Source: Dinoroseobacter shibae DFL 12 = DSM 16493
GTDB lineage: Bacteria; Pseudomonadota; Alphaproteobacteria; Rhodobacterales; Rhodobacteraceae
Assembly (NCBI RefSeq): GCF_000018145.1
Contig: NC_009952.1
Span: 62,001-126,000, forward strand
Reading direction: 5' to 3'
Length of the DNA: 64,000 bases
Shown here: positions 1-64,000 of the stretch, piece after piece
Layout of the letters: each line of letters opens with the position of its first letter
Position numbering within the stretch: the first letter of the stretch is position 1
The notes under the pieces: generated by a model
What the model was told of the DNA's origin: nothing
What the model saw: only the letters and a program-made list of their open reading frames with translations
Databases searched by the model: none
Position numbers and translations under genes: made by a program

Positions 1-323
1 TCCGCGTCGCGGTCGGGGGTGCGGCCCTTCAGGAGCGCCGTGCCGGACTCCGTGGCCACGCCAGCGGTGTCGAACAGGTCCTTCCACGAGATCGGCACCC
101 CGTCCAGCGGCCCGTGCCGGGTCTGCGACCTGGCGCGATCATGGGCGGCCATCGCCTCGGACAGGGCACGGTCGGGCGTGGTGCGGGCATAGATGCGCGG
201 GCTTTCGGCGCGCGAGGCGATCTTGTCAAGATAGGCCTCGGTCAGGGCCACGGGGTCGAGGGTGCCCTCCGCGATCGCGCGCCCCTGCGCCGCCGCGCTT
301 GCCGTCAGCCAGCTTTTGTCCAT
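1..323 (-). CDS. Amidase, N-terminal part (cut by window edge)
   Basis: The reverse strand opens at an ATG (321-323) and reads MDKSWLTASAAAQGRAIAEG, then a stretch containing GPLDGVPISWKDLFDTAGV. This is the N-terminal signature of the amidase signature family (GatA-like, Ser-Ser-Lys triad), in which the lysine of the VSWKD/VxxKD motif is catalytic. Only about 107 residues lie in the window; the Gly/Ser-rich core and the catalytic serines are outside. It is divergent from the flavin monooxygenase that follows. Substrate cannot be told from this end; a stand-alone amide hydrolase is more likely than GatA because no gatB or gatC is visible. Confidence 0.8.
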   Translation of the reverse strand, partial: MDKSWLTASAAAQGRAIAEGTLDPVALTEAYLDKIASRAESPRIYARTTPDRALSEAMAAHDRARSQTRHGPLDGVPISWKDLFDTAGVATESGTALLKGRTPDRDA

Positions 324-420
324 TCCGCACCCCGTTTTCGCCGTTGAGAGACATTTCGCCGCGAAGCTACAGGGGCCGGCTGCGATGGACAACGCCCTCA
401 CGCAGGGCATATCCAAGAGT

Positions 421-1650
421 ATGGCGGATTTTGACAGTGATATCCTGATCGTGGGCGGCGGGCTGAACGGCCCGACCCTGGCCCTGGCCCTGGCGCAGGC
501 GGGTTTGCGCAGCACCGTGATCGATGCGCATAGCGTGGATCGGCGCGCGGACCCGGCCTTCGACGGGCGCAGCTATGCCCTGGCGCTGGCGTCGCAGCGG
601 ATGCTGGCGGCGCTGGGCCTTTGGGACGGGTTGGAGGAGCGCGCGCAGCCGATGCTGCGGATCAAGGTGTCGGACGGGCGGCCCGGCGAGGGGGCCGCGC
701 CCTGGTGGATGCAGTTCGACCATGCCGAGATCGAAGAGGGTCCCATGGGGTTCATGGTCGAGGACCGCTACCTGCGTCGCGCGCTTCTGGCCGCGATGGA
801 GGAGTGCGCCGAGATTGCTCATCTGAGCGAGACGATCGTGATCGGCCAGCAGGTCGATGCGGACGGCGTGATCGTGACCCTCGCGGATGGCACGAGCCGG
901 CGCGGCCGGCTGCTGGTGGGCTGTGACGGACGCGCCAGCGGGACCGCGCGGCGGGCCGGGATCGGGCGCACGGGCTGGGGCTATGACCAGACGGCGTTGG
1001 TTTGCGCCGTGTCCCACGAATTGCCCCATGAGGGGACCGCGCATCAGTTCTTCATGCCCGGAGGGCCGCTGGCGATCCTGCCGCTGCCGGGCAACCGCAG
1101 CTCGATCGTGTGGTCCGAGCGGACGGCGCAGGCCGAACGCTTCGCCGCTCTGGACGATGCCGCGTTTCTGGAGGCGCTGCGGCCGCGGTTCGGGGATTTC
1201 CTGGGCGAGATCGCTCTGGTCGGCGCGCGCTTCACCTATCCGCTGAGCCTGACGCTGGCCAACGCGATGGTGGCGGATCGGCTGGCGCTGGTCGGAGACG
1301 CGGCCCATGGCGTGCATCCGATTGCCGGGCAGGGTCTGAACCTCGGGTTCCGGGATGTGGGCGCGCTGGCCGAGGTGCTGGCGGATGCGGCGCGGCGGGG
1401 CGAGGATATCGCGGCGCGGGATGTGCTGGACCGCTATGCGCGCTGGCGGCGGTTCGATACGGCGACGCTGGCGGTGGCGACCGATGCGGTGAACCGGCTC
1501 TTTTCCAACGACAACCCGCTACTGCGGCTGGGACGGGACCTGGGCATGGGGCTGGTCAATGCCCTGCCCGGCGCGCGCCGGACCTTCATCCGCGAGGCGG
1601 CTGGTCTGACCGGGGATGTGCCACGGCTGCTGCAGGGGCGGCCGGTCTGA
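421..1650 (+). CDS. FAD-dependent monooxygenase, UbiH/UbiF/COQ6 family
   Basis: A 409-residue flavoprotein. The N-terminus has the FAD-binding Rossmann motif GGGLNG (residues 12-17), and the second FAD motif GDAAHGVHPIAGQGLN lies near residues 292-307; both are characteristic of ubiquinone-biosynthesis ring hydroxylases. The family hydroxylates the polyprenyl-benzene ring of ubiquinone precursors at the inner membrane. Length matches UbiH-type enzymes. The ATG at 421 gives the usual MADFD start directly ahead of the FAD motif; an in-frame ATG at 385 is an alternative. Which ring position is attacked cannot be decided from sequence alone. It converges with cysQ. Confidence 0.88.
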   Translation: MADFDSDILIVGGGLNGPTLALALAQAGLRSTVIDAHSVDRRADPAFDGRSYALALASQRMLAALGLWDGLEERAQPMLRIKVSDGRPGEGAAPWWMQFDHAEIEEGPMGFMVEDRYLRRALLAAMEECAEIAHLSETIVIGQQVDADGVIVTLADGTSRRGRLLVGCDGRASGTARRAGIGRTGWGYDQTALVCAVSHELPHEGTAHQFFMPGGPLAILPLPGNRSSIVWSERTAQAERFAALDDAAFLEALRPRFGDFLGEIALVGARFTYPLSLTLANAMVADRLALVGDAAHGVHPIAGQGLNLGFRDVGALAEVLADAARRGEDIAARDVLDRYARWRRFDTATLAVATDAVNRLFSNDNPLLRLGRDLGMGLVNALPGARRTFIREAAGLTGDVPRLLQGRPV

Positions 1651-1661
1651 GCCTGCGCGGG

Positions 1662-1769
1662 CAACGCGCTTCGAAACGCGTTGGACCCGGGTCCGACGCT
1701 TTGTCTTCAGGTGATCCTTTGGCGCAGCGGGGAGTGCGAAGGGCCAACAAGCGCCTTCGAAGGCGCTTG
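1662..1769. repeat. Pair of TTCGAA-centred palindromes between convergent genes
   Basis: Two 22-bp palindromes lie 64 bp apart in the 122-bp convergent gap. The first (1662-1683) has arms CAACGCG and CGCGTTG around TTCGAA with one mismatched pair. The second (1748-1769) is perfect, with half-site CAAGCGCCTTC, and ends three bases before the cysQ stop. They probably act as bidirectional transcription terminators or as REP-like repeats; neither has a clear T-tract. Confidence 0.55.
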
Positions 1770-1772
1770 GCG

Positions 1773-2567
1773 CTAGCTGGACCGCTCGGACATGGAGGTG
1801 AGCTTTGCGCTGAGCTCGGCGTGAAGCCGGGGATTGGCCGCCACCACGCCCTTGGTCTGTGCCGACGGGTTGTTGAACCGCAACCCTGCGCCGTGGCGGT
1901 CAGTCGTTTGCCCCCCGGCTTCCTCCACGATCAGGCAGCCCGCGGCGATGTCCCATTCCCAGCTGTTGCGCAGGGTCAGCATGGCATCGAACCGCCCTTC
2001 GCCGGTCAGCGCCAGCCGGTAGGCCAGCGAGCTGCGGAAATGCCGGTCCAGGGCGGGTGGCGTGCCGCCCCAGTGGTGGCCCTCCAGGTTCGGCCGCGCG
2101 GCCAGCACGGTGGCGCCTGCGACCTCCGATCGGGTCGAGATGCGCAAAACGGTGCCGTTCAGGGCCGCGCCCGCGCCGCGTGCGGCGGTGTAGAGCTTGT
2201 CGCGCAGGGGCAGGTAGACGACCCCGGCCACGGGTATGCCGTTCTCGACCACGGCGAGGGCGTGGGCAAAGGTGCGTTGCCCGGCCATGAAGGACCGTGT
2301 CCCGTCGATGGGATCGACGACGAACACCCGCTCGCGGTCCAGCCGGTCCGGCGTGTCCTCGGTTTCCTCCGACAGCCAGCCGTAATCCGGGCGCGCGGCC
2401 AGAAGCTCCGTGCGGAGCATCCGGTCCACTTCGAGATCGGCCTCGGTCACGGGGCCTGCACCGCCGGCCTTGTCCCAGGCTTCGGGGTCCTGACGCCAGT
2501 GCTTCTCGGCGATCCGGCCGGCCGCCTGCGCCGCGTCGATCAGGAGCGCGAGGTCAGGCGCCGGCAA
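1773..2567 (-). CDS. cysQ: 3'(2'),5'-bisphosphate nucleotidase / inositol monophosphatase family
   Basis: A 264-residue Mg-dependent phosphatase. The metal-binding signatures are present: SEET (residues 66-69), DPIDGTRSF (85-93) and WDIAAG (205-210). CysQ removes the 3'-phosphate from PAP formed during sulfate assimilation; related family members act on inositol phosphates. The short length and DPIDGT-R motif favour CysQ. The start overlaps the end of pmbA by 14 bp, so the two genes are probably co-transcribed and translationally coupled. Confidence 0.85.
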   Translation of the reverse strand: MPAPDLALLIDAAQAAGRIAEKHWRQDPEAWDKAGGAGPVTEADLEVDRMLRTELLAARPDYGWLSEETEDTPDRLDRERVFVVDPIDGTRSFMAGQRTFAHALAVVENGIPVAGVVYLPLRDKLYTAARGAGAALNGTVLRISTRSEVAGATVLAARPNLEGHHWGGTPPALDRHFRSSLAYRLALTGEGRFDAMLTLRNSWEWDIAAGCLIVEEAGGQTTDRHGAGLRFNNPSAQTKGVVAANPRLHAELSAKLTSMSERSS

Positions 2568-3900
2568 TCGTCAGTCCTTCGACCAGCAGGCTGGGGATCA
2601 CGCGGCTCAGATGGGGCCGGGCGTCGTTGCCGGGCACCAGGGTCTTGAGCATGTCGCGCAGGTTACCCGCGATGGTGCATTCGTTCACCGGGTAGGCGAT
2701 CTCGCCCTTCTCGACCCAGAAGCCGCTGGCCCCGCGGGAGTAATCCCCGGTCGTGGGATTGATCGAGGCGCCGATCATCGAGGTCACCCAGAGCCCGGTG
2801 CCCATGTCCCGTGCGAGTGCTTCGGCGGGCTTGTCGCCCTGGGTCAGGGCCACGTTGGTCACCGAGGGCGATGGCGGGCTGGAGGTGCCGCGGGCGGCAT
2901 TGGCCGTGCTCGGCAGGCCCAGCTTGCGGCCCGTGGCCAGATCGAGCGTCCAGCCCTGCAGCACCCCGTTGTCGACAATGAGTCGACGCGCGGTCGGCAG
3001 GCCCTCGGCATCGAAGGGACGTGATCCCGTGGCCCGCGGGCGGTGGGGATCCTCGACGAGGCTCAGGCCCGCGGGCAGCACCTGCGTGCCGAGCGCGTCG
3101 CGCAACCAGCTGGAGCCGCGGGCGATGGCGCTGCCGCTGATCGCGGCCAGCAGGTGTCCGATCAGGGCGCTGGAAATCCGTTCGTCGTAGAGCACCGGGA
3201 AGGCGCCGGTGGGCGGTTTGCGCGCCCCGGCCCGGGCGAGGGTGCGTTCGGCGGCGCGTTTGCCGACTTCTTCGGGGCTGGGCAGGTCGGCCTGGAAGAT
3301 CCGGCTCTCGCCTGCGTAGTCACGCTCCATCCCGGTGCCCGTGCCGGTGATGGCCACGGCAGAGAGCCCACGGTCGGTACGTGCGTAGCCGCCCGAAAAC
3401 CCGTCGCTGGTGGCCAGGTGCACGGCGCGGCGGCCATAGCCCGCGCTGGCGGACTGGACCTGGCTGATGCCCGGCAGGGCGAGGGCCGCGGCCTCCGCAC
3501 GTCGCGCGTCGTCCTCGAGCGCGGCGGGGTCCGGCTCCGGGCTGGGGTCTTGCAACTCCAGCGCGTCGATGTCCCAGGAGGTGGCGAGCGCGTCCGGGTC
3601 CGCGAGCCCGATATAGGGGTCGTCCGGTGCCTCGGCGGCCATGGCCACGGCGCGTTCGGCCATCTCGCGGATCGTGTCGCCCGAGGTATCGGAGGCCGAG
3701 ACCAGCGCCTGTTTCTGGCCCAGCAGGACCCGCAAGCCGAGATCGATCCCTTCGGAGCGCTCGGCCTGTTCGAGGGCACCGGCGCGCACGTCGATGGACA
3801 CCGAGGTGCCCTTCACCGCCATGGCATCGGCGGCCTCGGCCCCCGCGGCCTTGGCAGCACTCAGGAGGGCATCGGTCAGGGCAGACAGGTCTTGCGGCAT
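2554..3900 (-). CDS. pmbA: TldE/PmbA-type subunit of the TldD/E metalloprotease
   Basis: A 448-residue protein of the TldD/PmbA family. In characterised bacteria TldD and TldE (PmbA) form a cytosolic zinc protease that matures peptides such as microcins and cleaves unfolded substrates. The N-terminal SIDVRAGALEQAERSEG segment and the C-terminal ...NPTTGDYSRGASGFWVEKGEI region are family hallmarks. No HExxxH zinc motif is seen, as expected for the E subunit. The start follows a 77-bp gap after the DUF2125 gene. The partner tldD is not in the window. Confidence 0.9.
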   Translation of the reverse strand: MPQDLSALTDALLSAAKAAGAEAADAMAVKGTSVSIDVRAGALEQAERSEGIDLGLRVLLGQKQALVSASDTSGDTIREMAERAVAMAAEAPDDPYIGLADPDALATSWDIDALELQDPSPEPDPAALEDDARRAEAAALALPGISQVQSASAGYGRRAVHLATSDGFSGGYARTDRGLSAVAITGTGTGMERDYAGESRIFQADLPSPEEVGKRAAERTLARAGARKPPTGAFPVLYDERISSALIGHLLAAISGSAIARGSSWLRDALGTQVLPAGLSLVEDPHRPRATGSRPFDAEGLPTARRLIVDNGVLQGWTLDLATGRKLGLPSTANAARGTSSPPSPSVTNVALTQGDKPAEALARDMGTGLWVTSMIGASINPTTGDYSRGASGFWVEKGEIAYPVNECTIAGNLRDMLKTLVPGNDARPHLSRVIPSLLVEGLTIAGA

Positions 3901-3977
3901 GGCACAGGTTCTCCGGGAAACACTCGCTCTGACCTAGGTCGCGCCGCCCCCGGGTGCAAGCGGTTGTCCGGCTTCGC

Positions 3978-5468
3978 TCAGCGCAGGCGCATCCCGTTGG
4001 CCACCAGCCCGCCATCGGGTTTCAGCTCGATCTCTGCCGAGAGCGTGTCGGGATCGTTGCTGGGCGTGGTCAGCATGGCGATCACCATGCGCGCGCCCAT
4101 GACGTCCGACGGCCGCAGGAGGCCAAGCTCGGCCAGGTTGTCCAGAAGGCCGTTCAGACCGCGCGATGTCATGCCGATGCGGCCGCTCAGCGCGGGCAGG
4201 CCGGGCATGGTGCCGCCGCGAGACAAGTCCACATCGAAGCCGCCTTCCGCGGTGATCCGGGCGCCTGCGGCATCCAGGACGAGCCGGTTGATCGAGAGGC
4301 TGTCGAGGTCGAGCATGGTCCGGGCGCCTGCGCGCGGGTCCAGCAGGTCGTCGGAGGCGCGCCCTTCGCCGGTCAGGTCCACCTCCAGCGTGGCGGGACT
4401 GCGCGGCAGGAGGCCGACGGGATCGAACATCGCCCAGACCTCTTCGTCCACGGTCAGCTCCTGTAGCTTCAGGCCCAGCCCGATCGGGCGCACGTCCTCG
4501 GTGGGGGTGGCGGGCAGGGTGATCTGCAACGCCATGTTCGCGGCGGCGGCATCGAGGGGCGAGGCCAGCGAGGGCACCAGCGCCTGGATGTCGAGCCCCT
4601 GGGCCCGGGACGCCACCGAGACCTGTCCATCGGCGAAGGAGACCGCGCTGCCGCCGCCGGTCGTGGACAGGGCGGCCCCGCCGGCCACCCCGTCGATCTG
4701 CCCACCGACCGCGAGGCTCAGCCGGGCATGGCGGCTTTCGAAGCTGTAGGGCGTCTGCCCGGTCAGGAGGGCCGCGGTGTCCGCCGTGGGCGACATCAGC
4801 AGCGCACTGCCCCGGTCCGAGAAGGCGTAATCCGTCAGCGCGATCTGCAGCCGCAGCGCGCTGTCGTCCTCGGGCGCGCTGAGCGCGACGGCGCCGGACA
4901 TCTGGGCGACGCTGAAGGCGCTGTCGGCGATTTCTGCGCCATAGGCCGACGACAGGGCGAGATCGGTGAAGGTCCAGGTGAATTCCGACACCTCCGCCGT
5001 GCCATCATCCTCGAACGCGCTCAGCCGCAGGACCGCCGCCGGGGTGGTCGTGTCGAAGGACATGTCGCCCGGTGCACCGCTGGCCAGGGTGACGAGGTCG
5101 GTGGTCTCGAGCAGCAGCTCGGCCCGGTCTATGCCGACGCCGCTGTCATCTTCGAGCAGGATCCGGAGTTGCGGCGGATAGACGATCTCGACCCCGCCCG
5201 TGTCCAGTTCACGCAAGGTGAGCCGGTCGATCAGGGTGGTGACGCGGGGCGCGTCCTCTTCGGAGATCAGCGTCACTCCCTCCAGCGTCAGGGTACCGGC
5301 GCCGGGGGTGGCAACCGCGGCGCGCTGGCGCAATCCGCCGCGCTCCGAGATCTGCTGCATCTCTTCCCAGACCTGTGCCGCGGTGAGGGCCAGGGCCGGC
5401 GCGGGCAGGCCCAGCACGAGCAGCGAAAGCGCCGAAAAACCCGCGCGGCGGAGAAGGGGAAAGCGCAT
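3978..5468 (-). CDS. DUF2125 domain secreted protein
   Basis: A 496-residue protein with a typical Sec signal peptide (residues 1-27, ending ALA). The rest lacks transmembrane segments and is rich in acidic residues and beta-type repeats (long runs of alternating LxLxLTG-like stretches), fitting DUF2125, a family of periplasmic proteins common in Alphaproteobacteria. No catalytic motif is visible. Its function is unknown; location in the periplasm or at the outer membrane is inferred from the signal. It is upstream of pmbA-cysQ on the same strand and divergent from the SDR gene. Confidence 0.75.
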   Translation of the reverse strand: MRFPLLRRAGFSALSLLVLGLPAPALALTAAQVWEEMQQISERGGLRQRAAVATPGAGTLTLEGVTLISEEDAPRVTTLIDRLTLRELDTGGVEIVYPPQLRILLEDDSGVGIDRAELLLETTDLVTLASGAPGDMSFDTTTPAAVLRLSAFEDDGTAEVSEFTWTFTDLALSSAYGAEIADSAFSVAQMSGAVALSAPEDDSALRLQIALTDYAFSDRGSALLMSPTADTAALLTGQTPYSFESRHARLSLAVGGQIDGVAGGAALSTTGGGSAVSFADGQVSVASRAQGLDIQALVPSLASPLDAAAANMALQITLPATPTEDVRPIGLGLKLQELTVDEEVWAMFDPVGLLPRSPATLEVDLTGEGRASDDLLDPRAGARTMLDLDSLSINRLVLDAAGARITAEGGFDVDLSRGGTMPGLPALSGRIGMTSRGLNGLLDNLAELGLLRPSDVMGARMVIAMLTTPSNDPDTLSAEIELKPDGGLVANGMRLR

Positions 5469-5583
5469 AGAGACCTCTCTGGTCGATGTGTCGAGAAAAC
5501 ACTTTCTTTGTTCCTGCCTCTCCGTATACGGTCAAGCCCCGAGGGGTGAGAGCGGGCAAAAACAAGAAGGGATTACCCGGTCC

Positions 5584-6342
5584 ATGAGCCAAGTTTCCGG
5601 AAAATCGGTTCTGATCACCGGCGCCAGCACCGGCATCGGCGAAGCCGCGGCGCGGGCCTTTGCGGCGGCTGGCGCCCATGTGACGTTGCTGGCCCGGAAC
5701 GGGGAGGCTTGCACCCGGATCGCCAAGGAGATCGGCGGCGGTGCGCTCGCCATACCCGGTGATGTCAGCGACCCTGCCACCCTGCCTGCGGCGGTGTCGC
5801 AGGTCTGTGCCACCTACGGCAAGCTCGACATCCTGATCAACAACGCGGGGGTGATCACGCCGATCGCCCCGCTGGAGACGGTCGATGCCACCGCCTGGAG
5901 CGCGCTGATCGATATCAACCTCAAGGGGGTCTTTTACGGGATGCGCGCGGCGCTGCCGGTGATGAAGGCGCGCGGGGCAGGCACGATCATCACCATCAGT
6001 TCGGGTGCGGCCCATAACCCGTTGGAGGGGTGGAGCGCCTATTGTGCCTCCAAGGCCGGGGCGGCGATGCTGACCCGCTGCGCCCATCACGAGGCGGGTG
6101 GCAGCGGGCTGCGGATCATGGGGCTGAGCCCGGGCACCGTGGCCACGGAGATGCAGAGCGTGATCAAGGGCTCCGGCGTGAACCCCGTCAGCCAGCTCGA
6201 CTGGTCGGTGCATATCCCTGCCGACTGGCCCGCCCGCGCCCTGGTCTGGATGTGCGGCCCGGAGGCGGATGCCTATATCGGCACGGAGATCTCCCTGCGG
6301 GACGAAGACCTGCGACAGAAGATCGGACTGACATCCCCATGA
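5584..6342 (+). CDS. Short-chain dehydrogenase/reductase
   Basis: A 252-residue classical SDR. It has the cofactor motif TGASTGIG (residues 12-19), the structural NNAG (86-89), a serine in the ISSGA strand and the catalytic YCASK (Tyr153, Lys157). It should catalyse NAD(P)-dependent oxidation or reduction of an alcohol/ketone; the substrate is not predictable. The ATG at 5584 immediately precedes the Rossmann strand and was preferred over upstream in-frame codons. The stop overlaps the start of an enoyl-CoA hydratase (ATGA), so the pair may work on acyl-CoA or related intermediates. Confidence 0.88.
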   Translation: MSQVSGKSVLITGASTGIGEAAARAFAAAGAHVTLLARNGEACTRIAKEIGGGALAIPGDVSDPATLPAAVSQVCATYGKLDILINNAGVITPIAPLETVDATAWSALIDINLKGVFYGMRAALPVMKARGAGTIITISSGAAHNPLEGWSAYCASKAGAAMLTRCAHHEAGGSGLRIMGLSPGTVATEMQSVIKGSGVNPVSQLDWSVHIPADWPARALVWMCGPEADAYIGTEISLRDEDLRQKIGLTSP

Positions 6343-7085
6343 TCGAGACCACCCATGGTGACGGGCAGTGCGTGATCACCCTGAACCGGCCGGACAAGGC
6401 CAATGCCCTGACCGCGCCCATGCTCGAAGCGCTGGAGCGCGCCCTGATCGAGGCGGAGGCCGCCGGACTGCGCGTTGTCGTGCTGACCGGGGCGGGCAAG
6501 GTGTTCAGCGCCGGGGCCGACCTGGAGGCGGCGCGCAATGGTGGGCTGACCACCCACCCGGTCTGGGAGCGGGTGTCGTCGCGCATCGCAGGCTATCCGG
6601 GGCTGACCGTGGCGGCGCTCAACGGGACTTGCGCGGGGGGCGCGCTGGGCATGATGTTGGCTTGCGACCTGCGGGTCGCGGTGCCGACGGCCAAGGTGTT
6701 CTACCCCGTGCTGAAGAACGGGTTCCTGCCGCAACCTTCGGACCCGCCGCGGTTGGCGGCGCTGTGCGGGGTGAGCCGGGCGAAGATGATCCTGCTGGGC
6801 GGGGCCAAGGTGGCGGCGGAGACCGCCCTGTCCTGGGGCCTGTTCGACCGGATCGCCGCGCCGGAGGAGTTGATGGAGGCGGTGGACGGCTTCACCGTCG
6901 ATGCCAAGGGCGCATCGCCCGGCTTGCTGGCACAGATCAAGGCCCTGTGCCATGGCGATCAACCCGGCCGCGACCGGCCCGGCCCCAGCCCGGCACCGGC
7001 GATGCAGCGGCACCCGCAGCCGCTGGGCACAGAGGCGGTGTTCACCGCCTCGGCCCCGTCCGCGGAGCAGGACACGGGGCGCTAG
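6339..7085 (+). CDS. Enoyl-CoA hydratase/isomerase family protein
   Basis: A 248-residue crotonase-fold protein. The oxyanion-hole segments are seen as GKVFSAGADLEAA and NGTCAGGALGMMLACDLRVAV. Family members hydrate or isomerise acyl-CoA double bonds. The second segment has GGALGM rather than the common GGGxEL, and no classical catalytic Glu pair can be assigned with certainty, so the exact reaction is open. The start overlaps the SDR stop by four bases. The last 35 residues are Pro/Ala-rich and look disordered. It converges on the lytic transglycosylase gene with a 4-bp gap. Confidence 0.82.
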   Translation: MIETTHGDGQCVITLNRPDKANALTAPMLEALERALIEAEAAGLRVVVLTGAGKVFSAGADLEAARNGGLTTHPVWERVSSRIAGYPGLTVAALNGTCAGGALGMMLACDLRVAVPTAKVFYPVLKNGFLPQPSDPPRLAALCGVSRAKMILLGGAKVAAETALSWGLFDRIAAPEELMEAVDGFTVDAKGASPGLLAQIKALCHGDQPGRDRPGPSPAPAMQRHPQPLGTEAVFTASAPSAEQDTGR

Positions 7086-7089
7086 GGAC

Positions 7090-7674
7090 TCAGCGCTTGT
7101 TGCAGGACTTCAACTGGCGGTCGTACATCGCCGCCCGTGCCGCCACGTTGTTGGCCACCCGCATCAGCCAGGCTTTCTGGTTGTAGCTGCCCCGGGCATA
7201 GCCGGTATGGCCCTCGTGATAGGCCAGGTACTGCCGCCGTGCGTCCGTCTTGGGGATGCCATTGCGCTGCTCGGTCTTGGTCATGTACCAGCCCATGAAA
7301 TCCGTGGCATCGCGGATGTTGTTGCGCTTGGCGCGCCACCGGCCCTCTTCGGCGAGATACTCGTCCCAGGTGCCGTCGAGCGCTTGGGAATACCCGTAGG
7401 CCGAGCTGACCCGCCCCATGGGAATCACCCCCAGCGCGAAACGGTAGGGGGTGCGCGCATCGCTCTTGAAGCGGCTCTCCTGGTAGATGGTGGCCATCTG
7501 CACGGGGACAGGCACGTCCCATTTGCGTTCCGTCCGCTCCATCGCCTTGAGATAGGCCGGGCGCTGGGCGACGATCGCGCAGGCATCATCCAGCCGCGAG
7601 GGCGGATTCGATCCGGACCCGCCGCATGCGGCCAGCAAAAGGAACACCATCGAGAGGCGAAGTTTACTGCTCAT
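7090..7674 (-). CDS. Lytic transglycosylase-like lipoprotein (SLT domain)
   Basis: A 194-residue protein with a lipoprotein signal whose lipobox is LAAC (Cys17). The body has an SLT-type lysozyme fold: YQESRFKSDA carries the likely catalytic Glu, and YGYSQALDGTWDEY corresponds to the GxMQ-like region. Such enzymes cleave the glycan strands of peptidoglycan to 1,6-anhydro products from the periplasmic face of a membrane. The Asp after the lipobox is replaced by Gly, which favours outer-membrane sorting in the Lol rule known from enterics. Confidence 0.82.
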   Translation of the reverse strand: MSSKLRLSMVFLLLAACGGSGSNPPSRLDDACAIVAQRPAYLKAMERTERKWDVPVPVQMATIYQESRFKSDARTPYRFALGVIPMGRVSSAYGYSQALDGTWDEYLAEEGRWRAKRNNIRDATDFMGWYMTKTEQRNGIPKTDARRQYLAYHEGHTGYARGSYNQKAWLMRVANNVAARAAMYDRQLKSCNKR

Positions 7675-7750
7675 CCTGCTCTCTCAGTCTTTTGTTATTC
7701 CCACAAGCTTAGCCAAAAACAGGCTCTCGGAAAATGGTTAAAGAGTGGTT

Positions 7751-8632
7751 TCAGATCACAAAGGCGAGCAGGAGTGGCAAAGCCACCACCGAAACGAGGG
7801 TGGAGACCACCACAAGGCCCGCCACGGCGTCGGCATCGGCGCGGTATTTCTGTGCCATCAGGTAGCTTGTAACCGCGACCGGGGTGCTGACCTGCAGCAC
7901 GAGCACCCCGAAGGCCACGGGCTCCAGCGCGAAGGCGCGGCCGATGGTCCAGCTTATGCCGACGCAGACCACCAGCTTGAACACCGACAGCCACAGTGCC
8001 TTGCCGATGCGTCCGGGCCGTAGCCCGGCGATGGCGACGCCCAGAGTGATCAGCATCAGCGGGATCGCAAGCTGGCCGATCAGCTCCAGTGCGTTGGTCA
8101 GGAACACCGGTGTCTGCCAGCCCTGCCAGAGAAACAGCGCGCCGAGCAGGGTGGCGGCAACCATGGGTTCCTGAATGACCTTGCGCAGGGAGCCGCCGCC
8201 CGCGACCACCCAGGTGCCGAAAGTGAAGGAATAGATCGCCATGGCCGCGAAGACGACGACGCCGTAGCTCAGCCCGGTCTCGCCGAAGGCGAAGAGCGCC
8301 AGCGGCAGGCCGAGATTGCCGGTGTTGCCGAAGGTCAGGGGGGCGAGATAGTCGCGCTGCCGATCCCCCACCGCCCGGATGTAGATCGAGAAGACCACGG
8401 TGATCGCGATATAGGCCGACAGGGTCGCCAGGGACACGGTGCTCAGGGCTGCCGGGTCGATCTCGGTCTGCATCAGGGCGGTGAAGATCAGGCAGGGCAC
8501 CGCGAGGGTCATGCCCATGCGCGTGACGAATTCCAAGGGGTAGTCCCAGCCCAGGCGCACCCAGCCAAACCCGAGCCCCGCGAGCAGGAAAACAGGTGCG
8601 ACGATGTTCAGAACTGTCAGGAGCAAGTTCAC
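7751..8632 (-). CDS. AEC family (auxin efflux carrier-like) permease
   Basis: A 293-residue protein made almost entirely of hydrophobic helices (about ten), matching the AEC/PIN-like transporter family that exports or imports small carboxylates. The GTG at 8632 gives the conserved VNLLLTVLNIVAPVFLLAGL N-terminus; the frame is open further upstream, but that segment is hydrophilic and atypical. A second AEC gene lies at 46100-47035. Substrate is unknown. It is divergent from hspQ. Confidence 0.82.
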   Translation of the reverse strand: MNLLLTVLNIVAPVFLLAGLGFGWVRLGWDYPLEFVTRMGMTLAVPCLIFTALMQTEIDPAALSTVSLATLSAYIAITVVFSIYIRAVGDRQRDYLAPLTFGNTGNLGLPLALFAFGETGLSYGVVVFAAMAIYSFTFGTWVVAGGGSLRKVIQEPMVAATLLGALFLWQGWQTPVFLTNALELIGQLAIPLMLITLGVAIAGLRPGRIGKALWLSVFKLVVCVGISWTIGRAFALEPVAFGVLVLQVSTPVAVTSYLMAQKYRADADAVAGLVVVSTLVSVVALPLLLAFVI

Positions 8633-8718
8633 AGTCTGTTTCCCGGAGCGACGGTTTGTTCGATGGACATCTGGCCGATGGCACCCTATTTTGGAAGGCA
8701 AGAAAAGGTTGTGATGTG

Positions 8719-9045
8719 ATGCTCAAGGCACAGGCAAAATACAATCTCGGACAGGTGGTTCGGCACCGGAAGCATCCCTTCCGGGGCGTGGTCTTTGATA
8801 TAGACCCCGAATTTTCCAATACCGAGGAATGGTACGACGCCATCCCCGAAGACAGCCGTCCGCGGAAGGACCAGCCCTTCTATCACCTGCTCGCCGAGAA
8901 CGACCAGAGCTATTACGTGGCTTATGTGTCGGAGCAGAACCTGGTGGTGGATGCCGCCGGCGGTCCGGTCGATCACCCGGATGTCCCGGACCTGTTCGGG
9001 GATTTCGACGGGCGGCAATACCCGCTGCATTTCCAGATGAACTGA
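8719..9045 (+). CDS. hspQ: Heat shock protein HspQ (YccV-like)
   Basis: A 108-residue protein matching the HspQ/YccV family: KYNLGQVVRHRKHPFRGVVFDIDPEF, the WYDAIPEDSRPRKDQPFYHLL core and a C-terminal FQMN. Members bind hemimethylated DNA in vitro, and in E. coli HspQ is a Lon substrate and allosteric enhancer. The ATG at 8719 is chosen because the conserved family sequence begins there. It is a single gene followed by a hairpin terminator. Confidence 0.9.
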   Translation: MLKAQAKYNLGQVVRHRKHPFRGVVFDIDPEFSNTEEWYDAIPEDSRPRKDQPFYHLLAENDQSYYVAYVSEQNLVVDAAGGPVDHPDVPDLFGDFDGRQYPLHFQMN

Positions 9046-9054
9046 TCCGGTGAT

Positions 9055-9077
9055 CCCGGCTCCGGGATGGAGCCGGG
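9055..9077. terminator. Bidirectional terminator hairpin between hspQ and ggt
   Basis: A 9-bp perfect stem (CCCGGCTCC at 9055-9063 and GGAGCCGGG at 9069-9077) with a 5-nt loop sits in the 47-bp gap between two convergent genes. There is no U-tract, so it may act with Rho or as a bidirectional stabiliser. Confidence 0.5.
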
Positions 9078-9092
9078 GTTGCGGGCGCACGC

Positions 9093-10676
9093 TCAGTAGC
9101 CGAGGGCACAGCCGTCCTTGCGGGGGTCGGAGGCGCCTTGCAGAACGCCGGTTTCCGGGTCGATCCAGATCGCCTGGGCGCCGCCGATGGGCGTGTCCGG
9201 CACAATGACCTCATGGCCCATGGCCGACAGCTCGGCGCGGACCGCGTCGGAATAGCCCCGCTCCACCTGAAGGCCATAGCGCGGGTCATGGAAGCTGCGC
9301 GGGGCGTCGAGATTGGCCTGCGGGTGCAGCCCGTAATCGACGAGATTGGTCAGGACGCGCGCATGGCCGTTGGCCTGGTAGGGGCCGCCCATGACACCGA
9401 AGGGCATGACCAGCCGGTCGTTCCGGCGCAGCATGGCGGGGATGATGGTGTGCATGGGGCGCTTGCCGCCGCCTGCCTCGTTCGGGTGGCCGGGCGTGAG
9501 GTTGAACCCTGCGCCGCGGTTGTGGAACAGGATGCCGTAGCGGTCGCTGGCGATGCCGGAGCCGAACCCGTCGAAGATCGAGTAGATCAGCGACACGGCC
9601 ATGCGGTCCGCGTCGACCACGGTGATGAAGATCGTCTCGCGGTGGACGTGTTCCGACAGGGCGGCGGGATCGGCCATGGCCCGCTTGGGATCGATCAGGG
9701 CGGCGAGCGCATCGGCGGTCTCGGGGCGCAACATGTGGTCGAGCCGCGTGGTGTGGTCCGGGTCTGCGACGAAGCGGTTGCGCGCGTCATAGGCGAGCTT
9801 GGCGGCTTCGGCCTCCAGGTGCGCGCGGGCGGCGCCGAAGGGATCGAGTGCGGGCAGGTCGAACCGGGCGAGGATATTGGCCATCAGGATCGCGGTCGCG
9901 CCGTGGCTGTTGGGCGGCAGTTCCACCAGTTCGGAGCCCTTGTAGTCGCCGCGGATGGGCGTGGCGTCCATGCAGGCGGTTGCGGCGAAGTCGTCGCGTG
10001 TGTGGGTACCCCCCGCGGCGCGCAGGCTGGCGACCATGTCCTCGGCCACCGCGCCGGTGTAGAAGCCGTCACGGCCCTCGCGGGCGATCTTGCGCAGCAC
10101 CTCCGCTTGCCGCGGGGCACGGAACATGGCCCCGGCCACGGGCGGTTTGCCGGCTATAAGGTAATGGTCGCGGGCGGTGCCGTTCAGGCGGGCGGAATCG
10201 GTGGCCCAGTCGAAGGCAACGCGGGGCGCGACTGGAATACCCTGTTCGGCATAGTGGATGGCGGGCGCAAGGATCGCGTCGAGTCCGGCGCGGCCCCAGC
10301 GCTCTGACATGTGGCAAAAGGCGTCGACAGCCCCCGGCACCGTGACCGAGGCCGCCGCCGCGGGCGGCATGGTGGTGTGGCCCGCGGCGCGCAGGGCCGC
10401 CGGGTCCAGGGCCGCAGGGGCCTTGCCGGAGCCGTTGAGGCCCAAGACGTCTTCGCTGCCCGCGGGTTTGATCAGGGCAAAGCAGTCGCCGCCGATCCCG
10501 GTCATCTGGGGTTCGCACAGGCCCAGCAGAACCGCGCCGGCGATGGCGGCGTCGAGCGCGTTGCCGCCGTCGCGCAGGATGTCGAGAGCGACCTTGGCGG
10601 CGAGCGGGTGGGACGTCGCGCACATGGCGTTGCTGGCAAAGACGGCGGACCGTCCGGGTAAGTGAAAATCTCGCAT
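9093..10676 (-). CDS. Gamma-glutamyltransferase family protein
   Basis: A 527-residue Ntn-hydrolase of the gamma-glutamyltranspeptidase family. The motif ETIFITVVD places the autoprocessing nucleophile at Thr348, aligned with Thr391 of the E. coli enzyme. GGGKRPMHTIIP and GGPYQANGH-type signatures follow in the small subunit. The family hydrolyses or transfers gamma-glutamyl groups, e.g. from glutathione. No signal peptide is visible, unlike periplasmic GGT, so a cytosolic location is inferred. The start ATG is 62 bp downstream of the anti-sigma gene, on the same strand. Confidence 0.87.
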   Translation of the reverse strand: MRDFHLPGRSAVFASNAMCATSHPLAAKVALDILRDGGNALDAAIAGAVLLGLCEPQMTGIGGDCFALIKPAGSEDVLGLNGSGKAPAALDPAALRAAGHTTMPPAAAASVTVPGAVDAFCHMSERWGRAGLDAILAPAIHYAEQGIPVAPRVAFDWATDSARLNGTARDHYLIAGKPPVAGAMFRAPRQAEVLRKIAREGRDGFYTGAVAEDMVASLRAAGGTHTRDDFAATACMDATPIRGDYKGSELVELPPNSHGATAILMANILARFDLPALDPFGAARAHLEAEAAKLAYDARNRFVADPDHTTRLDHMLRPETADALAALIDPKRAMADPAALSEHVHRETIFITVVDADRMAVSLIYSIFDGFGSGIASDRYGILFHNRGAGFNLTPGHPNEAGGGKRPMHTIIPAMLRRNDRLVMPFGVMGGPYQANGHARVLTNLVDYGLHPQANLDAPRSFHDPRYGLQVERGYSDAVRAELSAMGHEVIVPDTPIGGAQAIWIDPETGVLQGASDPRKDGCALGY

Positions 10677-10737
10677 GATGGGCTCCTCGCTGCGGCCGTC
10701 ACATTAGGCAGCCCGCGCGCGGGTGCAAGGCGAGAGG

Positions 10738-11175
10738 CTAACCGCCGGCGGCGAAGGGGATGATAAACCGCGTCTCGTTCCGCTCCGCGGCGCGGGTATA
10801 GATCAACTCTTCGGTGAGTGTATGGATCAGGTGCCAGCCGAACCCGCCCTCGGGCAGGTCCTGAAGCGGGGTGTCCGAAGTCGGGCACCTGCCTTCGGGC
10901 AGGTTCAGGCCCGGCATGGCCACACCACTGTCATGGAGCACGACGCGCAAACCGGTTTCTTCCAGAGCACAGCGGAGACGCACAACTTCATCCGGGGACT
11001 CACGGTATGCATGTTCGACGACATTGTTCATGGCTTCGGCCAGAACGACCTCGACGATCCCCGCATCCTCGCTCTCGACCCCGGCATCCCGCAGCGCGGC
11101 CAGAAGCTCCGCCAGGGTTTCTCGCACCTGAGCATATCGGCTCGGGAATTCGTAGGTTTTCTCAAATTCCTTCAC
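10738..11175 (-). CDS. Anti-sigma factor serine kinase-like ATPase (RbaW/RsbW type)
   Basis: A 145-residue GHKL-type ATPase. The N-box EVVLAEAMNNVVEHAY and the G-box region GGFGWHLIHTL are visible. RsbW-like proteins bind a sigma factor and phosphorylate the partner STAS protein. The GTG at 11175 is chosen over longer frames because an AGGAGG Shine-Dalgarno lies eight bases before it. The STAS partner is 86 bp upstream in the same direction. In Rhodobacter capsulatus the orthologous pair RbaW/RbaV affects gene transfer agent production and stationary-phase survival; the same role here is an inference. Confidence 0.82.
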   Translation of the reverse strand: MKEFEKTYEFPSRYAQVRETLAELLAALRDAGVESEDAGIVEVVLAEAMNNVVEHAYRESPDEVVRLRCALEETGLRVVLHDSGVAMPGLNLPEGRCPTSDTPLQDLPEGGFGWHLIHTLTEELIYTRAAERNETRFIIPFAAGG

Positions 11176-11261
11176 CCAGAGGCTCCTCCTCGTGGCGGAT
11201 GGCTGTGCGGTGTCGGGGCGCGCGGCGCAACGGGTTTTGCAGGCCATGACGACGGCAGCCC

Positions 11262-11594
11262 TCAGGCAGCTTCCAAAGCCTGAGCGGAGCTTTCATAGAC
11301 CTTGAAAACCTTGTCCATCCGGGTCAGGCGGAAGACCTTCTGCACCACGGGATTGAGACCTGCGAGTTCGAGGCGCTTGCCTGGTGCATAGGCCTTCATC
11401 ACGGCCACAACGGCGCCAAGGCCGGAACTGTCGAGAAACTGGACCTGCGCAAGGTCGAGAATCACGCGCCCATGCGCGGTACGCCCGATCGCCTGCATCG
11501 TATCCTTGAACTGAACCGCCGAGGAGGCATCGATCCGGTCCTCGTGCACGACGGCAACTATGGTATTCCCATGGGCAGTGGTCGTTACCTGCAT
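11262..11594 (-). CDS. STAS-domain anti-anti-sigma factor (RbaV/RsbV type)
   Basis: A 110-residue STAS domain. The DSSGLG motif (residues 55-60) contains the serine that is phosphorylated by the cognate kinase in RsbV-type partner switching; the unphosphorylated form sequesters the anti-sigma factor. The kinase gene follows directly. No phosphatase (RsbU-type) gene is in the neighbourhood, so the input signal is not visible here. Length and fold match RsbV and R. capsulatus RbaV. Confidence 0.87.
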   Translation of the reverse strand: MQVTTTAHGNTIVAVVHEDRIDASSAVQFKDTMQAIGRTAHGRVILDLAQVQFLDSSGLGAVVAVMKAYAPGKRLELAGLNPVVQKVFRLTRMDKVFKVYESSAQALEAA

Positions 11595-11693
11595 CTCTGG
11601 TCCTCATCTAGACTTGCATGCGCCGAGCCTAGGACCGATGGGTTACCAGAAAATGAGCGAATCTGACGGATTGGGACATTTTGGAGGAAAATG

Positions 11694-12872
11694 ATGAGGA
11701 CTGTCGCGATTTGTGGGGCGGCCCGGACGCCCATGGGGGGCTTTCAGGGCGTGTTTTCCGATGTCAGCGCGGCGCAACTGGGCGGTGCAGCCATCGCCGG
11801 GGCGCTGGCGGATGCTGGCGTGGCCCCGGCGCAGGTGAATGAGCTGCTGATGGGCTGCGTGCTGCCGGCGGGACAGGGGCAAGCCCCGGCGCGGCAGGCC
11901 GGATATGCGGCGGGACTGGGCGACGCGGTGCCTGCCACGACGCTCAACAAGATGTGCGGCTCTGGCATGAAGGCGGCGATGATCGCCTGCGACCAGATCG
12001 CGCTCGGCCAGTCCGACCTGGTGGTCGCCGGCGGCATGGAGAGCATGACCAACGCGCCCTACCTGCTGGACAAGATGCGGGGCGGGGCGCGGATCGGCCA
12101 TGGGCAGGTGATCGATCACATGTTTCTCGATGGGCTGGAGGATGCCTATGACAAGGGCCGCCTGATGGGCACCTTTGCCGAGGACTGCGCCGAGGCGTTC
12201 CAGTTCACGCGTGCGGCCCAGGACACCTATGCGCTGGGCTCGCTGGAAAATGCGCTGGCGGCGGAGGCGTCCGAGGCTTTCGCGATGGAACTGGTGCCGG
12301 TGACCGTTTCCGGGCGCAAAGGCGAGACCGTGGTGATACGGGATGAACAACCCGCCGCGGCCCGGCCCGAGAAGATCCCCCATCTCAAGCCCGCCTTCCG
12401 CAAGGACGGGACCGTCACGGCGGCGAATTCCTCGTCGATCTCGGACGGGGCGGCGGCGCTGGTTCTGGCCGACGCCGGACAGGCCGAGGCCCATGGCCTG
12501 CCGGTGCGGGCCCGGGTGCTCGGGCATGCGAGCCATGCCCAGAAGCCCGCGCTTTTCCCGACGGCCCCGGTGCCGGCGGCGCGCAAACTGCTCGACCGGC
12601 TCGGCTGGTGCGTGGCGGACGTGGATCTGTGGGAGGTCAACGAGGCCTTCGCGGTCGTGCCCATGGCCTTCATGCACGAGATGGGCGTGCCGCGGGAGAA
12701 GATGAACGTAAACGGCGGGGCCTGTGCCTTGGGTCACCCGATCGGGGCCTCCGGCGCGCGGATCCTGGTGACGTTGCTCAACGCCATGGAGGCGCGGGAC
12801 CTGAAACGGGGCGTGGCCGCGATCTGCATCGGGGGCGGGGAAGGCACTGCCATCGCGCTGGAGCGCGACTAA
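11694..12872 (+). CDS. Acetyl-CoA C-acetyltransferase (thiolase)
   Basis: A 392-residue type II thiolase. The acyl-binding cysteine is in NKMCGSG (Cys88); the second active-site blocks are NEAFAV, GHPIGASG (His) and the C-terminal CIGGGEG (Cys). The enzyme interconverts two acetyl-CoA with acetoacetyl-CoA, or acts on longer 3-ketoacyl-CoA in beta-oxidation. GGAGG at 11683-11687 is spaced six bases from the ATG at 11694 and only three from the ATG at 11691, so 11694 is preferred. It is monocistronic, divergent from the STAS gene and followed by a strong hairpin. Confidence 0.92.
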   Translation: MRTVAICGAARTPMGGFQGVFSDVSAAQLGGAAIAGALADAGVAPAQVNELLMGCVLPAGQGQAPARQAGYAAGLGDAVPATTLNKMCGSGMKAAMIACDQIALGQSDLVVAGGMESMTNAPYLLDKMRGGARIGHGQVIDHMFLDGLEDAYDKGRLMGTFAEDCAEAFQFTRAAQDTYALGSLENALAAEASEAFAMELVPVTVSGRKGETVVIRDEQPAAARPEKIPHLKPAFRKDGTVTAANSSSISDGAAALVLADAGQAEAHGLPVRARVLGHASHAQKPALFPTAPVPAARKLLDRLGWCVADVDLWEVNEAFAVVPMAFMHEMGVPREKMNVNGGACALGHPIGASGARILVTLLNAMEARDLKRGVAAICIGGGEGTAIALERD

Positions 12873-12892
12873 GGCGCCCGCCCCGAAGGAAC

Positions 12893-12917
12893 GCCGCGCC
12901 AGGGGTCCCGGCGCGGC
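12893..12917. terminator. Hairpin terminator after the thiolase gene
   Basis: A perfect 8-bp GC stem (GCCGCGCC at 12893-12900, GGCGCGGC at 12910-12917) with a 9-nt loop lies 20 bp beyond the thiolase stop and 12 bp before the end of the convergent small gene. The trailing sequence is pyrimidine-rich (CTCTCCTTG). Confidence 0.5.
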
Positions 12918-12929
12918 CTCTCCTTGTCG

Positions 12930-13088
12930 TTATTCGGCCTGTTCGATTGCCACGGCAGGTGCCGTTTCGGTTCCACCGCTGAACAGGTCAAAGCCCCAGA
13001 TTGCCACCGCAGCAGCAACAACCAGGGCCGCAGCCCCGCCCCAGATCCACCAGGTCGGGCGTTTCATGGTCGGAAAGTGAAAGGCCAT
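12930..13088 (-). CDS. Small single-pass membrane protein (52 aa)
   Basis: The reverse strand from ATG (13086-13088) encodes 52 residues: a short basic N-terminus ending KRPTWWIW, one hydrophobic helix rich in Ala/Val (about residues 16-33), then an acidic Thr/Glu tail ending EQAE. A single-pass inner-membrane protein with the tail in the periplasm is inferred. No homologue is recognised. It lies 47 bp downstream of the EF-hand gene on the same strand, so the two could be one unit. The coding call rests on the coherent topology and a purine-rich stretch (GAGGACACAGAAG) before the ATG. Confidence 0.6.
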   Translation of the reverse strand: MAFHFPTMKRPTWWIWGGAAALVVAAAVAIWGFDLFSGGTETAPAVAIEQAE

Positions 13089-13135
13089 CTTCTGTGTCCT
13101 CTGTCAGAGCTGAACAAAACCCTTGCCCGATCGCG

Positions 13136-13378
13136 TTATTCCGCGGCTGGCGTCAGTTTCTCGGCATCGAGGGCGGCGGTCAGTTCCGCATCGTCCACGA
13201 AGCCGTCGCCGCTCGTGTCGATCTCGCCGAACAGATCTTCGGTCAGATCGGGGTAGATCGGCGTCATCTCCTCGTAAGAGGCCAGGTTATCACCATCGGT
13301 GTCGAGTTCGGACACGGATGCGATCGCCGGCGCCGCGCAGAGGGCGGCCACCATGGCACAAACTGCTACACGACTCAT
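13136..13378 (-). CDS. Secreted two-EF-hand calcium-binding protein
   Basis: An 80-residue protein with a Sec signal peptide (about residues 1-20, ending AIA). The mature part has two canonical EF-hand loops, DTDGDNLASYEE and DTSGDGFVDDAE, each with acidic residues at positions 1, 3, 5 and 12. It should bind Ca2+ in the periplasm or outside the cell. Similar short EF-hand proteins are common in Rhodobacterales and have no assigned role. The small membrane protein gene lies downstream. Confidence 0.8.
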   Translation of the reverse strand: MSRVAVCAMVAALCAAPAIASVSELDTDGDNLASYEEMTPIYPDLTEDLFGEIDTSGDGFVDDAELTAALDAEKLTPAAE

Positions 13379-13767
13379 TTTCGTCTTCCTCCATTTGAAA
13401 GAACCGGGAGGTCTGCCCTCCCGCAGCGGAAATCGGAAGGGGCCGGAGCGGATTCAAGATGGTCGAAGACCCGCCCACGAAATTTTTTCGACGGTTGGAA
13501 CGGGTGAGGTTTCCGGTGCGGAAAGCGGCGCATCACCAGGGTCAATGGCCCGGGTTTGCGGGGGGTTGGCATCGTGAGTGAGGTTTGCCACTACATCTTT
13601 CCTTTTTTCCAGCAAATACCCTTCAAAACAATTGCTTAGGCGCAAAATGTTTGACAGCTACCGTTCCTTTTCGCCGGATTTGAAGCGTTGGAGCATGTTT
13701 GCGTTGGCACAAGTTGCCATCGCCAAAGAAGACAGAAAGTGTGCCTCGGACCGCCCCGCGCCATGAT
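13379..13767. other. Gene-poor segment before the transposition relic
   Basis: No convincing gene is seen on either strand. The stretch 13579-13740 is AT-richer than its surroundings and includes short open frames without recognisable products. A small inverted repeat (GGGAGG and CCTCCC around 13410-13427) sits upstream of the EF-hand gene. The AT-rich composition next to IstA and TniQ fragments suggests acquired or decaying DNA. Confidence 0.4.
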
Positions 13768-13917
13768 GGCGTGCCGCACACGATCCTCTTTGACAATATG
13801 AAGACGGTGTTGATCGACCGGAATGCTTATGGCCCTGGCCAGCACCGTTTTCATGCGGGTTTCCGCGAGTTTGCCAAACATCACGGCTTCAGTCCGCGCA
13901 TGTGCGCGCCTTATCCG
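13768..13917 (+). pseudogene. Fragment of an IS21-family IstA transposase
   Basis: About 50 codons encode GVPHTILFDNMKTVLIDRNA followed by YGPGQHRFHAGFREFAKHHG and FSPRMCAPY. This matches the middle of the DDE (rve) domain of IS21 IstA, including the aspartate of the FDNMKTV block. The N-terminal HTH, the first Asp, the last Glu and the IstB ATPase are absent. The frame passes directly, without a stop, into the TniQ-like frame, which indicates a deletion that fused two transposition genes. Confidence 0.75.
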
Positions 13918-15537
13918 GCCATTCCGCTCAGTCCCCGCGTCTGTCCGGTTTGCATTGCGGAAGACCGATCGCGGGGCGACGGGCAGGAATACCTGCGCAC
14001 CCAGTGAACCATGCCCGCGATGGGGGCTTGCCCGGAGCATGCGGTGCTTCTGGAGCCGCTTCCGCGTCCGCCCGGCTACCGTGGCGCCAAGGATCTACAC
14101 CTTTGCCTGGGCCTCTGGCCCGATCGCCATCTGCCCGACCCCCGTCCGGTCGCCAGCCATGAACTGGATCTCGCGGTTCAGACCTTCCTCGCCGACGGTA
14201 CCGACCGGGTCGGGGGGTGGTCGCTTGCGGAGGCGCTTGCGACCGCGCCGCTCCTGGGGTGTTTCGTCGAGATCGGGCCGGTCAAACTGAAGGAACTGGG
14301 CGAAGCCGATCTTCAGCGCTGCACGGAGACCGGCTTCTCACTGCTCCGCGACGGCCCGGGGGCTCTCAAAGACGCGGTGGGGTGGCGCATTCGCAAGCGG
14401 CTCGCCGAGGGAGCGCGGTCCCCGGAAGACGTCCTCGGGTGCCTGAACGGAACGTTGCGGCACTTCCGGGACGTACCGGCGTACCGTCCGCTTCTGGACG
14501 CTGTGCACGGGGCCGCAACGCGCCACATGCAGCGGCATTGGGCCTATTCCTTCCTGAACCGGGTGATCCCGGCCTTCGATCACGCGACGGTAGAGACGCT
14601 GTCCCAAAGCCATGGTGTCTCCCGTGGGTCCGTGCGCTTCGCCCTGGCGGCGGACAAGGTCCCCACGGTGGGTCACGTGTCTGCGTTCGGGAAAACCTAT
14701 CGCGTCTACGATCGGTCGGCGGCCGAGCGCGCGATTGCCCGGGTGCAGGATACCGTGTCCTTCGACGAAGCACGGCAGCTGCTTGGGATGCGTCGGTTCA
14801 CCTTCGAGAAGGTCTGGCCCGCGCGGGTCCTCGGGCGGGCGTCCTCCTGGCCGCAGCGCAAATCGAGGCCCTGGCGGCACGAGGTTGTGGCGCTGCGGGA
14901 CGCGTTCTAGGCGGCGGCGCCGCGCGCGACCGAAGACCTAGGATCGGGCTGGGTGTCCTTGTCGGCATTCGCGCGGACCTCCCGGCAGGGACCTGCTGCC
15001 ACGGCGCGCTTGCTCTTGGACGGCGCGCTGGCCCCGGCGGTCCGCTGTCCCGACGACCATGGATGGGAGGCGATCCGGGTGCTCGAGACACAGATAAACC
15101 GCCACCGAAAGCCGCTCGCGCGCTCGCTGCGACACGCGGATGGACAGCTGACGACCGAAGCGCTCGCCGCGAGCTACGGGCTGCGCTATGTCACGATTAC
15201 CCGTCTTGTGGAGTTGACCCTGCTTCCGCCAGCGGATCGCCACAAGGTGGACGGGCGGCGGATGGAGGGCTATCCGGTGGCCGCCGTCGAACAGCTCTTC
15301 GCGCACCATCGCACCCTCAGCGATCTGGCCGCGGCGCATGGCTGCAGCCCGCACCTGATGGCGCCGCTGCTCGCCCGGCTCGGCGTGCGTCCGTTGATCG
15401 CCGAGAAGGGCCACACCCGCCTCTACGCCATTGCCGATCTGCCCCCCGCGATCCGCCTGGCCGAGGAGGTCGCAAAGGCCCAGGCCCGCACTGCGCGGTT
15501 CAAGACACCGCAAAAGGGTGCTCTGTCACAGGAGTAG
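13918..15537 (+). pseudogene. TniQ-like gene interrupted by two in-frame stops
   Basis: One frame runs from 13918 to 15537, broken only by TGA at 14005-14007 and TAG at 14908-14910. The N-terminus has TniQ zinc-type motifs: RVCPVC then ACPEH, with the expected Trp of the RTQ-W-T stretch replaced by the TGA. The centre carries helix-turn-helix-like segments (SHGVSRGSVRFALA; DEARQLLGMRRFTFEKVW) and the end another (LTTEALAASYGLRYVTITRLV). TniQ helps target Tn5053/Tn7-type transposition. No TniA/TniB or TnsABC is nearby, so this is a relic. Fragments from 14011 or 14953 could still be translated. The extent of the C-terminal homology to TniQ is an inference from frame continuity. Confidence 0.7.
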
Positions 15538-15866
15538 ACCGTAGCGGCATGGCCATCCCGGTTGCGCCAAAAAAAACGACAGCACTGCTCGGGAAATTGA
15601 CCTGAGCGGCGGTGCTGACGCGGAACTGAAAGCCTTGCCCCTCACTGCCGTGACCTGAGCGCGGCACGATTCAGCGCGACCAGCTCCAAAATCAGTTAAT
15701 ACCGGCCCTTCGCATTCTCGAACCGAACTCAACGCGTTGGGTCCGGCATGGCACAACTGGGCCGCGCTCCCCGAACCCCGCTCGAGCGACGCCGCCGGCA
15801 AAATGGCAAAGCAGTGTCCCAAAAAGGAAAGATACAGTGGCAAACATCAGAACCGGGGGAACCATT
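15538..15866. other. Non-coding stretch between the TniQ relic and tRNA-Pro
   Basis: No gene is recognised. The sequence has an A8 run (15570-15577) and several short frames with no similarity that can be named. It lies immediately 3' of tRNA-Pro, a usual position for integrated or decayed mobile DNA, but no integrase remnant or duplicated tRNA end was found. Confidence 0.4.
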
Positions 15867-15943
15867 TGGTCGGGCTGAGAGGATTCGAACCTCCGACCCC
15901 CTGCTCCCGAAGCAGGTGCGCTACCAGGCTGCGCTACAGCCCG
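15867..15943 (-). tRNA. tRNA-Pro (anticodon CGG)
   Basis: The reverse strand folds as a full cloverleaf: acceptor CGGGCTG/CAGCCCG, D arm GCGC...GCGC, anticodon stem CCTGC/GCAGG with loop TTCGGGA, variable GGGTC-type bases and T arm GGAGGTTCGAATCCTCT-like. Positions 34-36 of the loop are CGG, reading CCG codons for proline. ACCA follows the acceptor, so the CCA end is encoded (15867-15869). Confidence 0.95.
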
Positions 15944-16090
15944 ACCGAATGGCGCGGGGGTACTCGCTTCGCGCTCCGGATGCAAGCGGTCATCGGTCGC
16001 GGCCGGGCAAAACCTGCGCAAAAGCCACGCGCCGCCCTGCATGCGGAAGCGCTGGTCCCGGGCGCGCGGCACGGCTAAAACAGGCGCGTC

Positions 16091-16972
16091 ATGACCCGCC
16101 GCGCGCGCCTCTCCTACCTGATCAGTTTCGCACCGATCTATGTGTTCCTGAAGCTGGCCCGGCTGGTGCCGTTCCGGCGTCGGGTGGCGCTGGGCGGGGC
16201 GCTGGCCGGGCTGGCCTTGCGTCACTTCCCCCCGGCGCGCAAACGGGTGATGGCCAATCTCGCGCGGATCTATCCCGATATGGCGCCGGAAGCCGCGCGC
16301 GCCCGGTGTCGCGCCATCGGGCGGCAATTGGGGCGGACCCTGACCGAGATCCTGTTCGGGACCGAACATCAGACAAAGCATTTGCCATTCACTGTCTCTG
16401 GCCCGGGGCTGGAGGCGATCCGGGCCGCCCATGCCGCGGGCAAGCCGATCCTGCTGGTCAGTGCGCATTTCGGGCAGTGGGACGCGGCGCGCATCTATTT
16501 GCGGGATACTCTCGGGATCGAGGTCGGCGCGCTCTACCGGCCCAACAACAACCCCTATTACGAGCCTTACCTGGCCGAGGGGGCAGCCGCGTCCGGAACA
16601 CCGCTCGTGCCCAAGGGCAATGACGGGTTTCGCATGCTCCTGCGGCACCTCAAGGGGGGTGGTGCCTTTGCGATCATGGCGGATCAGTATCATTTTACCG
16701 GCGCTGTGCTGCCCTTCATGGGGGCGGACGCGCGCACCGCCCTGACCCCAGCGGAGTTGGCCCTGCGCTACAAGGCGCCGCTGGTGCCGTGCTTTGGTAT
16801 TCGGCGCGACGCGGAGGGGCGGATCGACGTGGTGTTCGAGGCGCCGATCGAGGGCGAGACGCCCGAAGAGATGATGCGCGCTTTCAACGACCGGGCCACC
16901 GCGCGGATCGAGGCCGACCCGGACCAGTGGCTCTGGCCGCATCGGCGGTGGAAGGGGATGGAGGGCGGCTAA
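16091..16972 (+). CDS. Lysophospholipid/lauroyl acyltransferase (LpxL/HtrB-like)
   Basis: A 293-residue inner-membrane acyltransferase. The catalytic HxxxxD motif is AHFGQWD (His126, Asp131), followed by a GxLYRP-like block (GALYRPNNNPYYE) and MADQYHFTGAVLPFMG. The family adds secondary acyl chains to lipid A at the cytosolic face of the inner membrane. An N-terminal hydrophobic anchor is present. Similarity to LpxL-type proteins is clear; chain specificity is unknown. Its stop overlaps the stop of the convergent EamA gene. Confidence 0.87.
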   Translation: MTRRARLSYLISFAPIYVFLKLARLVPFRRRVALGGALAGLALRHFPPARKRVMANLARIYPDMAPEAARARCRAIGRQLGRTLTEILFGTEHQTKHLPFTVSGPGLEAIRAAHAAGKPILLVSAHFGQWDAARIYLRDTLGIEVGALYRPNNNPYYEPYLAEGAAASGTPLVPKGNDGFRMLLRHLKGGGAFAIMADQYHFTGAVLPFMGADARTALTPAELALRYKAPLVPCFGIRRDAEGRIDVVFEAPIEGETPEEMMRAFNDRATARIEADPDQWLWPHRRWKGMEGG

Positions 16973-17955
16973 TCCGCGTCGGGCTTGTCGCCGGGCAGGT
17001 CGGGTTTGGCCGTGTCCGGCAGCAGCGGGCCGACCCGCGGCATGGTCCCGGTTTCGGGCCGGGACCGGGTGCGCAGGACGGGCATGTTGTCCGATACGCT
17101 GGAGCGGCTTTCTCGCGCGACGATATAGAGGCCGGAGGCGATCACGATGGCGGCCCCGAGGGCGGTGTTCAGGTCGATCCCCTCGCCGAAGAGCACGAAG
17201 CCGAAGAGCGACGCCCAGAGGATCTGGGAATACTGCATCGGCGCGATGATCGCGGCCTCCCCGGCGCGGTAGGCGGCGATGAGCAGCAGGCTCGCCCCGA
17301 AGCCGAGGGCGGCCATCAGCCCCACCGCGGCCAGGTCCCCCACGGGCATCGGGCGATAGAAGAACGGCATCAGGCAGGCCATCAGCACAAAATTCGCCAC
17401 CATCGGATAGAGGAGCAGCACGACCGAGCGCTCCTCCCGCCCCACCTTGCGCACCACCACCGAGGCGAGCGCGCCACCGACCGCCGCGGTCAGGGCGGCG
17501 ACATGGCCCAGGGTCAGATCCACCGCGCCGGGGCGCAGCACCACCACCACCCCGATCAGGCCCACGATGACCGCCAGCCAGCGACGCAGGCGCACGGTTT
17601 CGCCCAGGATCGGGATCGACAGCACCGTGATCAGCAATGGCGAGGCGAAGAGGATCGCGTAGACCTGTGCCAGCGGCAGGACCGTGAAGGCGTAGAACGC
17701 GGTCAGGCCGGTGATCACCGCCGCGCCGGTGCGCAGGGCGATCCACCAAGGATGCCGGGGCCGCAGATTGCCATGAGCTTTCTCGCGCATCATCATCACG
17801 GTGGTCAGCGGGAAGCTGAACAGCACGCCGAAGAACACGATCTGGAACGGTGTGTAACTGCCCCCGAGCGTTTTCACGACCACGTCATGGACCGCGAAGA
17901 CGGCGAAGGCCGCAAGGCCCAGCAGGGCTCCCTTGAGGTTGGATGACAGCGTCAT
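16969..17955 (-). CDS. DMT superfamily transporter (EamA)
   Basis: A 328-residue membrane protein with about ten helices arranged as two EamA repeats; the first begins near GALLGLAAFAVFAVHDVVVK and the second near GHVAALTAAVGGALASVVVR. EamA proteins export metabolites; the substrate is not predictable. The ATG at 17955 gives a short cytosolic N-terminus; the frame is open upstream, but that extension is basic and lacks membrane features. A Pro-rich, Arg-rich cytosolic tail of about 35 residues follows the last helix. Confidence 0.85.
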   Translation of the reverse strand: MTLSSNLKGALLGLAAFAVFAVHDVVVKTLGGSYTPFQIVFFGVLFSFPLTTVMMMREKAHGNLRPRHPWWIALRTGAAVITGLTAFYAFTVLPLAQVYAILFASPLLITVLSIPILGETVRLRRWLAVIVGLIGVVVVLRPGAVDLTLGHVAALTAAVGGALASVVVRKVGREERSVVLLLYPMVANFVLMACLMPFFYRPMPVGDLAAVGLMAALGFGASLLLIAAYRAGEAAIIAPMQYSQILWASLFGFVLFGEGIDLNTALGAAIVIASGLYIVARESRSSVSDNMPVLRTRSRPETGTMPRVGPLLPDTAKPDLPGDKPDAD

Positions 17956-18024
17956 GGATCGGGCTTTCCGGGCGGTTTTACCGCAAACGCGGTCGACTGT
18001 GCGTCGGTTTCGCCATGTTGCCAA

Positions 18025-18057
18025 GAAAAAAGGACTGCATCCGGGTGGATGCAGTCC
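18025..18057 (-). terminator. Rho-independent terminator of leuB
   Basis: On the reverse strand an 11-bp perfect stem (arms GGACTGCATCC and GGATGCAGTCC, 18032-18057, 4-nt loop) is followed by a T-rich tract. It starts 22 bp beyond the leuB stop. Confidence 0.9.
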
Positions 18058-18079
18058 GGGTCTGCGAAGGTTGCGGGGC

Positions 18080-19186
18080 TCAGAGGCTGGCGTCGAGGGC
18101 CGCGATCACCGCATCGCCCATTTGCGATGTGCTGGCCGGCGCGGTGTCGCCTGCCTGCATCAGGTCCGCGGTGCGGATGCCCTGGGCGAGCACTTGGTTG
18201 ACCGCGGCTTCCAGCCGGTCGGCCTCTGCCCCCTGGTCAAAGGAGTAGCGCAGCGCCATAGCAAAGCTCAGGATGCAGGCGCAGGGGTTGGCCTTGCCCT
18301 GGCCTGCGATGTCCGGGGCGGAGCCGTGGACCGGCTCGTAGAGCGCCTTGGGCCGTCCGTTTTCCATCGGCAGCCCGAGGGAGGCCGAGGGCAGCATGCC
18401 GAGCGAGCCGGTGAGCATCGCCGCCGCATCGGACAGCAGGTCGCCGAACAGGTTGTCGGTGACGATGACGTCGAACTGCTTGGGCGCGCGCACGAGCTGC
18501 ATGGCGCCTGCATCGGCATACATGTGGCTCAGCTCCACATCCGCGTATTCGGCGGCATGGATCTCGGTCACCACGTCGCGCCACAGGATGCCCGACTCCA
18601 TGACATTGGCTTTCTCCATCGAGCAGACCTTGTTGCCGCGCTTCTTGGCCAGCTCGAAGGCCGAACGCGCGACGCGGGCGATCTCGCTCTCGGTATAGCG
18701 CTGTGTATTGATGCCGACCCGCTCGTTGCCTTCCTTGTGGATGCCGCGCGGCTCGCCGAAATAGACGCCGGAGGTCAGCTCGCGCACGATCATGATGTCC
18801 AGCCCGGCGACGATATCCTTCTTGAGCGACGAGAAATCCGCCAGCGCGTCGAAGCACTGGGCCGGGCGCAGGTTGGCAAAGAGGTCCATCTCCTTGCGCA
18901 GGCGCAGCAGGCCGCGCTCGGGCTTCAGCGAGAAGTCGAGCGTGTCGTATTTCGGCCCGCCCACGGCGCCGAGCAGGACGGCGTCGACCGCTTGGGCCTT
19001 GGCCATGGTCTCGTCCGCAAGCGGCACACCGTGCACGTCGTAGGCCGCCCCGCCCACGAGATCTTCCGACACGTCGAACGCCAGGTCGCGCTTGGCGCCG
19101 TACCAGTCGATGATCTTGCGCACCTCGGCCATGACCTCGGGGCCGATGCCGTCCCCGGCAAGGATCAGAAGGGAAGCGGTGCTCAT
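18080..19186 (-). CDS. leuB: 3-isopropylmalate dehydrogenase
   Basis: A 368-residue isocitrate/isopropylmalate dehydrogenase family enzyme. It oxidatively decarboxylates 3-isopropylmalate to 2-oxoisocaproate in leucine synthesis. Visible features are the N-terminal [11 protein letters not shown], the substrate loop [18 protein letters not shown], and [20 protein letters not shown] with metal-binding aspartates. [15 protein letters not shown] carries the NAD-binding motif. The ATG at 19186 starts the conserved domain. The leucine genes run leuC-leuD-leuB on this strand, but other genes lie between them, and leuB has its own terminator. Confidence 0.97.
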
Positions 19187-19261
19187 GTCGTGTTTCTCCG
19201 GCTGCGTTTTGCCGCGTGCGGTATCCCGTTGACCGCGGAGGGTCAAGGCGTGGGCGTGCGC

Positions 19262-20386
19262 TCAAGGGCGCAGGTCGACCCAGATCAGCCGGTGGCGGGA
19301 TGCGGTCTCGGTTCGTGCCAGCGCCGCGGCGTCCTCCGGGTCGGGCCAGTGCAGACCGGCGCCGGTCACGGTCAGGTCCCGCGTGGGCAGGATGTAATCA
19401 ACCCGCAGGTTGCCGGGATCGGTTGGGCGCGTGTCGGGCCAGTCCACCGTATCGTGCGCGGGATCGCCGCCGTGCCGGGCGTTCACGCCGCCCTGCGCCC
19501 GAGTGGCCGCAGCCGCCCCCGTCGCTTGTGGGGCAGGGTCCTGAAGGCGTGGGTGGGCGCGCAGGCGGGCGAGGGCGCCGGGGCGGGCCTCCCCATCCTG
19601 CGGGTCGGCGTTGAGCGTACCCAGAACCACGGCCTTCCCGAGCGGGGGGGCGGTGCCTTCCGGGCGCCAGCCGTTGAGGTAGTCGGCCCAGAGCCGCATC
19701 TGGTCCGCGTTGCGCCGCCCGTTGCGATCCTCCGGACCGTCGAACACGGGCGGCGTGGCGTGCAGGGTCAGAAGCCGCAGCACGTCGCCCGAGGGCAGGC
19801 GCACGGGCACGTCCCAATGCCCCGTGGCCGACAACCGGATCACGGCCTGTTCTTCGGGACCGTAAGTTTCGGGCAGGCTGGCGGCGGGAAACTCGGCCCA
19901 GAGCAGGCCCGACAGGTCGGTGATCTCGTCGCGCAGAATCGGGTAGCGTGACAGCAGCACCAGCCCGCCCGCGCCGCGAAACTCGCCAAAGGCCTGGGTG
20001 TCTTCGGGTTCGTCCCATTTCCCGTCGCGGTCGAGGTCGAGGCCGGTGGGCACGCCGGTGTTCGGTGCGGCGGTAAATCCGTGGGGAAGGGGCAGGCCGC
20101 GCTGGGCCAGGGCCGTTTGCAGCGCGGCCAAAGTGGCTTGCCCCGCGTCGTAATCGATATCGGCCAGCAGGACGATGTCCGGTGCGGTCTCCACCAATAT
20201 ATCCAGCACCGCGGCGAGTTGGTCCGGCGCCTCATCCCGCCGCAGGTCGCGCAGAAGCAGCCCCGGCCCGCGCGCCGAGAGCTCGGTATGGAAATAGGCC
20301 ACGCGCACGGTCTCGGCGGTCAAACGCAGCGGGCCGACCAGCAGGGCCAGCACAAGGCAAAATCGGAACAGGCGGGCAAGGCGCAT
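19262..20386 (-). CDS. Secreted endonuclease/exonuclease/phosphatase family protein
   Basis: A 374-residue protein with a signal peptide (residues 1-24, ending TAE). It fits the EEP superfamily: DIVLLADIDYD replaces the usual E-containing metal block, then VLLSRYPIL, LTLHATPPV, LGTLNADPQDG (the GDxN-like block) and RVDYILPT near the end. The C-terminal SDH motif appears as SRHRL. Some metal ligands differ from the classical pattern, so nuclease activity is uncertain; phosphodiesterase action in the periplasm is possible. It lies between leuD and leuB, behind a terminator, so it may have its own promoter. Confidence 0.72.
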   Translation of the reverse strand: MRLARLFRFCLVLALLVGPLRLTAETVRVAYFHTELSARGPGLLLRDLRRDEAPDQLAAVLDILVETAPDIVLLADIDYDAGQATLAALQTALAQRGLPLPHGFTAAPNTGVPTGLDLDRDGKWDEPEDTQAFGEFRGAGGLVLLSRYPILRDEITDLSGLLWAEFPAASLPETYGPEEQAVIRLSATGHWDVPVRLPSGDVLRLLTLHATPPVFDGPEDRNGRRNADQMRLWADYLNGWRPEGTAPPLGKAVVLGTLNADPQDGEARPGALARLRAHPRLQDPAPQATGAAAATRAQGGVNARHGGDPAHDTVDWPDTRPTDPGNLRVDYILPTRDLTVTGAGLHWPDPEDAAALARTETASRHRLIWVDLRP

Positions 20387-20403
20387 GGACGGGTCCGAAC
20401 GTG

Positions 20404-20435
20404 AAAAGGGCCTCCGATCCGTTGATCGAAAGCCC
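20404..20435 (-). terminator. Rho-independent terminator of leuD
   Basis: Reading the reverse strand, a 12-bp stem with two G-U pairs (20408-20419 with 20424-20435, 4-nt loop) is followed by TTTT. It lies 57 bp beyond the leuD stop and separates leuD from the EEP gene. Confidence 0.8.
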
Positions 20436-20491
20436 CGCCATGTTTCGTCAATATTGGTTAAGGTATCCTTACCGGCGTCCGGCCGATGGGG

Positions 20492-21097
20492 TCAGACCCA
20501 AGGCCGTGCCGCGCTGGCCTGAGCCTCGAACGCATCGATGGACGCGACCTTCTCAAGGCTCAGCCCGATATCGTCGAGCCCATTGAGCAGGCAGTGCTTC
20601 TTGAAGGCGTCCACCTCGAAGGAGATCGTGCCGCCGTCGGGGCCGGAGATCGTCTGGTTCTCCAGATCGACGGTGACGGTCGCGTTTGCCCCCCGCGCCG
20701 CATCGTCCATCAGCTTGTCCACCTCTTCCTGGGGCAGGGCGATGGGCAGGATGCCGTTCTTGAAGCAGTTGTTGTAGAAGATATCGGCAAAGCTCGGCGC
20801 GATCACGCAGCGGATGCCGAAATCCAGCAGCGCCCAGGGGGCGTGTTCCCGCGACGAGCCGCAGCCGAAATTCTCGCCGGTCACGAGGATCTGGGCGTCG
20901 CGGTATTGCGGCTTGTTCAGCACGAAATCCGGGTTCTCGTTGCCCTGCCGGTCATAGCGCATCTCGTCGAACAGGTTCACGCCCAGGCCGGAGCGCTTGA
21001 TCGTTTTGAGGAACTGCTTGGGGATGATCATGTCGGTGTCGATATTGACCAGCGGCATGGGCGCCGCGATCCCGGTCAGCTTGGTGAATTTTTCCAT
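20492..21097 (-). CDS. leuD: 3-isopropylmalate dehydratase small subunit
   Basis: A 201-residue swivel-domain subunit of isopropylmalate isomerase, which works with LeuC to convert 2- to 3-isopropylmalate. Family motifs are [16 protein letters not shown] at the N-terminus, [17 protein letters not shown] for substrate specificity, and [17 protein letters not shown]. The ATG at 21097 starts the conserved MEKFTKLTG; the frame is open upstream only by chance overlap. A DUF308 gene separates it from leuC by about 600 bp. Confidence 0.97.
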
Positions 21098-21134
21098 CAG
21101 AAGTCTCCGAGGCGTCGTGCCGAGGCAGGCGCCG

Positions 21135-21674
21135 TTAGTCTTTTTTCGGTTTGGCCAGCTCGGGATGGCTGCGCAGGAAGAAGCCCAGCACCACGAAGCC
21201 CATGCCATTGAACAGCAACTCGACCCCCAGCAGCACGCCCAGCAATTGCACTGAGGCGGTGGCGAAATTGGCCATGATGTAAGCCGCCAGCAGGATCGAC
21301 AGAGCGCCGGAGATCAGCATCGGCCAGAAGAACTGGGTCTGCTTCATGGTCCAGGCAAAGACGATCCGCGCGCCGCCGCTGACCGCCAGCAGGATGGTGA
21401 TCAGCAGGGCGAGGGAAATCGCGCCCTGAAGCGGGTTGAACAGGAAGGAGAGGCCCAGGAACGCCGCGAGCACCCCCATGCCGATCGAGAACGCCTTGCT
21501 GCCGAAGCCCTCTTCGCCGAGACCGCCGACGATCTGCGCGCCCCCTGCGATCAGGAAAAGCGCCCCGGTCAGGCCGGTGACCGCGATCGAGGCAAGCACG
21601 GTGTTGCCCAGTACGATCACGCCGCAGACCAGCGAGAGCAGCCCAAGCAGGGCCCATTTCATCCATTGTTTCAC
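21135..21674 (-). CDS. HdeD-like DUF308 membrane protein
   Basis: A 179-residue protein with six predicted membrane helices in three DUF308 hairpin repeats, typical of HdeD, an enteric acid-resistance membrane protein. The tail is short, charged and ends KPKKD. The biochemical role is unknown. The gene is inserted between leuC and leuD with spacings of 22 and 37 bp, so it is almost certainly co-transcribed with both, although no leucine-related role is known for the family. Confidence 0.82.
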
Positions 21675-21696
21675 GACAAGTCTCCTGCTTTCTGGG

Positions 21697-23100
21697 TTAC
21701 ATCAGGTCCCGCACGTCCGTGAGCTTGCCGGTGACCGCGGCGGCGGCGGCCATGGCGGGCGAGACGAGATGCGTCCGCCCCTTGTAGCCCTGCCGCCCCT
21801 CGAAATTGCGGTTCGAGGTAGAGGCACAGCGCTCGCCTTCGCTCAGCTGGTCGGGGTTCATGGCCAGGCACATGGAACAGCCCGCCATGCGCCATTCGAA
21901 CCCGGCCTGCTTGAAGATGTCGGCAAGGCCTTCTTCCTCGGCCTGGGCGCGGACAAGACCGGAGCCTGGCACCACCATCGCCCGCTTCACGGCGATCTTC
22001 TTGCCCTTCAGGATTTCCGCGGCGGCGCGCAGGTCTTCGATCCGGCCATTGGTGCAGGAGCCGATGAAGACCGTGTCGATCTCGATCTCGCTCAGCGGCG
22101 TGCCCGGGGTCAGGCCCATGTAGTCGAGCGAGCGCCGGGCCGCGTCGACCTTGCCGCCGGTGAAATCCTCCGGCGCGGGCACCATGGCACTGATCGGTAG
22201 CACGTCTTCGGGGGAGGTGCCCCAGGTGACCACGGGGGCGATATCCTCGCCCTTGATGGTGACGACCTTGTCCCAATGGGCGTCGTCGTCGGAATAGAGG
22301 GTCTTCCACCAGGCCAGCGCGGCCTCCCACTGTGCGCCCTTCGGCGCATGGGGGCGGCCCTGCACGTATTCATAGGTCTTCTCGTCCGGCGCGATCAGGC
22401 CCGCACGTGCACCCCCTTCGATTGCCATGTTGCAGACGGTCATGCGGCCTTCCATGGACAGGTCGCGAATGGCCTCGCCGCAATACTCGATCACGTAGCC
22501 GGTGCCGCCCGCGGTGCCCGTGGCGCCGATCACCGAGAGGGTGATATCCTTGGCGGTCACGCCGGGGCGCAGCTTGCCCGTGATCTCCACCTTCATGTTC
22601 TTGGATTTCTTCTGGATCAGGGTCTGGGTGGCCAGCACATGCTCGACCTCCGACGTGCCGATACCGTGCGCCAGCGCGCCGAACGCGCCGTGGGTGGCGG
22701 TGTGGCTGTCACCGCAGACCACGGTCATGCCCGGCAGGGTCCAACCTTGCTCGGGCCCCACGATATGGACGATGCCCTGGCGGATGTCGGAAACCGGGTA
22801 GTAATGGATCCCGAAATCCTTGGCGTTCTTGTCGAGGGCTTCGACCTGAATGCGGCTGTCCTCGGTCATCTGGTCGGGGTTCTCGCGGCCAAGCGTCGTG
22901 GGCACGTTGTGGTCCGGCACGGCGATGGTCTTGTCCGGCGCGCGGACGGTGCGGCCCGCCATGCGCAGACCTTCGAAGGCTTGCGGGCTGGTTACCTCGT
23001 GGACCAGATGGCGGTCGATATAGAGCAGGCAGGTGCCATCCTCGGCCTCATGGGCCAGGTGCGCATCCCAGATCTTGTCGTAAAGCGTGCGGGCAGTCAT
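21697..23100 (-). CDS. leuC: 3-isopropylmalate dehydratase large subunit
   Basis: A 467-residue aconitase-family subunit of isopropylmalate isomerase carrying the [4Fe-4S] cluster. Cluster cysteines are visible in [14 protein letters not shown] and [12 protein letters not shown]; other signatures are [17 protein letters not shown] and the N-terminal [12 protein letters not shown]. It pairs with LeuD. The ATG at 23100 is the only sensible start. No leucine-rich leader peptide for attenuation was found in the 311 bp upstream. Confidence 0.97.
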
Positions 23101-23411
23101 GGATCTCTCCCCAGGTGGAGGGTGTCATTGCAATGGGTCTGGCAGGGGCAGGGGCGTCAAAGCCCCACGCGCACCGTTCGAAGGGCGCCGTGGAACCGCC
23201 AGGGCAACCGCGACCGGTCTGACATGTCGAAAACTCTGTCCATGAGCAGCAGATACAGCCCCCGACCCTGTGCCGCAAGAGATGCTTGTCGCCGCCCGGC
23301 AGGGGCCGCTGTCCATGTGTCGCACCCGTGGGGTGTGGAAAAAAATGATCCGGGCCCGATATGGCACCGTACCCCCTGCACAATACCACCAAAGTCGAAG
23401 GACACGGCGTC
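23101..23411. other. Divergent intergenic region leuC / SOUL gene
   Basis: A 311-bp gap between divergent genes which must hold both promoters. No leader peptide, riboswitch fold or clear operator was recognised. A short A-rich tract (AAAAAAATG) at about 23339-23347 is the only notable local feature. Confidence 0.35.
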
Positions 23412-24014
23412 ATGATACGCACCACACATATAGCCTTGATGCTCGGTATGATGGTCGCCGCGGTGTCGGTGGGCGCAGAAGCGCAGCTTTATCGTGGATA
23501 TGAGACCCCCAGCTATGAAGTCACCGTGAAAAAAGGCGATTTCGAGCGTCGCAGCTATGCGCCGCAGGTCGTCGCGGAGGTCTATGTGCAAGGCGACCGG
23601 GAAGAGGCCGTCTCGCGCGGCTTCCGCGTGCTGGCCGACTACATCTTCGGCGGCAACGTGGATGAGGCCAAGGTCGCGATGACCACACCGGTCAGTCAGC
23701 AGGCCGCCGACGATGATGACGCCGGTCTCTGGGTCGTGCGATTCGGGATGCCCCGGGGTTACACACTGGAAAACCTGCCGAAGCCGCAATCGGCGGCGAT
23801 CCGTCTGACCGAGACACCGGCGGAGGACCAATTGGTGGTGCAGTTCACCGGCCGCTGGAGCGAAGCACAGCTCACCCAGAAAGAGCTGGAATTGCGGGCT
23901 TTTGCAGCAGCGCACGGGTTGGACGCGTCCGGTGCGCCGCGGTTCTATTTTTATGATGGGCCGTTCACCCTGCCGTGGACTCGCCGCAACGAGGTTGCGC
24001 TCGTTTTGAATTGA
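23412..24014 (+). CDS. SOUL-family heme-binding protein, secreted
   Basis: A 200-residue protein with a signal peptide (about residues 1-24, ending AEA). The mature part begins YRGYETPSYEVTVKKGDFE, and has FGGNVDEAKVAMTTPV and the C-terminal FYFYDGPFTLPWTRRNEVAL, all hallmarks of the SOUL/p22HBP family, which binds heme or tetrapyrroles. Location in the periplasm is inferred. The ATG at 23412 gives the proper signal peptide; the frame extends upstream without such features. It is a single gene, divergent from leuC. Confidence 0.87.
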   Translation: MIRTTHIALMLGMMVAAVSVGAEAQLYRGYETPSYEVTVKKGDFERRSYAPQVVAEVYVQGDREEAVSRGFRVLADYIFGGNVDEAKVAMTTPVSQQAADDDDAGLWVVRFGMPRGYTLENLPKPQSAAIRLTETPAEDQLVVQFTGRWSEAQLTQKELELRAFAAAHGLDASGAPRFYFYDGPFTLPWTRRNEVALVLN

Positions 24015-24161
24015 TGCGCATGGCCGCCCCAAGTGCGGGCCGTTGAGCGAAATGTCGTTCAATGCTATGTTGCTAGTAGCCCGGCGTCGGGGCGTATCTG
24101 ACGTGTTGCCCAGGAGGACAGAAATCTGTCTCACATTTCCAATGCGGTTGGGGTCTCCGCT

Positions 24162-24545
24162 GTGACTGAAACCCCTCAGGCTGGACTGGCCGCCGTGCCC
24201 ACATCCGGCAGCATGAGCGACCGGATACTGGCGCTCACCCTCACCTCTCTTGATCAGGACAAGGCCGAGGATGTCGTCTCCATCAATTTGCGGGGCAAAT
24301 CGAGCATGGCGGACCATATGGTCGTCTGTTCGGGGCGCTCCACGCGTCAGGTGGCCGCGATTTCGGAAAAGCTGGTCGAACGGCTGAAGGCCGAGCTAGG
24401 CGTGGCCTGCAAGGTCGAGGGCAAGGGCCAGGGCGACTGGGTGTTGATCGATACCGGCGACGTGGTGGTGCATGTGTTCCGCCCCGAAGTGCGCGAGTTC
24501 TACCAGCTCGAAAAGATGTGGATGACCCCGGCGGCCCAGGCCTGA
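24162..24545 (+). CDS. rsfS: Ribosome silencing factor RsfS
   Basis: A 127-residue protein of the RsfS/Iojap family: LTSLDQDKAEDVVSINLRGK, ADHMVVCSGRSTRQVAAISE and the C-terminal GDWVLIDTGDVVVHVFRPEVREFYQLEKMW. RsfS binds ribosomal protein uL14 and blocks subunit joining when nutrients are short. The GTG at 24162 is used; ATG at 24213 would remove a poorly conserved, low-complexity N-terminus and is possible. rlmH follows after 18 bp, a common pairing. Confidence 0.93.
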   Translation: MTETPQAGLAAVPTSGSMSDRILALTLTSLDQDKAEDVVSINLRGKSSMADHMVVCSGRSTRQVAAISEKLVERLKAELGVACKVEGKGQGDWVLIDTGDVVVHVFRPEVREFYQLEKMWMTPAAQA

Positions 24546-24563
24546 GTCCGGGCCGGACGGTTC

Positions 24564-25034
24564 ATGAAAGTGACGCTGTGCGTGGTCGGCCGCCTGCGGG
24601 CGGGACCGGAACGCGACCTGATCAATGACTACCTGCAACGCTTCGACCGCACCGGGCGGGGTCTTGGCCTCGGTCCGGCGAGCGTCGTCGAGGTTGAGGA
24701 CCGCAAGGGCGGCGGGAAGGCGGCGGAGGCTGACCTGTTGCGCAAGGCGGTGCCGCGTGGTGCCGTGATCTGCGCGCTGGACGAGCGCGGCAAGACCATG
24801 AGTTCGCCGCAATTCGCCGACAGTCTTGCAGGCTGGCGCGATGCGGGGCGCAGCGATCTGGCGTTCCTGATCGGCGGGGCGGACGGGCTCGACAAGGCCT
24901 TGCGCGCGCAGGCGGAGGCGCGCTTGTCCTTCGGGGCGATGGTATGGCCGCACATGCTCGCCCGTGTGATGCTTGCCGAACAGTTGTATCGCGCGGCCGC
25001 GATCCTGGCAGGGACGCCGTATCACCGCGTGTAA
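24564..25034 (+). CDS. rlmH: 23S rRNA pseudouridine-1915 N3-methyltransferase
   Basis: A 156-residue SPOUT-fold methyltransferase. The SAM-binding knot is seen in LIGGADGLDKALRAQA and the C-terminal LAGTPYHRV, which forms part of the active site. RlmH methylates pseudouridine 1915 of helix 69 on the assembled 70S ribosome. Length equals the family norm. It is in tandem with rsfS and 123 bp ahead of gpmI. Confidence 0.96.
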   Translation: MKVTLCVVGRLRAGPERDLINDYLQRFDRTGRGLGLGPASVVEVEDRKGGGKAAEADLLRKAVPRGAVICALDERGKTMSSPQFADSLAGWRDAGRSDLAFLIGGADGLDKALRAQAEARLSFGAMVWPHMLARVMLAEQLYRAAAILAGTPYHRV

Positions 25035-25157
25035 CGCGGGCGGTATGGGCGGTTTTTCGAGTGTTTGTGGATCCATGACGCCGAGCACCGCGCACAGGAG
25101 GTTTCCGATCCCCAGCCGCTTCGTTAGAAGGCGCGGGAGACAACGAAGGACGATCCG

Positions 25158-26675
25158 ATGACTGCGCCGAAACCAGTGGTGTTGTGTATTCTCGATGGCT
25201 GGGGGCTGGACCCGGACGGGCCAGCGAACGCGCCGTTGCTGGCCGACACGCCTGTCATGGATCGGCTCATGGCGACCTGCCCGAATGCGACGCTGACGAC
25301 CTTCGGCCCGGATGTGGGCCTGCCCTCCGGCCAGATGGGCAATTCCGAGGTTGGGCATACCAATATCGGGGCGGGCCGGGTGGTGGCGATGGACCTCGGG
25401 CAGATCGATCTGGCGATCGAGGATGGCAGCTTTGCGCGCAACCCGGCGCTCACGGGTTTCATCGACCGGCTGAAATCCAGCGGGGGGACCGCGCATCTGA
25501 TGGGTGTGGCATCGGACGGTGGCGTGCATGGCCACACGGATCACATTATCGCAGCGGCCAAGGCGGTGGCCGGGGCCGGGGTTCCGGTTGTGCTCCATGC
25601 GATCACCGATGGGCGCGACGTCGCGCCGAAATCCGCTGATCGTTTCATGCCCGCACTTGAGGCTGCGTTGCCCGAGGGCGCGCGGATCGGCACTGTGATC
25701 GGGCGCTATTACGCAATGGATCGGGACAACCGCTGGGACCGGGTCGCGCGCGCCTTCGTCGCCATGGTCCGCGCCCAGGGTGAGACCGCCGAGAGCGCCC
25801 AGGCAGCCGTGGCCGCCGCTTACGGGAGGGGCGAGACGGACGAATTCATCGCCCCCACGGTGATCGGGGGGTATGCAGGCATGCGGGATGGCGACGGGAT
25901 CTTCTGTCTGAACTTCCGGGCCGATCGGGCGCGCGAGATCCTGCGCGCCATGGCCCAGCCGGATTTCGACGCCTTCGATCCCGCGGGCCTGCCAGACTTC
26001 GCCGCCAAGCTGGGCATGGTGTCCTATTCCGACGAGCATGATGGCTGGTTCGATATCGTTTTTCCCAAGCGCGAAATCGTCAATACCCTCGGCGCCTGGG
26101 TCGCCAAGCAGGGATTGCGGCAGTTCCGCCTCGCCGAGACCGAAAAATACCCGCATGTCACTTTCTTTCTGAATGGCGGGCAGGAGACGCCCGAGACCGG
26201 GGAGGACCGTTTCATGCCCGACTCGCCCAAGGTGGCGACCTATGACCTGCAGCCCGAGATGAGCGCCGAGGAAGTGTCTGACAGTTTCGTGGCGGCGATC
26301 GAGGCGGGCTACGACTTGATCGTGGTGAACTACGCCAACCCGGATATGGTCGGGCATACCGGCGATCTGGAGGCGGCGAAGGCCGCTTGTACGGCAGTGG
26401 ATACAGGGCTCGGGCGCGCGCTTGCGGCCCTGGAGGTCGCGGGCGGTGCGATGATCGTCACCGCCGATCACGGCAATTGCGAAACGATGATCGACCCGGA
26501 GACCGGCGGTACGCATACCGCCCATACCCTGAACCCGGTGCCGGTGATCCTCGTGGGCGGGCCGGAGGGGGCGACGCTTGCACCGGGGCGGCTAGCCGAT
26601 CTTGCGCCGACGATCCTGCACCTGATGCACTTGCCGCAGCCGGTGGAAATGACCGGCCGAAGTCTGATCCGGTGA
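25158..26675 (+). CDS. gpmI: 2,3-bisphosphoglycerate-independent phosphoglycerate mutase
   Basis: A 505-residue alkaline phosphatase-superfamily enzyme that interconverts 3- and 2-phosphoglycerate in glycolysis and gluconeogenesis using two Mn ions. The catalytic serine is Ser63 in GNSEVGHTNIGAGR. Metal ligands are seen in ILDGWGLDPDG, GHTGDLEAA and TADHGNCE. Length fits the family. The stop overlaps the GTG of the EnvC-like gene by three bases, so the two are translationally coupled. Confidence 0.97.
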   Translation: MTAPKPVVLCILDGWGLDPDGPANAPLLADTPVMDRLMATCPNATLTTFGPDVGLPSGQMGNSEVGHTNIGAGRVVAMDLGQIDLAIEDGSFARNPALTGFIDRLKSSGGTAHLMGVASDGGVHGHTDHIIAAAKAVAGAGVPVVLHAITDGRDVAPKSADRFMPALEAALPEGARIGTVIGRYYAMDRDNRWDRVARAFVAMVRAQGETAESAQAAVAAAYGRGETDEFIAPTVIGGYAGMRDGDGIFCLNFRADRAREILRAMAQPDFDAFDPAGLPDFAAKLGMVSYSDEHDGWFDIVFPKREIVNTLGAWVAKQGLRQFRLAETEKYPHVTFFLNGGQETPETGEDRFMPDSPKVATYDLQPEMSAEEVSDSFVAAIEAGYDLIVVNYANPDMVGHTGDLEAAKAACTAVDTGLGRALAALEVAGGAMIVTADHGNCETMIDPETGGTHTAHTLNPVPVILVGGPEGATLAPGRLADLAPTILHLMHLPQPVEMTGRSLIR

Positions 26676-27775
26676 GGCGGGCGGCGGTCCTTCTCTGCGC
26701 GCTGCTGGCGGCGCCGGTTGCGGCGCAGACCGATCCCGTGGCGCGGGCGTCTCAGGCCGCGGCGCTCTTGGCCGAGGCCGAAACGGCCCTGGCCGGTGCC
26801 GGCTCCGCCCCGGACCGGATCGCGGCGCTGACCGATGCGGTGCGCGGGTTCGAGGCCGGGTTGGAGGCGGTGCGTGAAAGCGCGCGGCAGGCCGTGATCC
26901 GCGAAGAGGCGATCACCGCAAGGCTGGCCGCGGAACAGGCGCGGCTGGGCGCGTTGCTGGGCGTGCTGCAGACCCTCGACCAGACCCCGCCCCCGGCGCT
27001 GCTGCTGCATCCGGACGGCCCACTCAGCCTTGCCAGGGCGGAGATGATGGTTTCCGACGTGACCCCCGCCGTCGCCGCGGAGGCCGCGGCCCTGCGCGCC
27101 ACGCTGCAGGAGCTGTCCACCGTCCGCATGATCCGGACCAGTGCGAGCGCGCAGCTCGAAGGCGCATTGCGCGATATCCAGGCGGCTAGGGTGGCCTTGG
27201 CCGAAACCATGGCCGAGCGTGTGCGGCTGCCCGAGGGGGCGGCGCCCGATCCGGTGCTTCTGGGCGTGCTGTCGGCCTCCAGCCGGACGCTGGAGGATTT
27301 CGCTGCGGGGCTTGCGGATATCCCCGCGCCTCCTGCGCCCCTGACCGACTTCGCCAGCCTCCGCGGGGCCCTGCCCCTGCCGGTCGCGGCCCGCGTGTTG
27401 CGCCGCTTTGGCGAGGCGGATCTTGCAGGCATCGCGCGACCCGGTCTCGTGCTGGCCGCGCCGGCCCAAGCGCTCGTGACGGCGCCCTTTGCGGCCACGG
27501 TGCGCTATACCGGGACGCTTCTGGACTACGGAAACGTGATCGTGCTTGAGCCCCAAACCGGTGTTTTGCTTATTCTCGCGGGGCTGGATGCGCTCTACGT
27601 TGATGGGGGAGATGTGCTGGCCCCCGGCGCCCCGCTCGGCCTGATGGGGGGAGACCCCGCGCAGCAGACCGGTTTTGCCAGTGGTCAAACCCGGCAGGAG
27701 ACGCTTTACTTGGAACTGAGAGAGAGCGGTGCCCCGGTCGATCCGGAGGACTGGTTCGTGACAGACAAGGATTGA
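26672..27775 (+). CDS. EnvC-like murein hydrolase activator
   Basis: A 367-residue protein with a signal peptide (VRRAAVLLCALLAAPVAAQ), a long coiled-coil region (about residues 20-215, Ala/Glu/Arg-rich) and a C-terminal degenerate LytM (M23) domain. The usual HxxxD and HxH zinc ligands are replaced (VRYTGTLLDYGNVIVLEP...), as in EnvC, which activates amidases instead of cutting murein itself. It should act in the periplasm during daughter-cell separation. The GTG start overlaps the gpmI stop. A ctpA gene follows after 7 bp. Confidence 0.85.
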   Translation: MRRAAVLLCALLAAPVAAQTDPVARASQAAALLAEAETALAGAGSAPDRIAALTDAVRGFEAGLEAVRESARQAVIREEAITARLAAEQARLGALLGVLQTLDQTPPPALLLHPDGPLSLARAEMMVSDVTPAVAAEAAALRATLQELSTVRMIRTSASAQLEGALRDIQAARVALAETMAERVRLPEGAAPDPVLLGVLSASSRTLEDFAAGLADIPAPPAPLTDFASLRGALPLPVAARVLRRFGEADLAGIARPGLVLAAPAQALVTAPFAATVRYTGTLLDYGNVIVLEPQTGVLLILAGLDALYVDGGDVLAPGAPLGLMGGDPAQQTGFASGQTRQETLYLELRESGAPVDPEDWFVTDKD

Positions 27776-27782
27776 GACGCAG

Positions 27783-29120
27783 ATGAAGAAATTCGTGATG
27801 GCCGCACTGGGCGGCACAGTGGCAGGCGCCCTGCTGACAACCCAAGTCGCAGGGCCACTGCTGGCACAGGACAACGCGCGCAACACCTCGGTCTACGAGC
27901 AGCTTGACCTGTTCGGGGACATCTTCGAGCGCATCCGCGCGCAATATGTCGAACAGGTGGATGAAGGCGAGTTGATCGAGGCTGCGATCAACGGGATGCT
28001 CACCTCGCTCGACCCCCATTCCAGCTATCTCGCGCCGAAGGATTTCGGCGACATGCAGGTGCAGACCAGAGGCGAGTTCGGCGGACTGGGGATCGAGGTC
28101 ACCCAGGAAGACGGGTTCGTGAAGGTCGTCTCGCCCATCGATGACACGCCGGCGGCCGAGGCAGGGATCGAGGCGGGCGATTTCATCACCCATGTGGACG
28201 GCGAGAGCGTACTTGGCCTGACCCTGGACGCTGCGGTCACCATGATGCGGGGCCCGGTGGGCTCCGAAATTGTGATCACCGTGGTGCGCGAGGGCTTCGA
28301 CGAGCCCTTCGACGTCACCATCACCCGCGACACCATCAAGCTCACCGCCGTGCGCAGCCGGGTCGTCCGCGACACGGTGGTCATGCGGATCACCACCTTC
28401 AACGACCAGACCTTCCCGAACCTCGAAGAGAAGATGGCCGAAGAGGTGGCCGAATTGGGCGGGATGGAAGCTGTCAGCGGTTTCGTGATCGATCTGCGCA
28501 ACAACCCCGGTGGCTTGTTGACCCAGGCGATCAAGGTCTCCGACGCGTTTCTCGACAAGGGGGAAATCGTCTCCACCCGCGGCCGCGATCCTCAGGACGG
28601 GGAGCGGTTCAATGCAACCCCGGGTGACCTCGCCGAAGGCAAGCCGATCGTCGTGCTGATCAATGGCGGCTCGGCCTCGGCCTCGGAAATCGTGGCAGGC
28701 GCGCTGCAGGATCATCGCCGCGCCATCGTCGTCGGCACCAAGAGCTTCGGCAAGGGGTCGGTGCAGTCGGTCGTGCCGCTGCGGGGGGATGGTGCCATGC
28801 GTCTGACGACGGCGCGCTACTACACGCCCTCTGGCCGGTCGATCCAGTCGCTCGGCGTGTCACCGGATATTGTGGTCGCGCAACCGCCCCGGCGCGTGGA
28901 GGCTGAGGAGGACGAGGAGGCGAACAACCGCCCGCGCCGGTCCGAAGCGGATCTGCGCGGCGCTCTGGACAACGATTCGATCTCGGAGGCCGAGCGTGAG
29001 CAGCTTCTCAAGGAGCGGCAAAAGGCCGAAGATGCCGCCGAGTTGCGCGAAGAGGATTACCAGCTTGCCTACGCCATCGACATCCTCAAGGGGCTGAACG
29101 CGCTGGGGCCGACCGACTGA
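27783..29120 (+). CDS. ctpA: C-terminal processing peptidase (S41)
   Basis: A 445-residue periplasmic serine protease. The layout is a signal peptide or anchor (1-30), a PDZ domain (about residues 85-165, with [20 protein letters not shown]) and the S41 core with the nucleophile in [10 protein letters not shown] and the base lysine in GTKSFGKGS. These proteases trim C-termini of envelope proteins and can control murein hydrolases. The last 80 residues are charged and coiled-coil-like. Co-transcription with the EnvC-like gene is likely; the rppH gene starts two bases after it. Confidence 0.95.
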
Positions 29121-29121
29121 C

Positions 29122-29604
29122 ATGACACCGGACGATATTGCGGCATTGCCCTATCGCAAATGCGTGGGGGTCGTGCTCTGGGATGGCGCTGGCCGGGTGT
29201 TTACCGGCCAGCGCTATGACAGCGAACTGCCCGCCTGGCAAATGCCCCAGGGCGGCATCGAAGACGGCGAGGATGCGCGCACGGCGGCCCTCCGGGAGTT
29301 GGTCGAGGAAACCGGCGTGGCGGTGGAGAAGGTCGAGGTGCTGGCGGAAACCCCCGACTGGATCAAATACGACCTGCCGCCGGAGATCGTGCCGCGCATC
29401 TGGAAAGGGCGCTACAAGGGCCAGGCCCAGCGCTGGGTGCTGATGAAATTTCTCGGCTCCGACGCGGATATCAACATCGAAACCAAGCATCCCGAGTTCT
29501 CCGAATGGCGTTGGCTGGAGCCTGCCTCGGTCCTCGACAGCATCGTGCCGTTCAAACGCGACGTCTATGAGCAGGTCTTCGACGCCTTCTCAGACTGGCT
29601 TTGA
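29122..29604 (+). CDS. rppH: RNA pyrophosphohydrolase
   Basis: A 160-residue Nudix hydrolase. The Nudix box starts [20 protein letters not shown] and continues TGV, with the metal-binding REXXEE. It also has the RppH-type N-terminus ([13 protein letters not shown]) and the FKRDVYEQV end. RppH removes pyrophosphate from 5' mRNA ends to start decay. The start ATG overlaps nothing but lies two bases after ctpA, so it is the last gene of the gpmI-rooted operon. The 193 bp beyond it hold repeats and the Mu-like element edge. Confidence 0.95.
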
Positions 29605-29675
29605 GGTACGTGCCCCGCTCTGTTTCCGGGGTTGTGACGCAAGGTGTTGCGCCGCGCTGCGCGCGCCGCCGGGGG

Positions 29676-29717
29676 GCGAGAGGGGCCAGCCCCTCTCGCG
29701 CGCTTCTCGGGATATTT
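29676..29717 (+). repeat. Dispersed hairpin repeat, copy 1
   Basis: A perfect 10-bp stem (GCGAGAGGGG at 29676-29685, CCCCTCTCGC at 29690-29699) closed by CCAG, followed by GGGATATTT at 29709-29717. The core GGGG-CCAG-CCCC plus GGGATAyTT recurs at 40787-40822 and 52581-52614 in the same orientation. It may terminate rppH transcription. Confidence 0.7.
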
Positions 29718-29756
29718 GGAGACTTCAGTCGGCAGGCCTCGTCCGCGTCTTCATCT

Positions 29757-29797
29757 GTGCGAAAATACTCCGGGGGAGGCGCGCAGCGCCGGGGGCA
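29757..29797 (-). repeat. Inverted, partial copy of the dispersed repeat
   Basis: Read on the reverse strand this gives GCGCGCCTCCCCCGGAGTATTTTC, a variant of the repeat tail (CCCCGGGATATTT). It faces copy 1 and ends where the Mu-like element begins. Confidence 0.4.
29793..29797. repeat. Target-site duplication, right side (GGGCA)
   Basis: GGGCA lies directly outside the TG end of the Mu-like element and is repeated exactly at 37750-37754. Five base pairs is the target duplication length known for Mu-type transposition. Confidence 0.9.
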
Positions 29798-29803
29798 TGT
29801 ATG

Positions 29804-29846
29804 CTTTCATCTGGTTTGTACCCCCCTTTTCACTGGGTTTGTACCC
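29804..29846 (+). promoter_or_regulatory. Right-end transposase binding sites (R1, R2)
   Basis: Two direct copies of a roughly 19-bp motif: CTTTCATCTGGTTTGTACC (29804-29822) and TTTTCACTGGGTTTGTACCC (29827-29846). They are adjacent, as R1 and R2 are in Mu, and inverted copies occur at the left end (37660-37679 and 37725-37743). Confidence 0.8.
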
Positions 29847-29895
29847 GGAAGAAACCCCAAGACATCGGGAGTTCCCGGATGGGGATGGGGGTGGG

Positions 29896-30264
29896 TCAGA
29901 CCAGATCGGGGCGGAGTTTTCGGTTCCACCAGGTGTTGATCGCGCTCTTTCCGACGCGGCGTTCGGGGGGAAAGTGCTCGGCCACCTCTGCGGCAAGTTG
30001 GACAAAGCCTGTGTTGTGGATGCGGTCCATAAGGAAGGCTTCCAGTTCCGGGTCGCTGTCTATCTTCGCAGGCACGCCGGTTCGATGGTTCGCAAGATGT
30101 GCGTTGCCGCGCGGTGTGGCTGCGTCCAACTCGTGCGAGTGAAGCACCTTTGAAAGGCTGTTTAAGGCGCGTTTTTGAGCGATCTGCGCGGCATCGGTTT
30201 TCGCCTGGGCGGCCTGTAGGTCGGCAAGGGCGATTGCGAGAAGCGCGTCTTTGGTATTGGCCAT
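29896..30264 (-). CDS. Small helical protein at the element's right end, unassigned
   Basis: A 122-residue protein. The first 45 residues are Ala/Gln/Lys-rich and helical; the C-terminal half (PAKIDSDPELEAFLMDRIHN, then AAEVAEHFPPERRVGKSAINTWW) looks like a small helix-turn-helix domain. This pattern recalls short DNA-binding proteins of phage packaging or regulation, but no family is assigned. It is the last gene before the right terminus, preceded by a 146-bp gap with a GC hairpin (30380-30403). The start has GGAG five bases before the ATG, a good ribosome site. Confidence 0.7.
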   Translation of the reverse strand: MANTKDALLAIALADLQAAQAKTDAAQIAQKRALNSLSKVLHSHELDAATPRGNAHLANHRTGVPAKIDSDPELEAFLMDRIHNTGFVQLAAEVAEHFPPERRVGKSAINTWWNRKLRPDLV

Positions 30265-30410
30265 GGTTTCTCCTGGTCTTGAGGCACCTGCGGGCAGCGC
30301 GGGAACTTCGCTCAGACGGCTCGCGCCGCCTTCCGACCCTCGCGAAGCGGAGATTGCGTGCGCTCCCCGCAGGTTTCGGCCCGCCGGACGTGTGTTCGGC
30401 GGGTGTCTCG

Positions 30411-31343
30411 TCAGCGGATATCGAAGTCCGAGGGCTTCAGACCGAGCTGGTCGCAGAGGGACTGGACGACCGTCTCAGGCGGGGCCGACGCGTCGGCTGG
30501 CAGGCCGGGGATTGCTGCCCGCTTGAAGAGATGGCCATAGGCCGGGGTCGTAGATGCAATGAAGTCCTCGAAGCTGTCGGGGTCCTGCGCACATAGCGCC
30601 GTTGCCCAGCTCCGCATGGCGGGCGTGATATAGCCCGCATGCAGAGCCTCGGTGACGCGCGCTTCGACCAGGTACTCGGAGAGGGTCGCCTTGGTGGCCC
30701 CCCGGTCCTGCATCAGCTCCTTCAGGGCGGCGATGGGGACATACTTCGCCGGATCCGGTTCCGCCGTTTCGGCCTTGCTGCGCAGCTCGGCAATTGCCGC
30801 CATGATCGCATCCGCGTCGGCGGCGGGTTCCAGCTCCAATGCCTCGGCAATCGCAGCCAGGGCGGAGGTGTCTTCGGGGTCGGTCATGTCGTCTCCTTCG
30901 CTGGCAAGGGCAGTCAGGTCGAGATTGGGGCGGTGCACCAGGCTCGCGCCCTTGAGCCGCGTGATCCTGCCGCCCGTCTTGGTGTGCATCAGGACCGGGC
31001 TCAGGAAGCGGTACTCGCGCGCCTCCAACATCTCGCGCGCCTTCGCGGTCCAGCTCACATCGCCCCAGATGCCATCGGGGCGCACTTCGAGCCCCTTGAT
31101 CCAACCGGCGGCGGGCACGGGGCCGTTCTTCTGCCGGGCCGGGTCGTCGCCCTGGTGTTCGTAGTCGATGGGCAGGTCGATCCCGCCCTGGTGAAAGAGC
31201 GCGACCAGCTCGTCGGGGTCGCTCAGCTCGAACACGCGGCCATCGCGGCCCCGGATGCGGCCCAGGGGCAGCAGGTGGACCTTGCCAGGCGCGCGGCCTT
31301 CGGGCAGGTCCACCGCCGCGCAGAGGGAGGTTTCCAACGCCAT
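30411..31343 (-). CDS. Mu gpI-like head protease/scaffold
   Basis: A 310-residue protein matching the Mu-like prophage I family. Recognisable blocks are LPLGRIRGRDGRVFELSDPD, LPIDYEHQGD, GPVPAAGWIKGLEVRPDGIWG and FLSPVLMHTKTGGRITRLKG with HRPNLDL. In Mu, I is the capsid maturation protease and its C-terminal part (Z) is the scaffold. Here the C-terminal 140 residues are acidic and helical, as expected for a scaffold. It starts four bases after the gpT stop. In Mu, I precedes T; here it follows. Confidence 0.9.
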   Translation of the reverse strand: MALETSLCAAVDLPEGRAPGKVHLLPLGRIRGRDGRVFELSDPDELVALFHQGGIDLPIDYEHQGDDPARQKNGPVPAAGWIKGLEVRPDGIWGDVSWTAKAREMLEAREYRFLSPVLMHTKTGGRITRLKGASLVHRPNLDLTALASEGDDMTDPEDTSALAAIAEALELEPAADADAIMAAIAELRSKAETAEPDPAKYVPIAALKELMQDRGATKATLSEYLVEARVTEALHAGYITPAMRSWATALCAQDPDSFEDFIASTTPAYGHLFKRAAIPGLPADASAPPETVVQSLCDQLGLKPSDFDIR

Positions 31344-31347
31344 GGGC

Positions 31348-32247
31348 TCAGACCGTCACATAGGGGGTCACGATCAGCTCGGCGGTGTTCTTCCACGGGT
31401 TCGAGCCGCCGCCATCGCTCGTCTCGGTGTTCAGGACCAGGCGCGCCTGGTGTTCCAGGCTAGGCGGAACCACCAGCGTCGTCGGTGTGATCCCGAGGAT
31501 GCGCCCCTTGTCGCCCCGCAGCTCCATCATCGCGGCGCGGGCGGAGGAGTAGGTTTCCAGGTTCAGCGGCTGCTTGCTGGCATAGGCCATCTGCCAGAGC
31601 CCGAACCCCGCATTCACCCGCGCGCGCACCCCGTAAAGATACTTGTCGGTCATGAAGACGCGCTCGTCGTTCGGGCGGTTTACCATGTCGAAGGTGTAAT
31701 CGACGCGCGCCTGCCAGATCAGAGGCCGGATCGCGCGCGACGTATCGAGAAGGAACCAAGGTGCGTCGGTCCCATCTGCCATATTGCTCACCGGCACCAT
31801 GTTGCCATCTGCATCGGGCGTCTGGTGTTCGGTGTCGAAATAATTCTGCCCATCGAAGCAGGGTGTGGTGAAGCCGTCCTTCAGCAACCCGAAGATCAGC
31901 TCGTCGGGATGTTGACGTGCCAGGTGGCCCATCTCGGCAAACATCGGCTTTAAGAGCCCGAGCCTGTCGTCCTCGAAGTCCTCGCGGCGAATGTCCACGG
32001 TGCTCTCGAACTTTCGGTTCAGGATCGTGAAGCTGTGGGCTTCCAGATCCTTGATGACGCGCTCGCCATCCAGCCATTCGCGCAGCTGCGGGAACTGCCC
32101 GAGCCAGCCATAGGTCTCCTGCCGGTTGCCGCTGGCCACGGTCATCGCGACCTTGGAGTAATGCGCGGGCGCGTTGGTGTAGGCATCGGTGTAGATCGTC
32201 TTGAAGCCCTGGAAGGCCAGATCGACATTTGCGTCGTTCAGGATCAT
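31348..32247 (-). CDS. Mu gpT-like major head (capsid) protein
   Basis: A 299-residue protein of the Mu major head subunit family: GNRQETYGWLGQFPQLREW, FTILNRKFESTVDIRREDFE and DDRLGLLKPMFAEMG align with the hallmark segments of Mu gpT (305 aa). It should assemble the icosahedral shell. The frame is intact. Its ATG overlaps the stop of the Mor-like gene by four bases, and gpI follows, so the three form one transcription unit. No decoration, portal or tail gene accompanies it. Confidence 0.92.
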   Translation of the reverse strand: MILNDANVDLAFQGFKTIYTDAYTNAPAHYSKVAMTVASGNRQETYGWLGQFPQLREWLDGERVIKDLEAHSFTILNRKFESTVDIRREDFEDDRLGLLKPMFAEMGHLARQHPDELIFGLLKDGFTTPCFDGQNYFDTEHQTPDADGNMVPVSNMADGTDAPWFLLDTSRAIRPLIWQARVDYTFDMVNRPNDERVFMTDKYLYGVRARVNAGFGLWQMAYASKQPLNLETYSSARAAMMELRGDKGRILGITPTTLVVPPSLEHQARLVLNTETSDGGGSNPWKNTAELIVTPYVTV

Positions 32248-32684
32248 GGGTCGGTTTCCTCTGAGGTTTGAAAGGGTCGGGGTGCGAGCGCACCGGCTTC
32301 AACAAGCCTTCGCCGGTGGCGTGTGACAGATCGTTCGGTGGTGTCGAGCGCCTGGGCGATGACGCGCACGCTGCGCCCGGCCTCGAAGTGCCGATAGGCG
32401 GTCCAGCGCATCCGCGCGGTGCGGGAGGCAGGACCGAAGGGGATGCTAAGCCGCCCGGCCCCGTAGGTCTTCAGAAGCCAGGTCAGGGCGGCATTGTGGG
32501 CGTGCCCCGGCTTCACCTTCACCGGGATGAGAAGGTCCTTGCCACCATGTTGGATAAGGAAGGCGCGCGTCGTTTGCGCACCGACCGCCCGTTCCATGTC
32601 GGCGATCATCGGCGGCATGTAGAGGCCGATGCGGCGGCACTCTGCGGCGGTGGGATAAAGAAGCTCTGCAGGTGATGCGATCAT
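32244..32684 (-). CDS. Mor/C-like transcription activator
   Basis: A 146-residue DNA-binding protein. The second half has GRLSIPFG followed by a helix-turn-helix (RSVRVIAQALDTTERSVTRHRR), resembling the YIPKG...helix-turn-helix arrangement of Mor and C, which switch on middle and late genes in Mu. The N-terminal part (ECRRIGLYMPPMIADMERAV) is like a dimerisation segment. The ATG at 32684 is chosen; the frame is open upstream in sequence with no such features. Its coupling to gpT suggests it controls the capsid unit. Assignment to the Mor family is moderate. Confidence 0.65.
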   Translation of the reverse strand: MIASPAELLYPTAAECRRIGLYMPPMIADMERAVGAQTTRAFLIQHGGKDLLIPVKVKPGHAHNAALTWLLKTYGAGRLSIPFGPASRTARMRWTAYRHFEAGRSVRVIAQALDTTERSVTRHRRRLVEAGALAPRPFQTSEETDP

Positions 32685-33102
32685 GCGCCCGGTGATGCCA
32701 GCGCGACCTGCAACCTGTCGCCCCCGACACTTGGCGGGAGGCGCAGCCAGGTGGTCGGAACCCCACCACGGCACATACGACCGGCTCTCCGAAGGGTGTG
32801 GCTTGGCTGCGTGGCAGTGATACCAGACCGCGCCGCCCGGTGGAAGCGGGCCGGTGGAGCGGGTGCCTGGGGGGACGTCACTTCCCCCGCAGCTCGGACG
32901 GCTGGGTAGACGGGATACTTGACTCAGGCACTCAAACCGTACCCAAATCGCCCGCGCGTCGCAATCCCGGGCTTGGGTGCTGCCGGAACCATGTCTGAGA
33001 CTTCGATTTAAGGGGTGTTTAAGGGGTGCCTCTGTTTTTCTTGTGGGTATGGGGCCAACCGAGGCAGAAGCCCGTCAGCGGGCCGCTCAGCCGCTCCCAT
33101 GC
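32685..33102. other. Control gap between early and capsid units of the element
   Basis: A 418-bp stretch without a confident gene. It carries a tandem of CCCCTTAAA (reverse strand, near 33005-33022), suited to an activator or polymerase site, and a GTG-started frame of 66 codons (32681-32881, reverse) whose stop overlaps the Mor-like ATG. That frame has no recognised product and could be a leader peptide or the scar of a deletion. The promoter for the Mor-gpT-gpI unit must lie here. Confidence 0.45.
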
Positions 33103-33130
33103 AAAAGGGCCGCGCCCGGCGGCACGGCCC
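33103..33130 (-). terminator. Terminator of the element's early operon
   Basis: On the reverse strand a stem of GGGCCG-type arms (33107-33116 with 33121-33130, one mismatch, CGGC loop) is followed by TTTT. It lies 23 bp after the GemA stop. Confidence 0.8.
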
Positions 33131-33153
33131 CTCTGGTTCGGTTTTGGGGGCGT

Positions 33154-33567
33154 TCAGGCGGCGCGCGCCTTCATCGCCTTGAGCGCGGTGATGATCTTCG
33201 GCGCAGTCGCGGCCGAGAGGAACCGCAGGCTGGAGAGCTTCCAGTACCGCTCAAGCCAGAGGTTCAGCTCCGCCTCCCCGGCCTTGCCCAGGGTATACTC
33301 CTGCCAGAGCACGCGGATCAGCTCGATCTGCGCGAAGCTCGCCATGCCGGGCCGGGTGCCATAGCTCGGCCCCTTGGTCCGCAGGGGTGCGAAGCCGCAG
33401 AACTCGAAGAAGCCCATCATCGCGTTGAGGCCGTCCTGGTCCAGCTCCTTGGTGCTGGTCACGCCCGCGATCTGGACCAGGGCGGCGCGGAACCCCTCGT
33501 CGCTCATGCCGAGCTTGGACTTCGCAACCCAGATCAGCTTTAGCTGGTTTTTCGTGATGGTCATCAT
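33154..33567 (-). CDS. GemA/Mu gp16-like regulatory protein
   Basis: A 137-residue protein of the Gp16/GemA family. The N-terminal KNQLKLIWVAKSKLGMSDEG and RAALVQIAGVTSTKELDQDG, followed by FAQIELIRVLWQEY, are typical. In Mu, GemA modulates host gene expression and DNA topology. The start ATG at 33567 overlaps the preceding stop by four bases (ATGA) and has GAGG five bases upstream. It is the last gene of the early unit. Confidence 0.88.
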   Translation of the reverse strand: MMTITKNQLKLIWVAKSKLGMSDEGFRAALVQIAGVTSTKELDQDGLNAMMGFFEFCGFAPLRTKGPSYGTRPGMASFAQIELIRVLWQEYTLGKAGEAELNLWLERYWKLSSLRFLSAATAPKIITALKAMKARAA

Positions 33568-33848
33568 GGGTTCCTCATCGTGCTGCGCATGTAGGAGGCG
33601 ACTTCCGACAGAACCGCGCCTTCGGTCGCGGCGCGTCGTTCGGCGTAGTTGGACAGCAGGTCCAGCAGGAAGATAAGCGTTCCGGGATCGTGGGTGTCCA
33701 TGTCCGTCACCATGAGCTTGAGCAACTTCAACGCTCCGGCGAACTCGCCGAGCGTGTATTCGACCTCCGCCGCAGCATCGGCCACGGCCTTGGCCCGGTG
33801 CGCCCTCAGATGAAAGCTCTCCCATTCGGTCAGGTCGATGTCAGTCAT
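33564..33848 (-). CDS. Small early protein of the Mu-like element (94 aa)
   Basis: A 94-residue, acidic, mostly helical protein (MTDIDLTEWESFHLRAHRAK...). No family is recognised. The start at 33848 overlaps the end of the preceding gene (33841) and its stop overlaps GemA, so it belongs to the MuA-MuB-GemA transcript. In transposable phages, genes in this position are semi-essential early genes of unknown or host-modulating function. Confidence 0.7.
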   Translation of the reverse strand: MTDIDLTEWESFHLRAHRAKAVADAAAEVEYTLGEFAGALKLLKLMVTDMDTHDPGTLIFLLDLLSNYAERRAATEGAVLSEVASYMRSTMRNP

Positions 33849-34140
33849 CTGCGCCCCCTTCCGGTTGCCGCACGAAGGTGCCGCGCGCGATGACACGGTG
33901 CAACGCGTCCGCCTGGAGATGGGCCTGCTCGGCAACCCGGATAAGCGCCTCGAAGTCCTTGAGGACAGGGTGGTCGCTCGCCAGTTCGGCGCGCAAGGCC
34001 TCCAGCATCCGTTTGCCATGGTCCAGCACCCCCAACGGGTAGGCGCACTGAATTTCGAGAACCGGCTGGAGGCCATCTTTCTCCCAGGCGCGCATCGGAA
34101 TGCAGAAGAGATAAGGGAACTCTTGTGCCTGCTCAGACAT
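33841..34140 (-). CDS. Small early protein of the Mu-like element (99 aa)
   Basis: A 99-residue protein beginning MSEQAQEFPYLFCIPMRAWE, with no recognised domain. The ATG at 34140 has GGGAGAG eight bases upstream; an in-frame ATG at 34164 that overlaps MuB is an alternative. It lies 20 bp after muB and overlaps the next small gene by eight bases. A hydrophobic patch near the start (YLFCIPM) does not look like a membrane segment. Confidence 0.65.
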   Translation of the reverse strand: MSEQAQEFPYLFCIPMRAWEKDGLQPVLEIQCAYPLGVLDHGKRMLEALRAELASDHPVLKDFEALIRVAEQAHLQADALHRVIARGTFVRQPEGGADD

Positions 34141-34160
34141 GCTTACTTCTCTCCCACCCA

Positions 34161-34931
34161 TCAAAAGCCTCCTTGGCCGGAAAGGCCCAGATAGAGCATT
34201 GCTGCCTTCACGTCCGACGCGGCGATCTTGTCAGAGCTGGCGTGTTTTGCCGCCTGGGCCAGAGTGCGCTGCACATCGGCAAGGCCTCCGTACCGTCGCG
34301 CCATCACCGAAAGAGCATCGCAGATTGCCGGATCGGTAATGCCGCGCGACCGGACGACAGCCAAAACATCGGGCTTGGGCACCGAGCGGATCACGACGGG
34401 CCGCACCATCCGACGCCGCAGCTGCGGCACGGAGCTGATCGTGTCGGCCAAGGAAAGATCGCCGCAGAAGACCACCGAAAAGCAAGCTTCTTCCGCCATC
34501 GCGCGCACCCATTCATAGGCGTCGAAGTTGAAGCCGCCGCGCGGGTTGTAGTTCGCGAGGTACTGCGCTTCATCGAAGATGACGACTTGTTCAGCGCCAA
34601 TCGCGTCCATGATCCGATAGCGGTCTTCGCGCAGTCTCCGACTGTTCGGCGCGCCAAGTTCGAGCCGTTCCATCATCACATTGGCCAGGTCCCAGATACG
34701 GCCCTCTCCCGCGACCATTGTGAACATCTGAGCGTTCTTGCTTTCGTGCGTGTAGCGGCGCAGCGTCTCGGACTTTCCGACGCCGGGAACGCCCGCCACC
34801 ATGGTAAGGGTGCCGGGCTCATCCGCGACCAGCCGAAGGGATCGAAGGATATTGCTGGCCGTCTCCGTCATGACCATGCCCGCCGGTGGCGGGACTGATC
34901 CGGGGTTGATCAGTTGCAGATGCTCTGCCAT
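34161..34931 (-). CDS. MuB-like transposition target ATPase
   Basis: A 256-residue AAA+ ATPase. Walker A is GVPGVGKS (residues 47-54) and Walker B is VVIFDEAQ (Asp120, Glu121); the arginine-rich RRRMVRPVVIRSVP region matches sensor II and DNA binding. In Mu, MuB forms filaments on target DNA, activates MuA and prevents self-insertion. The C-terminal fold (GLADVQRTLAQAAKHA) is the typical helical lid. The gene starts 67 bp after muA on the same strand. Confidence 0.93.
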   Translation of the reverse strand: MAEHLQLINPGSVPPPAGMVMTETASNILRSLRLVADEPGTLTMVAGVPGVGKSETLRRYTHESKNAQMFTMVAGEGRIWDLANVMMERLELGAPNSRRLREDRYRIMDAIGAEQVVIFDEAQYLANYNPRGGFNFDAYEWVRAMAEEACFSVVFCGDLSLADTISSVPQLRRRMVRPVVIRSVPKPDVLAVVRSRGITDPAICDALSVMARRYGGLADVQRTLAQAAKHASSDKIAASDVKAAMLYLGLSGQGGF

Positions 34932-34998
34932 TTTGCTCTCCGTTTAGCTTTGCGGGCTTTCGCCTGCTGGTGAATGGCCAGTGAGGTGTTCCAGCGCC

Positions 34999-36948
34999 TC
35001 ACTGGCCCCTTAGGACCCGCACCGGATCGAACCCGGTGACGCGGTCGAATTGCTTCAAAACTTCAGCTTCGTTATCGGTTTCAGGCTTCGGCTTGGCGGC
35101 TTTGAGCGGCCCGCCGAAACGCGCGCCCACCACCTTCCCCGGCGCGGGCGGCGGCATGTCGTCCTCCCGTGAGGCGGCGTCCAGGGCGGCCTTGGCTCGG
35201 AGATATTCCGCATCCTCCAGGTAGGCGTTTGCCTCCTCGGCCTTGCGCGCCGCATCCCTTGCGGCCTTCCGGTTGCGCGCTGCCTCCCGAATGCCATCGG
35301 AGCTGTTGTAATCCCCACGCCTGACCGGCTCGATCTGGTCGCAGATGAAATTTCGCTCCGCATCATAAGCGATTGCCGGTGCGCTCAGATCGTCTGGGTC
35401 ACGGGCCAGGAGGATCTTCGTTCCGCCCTTGAGGTTCTTCGCGCCGCCGCGCCGGTAGGGTGCCAAGGCCTCTTGCGTTTCCGGCCCGCCATAGGTCCAG
35501 TGATCGACCTTGATCTGCGTGTTTCTATCGACCGTCGCAGGCGTCCAGATCAAACCGGCGCGATAGAGCTGGTCCTTAGTCGGATACCGTACCGGACGCC
35601 CAAGCTCCGCGCGCTTCGTGAGCCCGTCGCGCAGCACCTGATCGTATGAGCGGCCTTGCGCGCCCTGGTTCCGACGTCCTTCCTCGCGATTGAGACGTCT
35701 GACGCCACGGGCCAGCAGTGCCTTGCATTCATCGACCGGGATAGGATTGGTCTCCGAATTGGGTCGGGCACCCGGTTTGTGACCGGTATGCGCACCCTTG
35801 AAGTCTGGCCCGTCGTCGTCCGAGCGCGACATGATCGCGTAGAGACGCTCGGCGATCTTCGCCTGCGCATTACCCGGCAGGGCAAACTGCACATCGATCC
35901 CCAGGACCTCGCAAATTCCCATCGGCTGGACGCCCTTCGCGACGCCATTGCGAAAGCGATGCGGCGTCCCGCCCGCCACCTTGTGCCCGGCAAAGGCCGA
36001 ACCGTTATCGGTATAGAGCTTGTCGAATATTCCATGGTTTGCGCAGGCTCGCTTGATCAGCCGCACGGTGGCTGTTGCGTTCTCCGACGGGGCAAGCTCG
36101 AAGTCGAGAACCGCGTTTGAGCTGACATCGACCAGCACCAGCATGACCGGGCGCACGGCTTTTCCGTCGCCCCAGTCCACGAACACATCGATTTCGCGAC
36201 CGTCGAGCGACACCACGTCCAGCGCCAACAGGCTTGTCTTGTCTCGCTGAACCGGGATGGACAGGTTTTTCGCGGTCTCTGCGGTCCCTTGGCGGGCGTG
36301 CAGTTTCTGCACCTCGCTCAGCTCCATCCACCGCCTGTAGACGGTGATGTAGGGAGGCACTTTCCAGCCCAGCTCGCGGCCCGCGTCGCGCGTGCGCCGC
36401 CAGGCTTCTGCAAGCGGCCATTCCGGAGCCGCGTCCCGGATCTGTGTCAGGAAGAACCGCCAGGCTTCATCAGTGAACTCGGCCCGTTTGGTCGTCCCCT
36501 TGTACTCGTCCAGCAGCGCGGGCGCGAAGTTGATCGGATCGATCCCTTCGACGCGGCGTAAAATCTCCCTCAAACAGGGCTTTGAGAGCCCTTTCGCGCC
36601 GAACTTCTCATGCACGATCCGCAGCCGGTCCGACCAGCGCACGCCCGGCCCCAACGCCACCAGCACCCGCGCCACCGCCGCCCGCCGCTCCGCCCGGTCC
36701 CGCCGCGACGGCGACGCCTCAAAAAACGCCTCATGCGCCGCCGCGTCGTAAGTGCCAGGGGAAAGATGCAAGTGCTCCAGCTCAGCATTCAAAAGGCTAA
36801 AACGGAGACAGTCGGGAAGGTCCTGAACCGCTACCAGATACGAATTTTTATAGGGCTCCAACGGAATGTCTTCCCGACGCAACCATTGCAAAGCCCCCTT
36901 CTTGCTAGAGGGTACAGGCCCTATGCCGAGCAAGTCGCGTATGCGCAT
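34999..36948 (-). CDS. MuA-like DDE transposase
   Basis: A 649-residue transposase. The catalytic triad is Asp244 (LALDVVS), Asp314 (LYTDNGSAF) and Glu367 (AKIAERLYAI), numbered from the ATG at 36948. The N-terminal third (GALQWLRREDIP..., winged HTH-like) should bind the terminal repeats; the C-terminal part is Lys/Ala-rich and should contact MuB. A TTG at 36960 is a possible start. MuA makes the strand-transfer complex at both ends. The neighbouring repressor gene is divergent, with an operator-like repeat between. Confidence 0.95.
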   Translation of the reverse strand: MRIRDLLGIGPVPSSKKGALQWLRREDIPLEPYKNSYLVAVQDLPDCLRFSLLNAELEHLHLSPGTYDAAAHEAFFEASPSRRDRAERRAAVARVLVALGPGVRWSDRLRIVHEKFGAKGLSKPCLREILRRVEGIDPINFAPALLDEYKGTTKRAEFTDEAWRFFLTQIRDAAPEWPLAEAWRRTRDAGRELGWKVPPYITVYRRWMELSEVQKLHARQGTAETAKNLSIPVQRDKTSLLALDVVSLDGREIDVFVDWGDGKAVRPVMLVLVDVSSNAVLDFELAPSENATATVRLIKRACANHGIFDKLYTDNGSAFAGHKVAGGTPHRFRNGVAKGVQPMGICEVLGIDVQFALPGNAQAKIAERLYAIMSRSDDDGPDFKGAHTGHKPGARPNSETNPIPVDECKALLARGVRRLNREEGRRNQGAQGRSYDQVLRDGLTKRAELGRPVRYPTKDQLYRAGLIWTPATVDRNTQIKVDHWTYGGPETQEALAPYRRGGAKNLKGGTKILLARDPDDLSAPAIAYDAERNFICDQIEPVRRGDYNSSDGIREAARNRKAARDAARKAEEANAYLEDAEYLRAKAALDAASREDDMPPPAPGKVVGARFGGPLKAAKPKPETDNEAEVLKQFDRVTGFDPVRVLRGQ

Positions 36949-36998
36949 CTTTGATTGCAACCGAGCAAGCCTTCTAGTATCGTTTCATTTGAGGGATA

Positions 36999-37016
36999 CC
37001 GTAAATAAATACGGTT
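36999..37016. promoter_or_regulatory. Operator-like inverted repeat between repressor and muA
   Basis: ACCGTA-AATAAA-TACGGT is a 6-bp inverted repeat with an AT-rich 6-bp centre in the 113-bp divergent gap. The location matches a repressor operator that controls the early promoter. Confidence 0.55.
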
Positions 37017-37061
37017 ATCAACATCTGAATACAGAAAGCCAGCTTTTTGTCTGTTGAGCAA

Positions 37062-37538
37062 ATGAAATCCATCGACCTCTCGAAGCGGCTCAAAGAAGTG
37101 ATGCTTGATCGAAACTTGACAGTCAGCGATCTCGCAAACGCCGCTGGAGTGTCAAAGAGTTCGATGGAGAAGTACTTGGCAGGGCCGAGTTCACCAAGAG
37201 CAACGGCAATTGCCAACTTGTGCGCGGCTTACGAGCTAAGCCCCTCTTGGCTTCTGTTCGGAGTTCAGGAGCACGACGAGGTGGCTGAAGCTATTCAGTT
37301 CACAATCTCCGTTCGCGACACGCTTGCGCAACACTTGCCGCGACTGAGTGCTGATCATGCTCTTCTCCGCATACTCACTGAAGAGGAGCCAGGCTCCGAA
37401 ATTTGGCGTAGAGAGTTAAACAACGACTTCGCTTACCGGGTCGCAAAGCGCGCCTATAAGGACTATGTGGATGCGCGCGCAAAGGCCGGTGTTGTCGTGG
37501 GCGAGCCGATAGACGTTTCGCAGTCTCGGGAACCGTGA
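37062..37538 (+). CDS. XRE-type repressor of the Mu-like element
   Basis: A 158-residue protein with an N-terminal helix-turn-helix (LTVSDLANAAGVSKSSMEKY, residues 19-38) of the XRE/Cro type, then a helical C-terminal part ending EPIDVSQSREP. It is divergent from muA, the position of the c repressor in Mu. The ATG at 37062 is used; a TTG at 37047 would add five codons. The gene is AT-richer than the chromosome around it. Mu c is not XRE-like in sequence, so this is analogous rather than closely related. Confidence 0.82.
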   Translation: MKSIDLSKRLKEVMLDRNLTVSDLANAAGVSKSSMEKYLAGPSSPRATAIANLCAAYELSPSWLLFGVQEHDEVAEAIQFTISVRDTLAQHLPRLSADHALLRILTEEEPGSEIWRRELNNDFAYRVAKRAYKDYVDARAKAGVVVGEPIDVSQSREP

Positions 37539-37540
37539 AC

Positions 37541-37560
37541 CGTTACCAGATCTGGTAACG
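37541..37560. promoter_or_regulatory. Perfect 20-bp palindrome after the repressor gene
   Basis: CGTTACCAGA is followed at once by its exact reverse complement, starting two bases after the repressor stop codon. There is no loop, so a protein operator is more likely than a terminator. Confidence 0.5.
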
Positions 37561-37659
37561 ATCAAGGGCAAATCAGCCTACAACCCCGAACAAAAACGTT
37601 TGAAATCATTGAACAATTTCTTCGAGCCCGTGCGCAAACCCGGCTGAATTCGCCGAAAC

Positions 37660-37749
37660 GGCTCAAACCCAGTGAAAACGCCCCCTCCTAACCCCTTGAA
37701 ATCATTGCGCCCGATTTTTCAGAGGGTTCAAACCTGTTGAAAGCCGTCA
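37660..37749 (-). promoter_or_regulatory. Left-end transposase binding sites (L1, L2)
   Basis: Read from the left terminus, L1 is CTTTCAACAGGTTTGAACC (37743-37725) and L2 is TTTTCACTGGGTTTGAGCC (37678-37660), inverted copies of R1 and R2. The two sites are far apart, as at the left end of Mu. A 12-bp repeat, TTGAAATCATTG, occurs at 37600-37611 and between them at 37696-37707. Confidence 0.75.
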
Positions 37750-37754
37750 GGGCA
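37750..37754. repeat. Target-site duplication, left side (GGGCA)
   Basis: Exact repeat of 29793-29797, directly outside the CA end of the Mu-like element. Confidence 0.9.
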
Positions 37755-37811
37755 GCGCCCCCGACATTCCGAACCTTGACCCAAGTCTTCATGCCCGGCA
37801 TCTTCGGGCAG

Positions 37812-37826
37812 GAACAAAAAGTGAAC
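37812..37826. promoter_or_regulatory. LexA box (GAAC-N7-GAAC) of dnaE2
   Basis: GAAC-AAAAAGT-GAAC matches the alphaproteobacterial LexA operator and lies 13 bases before the dnaE2 ATG, so it would overlap the promoter or leader. It places dnaE2 under SOS control. Confidence 0.85.
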
Positions 37827-37839
37827 AAGCGAGTCGCCC

Positions 37840-40824
37840 ATGTTCGTCGAACTCTGCGCCTTGTCCAATTTCACCTTTCTGACCGGCGCCTCCCATCCCG
37901 AAGACTATGCGCAGAAGGCCGCCCTTCTGGGCCTACCCGCCTTTGCCATCGCCGATGTGAATTCCGTGGCCGGAATTGTGCGGGCCCATACGGAACTGAA
38001 GGAAATCGCCCGGCAAATCGACTTGTGCGCGACGGCCGAGGCGCGGGATGGTCCCATCGGGCCGCCCTGGCCCGGCCCGCGATCCGAGGATAGCGCCGCG
38101 GTTCGCAACCTGCCGCGGCTTCTGCCTGCGGCTCGATTGCGCTTGCGCGAGGGGACCGAGATCACCGCCCTGCCCGAGGATCGCGCAGCCTGGGGTCGGC
38201 TCAGCCGGCTCTTGACCCTCGGCCAACGTCGCGCGCCCAAGGGGCGCTGCCATCTCGACCTGGCGGATGTGCTGGATGAGGCGGATGGGATGCAATTGCT
38301 CCTCCACGGGCTGCCAGAGGCACCGCCGGTGCAGCTCGGCGCGGGCCGAACATGGCCACAGGCGGAGGCGTTGACGCGCCGCTTTCCCGGCAAGGTCAGC
38401 CTGCTGATGACCCCGGCTTATGACGGCCAGGACCGCGTGCGTTTCGATCGGTGGGCGGCGCTGGCCGACACCTTGGGCCTGCCCACGGTCGCTTCCGCGG
38501 CGCCGCTCTTTCATTGCGCGACCCATCGACGCCTTGCGGATGTGTTGACCGCCATTCGCAATGGCTGCCGTGTCGAGGACCTTGGTCGCACCGCGCAGGC
38601 CCATGCAGAACAGCGTCTGCGTTCCGAGGCCGAGATGCTGCGCCTGTTTCGCGGGCACGAGGACGCGGTGCACCGGACCGCCGAGATCGCCGCGCGCTGC
38701 AGCTTCTGCCTCAGCCAGTTGCGCTATGAATATCCTTCCGAAACCCGCGGCGGCGAGACCGCCCAGGACCGCCTTTCCCGATTGGCCCATGAAGGCTTGC
38801 GCTGGCGCTACCGCAACGGCGCGCCGCCCAAGGTCCGGAAGATGCTCGACCATGAGCTGCGCCTGATCGGCAAGCTCGGCTATGCGCCCTATTTCCTGAC
38901 GGTCAACGACATCGTCGCCTTCGCCCGCTCGCGCGATATCCTTTGCCAGGGGCGCGGCTCGGCGGCCAATTCGGTGGTCTGCTACTGCCTCGGCATCACG
39001 TCGGTCTCGCCCGAGGTCGGCACCATGGTGTTCGAGCGCTTCGTCTCCGAGGCCCGCGACGAGCCACCGGATATCGACGTGGATTTCGAGCATGAGCGCC
39101 GCGAGGAGGTGATCCAGCATATCTATGAACGCTACGGTCGTCACCGCGCCGGGCTTTGTGCCACGGTGATCCATTACCGGGGCAAGCGAGCGGTGCGCGA
39201 GGTGGGTCGCGCCATGGGGCTGAGCAGCGACACGCTCTCGGCGCTCAGCTCGCAGATCTGGGGCTTCGGGTCCGTGCGCGGCATCGAAGAGACGCGCTTG
39301 CGCGAGATCGGGCTCGACCCCACGGATCGCCGTCTGCGCCAGACCATCGACCTGATTTACCGAATCCAGGGCTTCCCGCGGCATCTCAGCCAGCATGTGG
39401 GTGGTTTCATCATTACCGAAGGCCGGCTCGACGAGCTGGTGCCGGTGGAGAACGCCACCATGGTGGACCGCACGGTGGTGTGCTGGGACAAGGACGATCT
39501 CGACAGTCTTGGCATCCTGAAAATCGATATCCTCGCGCTCGGCATGCTGTCTTGCGTGCGCAAGGCATTCGACCTGATCGCCCATCATCACGGGGCCAAA
39601 TTCAGCCTTGCCACCCTGCCGGTCGAGGATCCTGCGGTCTACGACATGCTCTGCCGGGCGGACAGCATCGGTGTTTTCCAGGTGGAAAGCCGGGCCCAGA
39701 TGAACTTCCTGCCGCGGATGCGCCCGCGCTGCTTCTACGACCTGGTGATCCAGGTCGCCATTGTTCGCCCGGGGCCGATCCAGGGGGACATGGTTCATCC
39801 CTTCATCCGCCGCCGCAACGGCGAGGAGCAGGTGGAATTTCCCTCCGACGCCTTGGGCGAGGTGCTGAGCAAGACCCTCGGCGTGCCGCTCTTCCAGGAG
39901 CAGGCAATGCAGATCGCCATCGTCGGTGCGGGGTTCGACCCGTCCGAGGCCGACCGCCTGCGCCGGGCGCTGGCCACCTTCAAGAAACACGGAAACGTAT
40001 CGGAATTTCGCACCCGGTTTCTCAAGGGCATGGCGCAAAACGGTTATGACACGGCGTTTGCGGAGCGGTGCTTTTCCCAGATCGAGGGTTTCGGCAGCTA
40101 TGGTTTTCCCGAAAGCCATGCGGCGAGCTTCGCGCTGCTGGTTTATGCCTCGGCCTGGATCAAGTGCCACCACCCGGGCATCTTCGCCTGTGCACTGCTG
40201 AACGCGCAGCCCATGGGGTTCTATGCGCCCGCGCAGATCATGCGCGACGCCCGTGAGCATGGCGTGACCGTGCGCCCGGTCTGCGTCAATGCAAGCTTCT
40301 GGGACAACACGATGGAGCCGGACGGGCAAGGCGGGCTGGCCCTGCGCCTCGGCTTTCGCCAGGTAAAGGGGCTGGCGCAGGAGGATGCCGAGTGGCTCGT
40401 CAGCGCGCGCGGCAATGGCTACGGCACGGTGGCGGACCTGTGGCGCCGGGCGGGGTTGGGCCAGGCCGTACTGACCCGCTTGGCCGAGGCGGATGCCTTC
40501 GCCGAACTGGGGCTTGGCCGCCGCGACGCGCTCTGGCAGGCACGCGCGATCCGGGGGGACGCACCTCTGCCGTTGTTTTCCGGCGACATGGACGGAGAGG
40601 GCGGGGCCGAGCCGCCCGTGGTGTTGCCGCCGATGAGCCTGGGCGAAGAGGTGGTGGAGGATTTCGTGGCCATGCGCCTGAGCCTGCGGGCCCATCCCGT
40701 GGCCCTGCTCCGGCATGTTCTGACCCCGGGCATGGGCGATCCGGAGCTTGCCGGTCGAGTGCAGGGGCCGCGTGGTGCAGGGCGGAGCGAGGGGCCAGCC
40801 CCTCGCGCTCCCCGGGATATTTGA
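37840..40824 (+). CDS. dnaE2: Error-prone DNA polymerase DnaE2, C-terminally shortened
   Basis: A 994-residue C-family polymerase. The N-terminal PHP domain starts ELCALSNFTFLTGASHPEDY. Catalytic acidic residues are seen in PDIDVDFEHERR and LKIDILALG. Normal DnaE2 is roughly 1,050-1,150 residues and ends with an OB-fold region after a LSLRAHPVALLR block. Here the block occurs at about residue 950, and the frame then runs into the dispersed repeat and stops, so the OB-fold part is missing. DnaE2 works with ImuA and ImuB in mutagenic repair; these are not adjacent. A LexA box lies upstream. Confidence 0.9.
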   Translation: MFVELCALSNFTFLTGASHPEDYAQKAALLGLPAFAIADVNSVAGIVRAHTELKEIARQIDLCATAEARDGPIGPPWPGPRSEDSAAVRNLPRLLPAARLRLREGTEITALPEDRAAWGRLSRLLTLGQRRAPKGRCHLDLADVLDEADGMQLLLHGLPEAPPVQLGAGRTWPQAEALTRRFPGKVSLLMTPAYDGQDRVRFDRWAALADTLGLPTVASAAPLFHCATHRRLADVLTAIRNGCRVEDLGRTAQAHAEQRLRSEAEMLRLFRGHEDAVHRTAEIAARCSFCLSQLRYEYPSETRGGETAQDRLSRLAHEGLRWRYRNGAPPKVRKMLDHELRLIGKLGYAPYFLTVNDIVAFARSRDILCQGRGSAANSVVCYCLGITSVSPEVGTMVFERFVSEARDEPPDIDVDFEHERREEVIQHIYERYGRHRAGLCATVIHYRGKRAVREVGRAMGLSSDTLSALSSQIWGFGSVRGIEETRLREIGLDPTDRRLRQTIDLIYRIQGFPRHLSQHVGGFIITEGRLDELVPVENATMVDRTVVCWDKDDLDSLGILKIDILALGMLSCVRKAFDLIAHHHGAKFSLATLPVEDPAVYDMLCRADSIGVFQVESRAQMNFLPRMRPRCFYDLVIQVAIVRPGPIQGDMVHPFIRRRNGEEQVEFPSDALGEVLSKTLGVPLFQEQAMQIAIVGAGFDPSEADRLRRALATFKKHGNVSEFRTRFLKGMAQNGYDTAFAERCFSQIEGFGSYGFPESHAASFALLVYASAWIKCHHPGIFACALLNAQPMGFYAPAQIMRDAREHGVTVRPVCVNASFWDNTMEPDGQGGLALRLGFRQVKGLAQEDAEWLVSARGNGYGTVADLWRRAGLGQAVLTRLAEADAFAELGLGRRDALWQARAIRGDAPLPLFSGDMDGEGGAEPPVVLPPMSLGEEVVEDFVAMRLSLRAHPVALLRHVLTPGMGDPELAGRVQGPRGAGRSEGPAPRAPRDI
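40787..40822 (+). repeat. Dispersed hairpin repeat, copy 2 (inside dnaE2 end)
   Basis: Stem GCGAGGGG/CCCCTCGC (40787-40794, 40799-40806) closed by CCAG, then CTCCCCGGGATATTTG. It supplies the last codons and the stop of dnaE2, so it seems to have replaced the normal 3' end of the gene. Confidence 0.75.
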
Positions 40825-40929
40825 CGACTTGAGTTGAAGGCTCCGGATCTGCCCGGTCGCAAGCCCCTTCTGCCATTGCTGTCGACAGTGAAATCCCTCA
40901 TCTTGCACGAAAAAGGGAAAGGGACAGTC

Positions 40930-42042
40930 ATGCGCACGAAAGCAGCCGTCGCCATTGCCGCGGGCAAACCGCTGGAAGTGATGGAGGTGAACCTGGAAGG
41001 CCCCAAGGCGGGCGAGGTTCTGGTCGAGATCAAGGCAACGGGGATTTGTCACACCGACGAGTTCACCCTGTCGGGCGCGGATCCGGAGGGGCTCTTTCCT
41101 GCGATCCTGGGCCATGAGGGTGCCGGGGTCGTGATGGAGGTCGGGCCGGGCGTGACCAGCCTCAAGCCCGGGGATCACGTGATCCCGCTCTACACCCCGG
41201 AATGCCGGGAGTGCGAATACTGCCTGAACCCCAAGACCAACCTTTGCCAGTCGATCCGAACCACGCAAGGGGCGGGGCTGATGCCAGACGGCACCTCGCG
41301 GTTCTCCACCCTCGATGGCGACCCGATCCTGCATTACATGGGCTGTTCGACCTTCGCGAACCACACGGTCCTGCCCGAGATCGCGCTGGCCAAGGTGCGG
41401 CCCGACGCGCCCTTTGACAAGATCTGCTATATCGGCTGCGGCGTGACCACCGGCATCGGTGCAGTGATCAACACCGCCAAGGTCGAGATCGGCAGCCGTG
41501 CAATCGTCTTCGGGCTGGGGGGTATCGGGCTGAACGTGATCCAGGGGCTGCGGCTTGCCGGCGCCGACCAGATCGTCGGCGTGGATCTGAACCCCGACAA
41601 GATCCCCATGGCGGAGCGGTTCGGCATGACCGATTTCGTCAACCCGGCGGAGGTCGAAGGCGATCTCGTACCCTATCTCGTGGACCTGACCAAGGGCGGC
41701 GCGGACTATACCTTCGACGCCACCGGCAATGTGCAGGTGATGCGCGCGGCCCTCGAATCCGCTCATAAGGGCTGGGGCGAGAGCATCATCATCGGCGTGG
41801 CCCCGGCTGGTGCCGAGATCGCGACGCGGCCCTTCCAGCTGGTCACGGGCCGGGTCTGGCGCGGCACTGCTTTTGGCGGCGCGCGGGGTCGGACGGATGT
41901 GCCGAAGATCGTGGACTGGTACATGGAGGGCAAGATCGAGATTGACCCGATGATCACCCACACCATGCCTCTTTCGGACATCAACACCGGCTTCGACCTG
42001 ATGCATGCGGGCGAGTCGATCCGGTCCGTTGTCATCTATTGA
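40930..42042 (+). CDS. S-(hydroxymethyl)glutathione dehydrogenase / class III alcohol dehydrogenase
   Basis: A 370-residue zinc medium-chain dehydrogenase. Catalytic-zinc ligands Cys40 (GICHTD) and His62 (GHEGAG), structural-zinc Cys92, Cys95, Cys98 and Cys106, and the NAD motif [12 protein letters not shown] are all present. The class III type oxidises the glutathione adduct of formaldehyde, feeding formate production, and also reduces S-nitrosoglutathione. The ATG at 40930 starts the conserved RTKAAVAI. No esterase gene (fghA) follows; the stop overlaps the TTG start of a GNAT gene. Confidence 0.93.
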
Positions 42043-42527
42043 ACGTCACGGTTCGGACGGCCGAGGTCTCTGACTGGCCCGCGGTCTGGGAGATGCTGCG
42101 CCCGGTCTTCCGCTCCGGGGAAACCTATGCGGTTGCCCCTGATATCTCGGAACACGATGCGCGGAACTACTGGCTGGCGCCGTCGCGCAGAACCTTCGTG
42201 GCCGAGGACGAGGGGGCGGTTGTCGGCACCTACTACCTGGCCGCGAATTTCGACGGGAATGCGGACCACATCTGCAATTGCGGCTATGTCACGGCCGCGG
42301 CAGCGCGGGGTCGGGGCGTGGCGCGCAGGATGCTCGCCCATTCGCTGGAGGCCGCGCGAGAGGCAGGTTTCCGCGCGATGCAGTATAATTGCGTGGTGTC
42401 CAACAACCTGAGCGCGATTGCCCTGTGGAAGTCCGGCGGGTTTCGGATTATCGCAACCCTGCCCGAGGCGTTCCGTCACCCTGCCGACGGGCTCGTGGAT
42501 GCCTATGTCATGTGGAAACAACTTTGA
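42039..42527 (+). CDS. GNAT family N-acetyltransferase
   Basis: A 162-residue acetyltransferase. The acetyl-CoA site is in the [18 protein letters not shown] segment (R/Q-x-x-G-x-G/A type), followed by a C-terminal [17 protein letters not shown] block typical of the fold. It transfers an acetyl group to an amine of unknown identity. It starts with TTG overlapping the preceding stop (TTGA), so it is translated with the formaldehyde dehydrogenase gene. Confidence 0.82.
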
Positions 42528-42538
42528 CCGGAGGCCCC

Positions 42539-43249
42539 GTGCCAAATCGCGACCGTCCCCTGCTTGCCGTTCTGATCGACGCCGACAACGTGCCCGCCAA
42601 ATTCGCCGAAGCGATCCTGAAAGAGGTCGCCTCGATCGGCGAGCCTGCGTTGCGCCGGGTCTATGGCGACTGGTCCAGCGGGCGTCTGCGCAACTGGGCG
42701 GACAAGGTCCTGAGCCTGGGGCTGGTGGCCCATCAGGACACTGCCAATACCACGGGCAAGAATGCCTCCGACATCGGGTTGGTGATCGACGCCATGGATA
42801 TCCTGCACGGCGGGCGGTTCGACGGCTTCGTTCTGGTCAGCTCCGACAGCGATTTCACCAGCCTCGCCAACCGGCTGCGCGAAGATGGCAAGGAGGTGAT
42901 CGGCATCGGCGAGAAGAAAGCCCCCGAAAGCCTGCGCAATGTCTGCAATCGGTTCATATTCATAGAGAATATCGTGCAGGCCGGGCCGGATGCGGCCGGG
43001 TCTGGCAAGGCCGCCCCGCAGGAGCAGATCACCGACGCGGTGCCGCTGATCCTGAACGCCATGGACGAGATCAACCAGGACGACGAATGGTATCCGCTGG
43101 GTCAGCTCGGCCAGTATATCGTCGCGGTGAACCCCGATTTCGACACGCGCAGTTACGGTCACCGCAAACTCAGCAGCCTGATCGGAGAGCTCAAGCGCTT
43201 CGAGACCAAGAAGGTGGGCAACCAGTTGATGGTCCGGCGCCTCGACTAG
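42539..43249 (+). CDS. NYN-domain RNase-like protein with C-terminal LOTUS domain
   Basis: A 236-residue protein. The N-terminal NYN (PIN-like) domain has AVLIDADNVPA (residues 10-20) and DGFVLVSSDSDFTSLANRLR with the metal-binding aspartates, then EVIGIGEKKAPESLRN. The C-terminal 75 residues (EWYPLGQLGQYIVAVNPDFD, YGHRKLSSLIGELKRFE) match the OST-HTH/LOTUS fold, which binds RNA or dsRNA structures. Together they suggest an RNA-processing nuclease. The GTG at 42539 is preceded by GGAGG. The stop overlaps the convergent TetR gene. Confidence 0.85.
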   Translation: MPNRDRPLLAVLIDADNVPAKFAEAILKEVASIGEPALRRVYGDWSSGRLRNWADKVLSLGLVAHQDTANTTGKNASDIGLVIDAMDILHGGRFDGFVLVSSDSDFTSLANRLREDGKEVIGIGEKKAPESLRNVCNRFIFIENIVQAGPDAAGSGKAAPQEQITDAVPLILNAMDEINQDDEWYPLGQLGQYIVAVNPDFDTRSYGHRKLSSLIGELKRFETKKVGNQLMVRRLD

Positions 43250-43869
43250 ACAGGGCCGGTGGCGTAACGCGCCAGAAACATTTCCACCGCGCCGGTCAGA
43301 ACACGCTCAACGTCCCTGGGGGACGGCGGTGGCGGCACGCGCATCAAGAGACGCATCTGCAGGTCCGCGCGGCACAGTTCGACGAACTGGTCGGCGGCCA
43401 ATTCCGGATCTTCGATGCGCAGCTCGCCGCGCGCCTGGGCTTCGGCGAAATAGTCGCAAAGCGCGGCCTGGGTCGCCATCGGACCTGCCTCGAAGAACGC
43501 TTGGGCCAGTTCGGGAAATCGCTCGCCCTCGGCGATGCAGAGACGGAATATCCCCAACCCGACCACCGACAGGCTGAACCCGATGATGGTTTGCCCGGCT
43601 TGTGTCAGCACCTGTGCGGGCGGTGCGGTCCGGTCGATATCGGTCATCGCCCGGTCGGTCAGAGTCGCGATCTCGGCCCGCGCGATTTCGAGAAAAAGTA
43701 GCCGTTTGTCCGAAAAATAGCTGTAAACCGTGGCTTTCGAGACCCCTGCGGCGCGGGCGATGTCGTCCACGCTGGCCCCGTCGAACCCGTCGCGCAGAAA
43801 CACGTGCCGTGCGCCAGAGAGCACTTCATCGTATTTCCGGCCCCGTTTGACGGGTGATGTCAGGTTCAT
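43246..43869 (-). CDS. TetR/AcrR family regulator
   Basis: A 207-residue regulator. The N-terminal TetR helix-turn-helix is FDGASVDDIARAAGVSKATV followed by YSYFSDKR. The C-terminal ligand domain is of the AefR/TetR_C_7-like kind (long helices, FRLCIAEGERFPELAQAFFE). It should repress a gene in response to a small ligand. The divergent partner is mbfA, with 119 bp between the starts; that gap carries an Irr-type box that this regulator need not use. The ligand is unknown. Confidence 0.87.
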   Translation of the reverse strand: MNLTSPVKRGRKYDEVLSGARHVFLRDGFDGASVDDIARAAGVSKATVYSYFSDKRLLFLEIARAEIATLTDRAMTDIDRTAPPAQVLTQAGQTIIGFSLSVVGLGIFRLCIAEGERFPELAQAFFEAGPMATQAALCDYFAEAQARGELRIEDPELAADQFVELCRADLQMRLLMRVPPPPSPRDVERVLTGAVEMFLARYATGPV

Positions 43870-43958
43870 CCGGCGCGTCCCATGCTTTGCACTGATCCTA
43901 TCGCGGAGACCCGCCTCGGCTCAAGCAGGTGGTTGCATTCCTCGGGGACATGCCTAAC

Positions 43959-43973
43959 TTAGAATCGTTCTAA
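43959..43973. promoter_or_regulatory. Irr-type iron-control box upstream of mbfA
   Basis: TTAGAATCGTTCTAA is a perfect 6-3-6 palindrome fitting the Irr/ICE motif (TTAGAA-N3-TTCTAA). It ends 15 bp before the mbfA ATG, an operator position for iron-dependent repression. Confidence 0.82.
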
Positions 43974-43988
43974 ATTTGAGGCCTCGTC

Positions 43989-44960
43989 ATGCTCCCGCTT
44001 TTGTCCCGCAAAAGGTTCTCCGACCTGACCGAAGAGGAAATCCTCGCCCTCGCCATTTCCTCGGAAGAGGATGACGCGCGGATCTATCGCTCTTATGCGC
44101 AACGTCTGGGCACGGAGTTCCCCGACACCGCGGCCGTCTTCCTCGGCATGGCGGACGAGGAAGACACCCATCGCGCCCGCCTGATCGAGCTCTTTCGCCA
44201 GCGCTTCGGCGAGACCATTCCGCTGATCCGGCGCGAGCATGTGGCGGGATTCTATGCCCGCCGCCCTGTCTGGCTGACGGAAAACCTCGGTCTGGAGCGG
44301 ATCCGCGAGGAAGCCGCGATCATGGAGCGCGACGCAGGCGCGTTTTACCACGCCGCCGCGCAGCGCTCACAGGATGCAGGGACGCGCAAACTGCTCGGCT
44401 GGCTCGCCGCGGCGGAGGATGCCCATGCCCGCAAGGCGGAGACCCTGACCGGCAAGGTCAGTTCCGAGGCCGCGGAGCAGGAAGAGGCAGTCGCGAAACG
44501 CCAATTCGTCCTGACCTGGGTACAGCCCGGCCTCGCGGGGCTGATGGACGGGTCGGTCTCTACGCTTGCCCCGATCTTTGCCGCCGCCTTCGCAACCGGA
44601 GACACCTGGTCGACTTTCCTCGTCGGGCTTGCTGCCAGCGTCGGCGCCGGGATCTCCATGGGATTCACCGAGGCGGCTTCGGATGACGGGGCCTTGTCGG
44701 GACGCGGTGCGCCGTGGAAAAGGGGGTTGGCCTCCGGGGTGATGACCACACTGGGCGGCTTGGGTCACGCCCTGCCCTATCTCATCCCGGATTTCTGGAC
44801 CGCAACGACCATCGCCGTGATCGTGGTGTTCTTCGAGCTTTGGGCGATTGCCTGGATTCAGAAAACCTATATGGAAACGCCGTTCTTCCGCGCGGCTCTC
44901 CAGGTCGTGGTGGGCGGTGCGCTCGTGTTGGCCGCCGGTATTCTGATCGGGTCGGGTTGA
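43989..44960 (+). CDS. mbfA: Membrane-bound ferritin MbfA (ferritin-like plus VIT1 domains)
   Basis: A 323-residue protein. Residues 1-150 form a rubrerythrin/ferritin-like domain with acidic iron ligands (SEEDDARIYRSYAQR, MADEEDTHRARLIELF, AAEDAHARKAE). The rest is a VIT1/CCC1-like membrane part with about five helices (GLAGLMDGSVSTLAPIFAAA...). MbfA exports iron in Rhizobium-type bacteria and helps resist iron and peroxide. The start is 15 bp after an Irr box, giving a reason for its regulation. Confidence 0.9.
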   Translation: MLPLLSRKRFSDLTEEEILALAISSEEDDARIYRSYAQRLGTEFPDTAAVFLGMADEEDTHRARLIELFRQRFGETIPLIRREHVAGFYARRPVWLTENLGLERIREEAAIMERDAGAFYHAAAQRSQDAGTRKLLGWLAAAEDAHARKAETLTGKVSSEAAEQEEAVAKRQFVLTWVQPGLAGLMDGSVSTLAPIFAAAFATGDTWSTFLVGLAASVGAGISMGFTEAASDDGALSGRGAPWKRGLASGVMTTLGGLGHALPYLIPDFWTATTIAVIVVFFELWAIAWIQKTYMETPFFRAALQVVVGGALVLAAGILIGSG

Positions 44961-44967
44961 GTGCCGC

Positions 44968-45909
44968 CTAGGCCAGCGCGGCGAGTTGGCTTTCGAGGCG
45001 GAGTTCCCTGGGGACTTCGCCGGGCGGTGTGTCGGGGAAGGCTTCAAACCACAGGGGCATCACACTGGGTCGGGTGTTGATCCCTGCCCAGATGTCCAGC
45101 GCAGAGCCCATGTCGATTGCGATCCCACCCTGTGCGCGCACCTGTTCGCAGTAGGCTTTGCCCCAGATCCCGGCGCCGATAAGAAAAACATCCCCGGGAC
45201 GGACATCCGTCAGACTTCTGGAGACTGTCTCCATGCTTTGCCACCAGTGTTCCGGCGTGACGCCCAGGGTTTTCTCGCGGCCGAAATGTTCGAGAACCGG
45301 GAAGAAAAGGGTGGGGCCGGTCCGCGCCGTCGTGATCTTTCGCGCAACGGACCTGCGGCATGAAATAAGCCCGATCCGAGGTGCCTTGAGAACGAGGCGC
45401 GCAAGATAGCCGCTTGCGAGAAGGTCGTAATGGACCCACGCGCTGGAAACGGGGCGCGCGTTGGACACCCCGAGCCTTTCGAGGGCGAACACCATGTGGG
45501 CCAGTCGCAAGGCGGATTGATAATCGTGTTTCTTTTCGGCAGGTTCGTGACCCTCGGTGGACCGCTTGTACCGCAACAGAAAAGCGTCCTTAGGCGCTTT
45601 GAAATCGTCGGCGGTCAGGGACAGGTAAAGTACCTCCGCGCGCAGGCCGAGGATGCTGGCATGGCCGACAGCTCGGTCGAGATGTTCGCCCAAGGCATCG
45701 GCTCTTGGCTGATCGTATGCGGTTCCGAAAGCCTGGAGGATGGAGGGGCGCAGGGGATCGTGCCGCCCTCCTTGCCGCGCCAACGCCATGCCTTCGCCAT
45801 CGCCGATCCGAACAAAGGAGAACGGCAACCTTTCATCGAGGGCATGGGAAAGGCGCTTTTCCACCTCGGGCCCGGTCAGAGCGTCCGAGAGTTCGATCGG
45901 AAGGGCCAT
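44968..45909 (-). CDS. GT-D-fold glycosyltransferase-like protein
   Basis: A 313-residue protein. The N-terminal FSFVRIGDGEGMAL and the C-terminal DVFLIGAGIWGKAYCEQVRA followed by GGIAIDMGSALDIWAG are the hallmarks of the GT-D-like family, a group of glycosyltransferases that carry a DxE motif (here DGE). Substrate is unknown; such genes often serve surface polysaccharides or glycoproteins. It is isolated among unrelated genes. Tail-to-tail with mbfA (7-bp gap). Confidence 0.75.
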   Translation of the reverse strand: MALPIELSDALTGPEVEKRLSHALDERLPFSFVRIGDGEGMALARQGGRHDPLRPSILQAFGTAYDQPRADALGEHLDRAVGHASILGLRAEVLYLSLTADDFKAPKDAFLLRYKRSTEGHEPAEKKHDYQSALRLAHMVFALERLGVSNARPVSSAWVHYDLLASGYLARLVLKAPRIGLISCRRSVARKITTARTGPTLFFPVLEHFGREKTLGVTPEHWWQSMETVSRSLTDVRPGDVFLIGAGIWGKAYCEQVRAQGGIAIDMGSALDIWAGINTRPSVMPLWFEAFPDTPPGEVPRELRLESQLAALA

Positions 45910-46099
45910 CGCGCCCTCTCCTTGTACCGGATTACTCGAACCCGGACGCTAGGCCGCGGTTACGTTGCGGTCAATTGCGCGTCACCCCACCCCTGACTGC
46001 AAGCCCCGAGCCGTGGCCTGCCGCCCACGCACGCGCCGCATTCCCCATGGCGGTTCGCTTGCCCCTTGGCCCCGACCCGGGCTTCTGTAAGGTGACGCC

Positions 46100-47035
46100 A
46101 TGGTGGCGATTTTTCTTCAGACCCTGCCGTTCTTTGCCATCATCGCGTTGGGCTATGGGGCGGGACGGACCAATTTCTTCTCGCCGGAGGCGACGGCCTA
46201 TCTGACCAAGTTCGTGTTCTATTTCGCGCTCTCGGCGATGCTGTTCCGGTTTGCGGCGAACCTCACGTTGTCGGACATTCTCGATTGGCAGTTCGTCTGG
46301 GCCTATCTCTGGGCCACGGGCGTGATCTATCTGCTCGCCACGGCGGTGGCGCTGATCCGCAAGCTCAATGTTTCGGAGGCCGCGGTGGAGGCGCAATGCG
46401 CGGTGATCGGCAATGTGGGATTCCTCGGCATTCCGATGCTGGTGCTGCTTCTGGGCGAGGCGGCGGTGGGGCCGGTGATGTTGGTGCTGACCGTGGACCT
46501 GATCGTGTTCGGCAGCCTGATCGTGATCCTGATCACGGGATCGCGGGACGGGCGGGTCTCTCTCGGTGTGCTGCAATCGGTGGGGCTCGGCCTGCTGAAG
46601 AACCCGATGATCGTGTCGATCTCGCTTGGCCTGGCCTGGTCGGCATTGCGCCTGCCGATCCCCGGGCCGATGAACGCGTTTCTCGACATCATCGGGTCGG
46701 CCGCCACGCCCGGGGCGCTGTTCGCGATCGGCGCATCGCTGGCCACGAAATCCGCCGAGAGGCTGGAGGTCGCGGGTTGGCTGTCTTTCTGCAAGCTGGT
46801 GCTACATCCGGCGGCGGTTGCCCTGGCCGCGCTGGTGATCTTCCCGGTAGAGGATGCCTATGCCGCCGGGGTGATGATTGCCGCTGCTGCCCTGCCCACC
46901 GCCGGGAATGTCTATATCCTGGCCCAGCATTACGGGGTCGCGCCAGCCCGGGTGTCGGCGACGATCCTCGTGTCCACGGCCCTGAGCATCCTGACCCTGT
47001 CGGCGGTGATTGCCTGGGTGGGGCCTATGGGCTGA
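46100..47035 (+). CDS. AEC family permease (second copy)
   Basis: A 311-residue membrane protein with about ten helices, starting [20 protein letters not shown] and with the family-typical [16 protein letters not shown] and [20 protein letters not shown]. It differs widely from the AEC gene at 7751-8632. Probably a carboxylate exporter. Its stop overlaps the ATG of the next gene by one base, so the two are coupled. Confidence 0.85.
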
Positions 47036-47487
47036 TGGCGCTCTATATCGACGCGGATGCCTGCCCGGTGAAGGTCGAGGCGGAAAGGGTTGCCACCCGG
47101 CACGGGGTGAAGATGTTCGTGGTCTCCAATGGGGGGTTGCGCCCGTCGCAGAACCCGCTGGTCGAGATGGTCTTCGTGCCGGACGGGCCGGACCTTGCGG
47201 ATATGTGGATCGCCGAGCGTGCGGAGCCTGGCGATGTGGTGGTGACCGGCGACATTCCCTTGGCCGCGAAATGCGTGGAGGCCGGGGCAGAGGTGCTCAA
47301 GCATAATGGCGAGCGCCTGACCCGGGCCAATATCGGCAATGTGCTGGCGACCCGGGATCTGATGTCCGATCTGCGGGCGGCTGACCCGTTTCGGCAGGGC
47401 GGTGGACGCGCCTTTTCCAAGGCCGACCGCTCGCGGTTTCTCGATGCGCTGGAGCGCGCGATCCGCGCAGCGAAGACTGCTGGATGA
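47035..47487 (+). CDS. YaiI/YqxD family (DUF188) protein
   Basis: A 150-residue PIN-like protein. Acidic residues of the putative metal site appear in [35 protein letters not shown] and [12 protein letters not shown], and the C-terminal [17 protein letters not shown] is typical. The family function is not settled; nuclease-like fold suggests RNA or DNA cleavage. It is translated from an ATG overlapping the AEC stop. Confidence 0.87.
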
Positions 47488-47577
47488 GGGCAGTGGACCT
47501 CTTGCGTCACGGAGCGTGCGCGCCTCGGGCGCTACGCGCGTTGACCACCAGGCTATAAGGTCCTTGAGGAAAAGGCG

Positions 47578-48813
47578 TCAGGCGGGCAGCGGGCTCGCGG
47601 GCCGTTCCTTGATTGGCAAATGGACGAGCGCCGAGAACAGCCCGACGCCGACACCAACCCACCAGACCAGCGTATAGTCGCCGTAAAGGTCATGGAGCCT
47701 GCCGCCCAGCCAGACGCCCGTGAAGCTGCCGATCTGGTGGCTCAGGAACACGACCCCGTAAAGCGTGCCCATGTATCTGACCCCGTAGAGATGGGCGACC
47801 AGCCCGGAGGTCAGCGGCACCGTGGCAAGCCACAGCGCGCCCATGCCGAGGGAGAACAGGATCACGGTTTCGGGCGTGATGGGCACCATGATGAACGCCG
47901 CAGCCACCAGGGTGCGCGCAAGGTAGATGCCCGCCAAGAGGGATTTCTTGCGGTACCGCTTGCCCGCCCAGCCCGCCGCGAGAACGCCCGCGATATTGGC
48001 GACACCGATCAGCGAGATAGCGATGGCGCCAAGGGCCGAATTCGTGGTGATCCCAAGCCCGGCAAGCATGCCGCCGGGGGAGATCGGCCCGCAAAGCTCG
48101 GTCACGAAGGCCGGGAAATGCGCGGTGATGAAGCCGAGCTGATAGCCGCATGAAAAGAATCCAAGAAAGATCAGGGTGAAATTCGGGTCCTTCAAGGCGC
48201 GGGCGACGGCGGGGCCCATGGATTCGGACAGGGTCGGCGTCGCGCCGGGTCTCGCCTTCAAGGCCGGCAGGACCAACAGCGTCGAGAGCACCGCGAGCGC
48301 GAAGATCACGAACACCGCTTGCAGCGATACGATGCTTAGGAGCGCCTCGGCCACGGGGGGGCCGAAGATCTGCCCGCCGGAGGCCGCCGCGGTCGCGATG
48401 GCGAGCGCCATGGACCGATTCTCGTCCGAGCTTGCCCGCCCGACGATAGCCAGGATCAGCCCCATCCCGGTCCCCGCGATGCCGAAGCCTACAAGCATCT
48501 CCAGCAGGTTGTGCTGCATCGGTGTGGTCGCCACCGCGCTCAGCAGGAGCCCGACAGTGTAAAGCGCGATGCCCAGCATGATGGCCTTGCGGTCGGTGAA
48601 CCGTTCGGCGATGGCGCCGAAGAGCGGGGCGCCGATCCCCCAGGCGAGGTTCTGGATTGCAATGGCGAGCGAAAATTCCGCCCGCAGCCAGCCGAACTCC
48701 TCCTGTATCGGGATCTGGAACACCCCGAAGGCGGACCGGATCGCGAAGCTCACGAGGATGATGACGCACCCGGCCAGAAGGACCGGGGTGACGAGGGGGG
48801 CGCGGTGTTCCAT
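47578..48813 (-). CDS. MFS transporter
   Basis: A 411-residue major facilitator with 12 predicted helices. It has a long charged loop between helices 6 and 7 (ALKARPGATPTLSESMGP) and the usual signature region near LFGAIAERFTDRKAIMLG (loop 2-3, G-x-x-x-D-R-x-x-R/K type). Similar proteins are oxalate:formate-antiporter-like carriers; the substrate here cannot be told. It is alone and divergent from zapE. Confidence 0.87.
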   Translation of the reverse strand: MEHRAPLVTPVLLAGCVIILVSFAIRSAFGVFQIPIQEEFGWLRAEFSLAIAIQNLAWGIGAPLFGAIAERFTDRKAIMLGIALYTVGLLLSAVATTPMQHNLLEMLVGFGIAGTGMGLILAIVGRASSDENRSMALAIATAAASGGQIFGPPVAEALLSIVSLQAVFVIFALAVLSTLLVLPALKARPGATPTLSESMGPAVARALKDPNFTLIFLGFFSCGYQLGFITAHFPAFVTELCGPISPGGMLAGLGITTNSALGAIAISLIGVANIAGVLAAGWAGKRYRKKSLLAGIYLARTLVAAAFIMVPITPETVILFSLGMGALWLATVPLTSGLVAHLYGVRYMGTLYGVVFLSHQIGSFTGVWLGGRLHDLYGDYTLVWWVGVGVGLFSALVHLPIKERPASPLPA

Positions 48814-48920
48814 GGCGCCACGTTGCGCCGAGGATGCGGCGCGGGCAAATCAATAATTCTGGCCCTTCGCATCAGGATCGCTTAACCGTCAGCCCACGCC
48901 AAAGGCCCCGAGAGAGACAG

Positions 48921-50003
48921 ATGACCGACCTGATCGCGCGCTACCATGCCCTTGTCGCGGACGGAGAGATCACCGCCGACGCCGCACAAGTGGCCGCGCT
49001 GCACGTGCTCGAAGAGGTCGGCGCGGCCTTGGCAGCTCCTGTGCCCAAACGCTCCTTTCTGAAACGCTTTGCCAAGCCGCAGGCGCCTGAGGGCAAGCGC
49101 GGGGCGTATCTCTGGGGCGGGGTGGGGCGCGGCAAATCCATGCTGATGGACTTGTTCTTTGCGGCGGCCCCGATAGCCGAAAAACGCCGGGTGCATTTCC
49201 ATGCGTTCATGCAGGAAATGCATGCCGCCCTGCATGCCGCCCGCCAGACCGGGGTCGAGGATGCTTTGGCGCCGGTGGCCGCGGATGTGGCGCGGACCAC
49301 GCGGCTGTTGTGTTTCGACGAGATGCAGATCACCGACATCACCGATGCCATGCTGGTGGGGCGTCTGTTCGATCTGCTCTTTGCGGATGGGGTGGTGATC
49401 GTGACCACGTCGAACCGGGTACCCGATGACCTTTACAAGAACGGGCTGAACCGCGACCTGTTCCTGCCATTTATCGAGACGATCAAGGAGCGGCTTATCG
49501 TTCACGAGCTGGTCTCGGAGACCGACTACCGGCAGAACCGTCTCACCGGCGCGCAGCGCTATTTCGCGCTGAGGGGCGCGGAGGCGCGGGAAAAGCTGGA
49601 CGCGATCTGGGAGGATCTGACCGGCGGCGAGAACCACCCCCTGACCCTGACCGTGAAGGGGCGCGCGGTGGAGATCCCGCGCTATCACAACGGGGTTGCG
49701 CGGATGCGGTTCTGGGAGCTGTGCGGTCAGCCGCTGGGCGCCGGGGACTACCTTGCGCTGGCGGGTGCGGTGCGGGTGTTGATGATCGACGACATTCCAC
49801 AGCTTGGCCGGTCGAACTTCAACGAGGCCAAGCGCTTCGTCACCCTGATCGATGCGCTCTACGAGGCGAAGGTGCAATTGATCTGCTCGGCCGCGGCTGC
49901 GCCGGAGATGCTCTACATCGAGGGCGAAGGCACGTTCGAATTCGAGCGTACGGCGTCGCGTCTTCGTGAGATGCAGGATGCCGACTGGGGTCGCACGGAC
50001 TGA
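48921..50003 (+). CDS. zapE: Cell division ATPase ZapE (AFG1-like)
   Basis: A 360-residue AAA-type ATPase. Walker A is GGVGRGKS (residues 66-73), Walker B LLCFDEMQITD, and the C-terminal MIDDIPQLGRSNFNEAKRFV, LIDALYEAKVQLIC and EFERTASRLREMQ blocks are diagnostic for ZapE/AFG1. ZapE modulates Z-ring constriction under stress in E. coli. The ATG at 48921 follows GAGAGA, a fair ribosome site. A strong hairpin follows the stop. Confidence 0.94.
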   Translation: MTDLIARYHALVADGEITADAAQVAALHVLEEVGAALAAPVPKRSFLKRFAKPQAPEGKRGAYLWGGVGRGKSMLMDLFFAAAPIAEKRRVHFHAFMQEMHAALHAARQTGVEDALAPVAADVARTTRLLCFDEMQITDITDAMLVGRLFDLLFADGVVIVTTSNRVPDDLYKNGLNRDLFLPFIETIKERLIVHELVSETDYRQNRLTGAQRYFALRGAEAREKLDAIWEDLTGGENHPLTLTVKGRAVEIPRYHNGVARMRFWELCGQPLGAGDYLALAGAVRVLMIDDIPQLGRSNFNEAKRFVTLIDALYEAKVQLICSAAAAPEMLYIEGEGTFEFERTASRLREMQDADWGRTD

Positions 50004-50006
50004 GCT

Positions 50007-50052
50007 GGACGGGGCCGGGGGGCTGCGCCGTGCACTGCGCCCGGCCCCGTCC
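50007..50052. terminator. Bidirectional terminator between zapE and the peroxiredoxin gene
   Basis: A perfect 13-bp GC stem (GGACGGGGCCGGG at 50007-50019 and its complement at 50040-50052) with a 20-nt loop fills the 55-bp gap of two convergent genes. Confidence 0.8.
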
Positions 50053-50058
50053 GGCGTG

Positions 50059-50541
50059 TCAGATCGCGTCGAGCATTGCCTCGCCGCCGGAGGTCTCGCA
50101 AACGCCCGGGTTTTCCTCGGCATGGAGCACTTTGACCACACCGTCCTCGGCATAGAGCGCATAGCGCTTGGAGCGGGCATGAAGCCCCGCTGGCGGGGCG
50201 TCGAAATCCATGCCGATCGCCTTGGTAAACTCGCTGCCGGGATCGCCCAGCATGGTGATGCCCGCATCTGCGGCCCCGGTCGCCTCGCCCCAGGCCTTCA
50301 TGACGAAGGGATCGTTGACCGACACACAGATGATCTCGTCCACGCCCTTTGCGGCGAACGCGTCCTTGGTGCGCACGAAGCTCGGTACATGGGCCGAGTG
50401 GCAGGTCGGTGTATAGGCCCCCGGCACCGCGAACAGGATCACCTTGCGTCCTGCCGTCAGGCTCGACACCGACACGGTTTCCGGTCCATCAGCGCCCAGC
50501 TTGATCAGATCGGCCTCGGGTAGTTTGTCACCCACTTGCAT
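50059..50541 (-). CDS. Prx5-type peroxiredoxin
   Basis: A 160-residue peroxiredoxin. The peroxidatic Cys47 is in FAVPGAYTPTCHSAHVPSF, typical of the AhpC/TSA Prx5 subfamily with glutaredoxin or glutathione as reductant; Arg is seen in the C-terminal LHARSKRYALY block. It reduces hydrogen peroxide and alkyl hydroperoxides in the cytosol. A second cysteine (GVCETSGG) lies near the end and might be resolving. It is divergent from the flavoprotein gene. Confidence 0.92.
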   Translation of the reverse strand: MQVGDKLPEADLIKLGADGPETVSVSSLTAGRKVILFAVPGAYTPTCHSAHVPSFVRTKDAFAAKGVDEIICVSVNDPFVMKAWGEATGAADAGITMLGDPGSEFTKAIGMDFDAPPAGLHARSKRYALYAEDGVVKVLHAEENPGVCETSGGEAMLDAI

Positions 50542-50627
50542 CGCTTGTCTCCCTCCGCGTTGCGTTTCTTCACGTCCGCCATATAGCCTTGTACAACCCG
50601 GACACCAGAGCGAAAACGGAACTCCCC

Positions 50628-51833
50628 ATGTCCCACATTGTTGTCATCGGCGCCGGGCAGGCAGGCGCGTCCCTCGTGGCGAAGCTGCGGGTGCTGGGCC
50701 ATCAGGGTGCGGTCACCTTGGTCGGAGAAGAGCCCGTGCCGCCCTATCAGCGCCCGCCGCTCTCCAAGGGGTATCTTCTGGGGGATATGGCGGAGGAGCG
50801 GCTCTATCTGCGGCCTGCGCGGTACTACGCAGAGAATGGCATAACCCTAAAGCTGGGCACGCCGGTTAAGGCCGTCGATACCGGGGCGTGCGAGGTGTTT
50901 CTGGGGGATGAGAGGTTGTCCTACGACCAGCTGGCCTTCACCACCGGGTCTGTGCCACGCCGGTTGCCCGCCTCCATCGGCGGGACGCTGGACGGCGTGT
51001 TCACGGTACGCACCTTGGCGGATGTGGACGCGATGGCGCCGCAGATGAGCGCGGGCAAACATGTGTTGATCGTGGGGGGCGGTTATATCGGGCTGGAGGC
51101 CGCGGCAGTGGCGTCCAAGCTTGGCCTTCGGGTCACGCTGGTGGAGATGGCCGACCGGATCCTCCAGCGGGTCGCGGCGCCCGAGACCTCTGCGTTCTTC
51201 CGCAAGCTCCACGCGGATCATGGTGTCGATCTGCGCGAGGGCGTGGGGCTCGACAGGCTCACAGGAGAGGGCGCAGTGACGGGCGCGCGGCTCAGCGACG
51301 GGAGCGAATTGGCGCTGGATCTGGTGATCGTGGGCGTCGGGATCGCACCTGCCACGGATCTGGCCGCGGCGGCGGGCGTCGCCCTCGACAACGGGATCGC
51401 CGTGGACGCCCTAGGCCGGACATCGGCACCCGGGGTCTGGGCCGCTGGCGACTGTGCCTCTCTGCCCCATCGCGGGGCGCGCATCCGGCTGGAATCGGTG
51501 CAGAACGCCATCGACCAGGCCGAAGCGGTGGCGGCCAACATGCTGGGGGCAGAGACGCCCTATGTTCCGAAGCCGTGGTTCTGGTCGGATCAGTACGATG
51601 TGAAGTTGCAGATTGCCGGATTGAACACGGGCTATGACCGGGTGGTTGTACGCGATGACGCTGGTGCGATCTCGCATTGGTATTACGCGGGTAACACCCT
51701 GCTGGCGGTGGATGCGATGAACGCGCCGCGGGCCTACATGGTCGGCAAGCGGTTGATTGATGGGGGCAAGAGCCCGGACGCGACGCTGGTCGCAGACCCG
51801 GCGACCGAGCTCAAGGATCTGATGCGGGCATGA
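50628..51833 (+). CDS. Ferredoxin-reductase-like FAD-dependent oxidoreductase
   Basis: A 401-residue pyridine nucleotide-disulphide oxidoreductase. FAD site GAGQAGAS (residues 8-15), NAD(P) site VGGGYIGLEAAAVAS, and GVWAAGDCAS near the middle are present, with the reductase C-terminus (WFWSDQYDVKLQIAGLN) of the rubredoxin/ferredoxin reductase type. It hands electrons from NADH to a ferredoxin of an oxygenase or P450. No ferredoxin or oxygenase is next to it. Its stop overlaps the rsmD start. Confidence 0.88.
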   Translation: MSHIVVIGAGQAGASLVAKLRVLGHQGAVTLVGEEPVPPYQRPPLSKGYLLGDMAEERLYLRPARYYAENGITLKLGTPVKAVDTGACEVFLGDERLSYDQLAFTTGSVPRRLPASIGGTLDGVFTVRTLADVDAMAPQMSAGKHVLIVGGGYIGLEAAAVASKLGLRVTLVEMADRILQRVAAPETSAFFRKLHADHGVDLREGVGLDRLTGEGAVTGARLSDGSELALDLVIVGVGIAPATDLAAAAGVALDNGIAVDALGRTSAPGVWAAGDCASLPHRGARIRLESVQNAIDQAEAVAANMLGAETPYVPKPWFWSDQYDVKLQIAGLNTGYDRVVVRDDAGAISHWYYAGNTLLAVDAMNAPRAYMVGKRLIDGGKSPDATLVADPATELKDLMRA

Positions 51834-52387
51834 GGATCATCGCCGGTCGGTTCGGAGGGCGCAAGCTTGCGAGCCTGGGCAAGGGCGATGCGGCGGCACA
51901 TCTGCGCCCGACACCGGACCGGGTGCGCGAGGCGCTGTTTTCATCCCTGACGTCGGGCGCGTACGGCGACCCGATCACCGGCGCCCGGGTGCTGGACCTG
52001 TTCGCTGGCACCGGAGCGCTCGGGCTGGAGGCGCTGTCGCGCGGCGCGGCTCATGTCACCTTCGTGGAAACGGGCCGCGTGGCCCAGCGACTGCTGGCCG
52101 ACAACATCCGGAGCCTCGGAGTGGCGGCAGAGACCCGCGTGCGGCGAAGCGATGCCTGCAAGCTTGGTCCGCCGGAAGTGGCGCCGTTCGCTCTCGTGTT
52201 TCTCGACCCGCCTTACGGTCAGGGGCTCGGCGTGCGCGCGCTTGCGCAGCGGGACTGGATCGCACCGGGGGCCTTGATTGTCTGGGAAGAGGGTGCGCCC
52301 CAAGACCCGCTGCCGGGTTTTGATCTACGCGACCAGCGGCGCTATGGTGGCACCCATGTGACCGTGTTGGAGGCACGCGATGTCTGA
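51830..52387 (+). CDS. rsmD: 16S rRNA (guanine-966-N2)-methyltransferase
   Basis: A 185-residue SAM-dependent methyltransferase. RIIAGRFGGRKL at the N-terminus, RPTPDRVREALFSSL, VLDLFAGTGALGLEALSRGA (SAM site) and LDPPYGQG (catalytic DPPY) are the RsmD signatures. It methylates G966 of 16S rRNA. The ATG overlaps the flavoprotein stop, so the two genes are coupled. Confidence 0.95.
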   Translation: MRIIAGRFGGRKLASLGKGDAAAHLRPTPDRVREALFSSLTSGAYGDPITGARVLDLFAGTGALGLEALSRGAAHVTFVETGRVAQRLLADNIRSLGVAAETRVRRSDACKLGPPEVAPFALVFLDPPYGQGLGVRALAQRDWIAPGALIVWEEGAPQDPLPGFDLRDQRRYGGTHVTVLEARDV

Positions 52388-52556
52388 CAGTTCCGTTTTC
52401 GATGCGCGCGTAGCCGTTTCCGAGAAGGCGGTGCGCCAAGTCCCGCGACCGCCACGGCCCGGGCCCGTTCTGATCGGCGACTGCCTGAGCAGTTATGGCG
52501 GGCGCCCCGTTCTCCTGCGGCTTTGGGAAGACTGGGCGGCTCGGGACCGGGAGTGA
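52380..52556 (+). CDS. Small protein overlapping the rsmD end (58 aa)
   Basis: An ATG at 52380 within the last codons of rsmD opens a 58-codon frame: MSDSSVFDARVAVSEKAVRQ, then a Pro/Arg-rich linker and a C-terminal CLSSYGGRPVLLRLWEDWAA. The gene is not recognised. The overlap with rsmD and coding-like third-position GC support it weakly; the linker makes it look partly disordered. A dispersed repeat begins 25 bp beyond it. Confidence 0.45.
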   Translation: MSDSSVFDARVAVSEKAVRQVPRPPRPGPVLIGDCLSSYGGRPVLLRLWEDWAARDRE

Positions 52557-52580
52557 ACCGAGGGCAGGCTTGATCATGGC

Positions 52581-52614
52581 GGAGCAGGGGCCAGCCCCGT
52601 GCTCCCCAGGGATA
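52581..52614 (+). repeat. Dispersed hairpin repeat, copy 3
   Basis: Stem GGAGCAGGGG/CCCCGTGCTCC around CCAG (52581-52605), then CAGGGATACTT. Same orientation as copies 1 and 2; it lies between convergent genes and may terminate transcription. Confidence 0.7.
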
Positions 52615-52677
52615 CTTCCGGACCTAACCCTGTAATGCAGGCCCTGCACGATCGGGCCTGCGGAATACGCGCTTGGC

Positions 52678-53730
52678 TTAGTTGAGCGGTTGGTTGTCGG
52701 AACGGGTCACTTGCACAGCCGCGCGCGCATCAGCAACGAGCCCTGCACCATCAAGCCCCTTGTCGGTCATCTCAGCGATCCAGGTTTCGGTTACGGCCTC
52801 GCCGAGAGTGACGATCTCGGCGGTCAACTCCTCGGACATGGTGGCGATCTCGTTGCCGGCATCGGCCATGGCCTGCTTACCTTCGGCGTCTCCGGTGTCA
52901 TGGGCGCGCCCAGCCCAGGCCGAGGCGGCGAAACCGGAATTGGCGTCGATCACGGCCTTCAGGTCGTCAGGCAGGCTGTCATACTTCGCCTTGTTCATCG
53001 CCCAGAGGAAGAAAAGGTTGTAGAGGCTCTTGTCGCCCGCCACGTCTGTATGGCTGTCGGTCAGCTCGTCGAGCTTGAGGGAGGGCGACATTTCCCATGT
53101 GATCACGCCACCATCGACCACGCCGCGGGACAACGCCTCGGGGAATGCGGGCACGGCCATGCCGACCGGGGTTGCGCCCATCTCGCGCAGCAGCAGGGTC
53201 GCTGGACGAGACGGTCCGCGCAGCTTCAGGCCCTCGAAATCGCTCAGTTCCGCAATCGCGGGGCCTTTCTTGTGCACGAGGCCACGCCCGTGCATGTGGG
53301 CGGCGATCACTTTCACGTCGGCGAAATCGTCCATCAGGTGCTTCTGGGTATAGACCCAGGCCGCCTTGGAGGCGTCCTCCCCCGTCTTGGTCGTCATGAA
53401 GGGCAGTTCCAGCGCCTCGGCCTCGGGGAAGCGGCCGGGCTGGTAGCCGGGGATCACCCAACCGCCATCCACCGCGCCATCGCGGATTAGGTCGTACATG
53501 TTCGGGGCTTTGCCGCCGAGTTGCATGAACGGGTAGAGTTCCACCTTGATCCGACCGTTGCTGTCGGCCTCGATCTTCCGCGCCCAGGGTTCCATGAAAT
53601 AGGTGGGATTCGCGCTGAGAGGCGAGACGAAGTGCTGGAAGCGGAGCGTGACCTCCTGCGCAAGGCTGGGCAGGGATGTGGCCGACACGGCCAGCATGGT
53701 CAGTGCCGCGGTCTTTGAGAGGAAGGTCAT
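52678..53730 (-). CDS. TRAP transporter solute-binding protein (DctP family)
   Basis: A 350-residue periplasmic protein with a signal peptide (1-24, ending LAQ). The FQHFVSPLSANPTYFMEPWA beginning and SDFEGLKLRGPSRPATLLLR block with the conserved Arg are DctP hallmarks. It should bind a carboxylated solute for a TRAP carrier. No DctQ or DctM membrane gene is in the vicinity, so it is an orphan binding protein here. The upstream 850 bp have no gene, so the partner genes are not just ahead of it. Confidence 0.87.
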   Translation of the reverse strand: MTFLSKTAALTMLAVSATSLPSLAQEVTLRFQHFVSPLSANPTYFMEPWARKIEADSNGRIKVELYPFMQLGGKAPNMYDLIRDGAVDGGWVIPGYQPGRFPEAEALELPFMTTKTGEDASKAAWVYTQKHLMDDFADVKVIAAHMHGRGLVHKKGPAIAELSDFEGLKLRGPSRPATLLLREMGATPVGMAVPAFPEALSRGVVDGGVITWEMSPSLKLDELTDSHTDVAGDKSLYNLFFLWAMNKAKYDSLPDDLKAVIDANSGFAASAWAGRAHDTGDAEGKQAMADAGNEIATMSEELTAEIVTLGEAVTETWIAEMTDKGLDGAGLVADARAAVQVTRSDNQPLN

Positions 53731-54581
53731 CGCAGGGGCCTCCTGGATCGGTTAAGAACAGGTCGGTGCTGACATACGCGCTGCACTGACGTTCAGCTAG
53801 GTGTAAAACGCCCCTGTTGCAACTGGCTCGCAAGCACTTGCCGTGGCACGACATCGCAACCAATTGGCCATGTTGTCAAAAGCTCGGGGAAACTGTCTGA
53901 GCCAGTACGAGATCTATGTCGCGCGTTTGGAGGATTCGCTTGCCATGTGCGGTGGTGGTGTCCCGGGTGATCGTCGGAGGAGAGACTTGCCAGCGGTCGG
54001 ACCCGTTGGCGCCTCAATCACGGGTTGTCACCTTCCAAAAGGCTGCAGTCTGCCCTCGAACCGAAATCTGCGGTCGAAAACAGCGTAAACCGAAAAGGCG
54101 CGGTCGAATGGGGTGCAGGAAGCCTCGCGACTTTTCTGAGGAGCACCCCCCTCGAAATACCTGCCTTTTCTCGGATGTGATCGCGTCCTTGAGTCTTGCT
54201 GCCCTGGGAAGCACACCGAGGGACGGACGTTTGATCAGTCGGGCGCGGACTTCGCCCGAAAAGGTCTCGGTTGCCTGGACTTTGTTTCAGGTCTGTGCGG
54301 GCGAAATGCCCTGTTATGAGAGGATCCGTGCCGAACTCCAACGCCTCGGCTTCCCCGCCGATCCCAACAACAGGGTCATTTTCGAGCAGGCCGGATAGCG
54401 AAGTTTGGTAGGTGGAAGACCCTGGCGGCGTCGTGATGATTGCGGCGTGCAAGGGTCTTTGGGAGTTACGAATGCCCGGTGCCGCGGTGACCTTCTCACC
54501 GACGCCAAGAATGAACACTCCAGCACGGCAAGCCCCGCGGTCATGCTCACGGGTTTGCGCAAACCTGCGGAGCGCTGGCGA
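53731..54581. other. Gene-poor stretch of 851 bp
   Basis: No supported gene on either strand. Open frames of up to 167 codons exist on both strands but show no domain, unusual composition (Arg/Ser-rich) and mutual overlap. The region is less GC-rich than its neighbours. The upstream region of dctP and the end of map lie here; a decayed mobile or gene fragment is possible but unproven. Confidence 0.4.
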
Positions 54582-55409
54582 TCAAGCTTTGTAGGTCGGG
54601 TGGAACAGGCCGCCCGGGGACAGGGTGAAGATCTCGCACCCGTCGGCGGTCACCCCGATGGAATGCTCGAACTGCGCGCTGAGGCTCTTGTCGCGCGTCA
54701 CGGCGGTCCAGTCATCGGCGAGCACCTTGGTCTCGGGCCGACCGAGGTTGACCATGGGCTCGATGGTGAAGAACATGCCCTCTTCAAGGACAGGGCCCGT
54801 CCCCTTGCGTCCGTAATGCAGGACATTCGGCGGCGCATGGAACACCCGGCCCAGCCCGTGGCCGCAGAAATCGCGCACGACGGACATCCGGTGGCTTTCC
54901 ACGAAGGTCTGGATCGCGTTGCCGATGTCACCGAAGGTATTGCCGGGGCGCACGGCCTTGATCCCCTCCATCAGCGCGTCATGGGTGACCTCGATCAGAC
55001 GCTCGGCGCGGCGGTTCAACTTGCCGGCCACGTACATGCGCGAGGTATCCCCGAACCAGCCATCCACGATCACTGTCACGTCGATGTTCAGGATGTCGCC
55101 ATCCTTGAGCTTCTTCTCTCCGGGGATGCCGTGGCAGACCACGTGGTTGATCGAGATGCACGAGCCGTGCTGATACCCCTTGTAGCCGATGGTGGCCGAG
55201 GTTGCGCCGGCGGCCTCCACCTGCTCTGTGATGATCCGGTCGAGCTCTCCGGTGGTCACGCCGGGCACCACATGCGGCGCGATATCGTCGAGGATCTGTG
55301 CGGCCAGTTTCCCCGCGGTATGCATGCCTGCGAAATCCGCGCGCTCATAGAGGCGGATACCATCCTTGGTCAGGGTCGTGCGCGGCTGTTCGTTCACTGA
55401 AGTCTCCAT
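54582..55409 (-). CDS. map: Type I methionine aminopeptidase
   Basis: A 275-residue dinuclear metal peptidase which removes the initiator methionine. Metal ligands are visible in NIDVTVIVDGWFGDTSR (two Asp), GHGLGRVFH (His), TIEPMV and the final QFEHSIGV (two Glu). The ATG at 55409 is used. A GTG at 55397 has a GGAG six bases upstream and would give a start closer to other family members, so it is a serious alternative. The C-terminus is normal. sfsA lies upstream on the same strand. Confidence 0.94.
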   Translation of the reverse strand: METSVNEQPRTTLTKDGIRLYERADFAGMHTAGKLAAQILDDIAPHVVPGVTTGELDRIITEQVEAAGATSATIGYKGYQHGSCISINHVVCHGIPGEKKLKDGDILNIDVTVIVDGWFGDTSRMYVAGKLNRRAERLIEVTHDALMEGIKAVRPGNTFGDIGNAIQTFVESHRMSVVRDFCGHGLGRVFHAPPNVLHYGRKGTGPVLEEGMFFTIEPMVNLGRPETKVLADDWTAVTRDKSLSAQFEHSIGVTADGCEIFTLSPGGLFHPTYKA

Positions 55410-55443
55410 CACCCGGTAAGATAAGGGCTTTCGCAGCGGGCTT

Positions 55444-56178
55444 CTAGTCCTCGTTCTGCGGCGCTTGCGCCGCCGGATCGACCGGCAATGCCCGCCCCAG
55501 CGTTACACCGCCCGTGTCGATAAGCGTGCCGTAGCACAGCATCTCGACCCCAGTCGCGCGGGCCGCGTCGAACGCGCGGGCATAGCTTGGGTCCAGGTCC
55601 GGCGCCAGGCGTAGCCGTGTGCAATCCGTGCGCTGCACGAGGTAGAGCATAACCGCTCGGTGCCCGGCTTCGACCATGCGGGCAAGCTCGGCAAGATGCT
55701 TGGCGCCGCGGGTGGTCACACTGTCGGGAAACTCGGCCCAATCCTCTGCGCGGCGCAGATGGACGTTCTTGACCTCCACATAGGTGTCCGGAAGACCCGG
55801 CTCGGTCGCAAGGAAATCCACGCGCGAGTTGGTGCCGTATTTCACCTCCGCCCGGATGGTGCCGTAGGCGGCCAACTCGGTGATCGCGCGCGCCGCCAGC
55901 GCCTCGCCCACCACCTTGTTGGGCACCGAGGTGTCGATCCCCGCCATGTGCCCGTCTGCCAGTTCCACCAGCCGCCAGCCATAACGCAGCTTCTTCTTCG
56001 GATCGTCATTCGGCTCCAGCCAGATCCGCTGCCCCGCGTCCTTCAGGCCCAGCATGGCGCCGGGATTGGGGCAATGGGCGCGGACCTCTTCGCCGGTGTC
56101 CTCCAACACTGCGTCACTGAGAAAGCGGTTGTATCGCCGGACCAGCCGGGCGGGCACAAGAGGGGTTTGAAAGCGCAT
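55444..56178 (-). CDS. sfsA: SfsA family DNA/RNA nuclease-like protein
   Basis: A 244-residue protein with SfsA hallmarks: the N-terminal ARLVRRYNRFLSDAVLEDTG, HCPNPGAMLGL, GTNSRVDFLATEPG and VEVKNVHLRR, which resembles a PD-(D/E)xK nuclease core, and FPDSVTTRGAKHLAEL. E. coli SfsA was linked to maltose-gene control; the fold suggests nuclease action. It is upstream of map on the same strand with a 31-bp gap. Confidence 0.93.
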   Translation of the reverse strand: MRFQTPLVPARLVRRYNRFLSDAVLEDTGEEVRAHCPNPGAMLGLKDAGQRIWLEPNDDPKKKLRYGWRLVELADGHMAGIDTSVPNKVVGEALAARAITELAAYGTIRAEVKYGTNSRVDFLATEPGLPDTYVEVKNVHLRRAEDWAEFPDSVTTRGAKHLAELARMVEAGHRAVMLYLVQRTDCTRLRLAPDLDPSYARAFDAARATGVEMLCYGTLIDTGGVTLGRALPVDPAAQAPQNED

Positions 56179-56226
56179 GGCGCGGACCTATACCCGGTCA
56201 AAGGGCAGGGCAAGGGACGTAAGGCC

Positions 56227-56955
56227 ATGGCAACACCGACAGCAGCGATGATCGTCATCGGCGACGAAATCCTGTCCGGGCGCACCCAGGACAAGAACAT
56301 GCATCATCTGGCCGGGGAGCTGACGGCCAAGGGCATCCCGCTGACCGAGGCGCGGGTGATCTCGGACGAGGCCGCGACCATCACCGCCACCGTGCGGGAG
56401 CTGAGCAGGCGATACACCCATGTGTTCACGTCCGGCGGGATCGGGCCGACCCATGACGATATCACCGCCGACGCGGTGGCAGCCGCCTTCGATGCGCCCA
56501 TAGACGTGCGCGAGGATGCCCGTGCGCTGCTGGCCGCGCATTACGCCAAATCCGGGACCGAGCTGAACGCGGCGCGGTTGCGGATGGCGCGTATCCCCGA
56601 GGGCGCGACCCTGATCGACAACCCGGTCAGTGCTGCGCCCGGCTTCACCCTGGGCAATGTGCACGTGATGGCCGGGGTGCCGTCGGTCTTCCGCGCCATG
56701 GTCGCCTCGATCCTGCCCACGCTGACAGGCGGCGCGCCGGTCCTGTCCGAAAGCCTGCGCGTGATCCGTCCCGAGGGCGAGATTGCAGGGCCACTTGGCG
56801 CGCTCGCGGCGGAGTTCCCCGACCTCTCCTTCGGGTCGTACCCGTTTATCAAGGATGGCGTCTTCGGCGCGAATGTCGTGGTGCGCGGGACGGATGCGTC
56901 CGCGCTTGCCAAGGCGGTCGCGGCGCTGCGGGTGACCTTTCCGGATGCTGCATGA
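56227..56955 (+). CDS. CinA N-terminal (molybdopterin-binding-like) domain protein
   Basis: A 242-residue protein made of the CinA/MoaB-like domain: MIVIGDEILSGRTQDKNMHH, FTSGGIGPTHDDITADAVA and the NPVSAAPGF block. The C-terminal amidase half of CinA is absent, as in many alphaproteobacteria. Related domains act on nicotinamide nucleotide metabolites (ADP-ribose pyrophosphatase activity in CinA). The stop overlaps the GNAT start by four bases, and the next three genes also overlap, making a four-gene operon. Confidence 0.87.
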   Translation: MATPTAAMIVIGDEILSGRTQDKNMHHLAGELTAKGIPLTEARVISDEAATITATVRELSRRYTHVFTSGGIGPTHDDITADAVAAAFDAPIDVREDARALLAAHYAKSGTELNAARLRMARIPEGATLIDNPVSAAPGFTLGNVHVMAGVPSVFRAMVASILPTLTGGAPVLSESLRVIRPEGEIAGPLGALAAEFPDLSFGSYPFIKDGVFGANVVVRGTDASALAKAVAALRVTFPDAA

Positions 56956-57677
56956 GCGGGATCTGGGACGCGATTGACGCCACTTGGGCGGCACCCCGGC
57001 TGCATCGGGTGGGCCCCTTCACCCTGCGCGAAGGGCAGGGCGGGGGCCAGCGGGTCTCGGCCGCCACCACCGACCAGGTGCCCAAGCCCGCCGAGATCGC
57101 CGCCGCCGCCCAGGCCATGCGCGCACTCGGCCAGCGCCCGCTCTTCATGGTGCGCGGCGCCCAGCGTGCGTTCGATTCGGCGCTGGAGGCCGCGGGATAC
57201 GAGGTCAACGACCCGGTCATCGTGATGGAGGCCCCCATCGACACCGTGGCCCGGGACGGCCCGCCCCCGGTCAGCGCCTTTCCCATCTGGCCCCCGCTGC
57301 AGATCATGCAGGAGATCTGGGCTGAGGGCGGCATCGGCCCCGAGCGTCTGGCGATCATGGCCGGGTCCTGCGATCCGAAAACCGCGATCCTGGGGCGCGT
57401 GAAGGACCGTGCTGCGGGCTGCGCCTTCGTCGCCATCCATGCCGGCATCGCCGTGATGCATGCGGTGGAGGTCGCCCCCGCCCTCCGTCGTTTGGGCACC
57501 GCCCGCAACATGGCACGCGGCGGCGCGGATTGGGCACGCCGGCACGATGCCACGCGTTTTGCCATCCTGACCGTGGCCGACAACGCCGCCTCGCAAGGTG
57601 TCTTCACTTCCCTCGGGATGGTCCCTGTGGAACACTACCACTATCGCCGAGACCCCAACTGGACGGAGACGCCGTGA
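56952..57677 (+). CDS. GNAT family N-acetyltransferase
   Basis: A 241-residue protein. The C-terminal half (AFVAIHAGIAVMHAVEVAPA then LRRLGTARNMARGGADWARR) follows the GNAT acetyl-CoA pattern, and NAASQGVFTSLGM gives the last strand-helix. The N-terminal half is longer than in simple GNATs and unusual. Acceptor unknown. Second gene in the operon, overlapping both neighbours by four bases. Confidence 0.8.
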   Translation: MSGIWDAIDATWAAPRLHRVGPFTLREGQGGGQRVSAATTDQVPKPAEIAAAAQAMRALGQRPLFMVRGAQRAFDSALEAAGYEVNDPVIVMEAPIDTVARDGPPPVSAFPIWPPLQIMQEIWAEGGIGPERLAIMAGSCDPKTAILGRVKDRAAGCAFVAIHAGIAVMHAVEVAPALRRLGTARNMARGGADWARRHDATRFAILTVADNAASQGVFTSLGMVPVEHYHYRRDPNWTETP

Positions 57678-58249
57678 CCGATACACCTGACCTTGTGACC
57701 GCGCTCAACCTGCCGCAGGTGGATCCGTTGCCCCCCGAGACCGCCAAGTATTTCGCGATCTGCGAAGAGAAGCTTGGTCTCGTGCCCAATGTCCTGCGCG
57801 CCTATGCCTTCGATATCGACAAGCTCAACACTTTCGCCGCTCTCTATAACGACCTGATGCTGGCGGAGTCGGGCCTGACCAAGCTGGAGCGTGAACTGAT
57901 CGCGGTCGTCGTCTCGTCGGTCAACCGCTGCTATTACTGCCAGGTGGCCCACGGCGCGGCGGTGCGGGAGCTGTCGGGGAACCCCGAACTGGGCGAGCAG
58001 ATGGTGATGAACTACCGCGTCGCCAACCTGTCGCCACGGACCATGGCGATGCTCGACTATGCCGTGGCCCTGACCGAGGCCAGCGCCAAGGTGACCGAGA
58101 CTGACCGTGCCCGGCTCCGGGAGCATGGGTTCACCGATCGGGACATCTGGGACATCTCTGCCGTAACCGGGTTTTTCAACATGACCAATCGCCTGGCCTC
58201 CGGCGTCGATATGCGCCCGAACCCGGAATACCACGGGGCCCATCGGTGA
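57674..58249 (+). CDS. Peroxidase-related AhpD-like protein
   Basis: A 191-residue carboxymuconolactone decarboxylase/AhpD-fold protein. The active-site CxxC is NRCYYCQVAHG (Cys86, Cys89, His93). Such proteins belong to the peroxidase-related enzyme group and reduce alkyl peroxides with thiol donors. The GTG at 57674 starts inside the previous stop (GTGA). Third gene of the operon. Confidence 0.88.
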   Translation: MTDTPDLVTALNLPQVDPLPPETAKYFAICEEKLGLVPNVLRAYAFDIDKLNTFAALYNDLMLAESGLTKLERELIAVVVSSVNRCYYCQVAHGAAVRELSGNPELGEQMVMNYRVANLSPRTMAMLDYAVALTEASAKVTETDRARLREHGFTDRDIWDISAVTGFFNMTNRLASGVDMRPNPEYHGAHR

Positions 58250-59178
58250 AGCTCTGGGCCGGGCTCGCCCTGGCCTGGCTTGCCGGAAGCGCCCATGCGC
58301 TGGAGCTGGCCTTGCCGGATGGCGCGATGCAGGCCCATGACGCCAGCGTCCCGGCGGCCCGCTACGCCTTGCCCACGGGTCCGGCCAAGGCGGGCACCGT
58401 TCCGTTGCGGCAGGTCGAGGGCACGCTGCGCCACCGGGTCTGGCACCTGTCGCCGCCTCAAACGCTCGCTGTTTTGTTGGCGAGCCTTCGCGCGCAGTTG
58501 GAAGAGGCCGGGTACGAAGTGCTGCTGGATTGTACGGCGCGTGGCTGCGGCGGCTACGATTTCCGCTTCGCGGTGGAGGATGTCGGCCCTCCGCAGATGA
58601 TGGTCGATCTCGGGCGCTACGGCTACCTGAGCGCGCGGAATAGTGGCACCGGCCATTACGCAGTAATCCTGGTCAGCGAAACTCGAAGCCTGGGCTATGT
58701 GCAACTGACCGAGATCACCCCGGCGGAGATCGCGCTCGATCTGGACACGACCCCGGACGCACAAGTCCCGGGGGCCGCCCTGGCCCGGTCCGGAGACATC
58801 GCGCGCCCGCTGGCCGACCTGCTTCTGTCCCAGGGTCGCGTGGTGTTGGAGGATCTGCGTTTTGCCACGGGCAATGCCACGCTGGAAAACGGGCAATACC
58901 CGTCCCTGACCGCGCTGGCAGGGTTTCTGACCGAAAACCCGGATCTGGTGATCGCCTTGGTCGGCCATACCGATGCCGAGGGCTCCATTGACGCGAATCT
59001 GGCCCTGTCCATGCGGCGGGCCGAGGCTGTGCGCGACCGGTTGGTAGCGGACTACGGCGTCGCGTCGGAGCGATTGCGGGCCGAAGGGGTCGGATACCTC
59101 GCCCCGCGCGCCACCAACCGGACCGAGGAAGGTCGGCGCGCCAACCGGCGGGTCGAGGCGGTGCTGACCCAACCCTGA
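58246..59178 (+). CDS. OmpA family outer-membrane/periplasmic protein
   Basis: A 310-residue protein with a signal peptide (1-18). Residues about 200-310 are an OmpA peptidoglycan-binding domain: LRFATGNATLENGQYPSLTA, VALVGHTDAEGS-type core, NLALSMRRAEAVRDRLV and the RRANRRVEAVL end. The N-terminal part (40-190) is unlike porin barrels and may be a globular domain. It would anchor something to murein. GTG start at 58246 overlaps the AhpD stop. Confidence 0.87.
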   Translation: MKLWAGLALAWLAGSAHALELALPDGAMQAHDASVPAARYALPTGPAKAGTVPLRQVEGTLRHRVWHLSPPQTLAVLLASLRAQLEEAGYEVLLDCTARGCGGYDFRFAVEDVGPPQMMVDLGRYGYLSARNSGTGHYAVILVSETRSLGYVQLTEITPAEIALDLDTTPDAQVPGAALARSGDIARPLADLLLSQGRVVLEDLRFATGNATLENGQYPSLTALAGFLTENPDLVIALVGHTDAEGSIDANLALSMRRAEAVRDRLVADYGVASERLRAEGVGYLAPRATNRTEEGRRANRRVEAVLTQP

Positions 59179-59185
59179 GCCGCGC

Positions 59186-60094
59186 TCAGGCCGACATCGC
59201 CTGTTTTTCAGCCGAGAATTCGCGCACGAGGAAGTCGATGAAGGCTCGGACCTTGGGCTGGGTGAACCGGCCCGGCGGATAGACCGCATAGATGCCCAGA
59301 TCGTCATAGGGCAGGTCGGGCAGCACCTCGACCACATCGCCACGACCCAAGGCGTCTTCGAACAGGAAACTCGGAAGATATGCGATCCCCAGCCCGGTTT
59401 TGGCCGCGTTCAGCAGGGATTGCCCGTCATTGACCGTCAACCATCCCCCAGTCCGCACCTGCCGTTTTTCGCCGGATGGTGCTGTGATCTTCCACAGGTT
59501 CCCCGATGACTGGTTCGAGTAATGCAACAGCTTGTGATCGCTCAGATCGTCGATCCGCTTGGGATGTCCGAATTTCTCAAGATAGCTGGGTGCCGCGATC
59601 ATCCGCTTCGACGTGGTGGCCAGCTTGCGCGCGCGCAAGGTGCTGTCCTCCAGATCGCCCACCCGCAGGGCGAGGTCGAAGCCTTCAGAGATCAGCTCCA
59701 CGTAGCGGTTGTTCAGCACCATGTTGATCTGAATTTCGGGAAACTGGTGCAAGAACCCGGCGAGGACCGGCGACAGGTGCTTCACTCCGAAATCCGTGGC
59801 AACCGAGATCCGCAGAAGACCGTTGGGTTCCGATTGCATGGCATTGACCATGGCATCCGCCTCGCCCGCGTCGTTCAGAACATGCCGGGCCCGGTCGTAA
59901 TAGGCCAGCCCGATTTCCGTGGGGCTGACGCGCCGGGTGGTCCGGTTGAGAAGCCGCGCACCGAGGCGGGCCTCCAGAGAAGAGACATGCTTCGACACGG
60001 CGGATTTCGAGATCCCCATCTTGCGCGCCGCGTCCGTGAACCCGCCCTGGTCCACCACCGTGGCGAAGGCTTCCATTTCCGTAAGTCGATCCAT
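59186..60094 (-). CDS. LysR family transcription regulator
   Basis: A 302-residue LTTR. The helix-turn-helix is at the N-terminus (VVDQGGFTDAARKMGISKSA, SKHVSSLEARLGARLLNRTT). The effector domain follows to the end (residues 90-300). No clear target: the divergent neighbour is OmpA-family, convergent here, and the next gene on this strand is PfpI. The ATG at 60094 starts the conserved MDRLTEMEAF. The effector is unknown. Confidence 0.9.
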   Translation of the reverse strand: MDRLTEMEAFATVVDQGGFTDAARKMGISKSAVSKHVSSLEARLGARLLNRTTRRVSPTEIGLAYYDRARHVLNDAGEADAMVNAMQSEPNGLLRISVATDFGVKHLSPVLAGFLHQFPEIQINMVLNNRYVELISEGFDLALRVGDLEDSTLRARKLATTSKRMIAAPSYLEKFGHPKRIDDLSDHKLLHYSNQSSGNLWKITAPSGEKRQVRTGGWLTVNDGQSLLNAAKTGLGIAYLPSFLFEDALGRGDVVEVLPDLPYDDLGIYAVYPPGRFTQPKVRAFIDFLVREFSAEKQAMSA

Positions 60095-60239
60095 TTCACT
60101 ATCCTGACACCTGGCAACACACTGGTCAGGTATCAGCGACAATTCAGGCAGGATTGGGCCAAACAGCGGACATTATCGGGAAAGCAAAGGGGTTTTGTTC
60201 GCCGGTTCAAAGTAATCCGGCGAACAGAAGATCAACGGG

Positions 60240-60800
60240 TCAGGCTGCGTCAGCCCGAATCTGACCCTTCTCTACCTCTTCGATGATCGCTGCGACGAAG
60301 GCGTCGAAATCATCGGGATTTCGCGATGTGATCAGCCCGCGGTCGCGCGCCACGGGCACATCCACCACCTGTGCCCCGGCATTGGCCAGATCCGTGCGCA
60401 AGGAGGGCCAGGAGGTCACCTCGCGCCCGGCCACCAGCCCCGCCTCGATCAGCAGCCAGGGCGCGTGGCAAATCGCGGCAACGGGCCGGTCCCGGTCGCG
60501 GAACGCCTGGATCAGGGCAATAGCCGCCGGGTCAAGGCGCAGGATGTCCGGGTTGATCTGCCCGCCGGGCAGCACCAGCGCGTCATATTGGGTGGAGTCC
60601 GCGTCCTCGATCCGCAGGTCGACCTCGGCCATCCGGCCCCAGCCGTCGCCGTCCCACCCCTTGATTTCGTTGCCGTCGGGGCTGGCCACATGGACCTGTG
60701 CCCCGGCATCGCGCAGCTTGTCCCGGGGCACCTCCAGTTCCGATTGCTCGAAGCCGTGGGTGGCGATGATGAGAATGCGTGCCTTGGTGATTTCGGTCAT
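60240..60800 (-). CDS. DJ-1/PfpI family protein
   Basis: A 186-residue protein. The nucleophile elbow is VAAICHAPW (Cys111), with Glu (EQSELE) and LPGGQINPDILR in the usual places. The PfpI-type C-terminal TSRNPDDFDAFVAAIIEEVE is seen. Members are glyoxalase/deglycase-type or peptidase-like enzymes; activity of a given member is uncertain. The ATG at 60800 starts the conserved domain. It lies 62 bp after the dienoyl-CoA reductase-like gene on the same strand. Confidence 0.88.
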   Translation of the reverse strand: MTEITKARILIIATHGFEQSELEVPRDKLRDAGAQVHVASPDGNEIKGWDGDGWGRMAEVDLRIEDADSTQYDALVLPGGQINPDILRLDPAAIALIQAFRDRDRPVAAICHAPWLLIEAGLVAGREVTSWPSLRTDLANAGAQVVDVPVARDRGLITSRNPDDFDAFVAAIIEEVEKGQIRADAA

Positions 60801-60862
60801 GTCGGTCTCCCGTCTCGTGTCCATACATATGGTCAACGAGCCGGGAGAGGCTCCTGTTCCAT

Positions 60863-62956
<2,094 letters not shown>

Positions 62957-62984
62957 TCAGTCGATCCGCGCCCGAGGGCGGCTG

Positions 62985-63401
62985 TCAGTCATTGGGCAGT
63001 CGCGCCCGCATCGCGGTCTGGAAAGCCCCGCGCAACTGATCCAACTCCGCGCGCAGCAGGGCGACTTCCGCGCGCAGGTCATCGGCCAGGTCCTCCCCGG
63101 CGAGCAGGGGCACACGGGCCAGCACGGCGCCCGTTTCCGCATCGGTTACCAGGAACACGCTGACCCCCTCGCCAAGGGCCGAGACGGGGATGGCGAACCT
63201 CACGTCCCAGGCGTTGGGCGCGCCCGCCACGGCCGTGACCCTCGGGGCCGGGTGATCGGTCCCGTCCTGGATCAGCCGCAGGGCGGGCGCCCCGGCGACC
63301 TGCGCACGTGCCGTAAGACGGCCTTCCCACAGCCCGCCCTGAAACCGGGTCTTCACAAGTTCGAACGGGGTCGGGCCTGCGCCCGATGCGGTCTCGGTCA
63401 C
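62985..63401 (-). CDS. Small protein after the DUF6478 gene (138 aa)
   Basis: A 138-residue protein beginning MTETASGAGPTPFELVKTRF, with a beta-rich middle (FAIPVSALGEGVSVFLVTDA) and a helical end (DDLRAEVALLRAELDQLRGA) that may form a coiled coil. No family is recognised. Its ATG overlaps the stop of the DUF6478 gene by four bases, so it is made with it, and both may act on the same surface or polysaccharide process. Function unknown. Confidence 0.7.
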   Translation of the reverse strand: MTETASGAGPTPFELVKTRFQGGLWEGRLTARAQVAGAPALRLIQDGTDHPAPRVTAVAGAPNAWDVRFAIPVSALGEGVSVFLVTDAETGAVLARVPLLAGEDLADDLRAEVALLRAELDQLRGAFQTAMRARLPND

Positions 63402-64000
63402 ATTTCCGCCCGCGGATATCGGGACAGCAGGACGTCATGCAAGGTCAGCCGCAACATGGCCGGGCGCTCCACGATCAGGTCGATCCACGCATGATCTACC
63501 GGCTGCGCGCGCAAATCGCCATAGGCCAGATCGAAGGCGGCATGACATGTTCCACTTTCGGGCGCAGAGAATTCCGACAGCATCTGGGCGGTGTTCGGCC
63601 CCTGCTCCATGTTCAGACGACCATAAAGCTTCGTCGGCGCCGAAGCCTCCAGCCTCAACTCGATCCGCAGAACGTCGCGGTCGCTGAGCGCGGCGGCTTC
63701 GCTGTCCGGCAGGCCGGTCACCAGGGACAGGAAGCTGCCTTCGAAATGCAGGGTGTCGAGGATCAGCGCGAAGGGCGCGGGGGCGCTGGCCGGTGCGAGG
63801 GACTGGCGCAGGATCATTTCGGCCTTCGGGCAGTCGTGAAACAGCGTCAGGTCCGGTGTGATCCGGGTGCCGTTGGCCGGGCCGATGCGGATCGGATCTT
63901 CCGTCGCTTGGTGCCAGGCCGTCGGGCGCTGGGCCCAGACAGCCCCCGTGGGCAAGTCGGGCCGTGGGCGCTGGGTCTGCCGCAACCGGGCCTCGGCCTC
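63398..64000 (-). CDS. DUF6478 family protein (5' end outside the window)
   Basis: About 200 codons of a reverse-strand frame that continues beyond the edge. The sequence TLFHDCPKAEMILRQSLAPA, LHFEGSFLSLVTGLPD, LRIELRLEASAPTKLYGRLN, CHAAFDLAYGDLR and HAWIDLIVERPAMLRLTLHD fits the DUF6478 pattern known from Rhodobacterales. The N-terminal helical part is not in the window. Function unknown. The downstream small gene overlaps its stop. Confidence 0.82.
   Translation of the reverse strand, partial: EAEARLRQTQRPRPDLPTGAVWAQRPTAWHQATEDPIRIGPANGTRITPDLTLFHDCPKAEMILRQSLAPASAPAPFALILDTLHFEGSFLSLVTGLPDSEAAALSDRDVLRIELRLEASAPTKLYGRLNMEQGPNTAQMLSEFSAPESGTCHAAFDLAYGDLRAQPVDHAWIDLIVERPAMLRLTLHDVLLSRYPRAEM

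Follow-up and report, generated by a model that had tools for sequence, protein, structure and literature searches.

A Mu-type transposing element of Dinoroseobacter shibae that encodes a capsid and head protease belongs to a recurrent family of probable phage satellites

RC1 and RcapMu are, together with RS1, transposable Mu-like siphophages of the Rhodobacterales, and the cfPICIs are satellites that carry a site-specific integrase and an att site. According to the accessible text of PMC10690885, cfPICIs encode the portal, connectors, both terminases and HNH, and the Streptomyces satellites MulchRoom and MiniFlayer, which serve virulent phages, encode terminase, portal, scaffold and adapter. 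As far as the accessible portions of PMC11389934 and PMC4936722 describe them, P4, SaPI and PLE remodel helper capsids and bring no capsid gene; the same portion of PMC4936722 presents AH14b (of the AH14b/AH14a pair) as a small prophage that is thought to use helper virions and in which no head-neck-tail proteins were identified. No described Mu-type satellite was found in the literature searched (including the accessible parts of PMC4545795 and PMC5488378), which is a weak negative given the thin coverage of subscription papers and bioRxiv.

The window, a 64,000-nt stretch of the D. shibae chromosome, contains an element at positions 29798-37749 flanked on each side by GGGCA, and the exact ends, the length of 7,952 bp and the perfect 5-bp duplication given in the original prediction were confirmed from the window sequence. 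Ten window genes were searched against Pfam and PHROGs profiles, and the matches backed the earlier calls of a repressor, MuA, MuB, GemA, a Mor-like protein, gpT and gpI. The features are as follows.

29793..29797, no strand: left copy of the target duplication, GGGCA, 5 bp
29798..29850, plus strand: left terminus (3', small-gene side), TGTATGCTTTCATCTGGTTTGTACCC, with a second motif copy inside
29896..30264, minus strand: 3' gene, 122 aa, N-terminal helix and HTH, resembling Mu-like small terminases in their N-terminal DNA-binding domain
30411..31343, minus strand: gpI head maturation protease, 310 aa (PF10123, 2.8e-61)
31348..32247, minus strand: gpT major head protein, 299 aa (PF10124, 2.2e-127)
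32244..32774, minus strand: Mor-like late activator (phrog_836, 3e-8), GTG start, exact start uncertain
33154..33567, minus strand: GemA (family match, 2.7e-24)
33564..33848, minus strand: 94-aa protein (s94), no family
33841..34164, minus strand: 107-aa protein (s107), no family
34161..34931, minus strand: MuB transposition ATPase (MuB_C, 1.7e-22)
34999..36960, minus strand: MuA DDE transposase, 653 aa from TTG (DDE_2, 6e-15; phrog_310, 1e-75)
37047..37538, plus strand: divergent HTH repressor (HTH match)
37700..37749, minus strand: right terminus (repressor/MuA side), inward reading TGACGGCTTTCAACAGGTTTGAACCC
37750..37754, no strand: right copy of the target duplication, GGGCA

The Mor-like query in the profile search was a 151-aa product read from an internal codon (the full ORF from the GTG has 176 aa), and the 94-, 107- and 122-aa proteins matched no Pfam or PHROGs family at E up to 0.01. 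The C-terminal part of gpI is presumably a scaffold, by analogy with Mu. Every frame is open. Four-base overlaps, as noted before, occur at three junctions (MuB/s107, s94/GemA and Mor/gpT). Two residues of the proposed MuA catalytic triad, D314 and E367, were invariant in 10 aligned transposases, but D244 fell in a variable column; the first catalytic Asp is the conserved D249 in that numbering, and the three residues counted from the TTG start are D253, D318 and E371. The element has the MuA DDE transposase, MuB, TG..CA ends and 5-bp duplication of Mu-type transposons, with MuA and the duplication in place of a site-specific integrase and att site. The motif copies in the left terminus, a similar form of which is present at the same end in relatives, are probably MuA binding sites. 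Portal, terminase and tail genes were absent among the 10 genes scanned, in line with the original prediction, which had overlooked that gpT lies upstream of gpI, the reverse of the order in Mu-like phages, and that the D. shibae genome has a second, decayed element copy of 2.6 kb. The empty target site of the window element folds into a stable palindrome, and hairpins were observed at many insertion sites. An exact target-site specificity was rejected: a 16-bp word from the site common to both copies in this genome also occurs once elsewhere in it.

Relatives of the element, missed in the earlier work, proved to be numerous and mostly 7-9 kb long, and other genera show the order repressor, MuA, MuB, GemA, Mor, gpT, gpI, 3' gene as well. 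Perfect 5-bp duplications, together with ends scoring above the null, were found in 12 further MuA-type copies, some of them with broken or missing genes. In the end-similarity test, 9 of 15 loci scored 35.5-38.5, whereas 45 reversed-sequence controls gave 29.0 at most; three of four additional loci (L085, L092 and L102) scored 32-33 against 23.5-26.5 in 12 controls. The ends of G387 (28.5 against the null maximum of 29.0), G154, G341, G173, G242 and G274 were not counted as resolved in the 15-locus test, nor were those of L080, where the first-found end pair was not the best-scoring in a later null test, or of L075, where both motifs are present with no matching duplication. In L087, where gpI precedes gpT, the 3' end is of the element type and the search for a 5' end was negative. 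Decay is visible in G066 and parts of G386, a stop interrupts gpT in G099 and G346, and G386a and L085 have an interrupted MuA. The test proposed with the original prediction, a search for the same gene set with different duplications, therefore gave a positive result at other sites in other genera, and this is a conserved family whose members, as judged from the 5-bp duplications, transpose as whole units in the manner of Mu.

One alternative is that the window element is an internally deleted Mu-like prophage, produced by one clean private deletion, as had been considered earlier, or by repeated independent deletions. Every part is indeed Mu-like, and deletion derivatives do exist, namely the 2.6-kb copy in the same genome and L092 (4,896 bp, without gpI). 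The private deletion is rejected because the same compact gene set is found in further genera, where both the sites and the duplications differ. Moreover, in a gpT tree of 54 element and 51 phage rows, only 3 label changes were needed (shuffled mean 35.3; 0 of 500 shuffles as low), and 49 of the 54 element capsids formed one supported (starred) branch holding element rows only. Together with the reversed gpT-gpI order, a 3' gene with no match in 50,697 phage records and the purifying selection described below, these results make a deleted prophage of either kind very unlikely.

The dN/dS values, calculated for selected pairs whose dS exceeded about 0.2, were 0.07-0.18 for gpT (8 locus pairs), 0.10-0.32 for gpI (7 pairs) and 0.12-0.19 for the 3' gene (3 pairs). 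By this measure gpT and gpI are under purifying selection across deep divergence, and the capsid gene, usually its protease, and the HTH-containing 3' gene are kept under selection in the family. Such selection argues against an ordinary transposon whose Mu-type ends carry the capsid genes along as passengers. The element's own MuA and MuB should suffice to move it inside one genome, as that explanation has it, but gpT and gpI are also retained where no transposase was found, and the passenger explanation is considered most improbable.

A census of virion genes was performed by HMM search on 54 element sequences, some partial and some near-identical. gpT was found in all 54 and gpI in 50, and the variable cassettes carry a head, neck or tape-measure protein (Z head protein in 13, gpG neck in 11 and tape measure in 9). 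Portal, TerL, F (minor head), head-tail adaptor and tube were found in 0 of the 54, compared with 78, 62, 76, 90 and 23, respectively, of the 103 phage sequences used as a positive control; genes essential for virions were thus found neither in the window element nor in its family. HK97-fold proteins can form closed shells from capsid and protease without a motor, encapsulins have an HK97-fold shell protein without a packaging motor, and a domesticated encapsulin-like compartment carried on a transposon would explain this combination. It would not explain the tape-measure and neck genes of the relatives or the Mor-type late activator and repressor, no cargo enzyme was found in the subset of member ORFs scanned, and the compartment is accordingly judged highly improbable.

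The 3' gene was compared with small terminases. Its profile matched TerS with P values of 3.7e-5 and 9e-6 (probability 71 and 83%), against 0.099-0.55 for six control families, and phrog_426 small terminase, matched by 7 of 19 members (best 0.0025), was the only PHROG with two or more matching members; the generic HTH model HTH_32 matched 9 of 19. The likeness to TerS (DUF3486-type, phrog_426) has moderate scores and is confined to the DNA-binding domain, and in the 3' protein a long helix precedes a C-terminal HTH, whereas the HTH of the small terminase is N-terminal. A full-length TerS HMM matched 0 of the 54 element sequences, searching solved structures with the profile of the 3' gene gave 0 hits, Foldseek with a model of the protein gave nothing significant, and tblastn did not find a 3' gene of the window type in the Rhizobium elements.

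In the branch from Rhizobium no transposase was found. The ends of one member, L097, resemble both ends (18/24 and 19/24) of a 40,466-bp Mu-like prophage of a related R. rhizogenes strain, which has MuA, MuB and its own CTTGG duplication, and with either L097 end as query these prophage ends ranked first and second of 7,385 TG sites. The 3' end of L168 is identical (24/24) to one end of the same prophage. No match was found between the ends of L097 or L099 and the prophage in their own genomes (G414 and G415, respectively). The 3' end of L099 matched repeats flanking the G414 prophage region, upstream of MuA (E 4e-7 and 2e-6) and on the far side (4e-4); for that prophage, ends bordered by a duplication could not be located.

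The Mu-like portal PF06074 was commoner in element genomes (7/20, including a partial match in G274) than in others (43/374; one-sided Fisher p 0.007, uncorrected for genome size or mobile-DNA load). Among the element genomes of the family sample it was not found in D. shibae and 12 of the remaining 19 (13/20 in all), and 18 of 25 named genomes were also negative. Rhodobacter capsulatus SP108, from a laboratory species, combines the gene set of the element (L080, ends tentative) with three matches to Mu-like portal genes, one of them partial. The predominance of element genomes with no resident portal, and a gene set of assembly parts with no motor found, would suit a phage-interference element that guards the host, with capsid and tape-measure copies that poison the assembly of Mu-like phages as they invade, the element DNA staying unpackaged. 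A selected protease, a TerS-like DNA-binding gene and a transposition module exceed the needs of a poison, and this explanation is unlikely; phage satellites often combine interference with packaging.

The census, the prophage-like ends of the transposase-less relatives, the co-occurrence and the TerS-like 3' gene give indirect support to the helper-dependent, capsid-carrying reading that had been proposed for this locus. On these sequence comparisons the element is probably a transposing phage satellite that brings its own capsid, its protease and in some members a tape measure, and depends on a helper for the portal, terminase, tail and, in one branch, the transposase. The repressor would keep the element silent; with an active Mu-like helper, MuA and MuB would replicate it by transposition, and in the Rhizobium branch the helper transposase would act on the helper-like ends. 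Mor would switch on gpT, gpI and the 3' gene, and a satellite-made head, probably smaller, would be built from gpT and gpI around the helper portal. The TerS-like 3' protein may bring the helper large terminase to the element DNA, the helper tail would be joined to the head, and members with a tape measure could also set tail length. We lean slightly towards a broader picture, in which these elements would be an old class of bacterial-virus satellites that are transposons. Each would encode a TerS-like adaptor and the size-setting virion parts (capsid, protease/scaffold, in some cases neck and tape measure) and would borrow its vertex motor and tail. Having also given up its transposase, one branch would use helper-type ends for helper-driven transposition, and own capsid plus tape measure would give a whole small virion, with small head and short tail, on helper portal and tail parts.

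If this is true, head, motor and tail modules can belong to different replicons, the family offers a natural test of head-size and tail-length determinants, helper-driven transposition joins the known routes of satellite spread, and the short 'incomplete Mu prophages' of IMG/VR contigs and alphaproteobacterial genomes are accounted for. The family is apparently undescribed. Of the earlier suggestion of a new type, the architecture stands, as far as the literature searched goes, but capsid-encoding satellites as such have already been published (cfPICI, MulchRoom/MiniFlayer; accessible parts of PMC11389934 and PMC10690885).

Compared with the window element, RS1, a Mu-like siphophage of Rhodobacterales, shares by annotation the transposase, a MuB-type protein, the late activator, head protease and gpT (47% identical to the window gpT), but differs in its 40,231 bp, its TerS, portal, neck and tail genes and its order I-Z-T. 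The cfPICIs are alike in an element-encoded major capsid and head protease and, by inference, in using helper tails; the window family differs in MuA-type transposition and in having no detected portal, head-tail adaptor or TerL (0/54), with a gpG-type neck in 11/54. MulchRoom and MiniFlayer likewise encode a capsid module. PICI/SaPI, P4, PLE, PICMI and tycheposons are also small and helper-dependent, and many redirect virions, but their mobility genes are different. Encapsulins are not known from transposing elements that are under Mor control and have tape-measure variants. Known satellites either remodel the capsid of a helper or carry a whole head module, motor included; the window family seems to do neither, keeping coat and ruler parts with no motor found and moving by transposition.

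The Mu-like element lies between a presumed Nudix-type gene and a presumed DnaE2-like polymerase gene (both named by us from the translation). Its length of 7,952 bp and its GGGCA duplication, claimed in the original prediction, were borne out by exact ends and flanking copies.

Features of the element and its neighbours
29798-37749, 7,952 bp: element, plus strand TGTATG...CGTCA, GGGCA at each side
Minus strand: MuA, MuB, two small genes, GemA, Mor-like activator, gpT (capsid), gpI (protease) and the 122-aa 3' gene (29896..30264)
Plus strand: HTH repressor, divergent from the rest
Ending at 29604: left neighbour, presumably Nudix-type
Starting at 37840: right neighbour, presumably DnaE2-like

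With E values up to 0.1 accepted, no portal, terminase, neck or tail family was matched by any of the 10 genes, in agreement with the claim that packaging and tail genes are missing. In the proposed DDE triad the second and third residues stood and the first Asp did not; the conserved Asp lies five residues further on. The observation as a whole is correct, even understated.

In the first end search, of 29 sequences including the window, TG...CA ends with a common 5-bp duplication were sought; they were resolved for the window's element and for nine other copies. When 15 loci were scored against 45 reversed controls (maximum 29.0), nine lay above this null, with end scores of 35.5-38.5 (G354 to G382 below), and six did not. 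In the second search, of 36 loci, three further copies lay above their own controls; the ends of L080 (R. capsulatus SP108) failed theirs. The same gene set with different target duplications had been proposed as a sign that the element moves in this form, and 12 resolved MuA-type copies besides the window's now indicate that it does.

Resolved MuA-type copies (G, genomes; L, loci; G386a, one copy within genome G386)
G354: 7,951 bp, GAAAC
G353: 8,173 bp, CCCGG
G386a: 10,815 bp, CCCGG; MuA holds an insert
G099: 8,263 bp, TTTGC
G159: 8,301 bp, GCGGC
G031: 8,621 bp, GCAGA
G346: 6,900 bp, ACTTG; MuB, GemA and 3' gene undetected
G239: 8,892 bp, GCTGA
G382: 8,527 bp, CCCCC
L085: 11,018 bp, AGAAC; MuA interrupted
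L092: 4,896 bp, GGGGG; without gpI
L102 (Rhodovulum marinum): 9,274 bp, GCCAA; tape measure replaces gpI

The element family seems to prefer terminator-like palindromes as insertion sites. Among 15 folded MuA-type empty sites, including the window's own (29793-29797/37750-37754), nine ranked in the top 9% of same-locus 45-mers for stability (9/13 once G387 and L080, lacking resolved ends, were dropped); by the same comparison, none of three MuA-less sites was unusually stable.

The window's genome holds a second, decayed copy of 2.6 kb in opposite orientation (contig 1, 3219678-3222267; locus L037, 5679-8268), which retains both ends and, beside one of them, partial gpI and the 3' gene (97.5% identity over 1.4 kb). 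Its MuA and MuB are broken pieces, and it is flanked by a 9-bp rather than a 5-bp repeat; its site is a palindrome of the same kind. Several copies per genome, many broken or insertion-interrupted, were also seen in G386 (L042-L049) and G066 (L050-L054).

A gpT tree was built from 54 element rows and every second of 102 phage rows (51), some of them near-identical; split or stop-bearing gpT and loci of undecided gene order were left out, G346 being kept with X at its stop. Only three element/phage label changes were required, against a shuffled mean of 35.3 (0/500 shuffles as low). The starred branch held 49 element rows, and a wider group (support 93, not starred) held all 54 with loci L087 and L180. 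dN/dS was estimated for nine chosen locus pairs, three G386 pairs, G239/G382 and L084/G341. For the eight locus pairs with dS of 0.29 or more it was 0.07-0.18 in gpT, 0.10-0.32 in gpI (seven pairs) and 0.12-0.19 in the 3' gene (three pairs); the one near-identical locus pair gave 0.31 for gpT (dS 0.012), and G386 copies, some with broken gpI, reached 0.23 (gpT) and 0.57 (gpI). As judged from sequence comparison, the element capsids are one lineage under selection. IMG/VR entries L152-L165, L168 and L175, catalogued as viral contigs, are fragments of this family. The element at locus L082 comes from a short contig that binning placed in Burkholderiaceae, probably in error because the element's gpT groups with Alphaproteobacteria.

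For the gene census, HMMs built from proteins of the transposable siphophage RS1 on 102 phage loci were run against six-frame translations of 54 element sequences, contig fragments and windows trimmed around gpT included. gpT was detected in 54/54, gpI in 50/54 (not in L092, L102, L157 and L091), a Z-type head protein in 13 and the gpG neck protein in 11. Portal, large terminase (TerL), F, head-tail adaptor, full-length small terminase (TerS) and tube were found in 0/54, as were J and endolysin, for which power is low (their HMMs match just 6 and 11 of 103 phage sequences). According to PHROGs and Pfam, a tape-measure protein follows gpT or gpI in L157, L102, L091, L097, L099 and L130; phmmer added one before gpT in L168, L103 and L096 (9/54 in total). 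The HMM set was without contractile-tail families, for which the bounded elements leave little room.

Three of these elements, L097 and L099 (Rhizobium) and L130 (Rhodospirillales), measure 8.1-8.8 kb and carry Mor, gpT and gpI beside the tape measure. Their ends are inverted, flanked by a perfect duplication, and agree at 17-19/24 positions against 8-12 in nine reversed controls. No transposase was found among the scanned proteins of this branch, in which L103 is contig-cut; these showed only HTH_Tnp_Mu_1 domains (L097, L130, L103) and a ParB-like protein (L099). The latter (7367-8890) belongs to phrog_3264, a family also represented in L242 (5926-6825), from the Mu-like prophage of a different Rhizobium. 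A Mu-like prophage of 40,466 bp, with CTTGG on either side, lies in the genome of L103 (Rhizobium rhizogenes GBBC3284); it encodes MuA, MuB, TerS, TerL, portal, F, I, Z and T. For each L097 end, the top two matches in the 60-kb prophage region were the prophage's two ends (18/24, 19/24). The IMG/VR contig L168, with a gpT sister to that of L103, has a 3' end that agrees with one of these two prophage ends at all 24 positions. The ends of L097 and L099 gave no match to the prophage in their own respective genomes. The simplest reading of these sequences is that the transposase-less branch would be mobilised in trans by phages like this prophage.

The Mu portal family was found in 50/394 genomes of the window's bacterial family: 7/20 with the element versus 43/374 without it (one-sided Fisher p 0.007; 0.013 if the decayed or partial G066, G178 and G293 are set as non-element). 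Of 25 named genomes, that of L087 included, seven have it. The window's own genome has no Mu-like portal, and its copy is therefore without a resident Mu-like helper. The element is most likely a satellite, and we infer that a helper would package it into the capsid that the element itself encodes.

In an alignment of 19 copies of the 3' gene, rows with stops left out, the N-terminal part is variable and the HTH conserved. A search of 50,697 phage records gave no match, even with E values up to 1 allowed. The only PHROG matched by several members was phrog_426, small terminase (7/19, best 0.0025), which the TerS of RS1 and of L212 match at 2e-40 and 6e-50. Against 56 Mu-like TerS sequences, the 3' profile gave P of 3.7e-5 and 9e-6 (probability 71 and 83%), versus 0.099-0.55 for six control element families. 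The predicted structure is a 47-residue helix followed by an HTH (mean pLDDT 88, pTM 0.50). The protein probably binds DNA in a TerS-like manner; a packaging role is a guess. As Pfam HTH_32 matches 9/19 members (best 3e-7), a generic HTH is the fallback reading.

When the 394 genomes were searched with gpT (E up to 0.001), 76 gave a match of some kind, many only weak and partial. In 17 of the 29 loci read, the best gpT piece shares 52-70% identity with the window's, and gpI lies downstream of gpT; GemA was usually detected there, and Mor and the 3' gene sometimes. In the other 12 (43-47%), gpI lies upstream, except at L029, where it was not seen. In wider stretches the order Rep, MuA, MuB, GemA, Mor, gpT, gpI, 3' gene is conserved, with single genes broken or undetected in some, and a conserved mobile family is near certain. 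In L087, an Agrobacterium vitis record (9111-11179) whose gpT diverges close to the base of the element group, the order is gpI-gpT, with an element-type 3' end right behind gpT; this arrangement is possibly ancestral. In the phage RS1 the order is TerS, portal, minor head, neck, protease, head protein and gpT.
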